DNA of 22,611 bases from a virus. The notes below the pieces were generated by a model that saw only the letters and a program-made list of their open reading frames with translations, was not told the DNA's origin and did not search any database. Below are positions 1-22,611 of this stretch, in pieces. How positions within the stretch are numbered: position 1 is the first letter of the stretch; each line of letters starts with the position of its first letter. The stretch covers positions 1 to 22,611 of IMG/VR virus record IMGVR_UViG_3300020371_000064; one strand, given 5' to 3'. The position numbers and the translations under genes were made by a program.

Positions 1-916
1 CTCTACGTGTTTGCTTTGCAATAACGTTAGCTTCACGGTCGATTTGAATCATTAACCCTTTAAACTTCTCAGCTGACCATCTGCCATCTGCGTCTGTTTT
101 TAGATTAAAGATACCATTCACTGCAGTGTTAGCAGTTAAAGCACCGAGTTTAGCTTGTGAGTTAATTGTTCTAACAACTTCACGGTTGATTTCAGCCATG
201 ATTTCTGTTGATAGAATGTTAGCCAACTCAGATTCTGCATCCAATCCGTGGATTGCTTTAAGATCCTGAGCTAGTTCTAAACTATATTCAGCTTTGAGAG
301 CTCTTGACTTTGCAGTCACAGTAGCTTTCTCAATTGTAAATCCCATTTCATTGAATGTAGATCCACCTGAAGAACCTAATGCTTCAGCACTGGCTGTTGA
401 CATACCGCCTGCAGCTAGAGCTGTAAGGTCTGAGTCATCGATAGTACTATCGCCATCGCCATCAGTTGCTAAATCAAGACCAGAAACGTTGTCTGAATCA
501 TGTGTTCCTGCGGAATCACCTGAGAATCTTGTTTCAGCTTCGTTGAATAGAGCTTCACGATTTGAAGTTGAACCACCTTGGAATCTTGACTTCATTGCGA
601 AGATTAGTCCAGTTGGTCCTGACATTGGTTGAACACCACAAATGTCATAAGCCATTAGATTTGGCATAGCTCGTCTAACAAGAGCAATTAACACTGGGTT
701 CCAGTTTGAGGTTGAAGTTGTATTATTTGCAGGTGCAGCCTCTGACATAAACTGCATCTGGCCTGCCTCTTCTCTTAAGGCAATTTCTTGGTTTTCAAGA
801 ATAGCAGCTGTAACTGCTTTTCTGTGATGATCGTTAATTTTACCCGCAGACTCTTCATTTAGTACTGGGGACCATTTTTCGATCAATCTGTCATATGATA
901 CTGTATTTTGCATCAT
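1..916 (-). CDS. 23: Major capsid protein, gp23-type (C-terminus cut by window edge)
   Basis: This gene encodes the shell subunit of the T4-type prohead. My reading of the minus strand from position 916 gives an open frame of about 305 codons running off the left edge. T4 gp23 has about 520 residues, so roughly 60% is present. Family signatures are the DICGVQPMSGPTG segment, the EMGFTIEKATVTAKSRALKAEY segment (shown in two overlapping parts in the family) and the INREVVRTI helix. Translation starts at a tandem ATGATG. The first ATG is preferred because GGGAG lies 6-7 bases before it, 11 bases after the scaffold stop. The first ~60 residues should be the delta region removed by the gp21 protease; candidate (I/L)-x-E type sites are L47-R-E49 and the looser M57-S-E59. 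An acidic insertion at residues 152-163 looks like a calcium-binding loop. Identification is very secure. Confidence 0.97.
   Translation of the reverse strand, partial: MMQNTVSYDRLIEKWSPVLNEESAGKINDHHRKAVTAAILENQEIALREEAGQMQFMSEAAPANNTTSTSNWNPVLIALVRRAMPNLMAYDICGVQPMSGPTGLIFAMKSRFQGGSTSNREALFNEAETRFSGDSAGTHDSDNVSGLDLATDGDGDSTIDDSDLTALAAGGMSTASAEALGSSGGSTFNEMGFTIEKATVTAKSRALKAEYSLELAQDLKAIHGLDAESELANILSTEIMAEINREVVRTINSQAKLGALTANTAVNGIFNLKTDADGRWSAEKFKGLMIQIDREANVIAKQTRR
428..463 (-). other. EF-hand/dockerin-like acidic loop inside the capsid protein
   Basis: Codons 152-163 of the capsid gene read DGDGDSTIDDSD. Asp falls at loop positions 1, 3, 5, 9 and 12, and Ile at position 8. This is the ligand spacing of a 12-residue EF-hand or dockerin calcium loop. 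It is followed by LTAL, as in dockerin repeats. Only one loop is visible, so a paired EF-hand is not supported. Calcium binding is an inference from the pattern. Confidence 0.55.
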
Positions 917-927
917 TATTGGCTCCC

Positions 928-2001
928 TTAATTTTTATCGGTTTTTCTAATTGCTTCTAAATATTTGTCCATTGCACCGGATGCTACTACAGGAGTAGAT
1001 TCATCTTCGTCAACTTGTTCTTCAGAAACATTTTGAGTTTTAGTTTTAAAATAATTTTCTTTAAGAGTATTTACTTTGTTAGTGAATGACTCTTCGTCCT
1101 CAAAATCAACGTTTTCAGCTAACTTAATAAGTTTTTCAACTTGAGTTTCAGCTAAACCTTTACAAGCTTCTCTTATTACAGAGTCACGCTTAAGACTTTC
1201 TAACTCAGCTGATTGATTCATTGATTGCTCGGTTTGTTTGTTAAGTTGCTCTTCTAATTCTGCAACTTGATCAGAAAGATCATCAACTAAATCTACCTTA
1301 GATTCAGGAACCTCAATGTAGGACTCAGTGAATAAATCTTTTAAGTTATTCATAAATCCTTCTGCGATTTCTGTGCGTAGGCCACTTTGGATTGCAAGTT
1401 TATTTTCTTTCATCCAGTTTTCTACAACGTAATTTAAGTAGTTATCAACTTTCTCAACGAGTTCAGCTTTAGTAGCTGTAATTTCTTCGTTAAGTTCGTT
1501 TTTGTATTGATCTTCAATCCGATCTATTTCTTCAGATAATTTTGTCTTCAGAGCCGCTTCGAAAATTGTTGCTGCTTTAGTTTTGAATTCAGCTGAAAGA
1601 GTTGCTTCTGATTCTACTAGTGCATTAAGATCATTAGAGAAATCTACATTAGTCTCTACTTCTCTTACTGCTTCTGTATCTTCATCTTCATCAATTTCAG
1701 TTGATTCTGAATAATTGCCATACATATCAGCTAATTGTTTTTTAGACATGTTGTTCATTTTACTGAACATAGCATTTATCATACCAGCTTTAGTTTTCGG
1801 CATAGGGTCTTTAGTAGTATTATCTGCGGCTGTTCCACCAGCCATTTTCCTTGCTGGAGCTGACTTACCCGCATCAGCTGCTTTATCGGCAGCTGCCACA
1901 GAAGCGGCTTCAGCGTCTTTAGGATCGACAGCTTCTTCTACTGAGGCTTCTTGAATTTCTTCCTCTGGAGAGTCGATTTCGATATTATCTTTATCAGTCA
2001 T
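928..2001 (-). CDS. 22: Prohead core scaffold protein, gp22-type
   Basis: This gene encodes the main internal scaffold on which the capsid shell assembles; in T4 it is later degraded by the gp21 protease. The 357-residue product is longer than T4 gp22 (about 270). It has an acidic and alanine-rich N-terminus (about residues 5-60), a short KAGMINAMF/KKQLADMYG helical segment (about 72-96), an acidic patch (about 102-115), and then a long highly charged, mostly helical body. A coiled coil such as VDLVDDLSDQVAELEEQL lies near residues 240-260. Several (I/L)-x-E sites suit cleavage by the neighbouring protease. Position between protease and capsid genes is the T4 order. AAAGGGAG precedes ATG 2001 at good spacing. 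Sequence is fast-evolving, so the call rests on composition plus synteny. Confidence 0.93.
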   Translation of the reverse strand: MTDKDNIEIDSPEEEIQEASVEEAVDPKDAEAASVAAADKAADAGKSAPARKMAGGTAADNTTKDPMPKTKAGMINAMFSKMNNMSKKQLADMYGNYSESTEIDEDEDTEAVREVETNVDFSNDLNALVESEATLSAEFKTKAATIFEAALKTKLSEEIDRIEDQYKNELNEEITATKAELVEKVDNYLNYVVENWMKENKLAIQSGLRTEIAEGFMNNLKDLFTESYIEVPESKVDLVDDLSDQVAELEEQLNKQTEQSMNQSAELESLKRDSVIREACKGLAETQVEKLIKLAENVDFEDEESFTNKVNTLKENYFKTKTQNVSEEQVDEDESTPVVASGAMDKYLEAIRKTDKN

Positions 2002-2026
2002 TATTATGACTCCCTTTGCTAAATGT

Positions 2027-2680
2027 TTATTGTTTTAGTAACGAGAGGAAATTCTTAAACTCACGAACTTCTGTCGCATAGCGATCGGATCGTGGAGCAT
2101 TTTTAATTTCTGTCTCCATTTGTTCAATTGCTTTCTGTTCAATAATTCCGTTGTTCCATACCCATTCTACTCCTTCCATAATCCCATTAACAAATGCTCC
2201 TGGAGCAGATGGATCTTGTACGATATCAACCGCATTTAGAATGTAGTCGTCTTTAACGACTGCAACGTTATTTTGATTCATTAAGCTTCCCATACCACGA
2301 GTTGAAACACCTAATTTTACACCTCCATCTAGTAATTGCTTTGCAATAGTACCATTTGGAGTATCTAAAATTTTTGCTTTTCCCACAACATCATTACCTT
2401 GAAAATTCATCTCAGTAACGAGGTGTGAAACTTTATCTAAGTTAATAGTAGGACCACTAGGATGATTTAACTCACCTACGGATCTACCATTGCTTACGAA
2501 TTCTTTATTATATTTTCCAACTGCCTTTTGTAAAACTGGCAGAGGATATTTTCTTTTATTTCTATTTTCTTTTTCGGCTTGAGCAAATATGCCTTCTATT
2601 ATATAACTCTTTTTGCCTTTTTTATCTTCTTCAACTATAAGTTCTAAATTATGCTCAATATGTTCTGATATTAATTTCAT
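2027..2680 (-). CDS. 21: Prohead maturation protease, gp21-type
   Basis: This is a serine protease of the herpesvirus/T4 prohead peptidase fold (MEROPS U9/S80 type). It works inside the prohead, cleaving core, scaffold and capsid N-terminus before DNA packaging. The 217-residue length matches T4 gp21 (about 212). Visible signatures are the N-terminal EGIFAQAEKENRNKRKYP stretch (residues 29-46), the catalytic His in GELNHP (H73), and the nucleophile in GVSTRG (S126), followed by the conserved D-I-V-x-D-P-S motif (D152-S158). Start 2680 is one base after the stop of the preceding small gene. Its AGAGG ribosome binding site lies inside that gene's last codons, which suggests translational coupling. 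No key residue appears missing. Confidence 0.97.
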   Translation of the reverse strand: MKLISEHIEHNLELIVEEDKKGKKSYIIEGIFAQAEKENRNKRKYPLPVLQKAVGKYNKEFVSNGRSVGELNHPSGPTINLDKVSHLVTEMNFQGNDVVGKAKILDTPNGTIAKQLLDGGVKLGVSTRGMGSLMNQNNVAVVKDDYILNAVDIVQDPSAPGAFVNGIMEGVEWVWNNGIIEQKAIEQMETEIKNAPRSDRYATEVREFKNFLSLLKQ

Positions 2681-2681
2681 A

Positions 2682-2936
2682 TCAACCTCTTGGAAATTCT
2701 ATTTTAGTAAAGTGTGTAGTAGTAACTCCACTATAAACTTGTTCAGTTGTTTGTTTAAACATTACTATAGGTTGATTTGCAGCAATTTGAAAAGATGCAC
2801 CGGTATTCTTATTAGTTATTGTGTCTGCTGCTGTTCCCATAATATAAAGAACTTTAGCTCCACTAACAGATGATGCATTACTACTTCCATTTAAATTATT
2901 TACTTTAGCTGCTAGAGGTGTAATTTGAAATGTCAT
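2682..2936 (-). CDS. Small β-rich protein of unknown function (84 aa)
   Basis: I do not recognise a named family. The 84-residue product is rich in Ser, Thr, Val and Ala. Its alternation of hydrophobic and polar residues (KVLYIMGTAADTITNKN, QPIVMFKQT) suggests a small β-sandwich or barrel. There is no signal peptide or membrane segment. Similar-looking small proteins occur in structural modules of T4-like marine phages. Its ATG overlaps the stop of the upstream 70-residue gene in an ATGA arrangement, and it ends one base before the protease start, so the three genes are tightly coupled. Location in the core-protease block suggests a minor virion or assembly protein, but this is only inference. 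Confidence 0.8.
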   Translation of the reverse strand: MTFQITPLAAKVNNLNGSSNASSVSGAKVLYIMGTAADTITNKNTGASFQIAANQPIVMFKQTTEQVYSGVTTTHFTKIEFPRG

Positions 2937-3145
2937 TTGCTTTTCCTATATTGTTTTACAAATTCTTTAGCTGTCATCATTGCTTCTTTTTCAGATTTAT
3001 AATCATCCAATTTATCGCCATCAATATATAAGCTAAAAGACGTTTTACCTTTTGATTTAGAAGAAGATATTTTCACAGGTACACCCATTAACTTTTTGTT
3101 AACAACTGTCTTCCGTGATTCTCTTATCTCATTAAACTTTTTCAT
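2933..3145 (-). CDS. Small basic protein in the gp68 position (70 aa)
   Basis: The product is a 70-residue, Lys-rich protein. It begins MKKFNEIRESRK, continues with a β-like core (VPVKISS, FSLYIDGDKLDDY) and ends in a helix (SEKEAMMTAKEFVKQYRK). It lies between the gp67-like gene and the protease gene, where T4 has the prohead core gene 68. However, gp68 is about twice as long and I cannot show homology, so no symbol is given. The only in-frame ATG near the 5' end is at 3145 and it has no recognisable Shine-Dalgarno sequence. An exact late-promoter box ends eight bases before it, so transcripts from that promoter would be nearly leaderless. Confidence 0.82.
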   Translation of the reverse strand: MKKFNEIRESRKTVVNKKLMGVPVKISSSKSKGKTSFSLYIDGDKLDDYKSEKEAMMTAKEFVKQYRKSK

Positions 3146-3153
3146 TATAGTAT

Positions 3154-3161
3154 TATTTATA
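3154..3161 (-). promoter_or_regulatory. T4-type late promoter (TATAAATA)
   Basis: The minus strand reads TATAAATA, an exact match to the T4 late-promoter -10 box, which is recognised by the phage sigma gp55 together with the gp45 clamp and gp33. It lies in the 29-base gap after the gp67-like gene. T4 geometry puts the start point near 3148, only about three bases before the ATG of the 70-residue gene. It would drive that gene and the downstream 84-residue, protease, scaffold and capsid genes. Confidence 0.65.
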
Positions 3162-3174
3162 ATTTTAAGATTTT

Positions 3175-3564
3175 TTACTCTGGTGATACACCATCATTAT
3201 CATCTTGATCATAATGAAGTCCATCATTTCCGTTCTGTCCTATGATATCCATACGCTTATTTGATTCATCTTCATCCCATTCTTCTTCAGAATCTTCTTC
3301 TGATTCTTCAGTATCATCGACAACTTCATCTGATTCTTCAGTATTATCTATTTCTTCTTCAGATGGATCTTCATCATTAAATACTTGACCGGCTAAGTTA
3401 ATCTTTTCTTGTTCCAAAGCATCATCAACTTTAGCCATCATCATATCTTCAAAATCTTTACTAGCAGCAACATAGTCTTTAGCAGTCACTGCATTTATAA
3501 AATTTTCTGCCGGTGAAACCTCAGGAGTTTCACTTTCAGCAGCTGCTGTATTTTCTTCACTCAT
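3175..3564 (-). CDS. 67: Prohead core protein, gp67-like (acidic)
   Basis: This is an internal core protein of the prohead; in T4, gp67 helps set head shape and is cleaved to an internal peptide. The 129-residue product carries FINAVTAKDYVAASKDFEDM (residues 22-41) followed by AKVDDALEQEKINLAGQVF (44-62). This closely parallels the T4 gp67 helix (short 'AI/AV' start, D-x-V-A-A, 'L-x-x-EKI-x-LA'). A highly acidic tail (about 64-108, mostly Glu, Asp and Ser) follows, as in T4. It is longer than T4 gp67 (80 residues) because of an N-terminal acidic extension of about 20 residues and a longer C-terminus. AAAGGAG gives a strong ribosome binding site before ATG 3564. Position upstream of the protease agrees. 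Confidence 0.87.
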   Translation of the reverse strand: MSEENTAAAESETPEVSPAENFINAVTAKDYVAASKDFEDMMMAKVDDALEQEKINLAGQVFNDEDPSEEEIDNTEESDEVVDDTEESEEDSEEEWDEDESNKRMDIIGQNGNDGLHYDQDDNDGVSPE

Positions 3565-3592
3565 TATTTTTTCTCCTTTAAATTTAAATTAA

Positions 3593-6500
3593 TTAACCGT
3601 ACATCGCTGTTGATGGCGGTGTAAAATCTTTATCGTATAATGCTTGGCCTTTTACTATTCTAAAATTTGATATGTAACCATATAGTCCATAATCAGTAGT
3701 AGAGTAAGTCGCTCTAGATCCTATTCTCATATCTTCTCCAGTATAATTATTAGTATCAGAATATTCAGTAGATTGAGCCCAGCCATTTATAAACATTCTA
3801 GTTACTGCAGATTTTCTAGTAACTGCAATATGGTACCATTTGTATCTTGTTATCTCGTAATCAGATTGTATTCGAGTTCCTTGTGCAGCTCGAAGAGTAA
3901 CTGTACCTGAGCCAAATCCTATGAACATCCTCATATTATTAGCATTATCTACACTAGAATTTCCTCGAAGATCAAAAGGGTGTGTTCCTGCAGGCCAGTT
4001 AGAAGCCTGTGTGGTATAATACCAAAATTCTATTGTAAAATCACCGGTACCGAAAGCAAAGTCTGAATGTCCTGCTACAGTTAGATGATTTTCTCCATTG
4101 GCGCCGTAGATTGATTTCATTCCACCAATAGGAGCAAAGTTGCTAACAGAAGGACTTCCAACAGTTGATACCGTATGACCAGTAGCAGAACCATCAGTTA
4201 TTGTTGCAGCGTGTGCAGTTAGCAGTTTCGTATTTGATGCCGTTAATGTAACTCCATTCTGAAATGAAGTAGATGTTGTTAATGTTTCTTTCCTAGGAAG
4301 GAAAGGATACAAAGCCACTCCTCTTTTTAATCTTACCTGAGACATATAACCATTCCAAACACCTGTCTCTTTATAACCCGGTGAAGTAATGTATGTATTT
4401 CCTCCAAGGCCTCCATAACCGGTTCCAGCTATTTTTTCAGTACGAGCATAATCTGCTCCTTTTGTACCATCAACAAATAAAGCTAGCTTACCAGAATCAA
4501 AATTCCTCACTAATGCAAAATGATGCCAGTTTCCATCAAGTATATTGACACTAGGGCCTACAGCTGTAAAATTTGATCCAGAAGAGTTATGATTACTGCC
4601 TATGAATAATGTTAACTTATTACTATTAGATATATCACAGTAGAGTGCTATAGAACTAGCACCATTAAAAGTATGTTGTTGCCAGGCAAATATCTGAGGA
4701 TCGATACCATCTTGAGTTTCTGCAGTACCATTCCATTGAACCCAACCTTCAAACGTAGCACTCTCTAAAGCCATTATGTTCCTTACTTGCCTTACTCCAG
4801 TGTTTGATGTCATTTCTAAGAAATCGAAGTTTGTTTTAGTAAATTGTAATGATGATACGGAATATTTCTGTGAACCAGTACTAGAGTTTACAGAATTATC
4901 ACTGTAACTTCCATATCCACCACCTCGCGAAATCATATCCATTCCACCGGTATAACTTCCGACTCCCCAGTTAGACCAGTTGGCTAGGAAAACCGTGTGG
5001 CTAGCTGTTATACTATTATTAACACTAGTCACACTATCATCATTAGGTTTTTTTAATGAATGATAAGTCGATCCTGTTTTAGTAAAATTTTGATATGGTG
5101 GATAAAAATGATCACTATAAACGGCTGTACCTTTAACTACTCTCACAGGCCCTACATTGTTTGTTGCAGTCGTGTTTCCTATCTTAACAGTATCAGATGT
5201 ATTGTTAATATTAACACTAGTCATATTGGACGCTGAGTGATAATGACCGTTAGAATAGAATTTTGCAGTTCCACTAGCTCTGGTTACAGCAATGTGCCTC
5301 CAACCTCGCTCACCATAATTAACTCTTGCATTAGATTCTACCAAAGGAACTGTCTCACTTGAAGTAGTACCATAAGAGAATTTAATTAGCCTATCAGTAT
5401 CTTCGAATATACAAAATCCAACGTTATTTGAGCCTCGAGTATCAAATAAATTATATCGTGATCCTCCAACAGTTTGTCGATAATACCAAAGTTCTACTGT
5501 AAAATCTCCCGTACCAAAGGCAAAATCTGAATGACCCGGAACAGAAACTGAAGTTTCTCTACTTAGCGATCCTCCATGTTTATCGGAACTCCATCTTTCT
5601 GGCATCCTGTAAGGTGAAAATGGCTGAACAATCATTCTTGTAACTTTAGAATTATCTAAAGTAAAACCTTTGCCCGCCTCAGCTCTCATCTGGCCCTTTA
5701 CATAAGGAGTATTACATGTCAGTAATACAGTACCTGATATTGCTGTAAGTGGTGCTGTTGGAGGTGCAAAGTTAGCTGTATATACAGCAGTTCCTTTTAC
5801 TATTCTAAAATCTGCTATGTAACCTTTCCATCTACCATCATTAGTAAAACTGTTCCCTGAATGACCTCTTCCTATCATAAGGGTAGAATCTGCATAACTA
5901 TTAGTATCTGAAGCTGAAGCAACTTCTGTTCCATTAGCATACATCTTGGTAGTTCCACTAGCTCTAACAAAGGCATAATGAACCCATTCATAGCGTGGAT
6001 GTTTCCAAGTACTACTCGTATTAAATATATTACCGGTACCAAGACGAACATACCATGTTCCATCTGAGAACATATCTGGACATAAATTAGTTGCACTACC
6101 AGAACTGCCTCTCAAATCAAATGGCATCATTGAACCACCAGCACTCTCATCATTCCAACACCAAAATTCAATTGTATAATCTCCTGTACCAAACTGTACA
6201 CCCTGGTTTGGAATAGCTATATCAACACCTGAAGTATATTCAGTAGGATCTGATGTATTACTTGAAGAAGGATCCCAGCCAAATAACCAACTATACAAAA
6301 CGGGTGAATAAGGTGAAAAACTACTAATGTATGTTTTTTCATTATCACTAACATCCGATATAGTATGAGGAGAATCTGACTCATCAATCATTGCTGTGTG
6401 ATTCTCTACATTGTTACCTTGAGCGGCAAAGAAGAAAGAAGTAGATTCGGAGTTTGCCACTGTCGTATCAAAGGCTAAAGTAAATGTTGAAGAAGCAGTA

Positions 6501-7021
6501 GCAGTATTGATTCCGTCAGATGCTGTAAAACTTAATGTACCAGCAGCAGGTGCAGCTTCTCCGACCGAATCCTGTGATTTCGGTATGATAGTATATACAG
6601 ACGAATCATTAGAAACATAAGCTATATTATTGAATGCAGAGTTTGCTGAATAAGACCAGGTTATTGGAAATCCTTCTGAGTCTGTTGCAGCTAAAGTGAT
6701 AGTTGTCGCAGTTCCATTATTGTATGCTGTAGCATCAGTTGCTAGTTCATAACTTGCACTCGGACTTGAAGTAAAATAAGGTGTAGTATTAATTATTGCA
6801 ATATTAAACCAGCCTTGTCCAGTATGAACATAAAGTCTGTCCGAATCTTTTGCAAATCCTAATGATCCTGCATTATTTGAATCATAACTAGCAGGAAGCA
6901 ATCCAGAACTATCATATGCTGTCACTCCTAATACTGCTAGTGAACCATCAGATGCAATGTTATCTGTTTTTACAGCCTGCCCTAAACTCTTTGCTAAATC
7001 TCTTGCTCTTGTTTCTGCCAT
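3593..7021 (-). CDS. Giant LamG-repeat surface/fibre protein (1142 aa)
   Basis: This is a probable virion surface protein that binds glycans or host envelope. An N-terminal head domain (about residues 1-80) ends in DRLYVHTGQGWFNIAIINTTP, spanning slightly more than the head. Next is a cadherin/Ig-like β domain (about 82-190) with the motifs DSEGFPITW and PKSQDSVGEA. Four concanavalin A/LamG-type modules follow, seen from their second strands: GTGDYTIEFW (near 277), GTGDFTVELW (near 499), SATFEGWVQW (near 750) and GTGDFTIEFW (near 989). Each also has a WxH(I/F)A(V/L)xR strand and a closing RxVKGxAxYxxxFxPP or YPFLPRKETLT segment. It is a paralogue of the products at 7327-10839 and 11065-15060. 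Its first 21 bases are almost identical to those of the small gene just upstream. No signal peptide is present, as expected for a virion protein. Tail or head location is unknown. Confidence 0.9.
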   Translation of the reverse strand: MAETRARDLAKSLGQAVKTDNIASDGSLAVLGVTAYDSSGLLPASYDSNNAGSLGFAKDSDRLYVHTGQGWFNIAIINTTPYFTSSPSASYELATDATAYNNGTATTITLAATDSEGFPITWSYSANSAFNNIAYVSNDSSVYTIIPKSQDSVGEAAPAAGTLSFTASDGINTATASSTFTLAFDTTVANSESTSFFFAAQGNNVENHTAMIDESDSPHTISDVSDNEKTYISSFSPYSPVLYSWLFGWDPSSSNTSDPTEYTSGVDIAIPNQGVQFGTGDYTIEFWCWNDESAGGSMMPFDLRGSSGSATNLCPDMFSDGTWYVRLGTGNIFNTSSTWKHPRYEWVHYAFVRASGTTKMYANGTEVASASDTNSYADSTLMIGRGHSGNSFTNDGRWKGYIADFRIVKGTAVYTANFAPPTAPLTAISGTVLLTCNTPYVKGQMRAEAGKGFTLDNSKVTRMIVQPFSPYRMPERWSSDKHGGSLSRETSVSVPGHSDFAFGTGDFTVELWYYRQTVGGSRYNLFDTRGSNNVGFCIFEDTDRLIKFSYGTTSSETVPLVESNARVNYGERGWRHIAVTRASGTAKFYSNGHYHSASNMTSVNINNTSDTVKIGNTTATNNVGPVRVVKGTAVYSDHFYPPYQNFTKTGSTYHSLKKPNDDSVTSVNNSITASHTVFLANWSNWGVGSYTGGMDMISRGGGYGSYSDNSVNSSTGSQKYSVSSLQFTKTNFDFLEMTSNTGVRQVRNIMALESATFEGWVQWNGTAETQDGIDPQIFAWQQHTFNGASSIALYCDISNSNKLTLFIGSNHNSSGSNFTAVGPSVNILDGNWHHFALVRNFDSGKLALFVDGTKGADYARTEKIAGTGYGGLGGNTYITSPGYKETGVWNGYMSQVRLKRGVALYPFLPRKETLTTSTSFQNGVTLTASNTKLLTAHAATITDGSATGHTVSTVGSPSVSNFAPIGGMKSIYGANGENHLTVAGHSDFAFGTGDFTIEFWYYTTQASNWPAGTHPFDLRGNSSVDNANNMRMFIGFGSGTVTLRAAQGTRIQSDYEITRYKWYHIAVTRKSAVTRMFINGWAQSTEYSDTNNYTGEDMRIGSRATYSTTDYGLYGYISNFRIVKGQALYDKDFTPPSTAMYG

Positions 7022-7026
7022 ATTAA

Positions 7027-7317
7027 TTAATCATCTTTATTATAGTTGAAAGCGAATATTGGAACTTTATACCAACCACCATAGTCGGTCTCATTGTTTC
7101 CTACCCAGATATATAGTGAATCCCAACCAAAATTTCCATCTTTATCTTTGTATACAAAACCAAGATCGCCGACAGAGTTACCACTAGTAGGAAGATCCGT
7201 AATGGCCGTGTATACTGTCACTGCACTAACATCGAGCGCACCTGCAGAAGTTATAGTATCAGCTACAACCGCCTTTGTTGCTCTCCTTGCTATCTTTCTT
7301 GCTCTTGTCTCTGCCAT
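7027..7317 (-). CDS. Stand-alone fibre-head-domain protein (96 aa)
   Basis: This small protein resembles only the N-terminal head of the neighbouring giant LamG proteins. It starts MAETRARKIAR, matching the first seven residues of the 1142-residue protein (20 of 21 bases identical). It then has the same TITSAGALDVSAVTVY / VGDLGFVYKD order and ends in LYIWVGNNETDYGGWYKV, where the long proteins have LYxHTGQGWFNI. There is no Ig-like or LamG part. It lies in a 5- to 9-base-gap cluster between two giant genes. It could be a docking or adaptor subunit, a cap for unfilled sites, or the remnant of a longer fibre gene. The clean frame and normal stop favour a functional gene. Confidence 0.82.
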   Translation of the reverse strand: MAETRARKIARRATKAVVADTITSAGALDVSAVTVYTAITDLPTSGNSVGDLGFVYKDKDGNFGWDSLYIWVGNNETDYGGWYKVPIFAFNYNKDD

Positions 7318-7326
7318 TTTATCTAT

Positions 7327-10300
7327 TTATCCGTACATCGCTTCTGCTGGTGGAGTGAAGTCCACGTTATATAAGAAGCTACCTTTTGTAACTCTTACAT
7401 TTGATATGTAACCTTTAAATCTCTGACTAGCACTAGTTCCACCTATTGATAATACACTCGTTGAGTCTTGAGGGTGAACTGTAGTAGTATTCTGATGAAC
7501 CATATCGCCATTAACAAATGCAGCTGAATAAGAGCCAGTCTTTATTAAAGCGATATGTGTCCATGTCTGAAGAGGAACTTGTCCATTATTCGCTGATTGA
7601 TCAGTATAAGAAGAACCATTATAGAACTGATATCTTAGATATCCTGTAGTACCTTGAAATCCTAAATACCATGCAACTGAACTCGTCCACTGTCCTACTA
7701 CAAGAGCATGTGACTGATAACTTTCTATCCACACCCAAGCTTCTGCTGTCATAGCACCGCTTCCCATGCTCCAGTCTGCACTATCAGGAACTGTTAAGTA
7801 ATCTCCTGTTCCATCAAAATATACTGATTTCATTCCACCGTTTGGAGCCCAGTTTGATACAGCTGCATCACCAACGGCTGTTATGGTGTGGCTAGAAGCA
7901 GAACCATCTGTAAGAGTTGCTGCATGACATGTTATTAACTTAGTATCTCCTCCACTGTTTCCTACTGTTCTTGCACTGTTGAATGCAGTAGTAGGAGTTA
8001 GAGTTTCCTTTCTAATATGTTGAGGATATATATTTACTCCTTTTTTCAATCTCATCTGAGATATATTTCCATTCCAATTACCGGTATATCTAAAACCGCC
8101 TGAAGTTGTATATGTTCCACCACCTACATTAGTATAGTTACCAGGAGCTAATCTTCCAGTGTAAATAGATTGACTATTAACTCTTATACCATCAACATAA
8201 GCACACAACCTACCGTTATGTTTGTGTCTAGACAATGCAATGTGATGCCAGTTACCGTCTAAAAGATTAGCACCGGATCCACCTACGCTTACCGCACTAC
8301 CTGAAGATGAAGCCCCTGCATTTATCTTATAATATAACCTTCCGCTATCAGATACATCAGCAAATAACCCAGAGTAATTGGTGTGATCAACATTATAAGA
8401 TTGTCTGAAACACATGATTTGTGGATCTAAACCGTCTTGAGTTTCTGCGGTACCTGACCACTGAACCCAACTTTCGAAAGTAAACTCTTCATTAGGTGCA
8501 ATATTTGGATACATAAGATTATCAGTATTATTATTTCTTGTTTCAAGACTTTCATAATCAGTTTTATCAAATAACATTGAAGGTACTGAATATTTTTGTG
8601 ATCCAGTACTACTAACAGGACCATCATAAACTTTTGGACTAGCTGTGTACTGTCCCGCATGGGCGAAAGCAGTAAATCCTGCCCTGTCACCTATATTTGG
8701 AGTCCAGTTAACTAAGAAGACTGTTTCGCTCGCCGATATATTATTATCTACAGATGTATTACTATCATTGCCAGGATCCTTAAGAGATTTATATGTTGAT
8801 CCAGTTTTAGTAAATGGTGCTATAGGAGGATAGAAATTTCCAGTATATACCGCGGTACCTTTCACGATTCTCATAGGACCTACGAGAATCATTCGACTGT
8901 AGCCACCATTAGATCCTATAACAAGGGTTTCGTTACTATTCCAGTCAACGCTTGTACTACTAACAGCAACTTGTTCTCCGTTATGATAAAGTTTGTGAGT
9001 CGATCCTTCACGTGTCAATGCTATGTGTTGCCACCCACCAAGATCAGCCATATCATGAGTAGATGAAATAAGAACACTAGAACTACTATTAGTTCCGTAC
9101 TTAACTCTGAGTATATGTCCACTACTAGTATGATCTATGTAAAAGAAATATCCATTTCCACTATTTGGTCTATTATCAATAATTTCAACATCAGCACCAT
9201 GGTTAGCGTCAGGGGTTTTATCAAAAAGCCAAAATTCGATAGTAAAATCAGTACTAGTACCAAATTGAAAGTCTGAAGATCCATTTACCTGAACTCTACC
9301 TCCATTTTGTAAAGATCCTCCAACAGTTGAAGCGCTCCACTGTTTTTGAATTTTATAGGGAGAAAATGCTACGTGGTATGCTCGATTTATAGGCCCAGTG
9401 GTAGCACTCATAAAATTTCCTTTACCAGGTGCACCTTCTGCTCCCATTCCTCTCAAATACGGTTTATTACATATTAAGAATTCAGTATTGGTGATCGTTT
9501 GTAAAGGTGCAGTCGGTGGAGCGAAATTAGCTGTATAAACTGCAGTTCCTTTCACTACTCTAAAATCTCTTACATATCCTACAAACCTCGCATCATTTGT
9601 AGCACCTGTATTTCCTGGGCAAATTCTTCCTAGTGTAAAATAATTATCACCGCCTGATCCAGCTGAAACATAGTCGTTATTGTCTGTAAAAGAAAGAATT
9701 TCACAACCATTCATATATACTTTACTAGTAGTTCCATTTCTAACCCATGCTACATGATTCCATTCGTAATCTTTAAAAACTTGATCAACTGCAGTATGAG
9801 ATCCACTACTAGTGTTTGAATTACTACTTCCATATCTAGCAACTATCCTACCATTATTATCATGTACATTTATAGCTGGAGCTAAATTACTTTCGGCACT
9901 TCCTCTAAAATCAAAAAGATATCTGCTATTTGCGGTAGTAGTTACACTATAATACCATCCTTCTATGGTAAAGTCGTTAGAATTCCCTGATGGAGCTCCA
10001 AACGCAAAATGCGTGCCATTCTTATATTTTATAAAATCAGTTTGTTCAGGTATAAAAGTACTTTCCCCTGCACCACCTAACATTGTTGAATATCCTGCAG
10101 GAGCAAAAGGAGAAGTGCCAGTTACATGGCTATATACAAGTTGAGCATTGCTTGGACTTGAAACTACTGAAATTGTATGAGGAGAATCAGATTCATCAGA
10201 TGTAATCTGATTCGTTTGATTATTGCCAGTTGCACCTAGAAACATGGTTGTATTTTCTGAACCCGATATACTAGTGTCAAAGGTTAAACTAAAAGTAGAT

Positions 10301-10839
10301 GAGGCTGAAGCAGTATTGATTCCATCAGTAACACTAAAAGTCAATGTACCATCTGCAGGTGAAGCTTCTCCAACTGAATCCTGTGACTTAGGTTCGACAG
10401 TAAATATAAATCCATTTGCCGAATCCTGATCGACACGTGCTATATTATTAAAAGCTGTGTTAGCTGTTGCAGAGAATGTCACTGGAAAACCTTCGGAATC
10501 TCGAGCCGCAAGAGTTATGACAGTTGCCGTACCGTTCTTATAAGCTGTAGCGTCAGTTGCTAAAGTATAACTTGCACTTGGACTCGCAGTGAATATCGGA
10601 GTCGTGTTGATTATTGCAATATTAAACCAGCCCTGACCTGTATGAATGTACAGCTTATCAGAATCTTCGGCGAAACCTAGTGTTCCAGCATTGTTCGAAT
10701 CATAACTACTTGGAAGTAATCCTGCAGAATCATAGGCAGTAAGACCTACGACGGCAAGTGAACCTGTTGAGGTAATCGTATTATTTTTAACTGCTTGACC
10801 TAGGCTTGTTGCTAGGTCTCTATTTCGACTTTGTGGCAT
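7327..10839 (-). CDS. Giant LamG-repeat surface/fibre protein (1170 aa)
   Basis: This is the second of three paralogues. The head domain (about residues 1-80; starts MPQSRNRDLATSLGQAVK) is followed by the Ig/cadherin-like domain (about 82-195). Four LamG/ConA-type modules are marked by NDFTIEGWYY (near 283), TDFTIEFWLF (near 530), EFTFESWVQW (near 783) and AMTAEAWVWI (near 1028), with the closing FTPPAEAMYG at the C-terminus. From residue 8 through the Ig domain it is very similar to the 1142-residue protein, but its first seven residues differ. AAGGGA precedes ATG 10839 at good spacing, ten bases after the stop of the 69-residue gene. The role is probably binding of carbohydrate or host surface. 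The specificity of each LamG cannot be read. Confidence 0.9.
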   Translation of the reverse strand: MPQSRNRDLATSLGQAVKNNTITSTGSLAVVGLTAYDSAGLLPSSYDSNNAGTLGFAEDSDKLYIHTGQGWFNIAIINTTPIFTASPSASYTLATDATAYKNGTATVITLAARDSEGFPVTFSATANTAFNNIARVDQDSANGFIFTVEPKSQDSVGEASPADGTLTFSVTDGINTASASSTFSLTFDTSISGSENTTMFLGATGNNQTNQITSDESDSPHTISVVSSPSNAQLVYSHVTGTSPFAPAGYSTMLGGAGESTFIPEQTDFIKYKNGTHFAFGAPSGNSNDFTIEGWYYSVTTTANSRYLFDFRGSAESNLAPAINVHDNNGRIVARYGSSNSNTSSGSHTAVDQVFKDYEWNHVAWVRNGTTSKVYMNGCEILSFTDNNDYVSAGSGGDNYFTLGRICPGNTGATNDARFVGYVRDFRVVKGTAVYTANFAPPTAPLQTITNTEFLICNKPYLRGMGAEGAPGKGNFMSATTGPINRAYHVAFSPYKIQKQWSASTVGGSLQNGGRVQVNGSSDFQFGTSTDFTIEFWLFDKTPDANHGADVEIIDNRPNSGNGYFFYIDHTSSGHILRVKYGTNSSSSVLISSTHDMADLGGWQHIALTREGSTHKLYHNGEQVAVSSTSVDWNSNETLVIGSNGGYSRMILVGPMRIVKGTAVYTGNFYPPIAPFTKTGSTYKSLKDPGNDSNTSVDNNISASETVFLVNWTPNIGDRAGFTAFAHAGQYTASPKVYDGPVSSTGSQKYSVPSMLFDKTDYESLETRNNNTDNLMYPNIAPNEEFTFESWVQWSGTAETQDGLDPQIMCFRQSYNVDHTNYSGLFADVSDSGRLYYKINAGASSSGSAVSVGGSGANLLDGNWHHIALSRHKHNGRLCAYVDGIRVNSQSIYTGRLAPGNYTNVGGGTYTTSGGFRYTGNWNGNISQMRLKKGVNIYPQHIRKETLTPTTAFNSARTVGNSGGDTKLITCHAATLTDGSASSHTITAVGDAAVSNWAPNGGMKSVYFDGTGDYLTVPDSADWSMGSGAMTAEAWVWIESYQSHALVVGQWTSSVAWYLGFQGTTGYLRYQFYNGSSYTDQSANNGQVPLQTWTHIALIKTGSYSAAFVNGDMVHQNTTTVHPQDSTSVLSIGGTSASQRFKGYISNVRVTKGSFLYNVDFTPPAEAMYG

Positions 10840-10849
10840 TTACTTTCCC

Positions 10850-11059
10850 TTAAGATGATAGTTCGATCTTATACCAACCGCCCGTATCATTTTCATTGTT
10901 TCCTATCCATATAAAACCTCTGTCACCGCTATCTACGAAAACTCTCTGACCATCAGCATTTCCTGTTACCGGTAAGTCACCATTCTTAGCATATACCGGA
11001 ACCGAACCTACTACCTTTGAAGTTATTGCAATACTTTCTTTTATATCTGAGTACTTCAT
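10850..11059 (-). CDS. Stand-alone fibre-head-domain protein (69 aa)
   Basis: This very small protein matches the N-terminal head of the adjacent 1331-residue protein: MKYSDIKES against MKLSEIKKS. It ends FIWIGNNENDTGGWYKIELSS (residues 49-69), nearly the same terminal motif as the 96-residue protein. The middle (VPVYAKNGDLPVTGNADGQRV) is a short form of the TAYDS...LGFAxDSD region of the long proteins. It lies five bases after the stop of the 1331-residue gene and ten bases before the 1170-residue gene. The ribosome binding site is weak, so translation may depend on coupling. It is probably a docking or cap subunit related to the fibres; function is unproven. Confidence 0.8.
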   Translation of the reverse strand: MKYSDIKESIAITSKVVGSVPVYAKNGDLPVTGNADGQRVFVDSGDRGFIWIGNNENDTGGWYKIELSS

Positions 11060-11064
11060 ATTAT

Positions 11065-14000
11065 TTATCCGGTTATCTCAGTAGCTGGTGGTGTAAAGTT
11101 CTTAGTATAGAGAACTTGACTAGTCATTCTAACATTAGACATATATCCTTTAAAGTAATCTCCACCTCGCCTTCCTAAGTATACTCGATCAAAACTTGAA
11201 AAATTCTCTGTGTATGTACCTGATGATTCAGCCATGAATGTACCATTGAGGTATATCCTAATCTTATTATCAGATTCTCGTGTCACGGCTACATGATACC
11301 ACTTTGAATGTACCACTGTAGATGATCCTGATGCAACAACATCACTACTTTGATTTACAAATTTAATCTGTCCACTGTCAAACGTAATAGAACGATATGC
11401 ACTTGTAGTATTCCTATCAGCAACAGGAACAAATCCTACTAGAGGTTGAGCTCCACTGGCGGTAGAATCAGAACTCATCCAAAGCTCTACAGTAAATACT
11501 CCTGTACCAAATCCTGTTGCAGCCGCATGTATCATCATGGCATTTGATGATTCATCAAATAGAGCACTTACCATTCCTCCCCTAGGACCAAAGGTGCTTG
11601 CCGAAACACCAGATTCAGCACTAAAAGCTGTTCCACTATTTCCACTATTTGTTGTTAGAGTTGAGGTGTGAGCTCCTAATATCTTAACATTAGAAGCAGT
11701 AGTCGTAACTCCATCTTGAAATGATGTTGTAGTAGTTAATGTTTCTTTCTTAGGTAAGAAAGGATAGCGACCCTGCCCTCTTGTAATCCTAAATTCAGAA
11801 ATGTATGCATTAATGAATCCTGCTGCATTAGCAAATGAACCTAACCTAAATCTAGTACCTGACTCGCCAAATGATTCAGTATGAGCAACGGATAAGACTG
11901 TACCTGGATTTCCATCAACGAAAGTTTGTATTCTTTGATCTCTCTTAACAAGAGCAACATGTATAAAAGACCCTGTATTTGAAACCGATTGACTATTGAA
12001 AAGTTCAGTATCAGCATTACCCGGAGTATCATCACTATGATAATAGTATAATCTATTACTATTAGTAGTGTTTATAACAAGTTCATCATACTTTCCATTA
12101 CCACCTTCACTCCCGTAATAATTAAATGCATTATAGAAAATAGGATTTATCGAGCCTGTTTTCGCAGGAGTTGCATTATAGTAAGTATAGAATTCTAAAG
12201 TATAATCTTCATTACTTCTCATTAACCAAGATAGTTTATTATTCATGTTTATATAGTCACCATTTCCGTCAAACAATATTCCTGATAGGCCAGAAACTCT
12301 AGGTTGTCCACTATGACTTTGCGTATCTCCAATTAATGTCATATGCTGCCTTCCACCTTCATCAATGATCTTTCCATCAGTCATGCTCAAGAGTAATTTA
12401 GTATTACTAACTTCAGTGAGAGCTGATGTAGGAGGAGTAAAATCTTGAGAGTATACCGCTATCGATGAATATCTCATATTTGATATATATCCTGTAAGTC
12501 CTCCAGAACTAGCATCATAAGATCCTATTCTAGGCCTTGGACTACCACTATTAGGTGATATGTTTATTCCGGAATAATTTGAAGTTTGAGTATCAAGACG
12601 GCCATCTACAAATGATGATACAACACCATTTTTTCTAACAATTGCAACATGATGCCACGCATTATCACATATATTTATTGTATTACTTCTATAATGATTA
12701 GTATTACTACCAGATCCATGGCGAATATACTGTATAGAACCAGGTACTGCACCTTGTGGATTACTAGCAGGAGCTATTGAAAGTTGAAATTGATTAGCAC
12801 CAGCAGTATTTCCACTTGGTCCGTCAAACATCCATATTCTTTGATTTTTACTTCCGTCGTTAGCATTACCACTTGCCTTAAACCAAAATTCAATAGTAAA
12901 ATCTCCAGTTCCAGGTGCAAAAGTAGAAGATGCAGCTACATCAACATAATCACCATCTGCAAATGCAATTGATTTCATTCCTACAGCCGGAATCGTAGAA
13001 GACTCAATTGCTGCACCATTATTAGTCAAAGAGTGACCATTATCAGAACCATCAGTAAAACCTGAAGCATGAGCCATTATGAGTTCAACATCTCCCGCAT
13101 CTACTGTAATTCCATTTTCATAAGAAGTCGTTGTTGTAATAGTTTCTGCTACTGGTAAAAAAGGATATCTAGAATCTCCTTTAATCCATCTAAAATCAGA
13201 AATATATCCTTTAAAATCATACGATGTACTGCTATTATGTTTTCCAATACGTACTGTGGTTCCTTGAACATAATCAAACGAATCAGAGAAAGTAGTTGCA
13301 TGTTGCCTACCGTTCACAAATAATATAGTATTAGTAGAATTTCTAGTTAAAGCAACATGATACCATTGTTGTTTCTTGCATGTTCCAACAGTTCCATTTA
13401 TATAATTACCATTTATATGTGCATAAAAACGCGAGTTTGGACCGTCCCACCAAATATTTGGAACTTTTTGAGGATTAGCAGATCTTGGATCAAGCAACAC
13501 ATCCTGAGTATTAGTAGTAGGATACACCCACATTTCTATGGTATAGTTTCCAGTACCCATATCAAAATCAGCACTAGTAGGAACTGTTAAACCATATCCA
13601 GGTCCCGCCATGTATGCAGACCCACCATGTGTTGAAGAAGAGTATGCTTCTTGAACTTTATAAGGACTAAATGCATCTGTTACTACTGTATTATTAGGAG
13701 TTTGTACAGCATTTCCAGTTGAACCCTTACCATAAATATATGGAAGGTTACATGCTTGGTATTTCGTATGACTAGCAGTTATTGAAGTATTAACATTTGT
13801 AGTTGAAGGGTATGAACCCCCTGTAGTAGTTAAAGGTCCATCAGGAGGTGTAAAATCTCCAGTATAGACAGGAGTTCCTACTACTATTCTAAGATCATGT
13901 ATCCATCCTGTAAATTCAAGGTTAGGATAACTTTGATAGCTACTGGCTCCAATTATTATTCGATTATTCGTATAGTTAGTAGTATCAGATACAGATCCAG

Positions 14001-15060
14001 ACTCATGACCATTGATGTATATTTTACTAGTACCTGAATTTCTTACCCAAGCTACATGATTCCATCCAGTATGAGCACTAGTCCATGGCGCATAAGTAGC
14101 ATATATGATTGAGGATCCACTAACAGCTAACCTAATTTGATTATTATATTGACCAATAGTCCAACCTCCAGCATTCGAATAAAGATTATCAGAAACTATA
14201 GATCTAAATGTGTTATCACCGAAATCGTATTCATTTTGAAACCAAAATTCAACTGTTAAATCACCAGTACCTAGTGCAGGTCCATTTGTGTCAGTTCGAA
14301 CTGCATTACTATTAGCTGCATCAAAAAACCATGAATATCTTGCAGGAGAATAAGGACTAAACGTACCTTGATCTGTATTACCCACAGCTGTTATTGTGTG
14401 TGTTGTTCCAGTAGTAGACTTATCAGAAAAAGAACTATTATCACCGCCTGTACCTATACCCTTTGATAAGAATGTAGTACCTTCAGATCCTGCTATTGTT
14501 AGATCAAAAACTAAACTGAAAGTTCCAGTTGTTGAAGCTGTATTAATACCATCAGAAGCAGTAATTGTAAGTACACCATCAGCTGGTGCAACTTCTCCAA
14601 CTGAATCCTGTGACTTAGGTTCTATTACAAAAAACCGGCCTTTATCTGAATCGTGATTTGGATCACGATCTATATGTGCTATGTTATTAAATGCAGTATC
14701 TCCAGTAGCTGTATATGTAACGTCAAATCCTTCAGGATCAGTAGCTAGTACTTCAATATTAGTTGCCGTTCCATTCTTATATGCCGTAGCATCTTTTGCT
14801 AGATCATAACTCGCGTTCAATCCTGTAGTAAATGTTGGATTAGTGTTGATTGTAGATACTTGAAACCAACCTTGACCAGTATGAAGATATAATCTATCTT
14901 GGTTTGTAGTAAACGCATATGTTCCTTCCACACTATCTCCATACAATCCTGTTGGAAGGTAAGTATTACTTCCTGTACTTACAGCAGAATCATATATGAG
15001 TGTTTGGCCTGTTACACCTGCACCATCTGCGACTGATTTTTTAATTTCTGATAACTTCAT
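11065..15060 (-). CDS. Giant LamG-repeat surface/fibre protein (1331 aa)
   Basis: This is the largest and most divergent of the three LamG paralogues. The head domain (about residues 1-80, MKLSEIKKS start, DRLYLHTGQGWFQVSTINTNP end) precedes the Ig/cadherin-like domain with PKSQDSVGEVAPADG (about 82-205). Five LamG/ConA-like modules follow, marked by GDLTVEFWFQ (near 267), GNYTIEMWVYP (near 505), GDFTIEFWFK (near 720), EDYTLEFYTY (near 950) and GVFTVELWMS (near 1190). Linkers carry the D-G-S...H-(S/T)-(I/L) motif. Modules close with either FTPPxxxL or YPFLPxxETxTT, roughly alternating. The start is one base after the stop of the upstream fibre gene, with GAGAGA inside that gene's last codons as ribosome binding site. 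Host-surface or glycan binding is inferred from the fold. Confidence 0.9.
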   Translation of the reverse strand: MKLSEIKKSVADGAGVTGQTLIYDSAVSTGSNTYLPTGLYGDSVEGTYAFTTNQDRLYLHTGQGWFQVSTINTNPTFTTGLNASYDLAKDATAYKNGTATNIEVLATDPEGFDVTYTATGDTAFNNIAHIDRDPNHDSDKGRFFVIEPKSQDSVGEVAPADGVLTITASDGINTASTTGTFSLVFDLTIAGSEGTTFLSKGIGTGGDNSSFSDKSTTGTTHTITAVGNTDQGTFSPYSPARYSWFFDAANSNAVRTDTNGPALGTGDLTVEFWFQNEYDFGDNTFRSIVSDNLYSNAGGWTIGQYNNQIRLAVSGSSIIYATYAPWTSAHTGWNHVAWVRNSGTSKIYINGHESGSVSDTTNYTNNRIIIGASSYQSYPNLEFTGWIHDLRIVVGTPVYTGDFTPPDGPLTTTGGSYPSTTNVNTSITASHTKYQACNLPYIYGKGSTGNAVQTPNNTVVTDAFSPYKVQEAYSSSTHGGSAYMAGPGYGLTVPTSADFDMGTGNYTIEMWVYPTTNTQDVLLDPRSANPQKVPNIWWDGPNSRFYAHINGNYINGTVGTCKKQQWYHVALTRNSTNTILFVNGRQHATTFSDSFDYVQGTTVRIGKHNSSTSYDFKGYISDFRWIKGDSRYPFLPVAETITTTTSYENGITVDAGDVELIMAHASGFTDGSDNGHSLTNNGAAIESSTIPAVGMKSIAFADGDYVDVAASSTFAPGTGDFTIEFWFKASGNANDGSKNQRIWMFDGPSGNTAGANQFQLSIAPASNPQGAVPGSIQYIRHGSGSNTNHYRSNTINICDNAWHHVAIVRKNGVVSSFVDGRLDTQTSNYSGINISPNSGSPRPRIGSYDASSGGLTGYISNMRYSSIAVYSQDFTPPTSALTEVSNTKLLLSMTDGKIIDEGGRQHMTLIGDTQSHSGQPRVSGLSGILFDGNGDYINMNNKLSWLMRSNEDYTLEFYTYYNATPAKTGSINPIFYNAFNYYGSEGGNGKYDELVINTTNSNRLYYYHSDDTPGNADTELFNSQSVSNTGSFIHVALVKRDQRIQTFVDGNPGTVLSVAHTESFGESGTRFRLGSFANAAGFINAYISEFRITRGQGRYPFLPKKETLTTTTSFQDGVTTTASNVKILGAHTSTLTTNSGNSGTAFSAESGVSASTFGPRGGMVSALFDESSNAMMIHAAATGFGTGVFTVELWMSSDSTASGAQPLVGFVPVADRNTTSAYRSITFDSGQIKFVNQSSDVVASGSSTVVHSKWYHVAVTRESDNKIRIYLNGTFMAESSGTYTENFSSFDRVYLGRRGGDYFKGYMSNVRMTSQVLYTKNFTPPATEITG

Positions 15061-15061
15061 A

Positions 15062-18000
15062 TTATCTCTCTATCATTACCCAACCTTGATTAGCATCTAC
15101 ATATACAAATCCTAATGCCGACCTGTTAATATCAATTACAAAGTTAGAATCTGCTCCCATAATTTTAGAACTATTTCTAAGAACAGTAATATTGTTCGTA
15201 GCTGCAGTTCCATAGGCATCGATAATTCTTACTTCATCTCCTAGTGTTGGACTATTTGGCAACGTAACATTTATAGCTCCACTCGTACTATTTACGAATA
15301 CTCCTTGACCTGCTACGGCTGTATAATCGGCAGTCTTAACCGCTTGCCAATCTGTGCCTCCGGCGACTCTTGCCTGTACATAAGCCGAATCGACAATCGG
15401 AGATACTGTAGCAAAGTTAACAGTATCTGCACCTTTATAATCACTGATCTGTATGACATCATCTGAATCTACTCCAGATGTTAGTACTACTGATGTTCCA
15501 TTTGTTGCAGTATAATCATCACTATCTACGAGTAAGATACCATTTAAGAATACCTCTATACTCGAAGGATTATAAGAAAGCGTTCTTCCTTTAACATCTG
15601 ATCCTTGAAATGTAGTTTGAGCTGAGTCTGCATTAAACCTAAAATGTTTAACTCCTTGACCGATCTTATTAAATGTTGATATGTTGATAATATCACCGCT
15701 ATCAGCTCCAGTATTTAATACAACTTGAGCTCCGTTAGTGGCAGTGTAGTCATTTGAATCTGTTAATAATATACCATTTAAGAATACCTGAATTGCTCCA
15801 GGTGTATAAGATAAAGTATTTCCATCTATATCAGTTCCACCAAATGATGTCTGAGCAGAGTCAGCTTCATAATCAAAGTGATTTATACCTGTAAGACTTC
15901 CGGTTGCATTTCCAATTAAAGTATTAACTCCAGCAGAATCTATAGTTCCTCCACCAGGTATAGTAATTGTTTTAGTGGCACCAGTTCCGCTAGCTGTAAC
16001 TCCAGCTCCTACAAAGTTTAATGTAGTGCCTGATGTGGAAAGACTAGAGCCTTCTTCTTGTACAGTAACTCCACTTCCGCCGCCAGATATGGTAATTGTC
16101 TTAGTTGCACCTGATCCTGATGCTACTACACCGTTTCCTACAAAATTAATTGTTGTTGCAGCAGTCGATAAAGAAGATCCTTCATCTTGTACTGTTATTG
16201 ATGATCCTCCTCCACCACCAGCAGAAGCTTCCAAACTAATCTTACCTGTAGAATGATCATATGTTAATACGTAGTTATCTTGTCCTGAACCAACTGTTTG
16301 ATCAGCATCAAATTTAAAATTACCTAGTAATACATCACCTGTTCCATGTGGTTCAATATCAATGTTACCGTTTGAAGTTGATACGATCTTAGCACCATTG
16401 ACATCTAATGCTCCACCAAGTTGAGGAGTCGTGTCTTCGACTACATTGTTGATTGAGACTGCCTGTGCACGTGCATCAGTATAGTATAAATTAGTAGAAC
16501 CTTCTGTTAAGTCATCAGTTGTAAATCCTGTAAAATTTCTTGTTCCTATTCTTACAGCATTACCCATATTAGCATGAGCTGAACATTGATAATGTAACAT
16601 AGAAGGTGTAGCATCACCTACTACTATTTGTGTATAAGCACCAGCACTCCCAGCAGTACCATTAGTAGTTACATTAGTTGTAAAGGCTGTAGTTTTAGCT
16701 GCTTCATAATAGAAACGTAATGGGTGATTAGCATTACTATTATCTGATTGATCAAATTTGTAAGTTCTTCCAGGAGTTAAAGTAAGTAGAGGACCTTCCA
16801 CGCCATCCATTACATACCCTAAACTAGATCCTGTACTATAGTAACGATGAGCAGCAGTTTTAGTTGCAACAGTGACGTTAATTGTAACTACAGATTGACT
16901 TGAACTTGCACTAATATGACTTAAATTTTTAACTATAGGAACATCTAAACTTCCATCTATATCAGCACTTCCTGATATATCTAAACTAGTGGCTTCTATC
17001 TCACCGCTTGTTTTAAATATAACATTATCACCGCCATCAACTTCAAATATAATTTGATTATCAGTTCCAAATTTTATTCTGTTATCAGCATCTCTTCCTA
17101 TTTCTAATGCTGTGTTAACAACAGATGTAATTCCTGTTTGAGCTGCATCTAAACTAACTGCACCACTTGATACTGCAAAGAACGTATCACTAAAGCTAGC
17201 AACTCCTTTATTTGATGTGGTAGCATCTTCAGCTGCGATTGTTAATGTATCTGTTGCTGAAACTGTAGCATCAATACCTTCTCCAGCAGTAACTGTTAAA
17301 GTATCACCTAAAGCTACAGCCTGTGTTGTACTTCCATCGCTTAATGTAAATGATGAATTAGATAATTTAGAATTAGCAATTGAACCTGCCAACTGAGCAT
17401 TTGTAATAGTTCCAGAAAGAGAACTTGTTGGATAATTGGTAGCATCACTTAAATCAAATGCTGGTGTTGCATCGGTAGCACCTAATGCTAATGATACTCC
17501 TCCATAACTTACTGTTGAATTAGCTAACTTAGCATTAGCTATAGAACCTGCTAGTTGAGTATTTGAAACTCCACCTGATTTAATTGTAACTGCTCCAGAT
17601 GAAACACTAAAATCATTTGATGAAAACGAAGCGATACCTTTTGCGGAAGTAGAAGCATCTGTTGCATTTAATGTAACATCTCCACTAGTACCTCCACCAG
17701 ATAATCCTGTACCTGCTACAACTGAAGTAATATCTCCACCACCTCCGCCACTAGCTGCAAACGTGATTGTATCACCAGAAGCATTTGTAGTAATAGTCAT
17801 ATTACTACCAGCGGCAAATGTTAATGTGTCTGTTGCTCCATCAGCTACAACATTGTCTTGTCCGGACACGGCAATTGTTTTAAATGCTTCAGTAACTGTT
17901 CCACCACCATCAGCAGCTGGAGCCCATTCTGACCCTGACCATTTTAATATTTGATTTGTAGATGGAGATGTACTGCTTACGTTTGATAAGTTTTCTATAG

Positions 18001-19810
18001 GAATTGCAATATTTCCAGTTCCATCAAAACTTACACCGGCTATTGTTCTAGCATTAGCCAACGCTGTTGCTGTAGCAGCATTTCCGGAAGTATTTTGATT
18101 TCCAGCTGTATTGACTCCAGGAAGATTTATGTTTCCAGTTCCATCAAAAGATACTCCACCGATGTTTCTTGCAGTTTCGAGAGCTGTCGCAGTGGCTGCA
18201 TTTCCAGTAGTACTTTGATTAAGTGTTTTAATACTAACTGCTCCGGATGATACTGTAAAATCAGAAGATGCAAAACTCGCTATACCTTTAGCCGAAGTTG
18301 TAGCATCAGTTGCATTAATAGTATTTCCAGATTTAGTTAAACCTGTGCCGGCAGTTATTTGACCTGCACCTGAGAATTGACTAAATGTTAGAGATGTAGA
18401 ACCTAATGTTATTGATCCTGTATTTGTTAAGACAAATCCTAAATTAGCGTTTGCAGTTCCTTCTTCTACAAAAGTAAATGCTCCACCGGTAACTTCAGAA
18501 TTAGCATCGAAGTCAGTAGCTCTTGTTGGTGCACCTGAACTGTTAACTGTATAGATACCATTTTCAGATCCTGTGCTTTGATCTTTAATAAGTATTCTAT
18601 CACCAGTTGATAATGAAACACCATCTACAGTTTGACCATTAGCATAGGCAGAAGATAATGTACCATTTCCTGTAGTTGCTACTCTTACTGATTTCTTAAC
18701 ATCTAGACCACTAGCAACTCCATCAACATATTGTTTTGTTGCAGCATGTAAATTATTTGTAGGATCTCCATCTAATGTTAGTTTATCAGATAATGTTCCA
18801 CCAGCTAAATTTAGTTTTAAAGCTAAAGCATCAAATACTGCATTCTGTGAAGGAGCAACATCTGTTGTTCCATTATTAATCGCATCTGCGACTGTAGCTG
18901 ATTTTGCTCGAGCAGTTGTAAAATATAAATTAGAAGAATGTTCTGATATGTTTTGAGTAGTTAAACTAATGTTACCTGTACCATCGAAAGATACTCCAGC
19001 TATTGTTCTAGCATTTTCTAAAGCTGTGGCTGTGGCAGCATTACCTGTTGTACTTTGATTTAGTGTTTTTATTGATACAGCACCAGATGAAACTGTAAAG
19101 TGGTTTGTATTGAAACTAGCAACACCTTTATTAGATGTTGTTGCATCTTCTGCTGAAATAGTAAGAGTATCAGTTGCAGAGACTACAGCATCTATGCCTT
19201 CACCAGATGTAAATGTTAAAGTATCTCCTAAAGCAATTGCTTGTGATGTGTTTCCGTCAGTAATGGTAAATGAAGCGTTTGCCAACTTAGCATTAGCAAT
19301 TGAGCCGGCTAACTGAGCATTTGTGATAGTTCCTGATAATGAACTTGTAGGATAATTTGTTGCATCAGATAAATCAAAAGCTGGAGTTGCATCAGTGGCT
19401 CCTAATGCTAATGATACACCTCCATAACTTACAGTAGAATTTGCTAATTTAGCGTTAGCAATAGAACCTGCCAATTGTGCATTACTAACCCCACCATTTT
19501 TAATTGTAACAGCCCCTGATGTAACATTAAAATCAGCACCATCAAATGAAGCTATACCTTTATTTGATGAAGTAGCATCTTCAGCTGATATTGTAGTTCC
19601 AGATATATCAATACCTTCTCCAGCGGAAAAGGAGGCAGCATCCAATGCATCTAGTTCAGCTTTTGTTGCTAATCTTGTTCCACCTGCAGTTGTAGCATCA
19701 TGAACACGTAAAGTTTTATTAGTGGTATCAAATGTTATTTCACCTGCGGCACCAGTAAAGGAATTATTCTGTGCATTGGTACCTCTTCTAAATTGTAATG
19801 TTGTAGGCAT
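15062..19810 (-). CDS. Large modular phage fibre with cupredoxin-like domain (1582 aa)
   Basis: This is a probable tail-fibre or virion-fibre subunit. Domains in order: an LQFRRGT head with GEITFDTTNKTLRVHD (residues 5-45), typical of phage fibre and tropism-determinant N-termini; a Ser/Thr/Ala/Gly-rich repeat region with a 128-residue duplication (106-233 and 746-873) and GNAATATAL units; a fibre domain with GDRILIKDQS and ENGIYTV (about 366-478); a cupredoxin-like domain (about 973-1088); a YYTDARAQAV linker; two VQ(D/E)EGSSLS repeats (about 1202-1287); two 78-residue β repeats with VFLNGILL (1311-1466); and a C-terminal domain with DWQAVKTADYTA and a final GWVMIER. GAGG six bases before ATG 19810 and an upstream late promoter support the start. 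The absence of a lyase or protease motif argues for binding, not digestion. Confidence 0.92.
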   Translation of the reverse strand: MPTTLQFRRGTNAQNNSFTGAAGEITFDTTNKTLRVHDATTAGGTRLATKAELDALDAASFSAGEGIDISGTTISAEDATSSNKGIASFDGADFNVTSGAVTIKNGGVSNAQLAGSIANAKLANSTVSYGGVSLALGATDATPAFDLSDATNYPTSSLSGTITNAQLAGSIANAKLANASFTITDGNTSQAIALGDTLTFTSGEGIDAVVSATDTLTISAEDATTSNKGVASFNTNHFTVSSGAVSIKTLNQSTTGNAATATALENARTIAGVSFDGTGNISLTTQNISEHSSNLYFTTARAKSATVADAINNGTTDVAPSQNAVFDALALKLNLAGGTLSDKLTLDGDPTNNLHAATKQYVDGVASGLDVKKSVRVATTGNGTLSSAYANGQTVDGVSLSTGDRILIKDQSTGSENGIYTVNSSGAPTRATDFDANSEVTGGAFTFVEEGTANANLGFVLTNTGSITLGSTSLTFSQFSGAGQITAGTGLTKSGNTINATDATTSAKGIASFASSDFTVSSGAVSIKTLNQSTTGNAATATALETARNIGGVSFDGTGNINLPGVNTAGNQNTSGNAATATALANARTIAGVSFDGTGNIAIPIENLSNVSSTSPSTNQILKWSGSEWAPAADGGGTVTEAFKTIAVSGQDNVVADGATDTLTFAAGSNMTITTNASGDTITFAASGGGGGDITSVVAGTGLSGGGTSGDVTLNATDASTSAKGIASFSSNDFSVSSGAVTIKSGGVSNTQLAGSIANAKLANSTVSYGGVSLALGATDATPAFDLSDATNYPTSSLSGTITNAQLAGSIANSKLSNSSFTLSDGSTTQAVALGDTLTVTAGEGIDATVSATDTLTIAAEDATTSNKGVASFSDTFFAVSSGAVSLDAAQTGITSVVNTALEIGRDADNRIKFGTDNQIIFEVDGGDNVIFKTSGEIEATSLDISGSADIDGSLDVPIVKNLSHISASSSQSVVTINVTVATKTAAHRYYSTGSSLGYVMDGVEGPLLTLTPGRTYKFDQSDNSNANHPLRFYYEAAKTTAFTTNVTTNGTAGSAGAYTQIVVGDATPSMLHYQCSAHANMGNAVRIGTRNFTGFTTDDLTEGSTNLYYTDARAQAVSINNVVEDTTPQLGGALDVNGAKIVSTSNGNIDIEPHGTGDVLLGNFKFDADQTVGSGQDNYVLTYDHSTGKISLEASAGGGGGSSITVQDEGSSLSTAATTINFVGNGVVASGSGATKTITISGGGSGVTVQEEGSSLSTSGTTLNFVGAGVTASGTGATKTITIPGGGTIDSAGVNTLIGNATGSLTGINHFDYEADSAQTSFGGTDIDGNTLSYTPGAIQVFLNGILLTDSNDYTATNGAQVVLNTGADSGDIINISTFNKIGQGVKHFRFNADSAQTTFQGSDVKGRTLSYNPSSIEVFLNGILLVDSDDYTATNGTSVVLTSGVDSDDVIQISDYKGADTVNFATVSPIVDSAYVQARVAGGTDWQAVKTADYTAVAGQGVFVNSTSGAINVTLPNSPTLGDEVRIIDAYGTAATNNITVLRNSSKIMGADSNFVIDINRSALGFVYVDANQGWVMIER
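15413..15880 (-). repeat. Tandem 234-base (78-residue) β-module duplication in the fibre gene
   Basis: Two adjacent in-frame units, 15647-15880 and 15413-15646, encode the same module. HF-x-(Y/F)-x-ADSAQT opens each, and SYxPxxIxVFLNGILL(T/V)DS and DYTATNGxxVVL lie in the middle. The module is a familiar marine-phage fibre β domain. The DNA has diverged clearly more than the protein. Confidence 0.85.
16547..16894 (-). other. Cupredoxin-like domain with type-1 copper ligand pattern
   Basis: Residues about 973-1088 of the 1582-residue fibre read as a cupredoxin β-sandwich. The segments are YVMDGVEGPLLTLTPGRTYKF, then NANHPLRF, an AGAYTQIVV strand, and finally HYQCSAHANMGNAVRI. The four canonical type-1 copper ligands are all present in order: H1029, C1076, H1079 and M1082. 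Spacing C-x2-H-x2-M is tighter than in plastocyanin (C-x2-H-x4-M). Related HP...YC-x2-H-x2-MG domains recur in marine phage fibres. Metal binding is inferred, not shown. Confidence 0.7.
17192..17575 (-). repeat. Long internal fibre duplication, downstream copy
   Basis: This 384-base segment encodes residues 746-873 and repeats the segment at 19112-19495 with an offset of exactly 1920 bases (640 codons), without any indel. The two 128-residue products differ at 13 positions by my count, about 90% identity. In the 60-base stretch starting at 17461, seven bases differ from its partner at 19381 and none changes the protein. Confidence 0.9.
19112..19495 (-). repeat. Long internal fibre duplication, upstream copy
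   Basis: This segment encodes residues 106-233 and is the partner of 17192-17575. Motifs such as NAQLAGSIANAKLAN (which itself occurs twice per copy) and GGVSLALGATDATPAFDL are shared. Weaker similarity continues upstream into the GIASF...SGAVTIK units, so the boundaries given are those of the strong core. Confidence 0.9.
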
Positions 19811-19839
19811 TCTTTACCTCAAATTTCCTATATTTAGTA

Positions 19840-19847
19840 TATTTATA
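19840..19847 (-). promoter_or_regulatory. T4-type late promoter (TATAAATA)
   Basis: The minus strand reads TATAAATA, an exact match to the T4 late box. It lies in the largest intergenic gap of the window (19811-19865, 55 bases). T4 geometry places the start near 19834, giving a leader of about 24 bases that contains the GAGG ribosome binding site of the 1582-residue fibre gene. The fit of box, leader and ribosome binding site makes this the best-supported promoter here. It would drive the fibre and LamG cluster. Confidence 0.75.
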
Positions 19848-19865
19848 TAATAAATAGAAGCCATA

Positions 19866-21089
<1,224 letters not shown>

Positions 21090-21092
21090 AAT

Positions 21093-22611
21093 TTAATTTA
21101 CTAATGCCTGAGCAACGTTTTCTAAAACCTGCAATTCTTTTTCTTTAACTTTATTATCTAAAATCTTAGATTCTTCATCTATAGGATCAATCTGTTCTTC
21201 TATTATTTCTGGAATCTCTTCATAATAATCTTCTTGTTGATTATCATCAGGTTCTTCTGTTTCTCCGCTATCAGCTTCTCCTTTTATCTGTTTTTGCATT
21301 TCTTGGACATCTTCATCTGACATTCTTAAAACATTTTTCATTACCCAATCTTTAGAAAAGTATGTACCAACTAGTTGTGCATTTTGTAAAGTTTCAAGAG
21401 TTTGGATTCTTTCTCTCAACATTTCAGTATCACGAAGTTCTGCAAAATGGTTATCTCTTACATAATCTACTATAATTTTATTTTTCCAAGATTTCCAATC
21501 ATCAGGTGTAGTAATACCTTTAAGAATGCATTGTTTTTCTAAAATTTCTAAAAATACTTTACTAAATCTTTTTCTTAAACGATCGATAAATTTTTGAAAT
21601 TTCAATTCATCTCTGCTTATTTCAGTTGCTCTTCCTAATATACCACTAACTTGTTCTTGATCTAAACGACTCATTGGAACATTAAGTGATTGATATAATT
21701 TCTTCTGAAAATAAATTATGTCATCTATTTGACCAAGGTTATCTCCACCAGGCAATGTAGTAATCTCTGTACCTCTACCACCTTCTCTTCTTGGTAACCA
21801 AAAATCTTCTAACATTGACATGTGTTTACGATCATCTTTAATTTCACCGGTCTTAGCATCATAAACTAATTTATTACGATACCTAGTCATAATATCTTTT
21901 AAATATTGTTCAGCTTTACCACGTGGCAAGTTACCTACATCAATATAAAATATTCTTCTTTCTGGAGCTCGAGCTAGTCTGTAAATAACTAATGAATCTT
22001 CCATCATTCTTAGTTGATTAATCGCTTTAAGAGCTTTATGTAAGTAAGATACTACTCTCTTTTTATCTTCACTTAGCAATCCGGAAGTTACATAGCATAT
22101 TGCATCAGTTGATATTTTAACACCACCTGAATAATTACTACCACTTTTTTCTTGGAATATGAAGTACTCATCTGTTTTTTCGACAAGATTAGCACCAGTT
22201 TCTTGGTCTTTTTTCTTTTTTACTTGTTTTACTTTTCTAATCTTTGCAGCATCAATAGGTCGTACTTCTTGTATACCAGCACTAAGATTAGAGTCGTCTA
22301 CTACTAAATGATAATATATTCTGCCATCAACATACCATCTTCTAAATATATCGTGACCTAACTCTTCAAAATTTAACATTTGAGTTACGTTATTAAATTC
22401 TTCGTTTAATTGATTCTTTATAGTTTGGCTTACGCCTTTTAAGTTATCTAGTACTAAATTAACTGAAGTTTTTATTTCACTTCCGCTAATTGCTTCATTG
22501 ATAATATCTTCCACAGCCATATCAACTTCAGGTTGAAATGCTACACCTCTGTACTTCATAACTAACTGAGTATTATCCTTAGAGTCATCTCCTTCAATAT
22601 TAAGAAACTGA
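21093..22611 (-). CDS. 20: Portal vertex protein, gp20-type (N-terminus cut by window edge)
   Basis: This gene encodes the dodecameric portal that starts prohead assembly and forms the DNA channel and neck attachment. The frame stays open to the right edge, adding 17 codons (QFLNIEGDDSKDNTQLV) before the internal Met at 22559. In this family FQPEVDMAVEDIINEA lies some 60 residues from the start, so the true start is outside the window. Strong signatures are RRWYVDGRIYYHLVVD, IQEVRPIDAAKIRKVK, FWLPRREGGRGTEITTLPGG and NLGQIDDIIYFQKKLYQSLNVPMSRL (overlapping segments of one conserved block). The C-terminus is acidic (about EETEEPDDNQQEDYYEEIPE) and then helical. T4 gp20 has about 524 residues; 505 are visible here. 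Identification is very secure. Confidence 0.97.
   Translation of the reverse strand, partial: QFLNIEGDDSKDNTQLVMKYRGVAFQPEVDMAVEDIINEAISGSEIKTSVNLVLDNLKGVSQTIKNQLNEEFNNVTQMLNFEELGHDIFRRWYVDGRIYYHLVVDDSNLSAGIQEVRPIDAAKIRKVKQVKKKKDQETGANLVEKTDEYFIFQEKSGSNYSGGVKISTDAICYVTSGLLSEDKKRVVSYLHKALKAINQLRMMEDSLVIYRLARAPERRIFYIDVGNLPRGKAEQYLKDIMTRYRNKLVYDAKTGEIKDDRKHMSMLEDFWLPRREGGRGTEITTLPGGDNLGQIDDIIYFQKKLYQSLNVPMSRLDQEQVSGILGRATEISRDELKFQKFIDRLRKRFSKVFLEILEKQCILKGITTPDDWKSWKNKIIVDYVRDNHFAELRDTEMLRERIQTLETLQNAQLVGTYFSKDWVMKNVLRMSDEDVQEMQKQIKGEADSGETEEPDDNQQEDYYEEIPEIIEEQIDPIDEESKILDNKVKEKELQVLENVAQALVN

Follow-up and report, generated by a model that had tools for sequence, protein, structure and literature searches.

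Two short genes in the window, the 22,611-nucleotide stretch of DNA analysed here, encode free-standing heads of the giant fibre-like proteins encoded beside them, and comparison with relatives indicates that such a small gene and its giant are an old, co-inherited gene pair. With a probability of about 0.5, we propose that the small proteins of 69 and 96 residues (S69 and S96) are minor virion proteins that share the docking mode of the giants, with a role as adaptor or base partner subunit.

The small proteins and the heads of the giants

The window covers 22.6 kb of a marine T4-like phage and has a G+C content of 37%. All relevant genes lie on the minus strand, and their order in the direction of transcription is gp20, a 407-aa collagen-repeat gene, a 1582-aa Mtd_N gene, G1331, S69, G1170, S96, G1142, gp67, a gp68-like gene, gp21, gp22 and gp23. 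The names gp20, gp21 and gp67 are based on PHROG matches; gp22, gp23 and the gp68-like gene we take to be such from gene order and general knowledge. The fibre island (3593-21089, about 18 kb) is inserted between gp20 and gp67, within the head-gene cluster. No such island between gp20 and gp67 was found in the isolates C48C1, Melnitz and HTVC008M, and it is likewise missing at this site in most of 80 relatives fetched via gp68. Further insertions were observed between gp67 and gp68 (L045, L062) and after gp23. Both small open reading frames described in the first-pass annotation are present on the minus strand (Table 1).

Table 1. Genes of the fibre island and its two borders in the window
Feature	Position	Strand	Evidence and remarks
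gp20 portal, upstream border of the island	21093..22559	-	phrog_213, E 3.5e-185
407-aa collagen-repeat protein, start of the island	19866..21089	-	Pfam Collagen, E 1.3e-31
Fibre-like protein of 1582 aa carrying an Mtd domain at its N-terminus; first large island gene	15062..19810	-	Pfam Mtd_N, E 2.5e-12
G1331, giant fibre-like protein	11065..15060	-	head residues 1-74 (14839-15060), then cadherin/Ig-like and LamG domains; Pfam Laminin_G_3, E 3e-64
S69, free-standing fibre head, 69 aa	10850..11059	-	K-type tag MKYSDIKES and beta domain
G1170, giant	7327..10839	-	head residues 1-80 (10600-10839); directly downstream of S69, gap 10 nt
S96, free-standing fibre head, 96 aa	7027..7317	-	R-type tag MAETRARKIARR and beta domain
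G1142, giant	3593..7021	-	head residues 1-80 (6782-7021); directly downstream of S96, gap 5 nt
gp67-like prohead protein, downstream border of the island	3175..3564	-	phrog_1064, E 3e-8

When local alignment scores were compared with those of 2000 shuffled sequences, no shuffle reached the score obtained for S69 with S96 (121), for S96 with the heads of G1142 (123) and G1170 (103), or for S69 with the head of G1331 (62). The match of S69 to the heads of G1142 and G1170 was weaker (3 and 20 of the 2000 shuffles as high, respectively), and that of S96 to the head of G1331 was not significant (68 of 2000). The shuffled alignments rule out chance similarity between the small proteins and the heads. 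The earlier reading of the two genes as free-standing fibre heads is thus upheld by a shuffle-tested match to the first ~85 residues of the giants, and by their conservation as proteins. Moreover, the beta-domain core LP..G..F.....LY...G.GW is present in both small proteins, with a domain-profile E of about 1e-12 to 1e-13; as they were among the starting sequences of the profile, the independent support is the shuffle test. An alignment of 26 heads and the tag list place an R-type or K-type tag at the N-terminus of both, and S69 resembles a joint of a K-type tag and a small-type hairpin. Reading of the sequences confirmed the common ending of the small proteins (WIGNNENDTGGWYK / WVGNNETDYGGWYK) and the similar starts of small proteins and giants (MKYSDIKES/MKLSEIKKS and MAETRAR/MAETRAR). 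Neither S69 nor S96 gave a clear Pfam or PHROG match.

AlphaFold2 modelling of S96 yielded a helix (residues 5-15) that leads through an extended linker to three strands, with a mean pLDDT of 65. In the model of residues 1-191 of G1142, a helix (5-18) is followed by a linker, by three strands and by a cadherin/Ig-like domain that is well defined (mean pLDDT 74, with the tag under 50); the best matches of this domain are cadherins, with Z near 9. The structure predictions, at low to moderate confidence, hence agree in the order of elements in the small protein and in the giant head. The domains behind the giant heads had been annotated as Ig and LamG; the LamG assignment stood, and the domain directly behind the head is modelled as cadherin/Ig-like (residues 76-185). 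As modelled, the head looks like an N-terminal helical tag joined to a small beta domain of tail-fibre families, and the beta domain scores to the tail-fibre families phrog_3904, phrog_15437 and phrog_21412. A Foldseek search of the PDB with the S96 model returned nothing significant, and a second look gave Z values of 3.3 or less. The head profile matched collagen XVIII weakly (E 0.058), and a wider profile did not reproduce the match to the collagen trimerisation domain in the PDB. Single head members matched PF20010 (5.7e-4) and Mtd_N, likewise a trimerising module (2.4e-5), such weak matches occurring in 6 of 42 members.

Gene order, ancestry and selection

Relatives, both close and distant, were obtained from IMG/VR scans with the small proteins and the giant heads. 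The domain profile detected 162 distinct head-bearing genes across all fetched loci; 146 were long, and 12 encoded a head only. With two added later (L188 and L190), the head-only genes amount to 14, all from uncultured marine phages and encoding proteins of 69-126 aa. Isolates searched with the small proteins or heads gave no convincing match, and none of the cultured phages in the searched collection contains a convincing relative of the small proteins.

A head-bearing giant follows at once, with a gap of -14 to +11 nt, in 12 of the 13 head-only genes whose next gene is visible, and four of the pairs overlap in an ATGA-type arrangement. The exceptions are L011/L020, where no gene is visible after the small gene, and L010, where it is followed by gp67 and not by a giant. 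At the stage of 11 small genes, a head gene came next in 10 of these as compared with 52 of 119 giants (Fisher p 0.0027, the rows not being independent). This adjacency is partly biased because many loci were collected through giants; of the five loci that came from scans directed at the small proteins, four had a giant next. The count supports the pairing, short of proof.

The first-pass annotation had described giants and small genes as alternating; the arrangement is better put as a giant preceded immediately by a small gene. The annotation had also proposed looking for the same arrangement in related phages, where it does recur. The small gene is recurrent in relatives that keep the giants, but it is not universal: a 219-kb relative has 18 beta-domain matches, none of them head-only, and most giants of the relatives have no adjoining small gene. 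In that relative (L137/L168, 219,676 bases), the eighteen matches to the beta-domain model lie in open frames of 153-982 aa, several of them in tandem genes. The order of a G1331-type giant, S69 and a G1170-type giant is repeated in L190, a Tara Red Sea contig. Binning has placed this phage contig in a Neomarinimicrobiota MAG of Red Sea origin, which is probably an error, or else a hint to the host. The pairs occupy three kinds of site: the interval from gp20 to gp67, the position behind gp23 (L088) and the neighbourhood of an nrdA-like gene (L188, nrdA being named by eye).

A tree of 50 heads joins eight of the small proteins (S96 of the window and those of L009, L010, L018, L019, L110, L108 and L131) in one branch with a support of 95/89, which lies outside all giants including their own partners; the tree rests on 77 columns only, and its deep forks are tentative. 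The branching inside this clade resembles that of the partner giants. A single clade for all 11 placed small proteins is compatible with the data (p-AU 0.34). A clade apart from the giants together with partner-like branching speaks for an old stand-alone lineage that was inherited with the giant. Repeated local truncation of the neighbouring giant is disfavoured by the separate clade of eight.

The dN/dS values, calculated by the Nei-Gojobori method, were 0.06-0.11 for S96 in three comparisons and 0.07-0.10 for S69 in two (Fisher p 5e-5 to 2e-11), which rules out that the small genes are decaying fragments. The giant heads are equally constrained (0.02-0.13), as compared with 0.18-0.26 for the Ig-like part of the giants and 0.35-0.59 for the LamG bodies; in G1331, the head has a value of 0.13 and the LamG body of 0.59. 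With values as low as those of the heads, the small proteins thus behave as a conserved mounting part, unlike the variable receptor-binding part.

The island recombines apart from the core genes, as indicated by opposite contrasts in two relatives. Between the window and L016 the core genes are near-identical (dS 0-0.07), yet dS amounts to 0.49 for S96 and to 0.57 for the giant, whereas in L010 the relation is reversed (S96 0.37, core 1.2-1.5). The S96 gene of L010 (847-1137) is 91% identical to that of the window, with core genes at 34-74% identity; from these values, it is a small gene or island that moved between divergent phages. A giant in L017 (9001-10992) is chimeric: its head is of the G1142 type (MAETRARDLA), and its body has 74% identity to G1331. 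Read from its two parts, this chimera shows arm exchange behind a constant head.

Each small protein had been thought to share its tag with one neighbouring giant. The match in sequence holds, the tags of S96 and G1142 being identical over seven residues, but not its specificity for the pair, as many fibre-like proteins of 86 to >1300 aa carry such tags. Both the R-type start (M-x-x-[ST]-R-x-R-x-[IL]-A) and its K-type counterpart are found across the whole size range of fibre-like proteins, in some of which the second domain differs. In two mid-size proteins, of L017 (7958-9001, 347 aa) and L018 (4496-5581, 361 aa), tags of these kinds are followed immediately by an Ig-like domain and the beta domain is missing, which makes the tag a separate module. 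The usual tags are swapped in L108, RKIARR, typical of small genes, being on the giant. Similarity between partners in seven clades exceeded permutation over the first 30 residues (p 0.01) and not over the first 10 (p 0.12); a strict tag pairing is therefore unsupported as a rule. All eight R-type pairs combine one K-I-A tag with one D-[IL]-A tag. This pattern could reflect complementary helices, and is kept as a lead only because it comprises about five independent lineages and D is the commonest residue in the giants.

Possible roles of the small proteins

According to the proposed reading as an adaptor or base partner, the small proteins would consist of the attachment unit of the giants alone, that is, a short N-terminal helical tag and a beta domain of about 50 residues. 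The beta domain probably trimerises in small proteins and giants alike, and the tag would dock the small proteins to the virion, at the baseplate or tail, as in the giants. A giant would be mounted on or beside the small protein, whose synthesis would be coupled to that of the giant by the tight, often overlapping gene order. An extension to a two-part fibre-mounting system is rather doubtful; here, paralogous heads and giants would co-assemble or compete at one docking site, paired tags (often K-I-A / D-[I/L]-A, swapped in L108) would decide the partners, and the fibre load per virion would be set genetically.

The same tight gene order would also suit a fixed ratio of the two products, as expected if the small heads filled the docking sites of the giants without bringing a receptor-binding arm, so that the ratio set the number of giants per virion. 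Such a competitor or cap would have the tag and beta domain in common with the giants, and the identical tags of S96 and G1142 fit it. However, identical tags are not the rule in other pairs, and the small proteins belong to an old clade of their own with distinct features (a longer hairpin in several, the KIARR tag) and are not copies of their partners' heads, which renders this role unlikely. The position of the small gene directly upstream, with overlapping or near-touching ends, could equally serve a non-structural or transient chaperone that assists trimerisation or docking of the giant and is made by coupled translation just before it. Genes for dedicated helpers are often found close to phage fibre genes. 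We consider a helper role quite unlikely, since, to our knowledge, no fibre helper duplicates the N-terminal head of its fibre and S69 and S96 have no Pfam match to known chaperone families.

The mosaic nature of the island, with the chimeric giant of L017 and the small gene of L010 that moved between divergent phages (dS 0.37 versus 1.2-1.5 in the core), would be expected if the small genes were heads stranded by fibre exchange and kept as docking sites for future arms, and truncated receptor-binding proteins (RBPs) of such a kind are described in Klebsiella phages (PMC6872550). Such a leftover or recombination reservoir is decidedly improbable, as the dN/dS of 0.06-0.11 and the one old clade argue for a continuous function. 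It is hardly credible that the small proteins are internal proteins targeted to the capsid, as could be suggested by the location of the island inside the prohead cluster and by the tag MKYSDIKE of S69, which is like MKKFNEIRE of the gp68-like protein and holds a possible I-x-E protease site. The N-termini of S69 (MKYSDIKES) and of the gp68-like protein (2933-3145, MKKFNEIRES) are indeed alike, and I-x-E is kept in three S69 copies. However, giants with the same K-type tag lack the E, the R-type tags do not fit, and pairs also occur after gp23 and beside the nrdA-like gene.

In the abundant marine T4-like phages, no part is as variable and as little understood as the receptor-binding proteins. 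If the small proteins are conserved partners of the giants, they would offer a fixed handle for locating the docking site and sorting the exchangeable arms, and would allow one to ask whether phages tune the number of fibres they carry. In addition, a head-only gene directly before a head-bearing giant is a sequence signature that can be searched for in metagenomes.

Comparison with known fibre-mounting systems

The statement in the first-pass annotation that no such pair system is described was too strong, since anchor-only RBPs and the adaptor of K1-5/SP6 are precedents (PMC6872550). Both anchor-only RBPs and adaptors that have short docking peptides are known from podoviruses (PMC6872550). 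According to the account in PMC6872550, which cites Leiman et al. 2007, the adaptor gp37 of K1-5/SP6 is a small trimeric protein that shares the N-terminal part of the tail fibre and has no receptor-binding arm, and the arms dock by short conserved N-terminal peptides. Like gp37 in that account, S69 and S96 correspond to the N-terminal part of a fibre without the arm, as judged from their sequence. Unlike them, gp37 is given there as a podovirus protein of about 300 aa with a T7-type anchor and T4gp10-like docking domains (PMC6872550); a sequence search of S69 and S96 against Pfam gave no match to the T7-type anchor or T4gp10-like families.

In the Klebsiella phages of KP34 group A, 2044-307w and KpV767, an RBP is reduced to an anchor or to a 69-aa docking-peptide stub beside a full RBP (PMC6872550). 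These reduced RBPs have been interpreted as losses confined to single phages or groups, whereas the S69/S96 kind is an old clade under purifying selection in divergent phages. The beta domain of the head is contained in phrog_3904, phrog_15437 and phrog_21412, whose members are named as fibres and not as stand-alone heads; S69 and S96 themselves gave no PHROG with a good score. With regard to location, the host recognition cluster of pelagimyophages is a hypervariable tail-fibre island in marine T4-like phages, and ConA-like, collagen and Mtd domains are noted in the structural operon (PMC7029224). That cluster lies between VrlC and gp14 (PMC7029224), in contrast to the position of the window's island between gp20 and gp67.

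Taken together, what differs from these precedents, as far as the sequences indicate, is a family of 69-126 aa in which neither a T7 anchor nor a T4gp10-like domain was found and which has apparently been kept up as a gene pair over the long term. By analogy, the podovirus adaptor and the anchor-only RBPs would provide the nearest working model for the small proteins.
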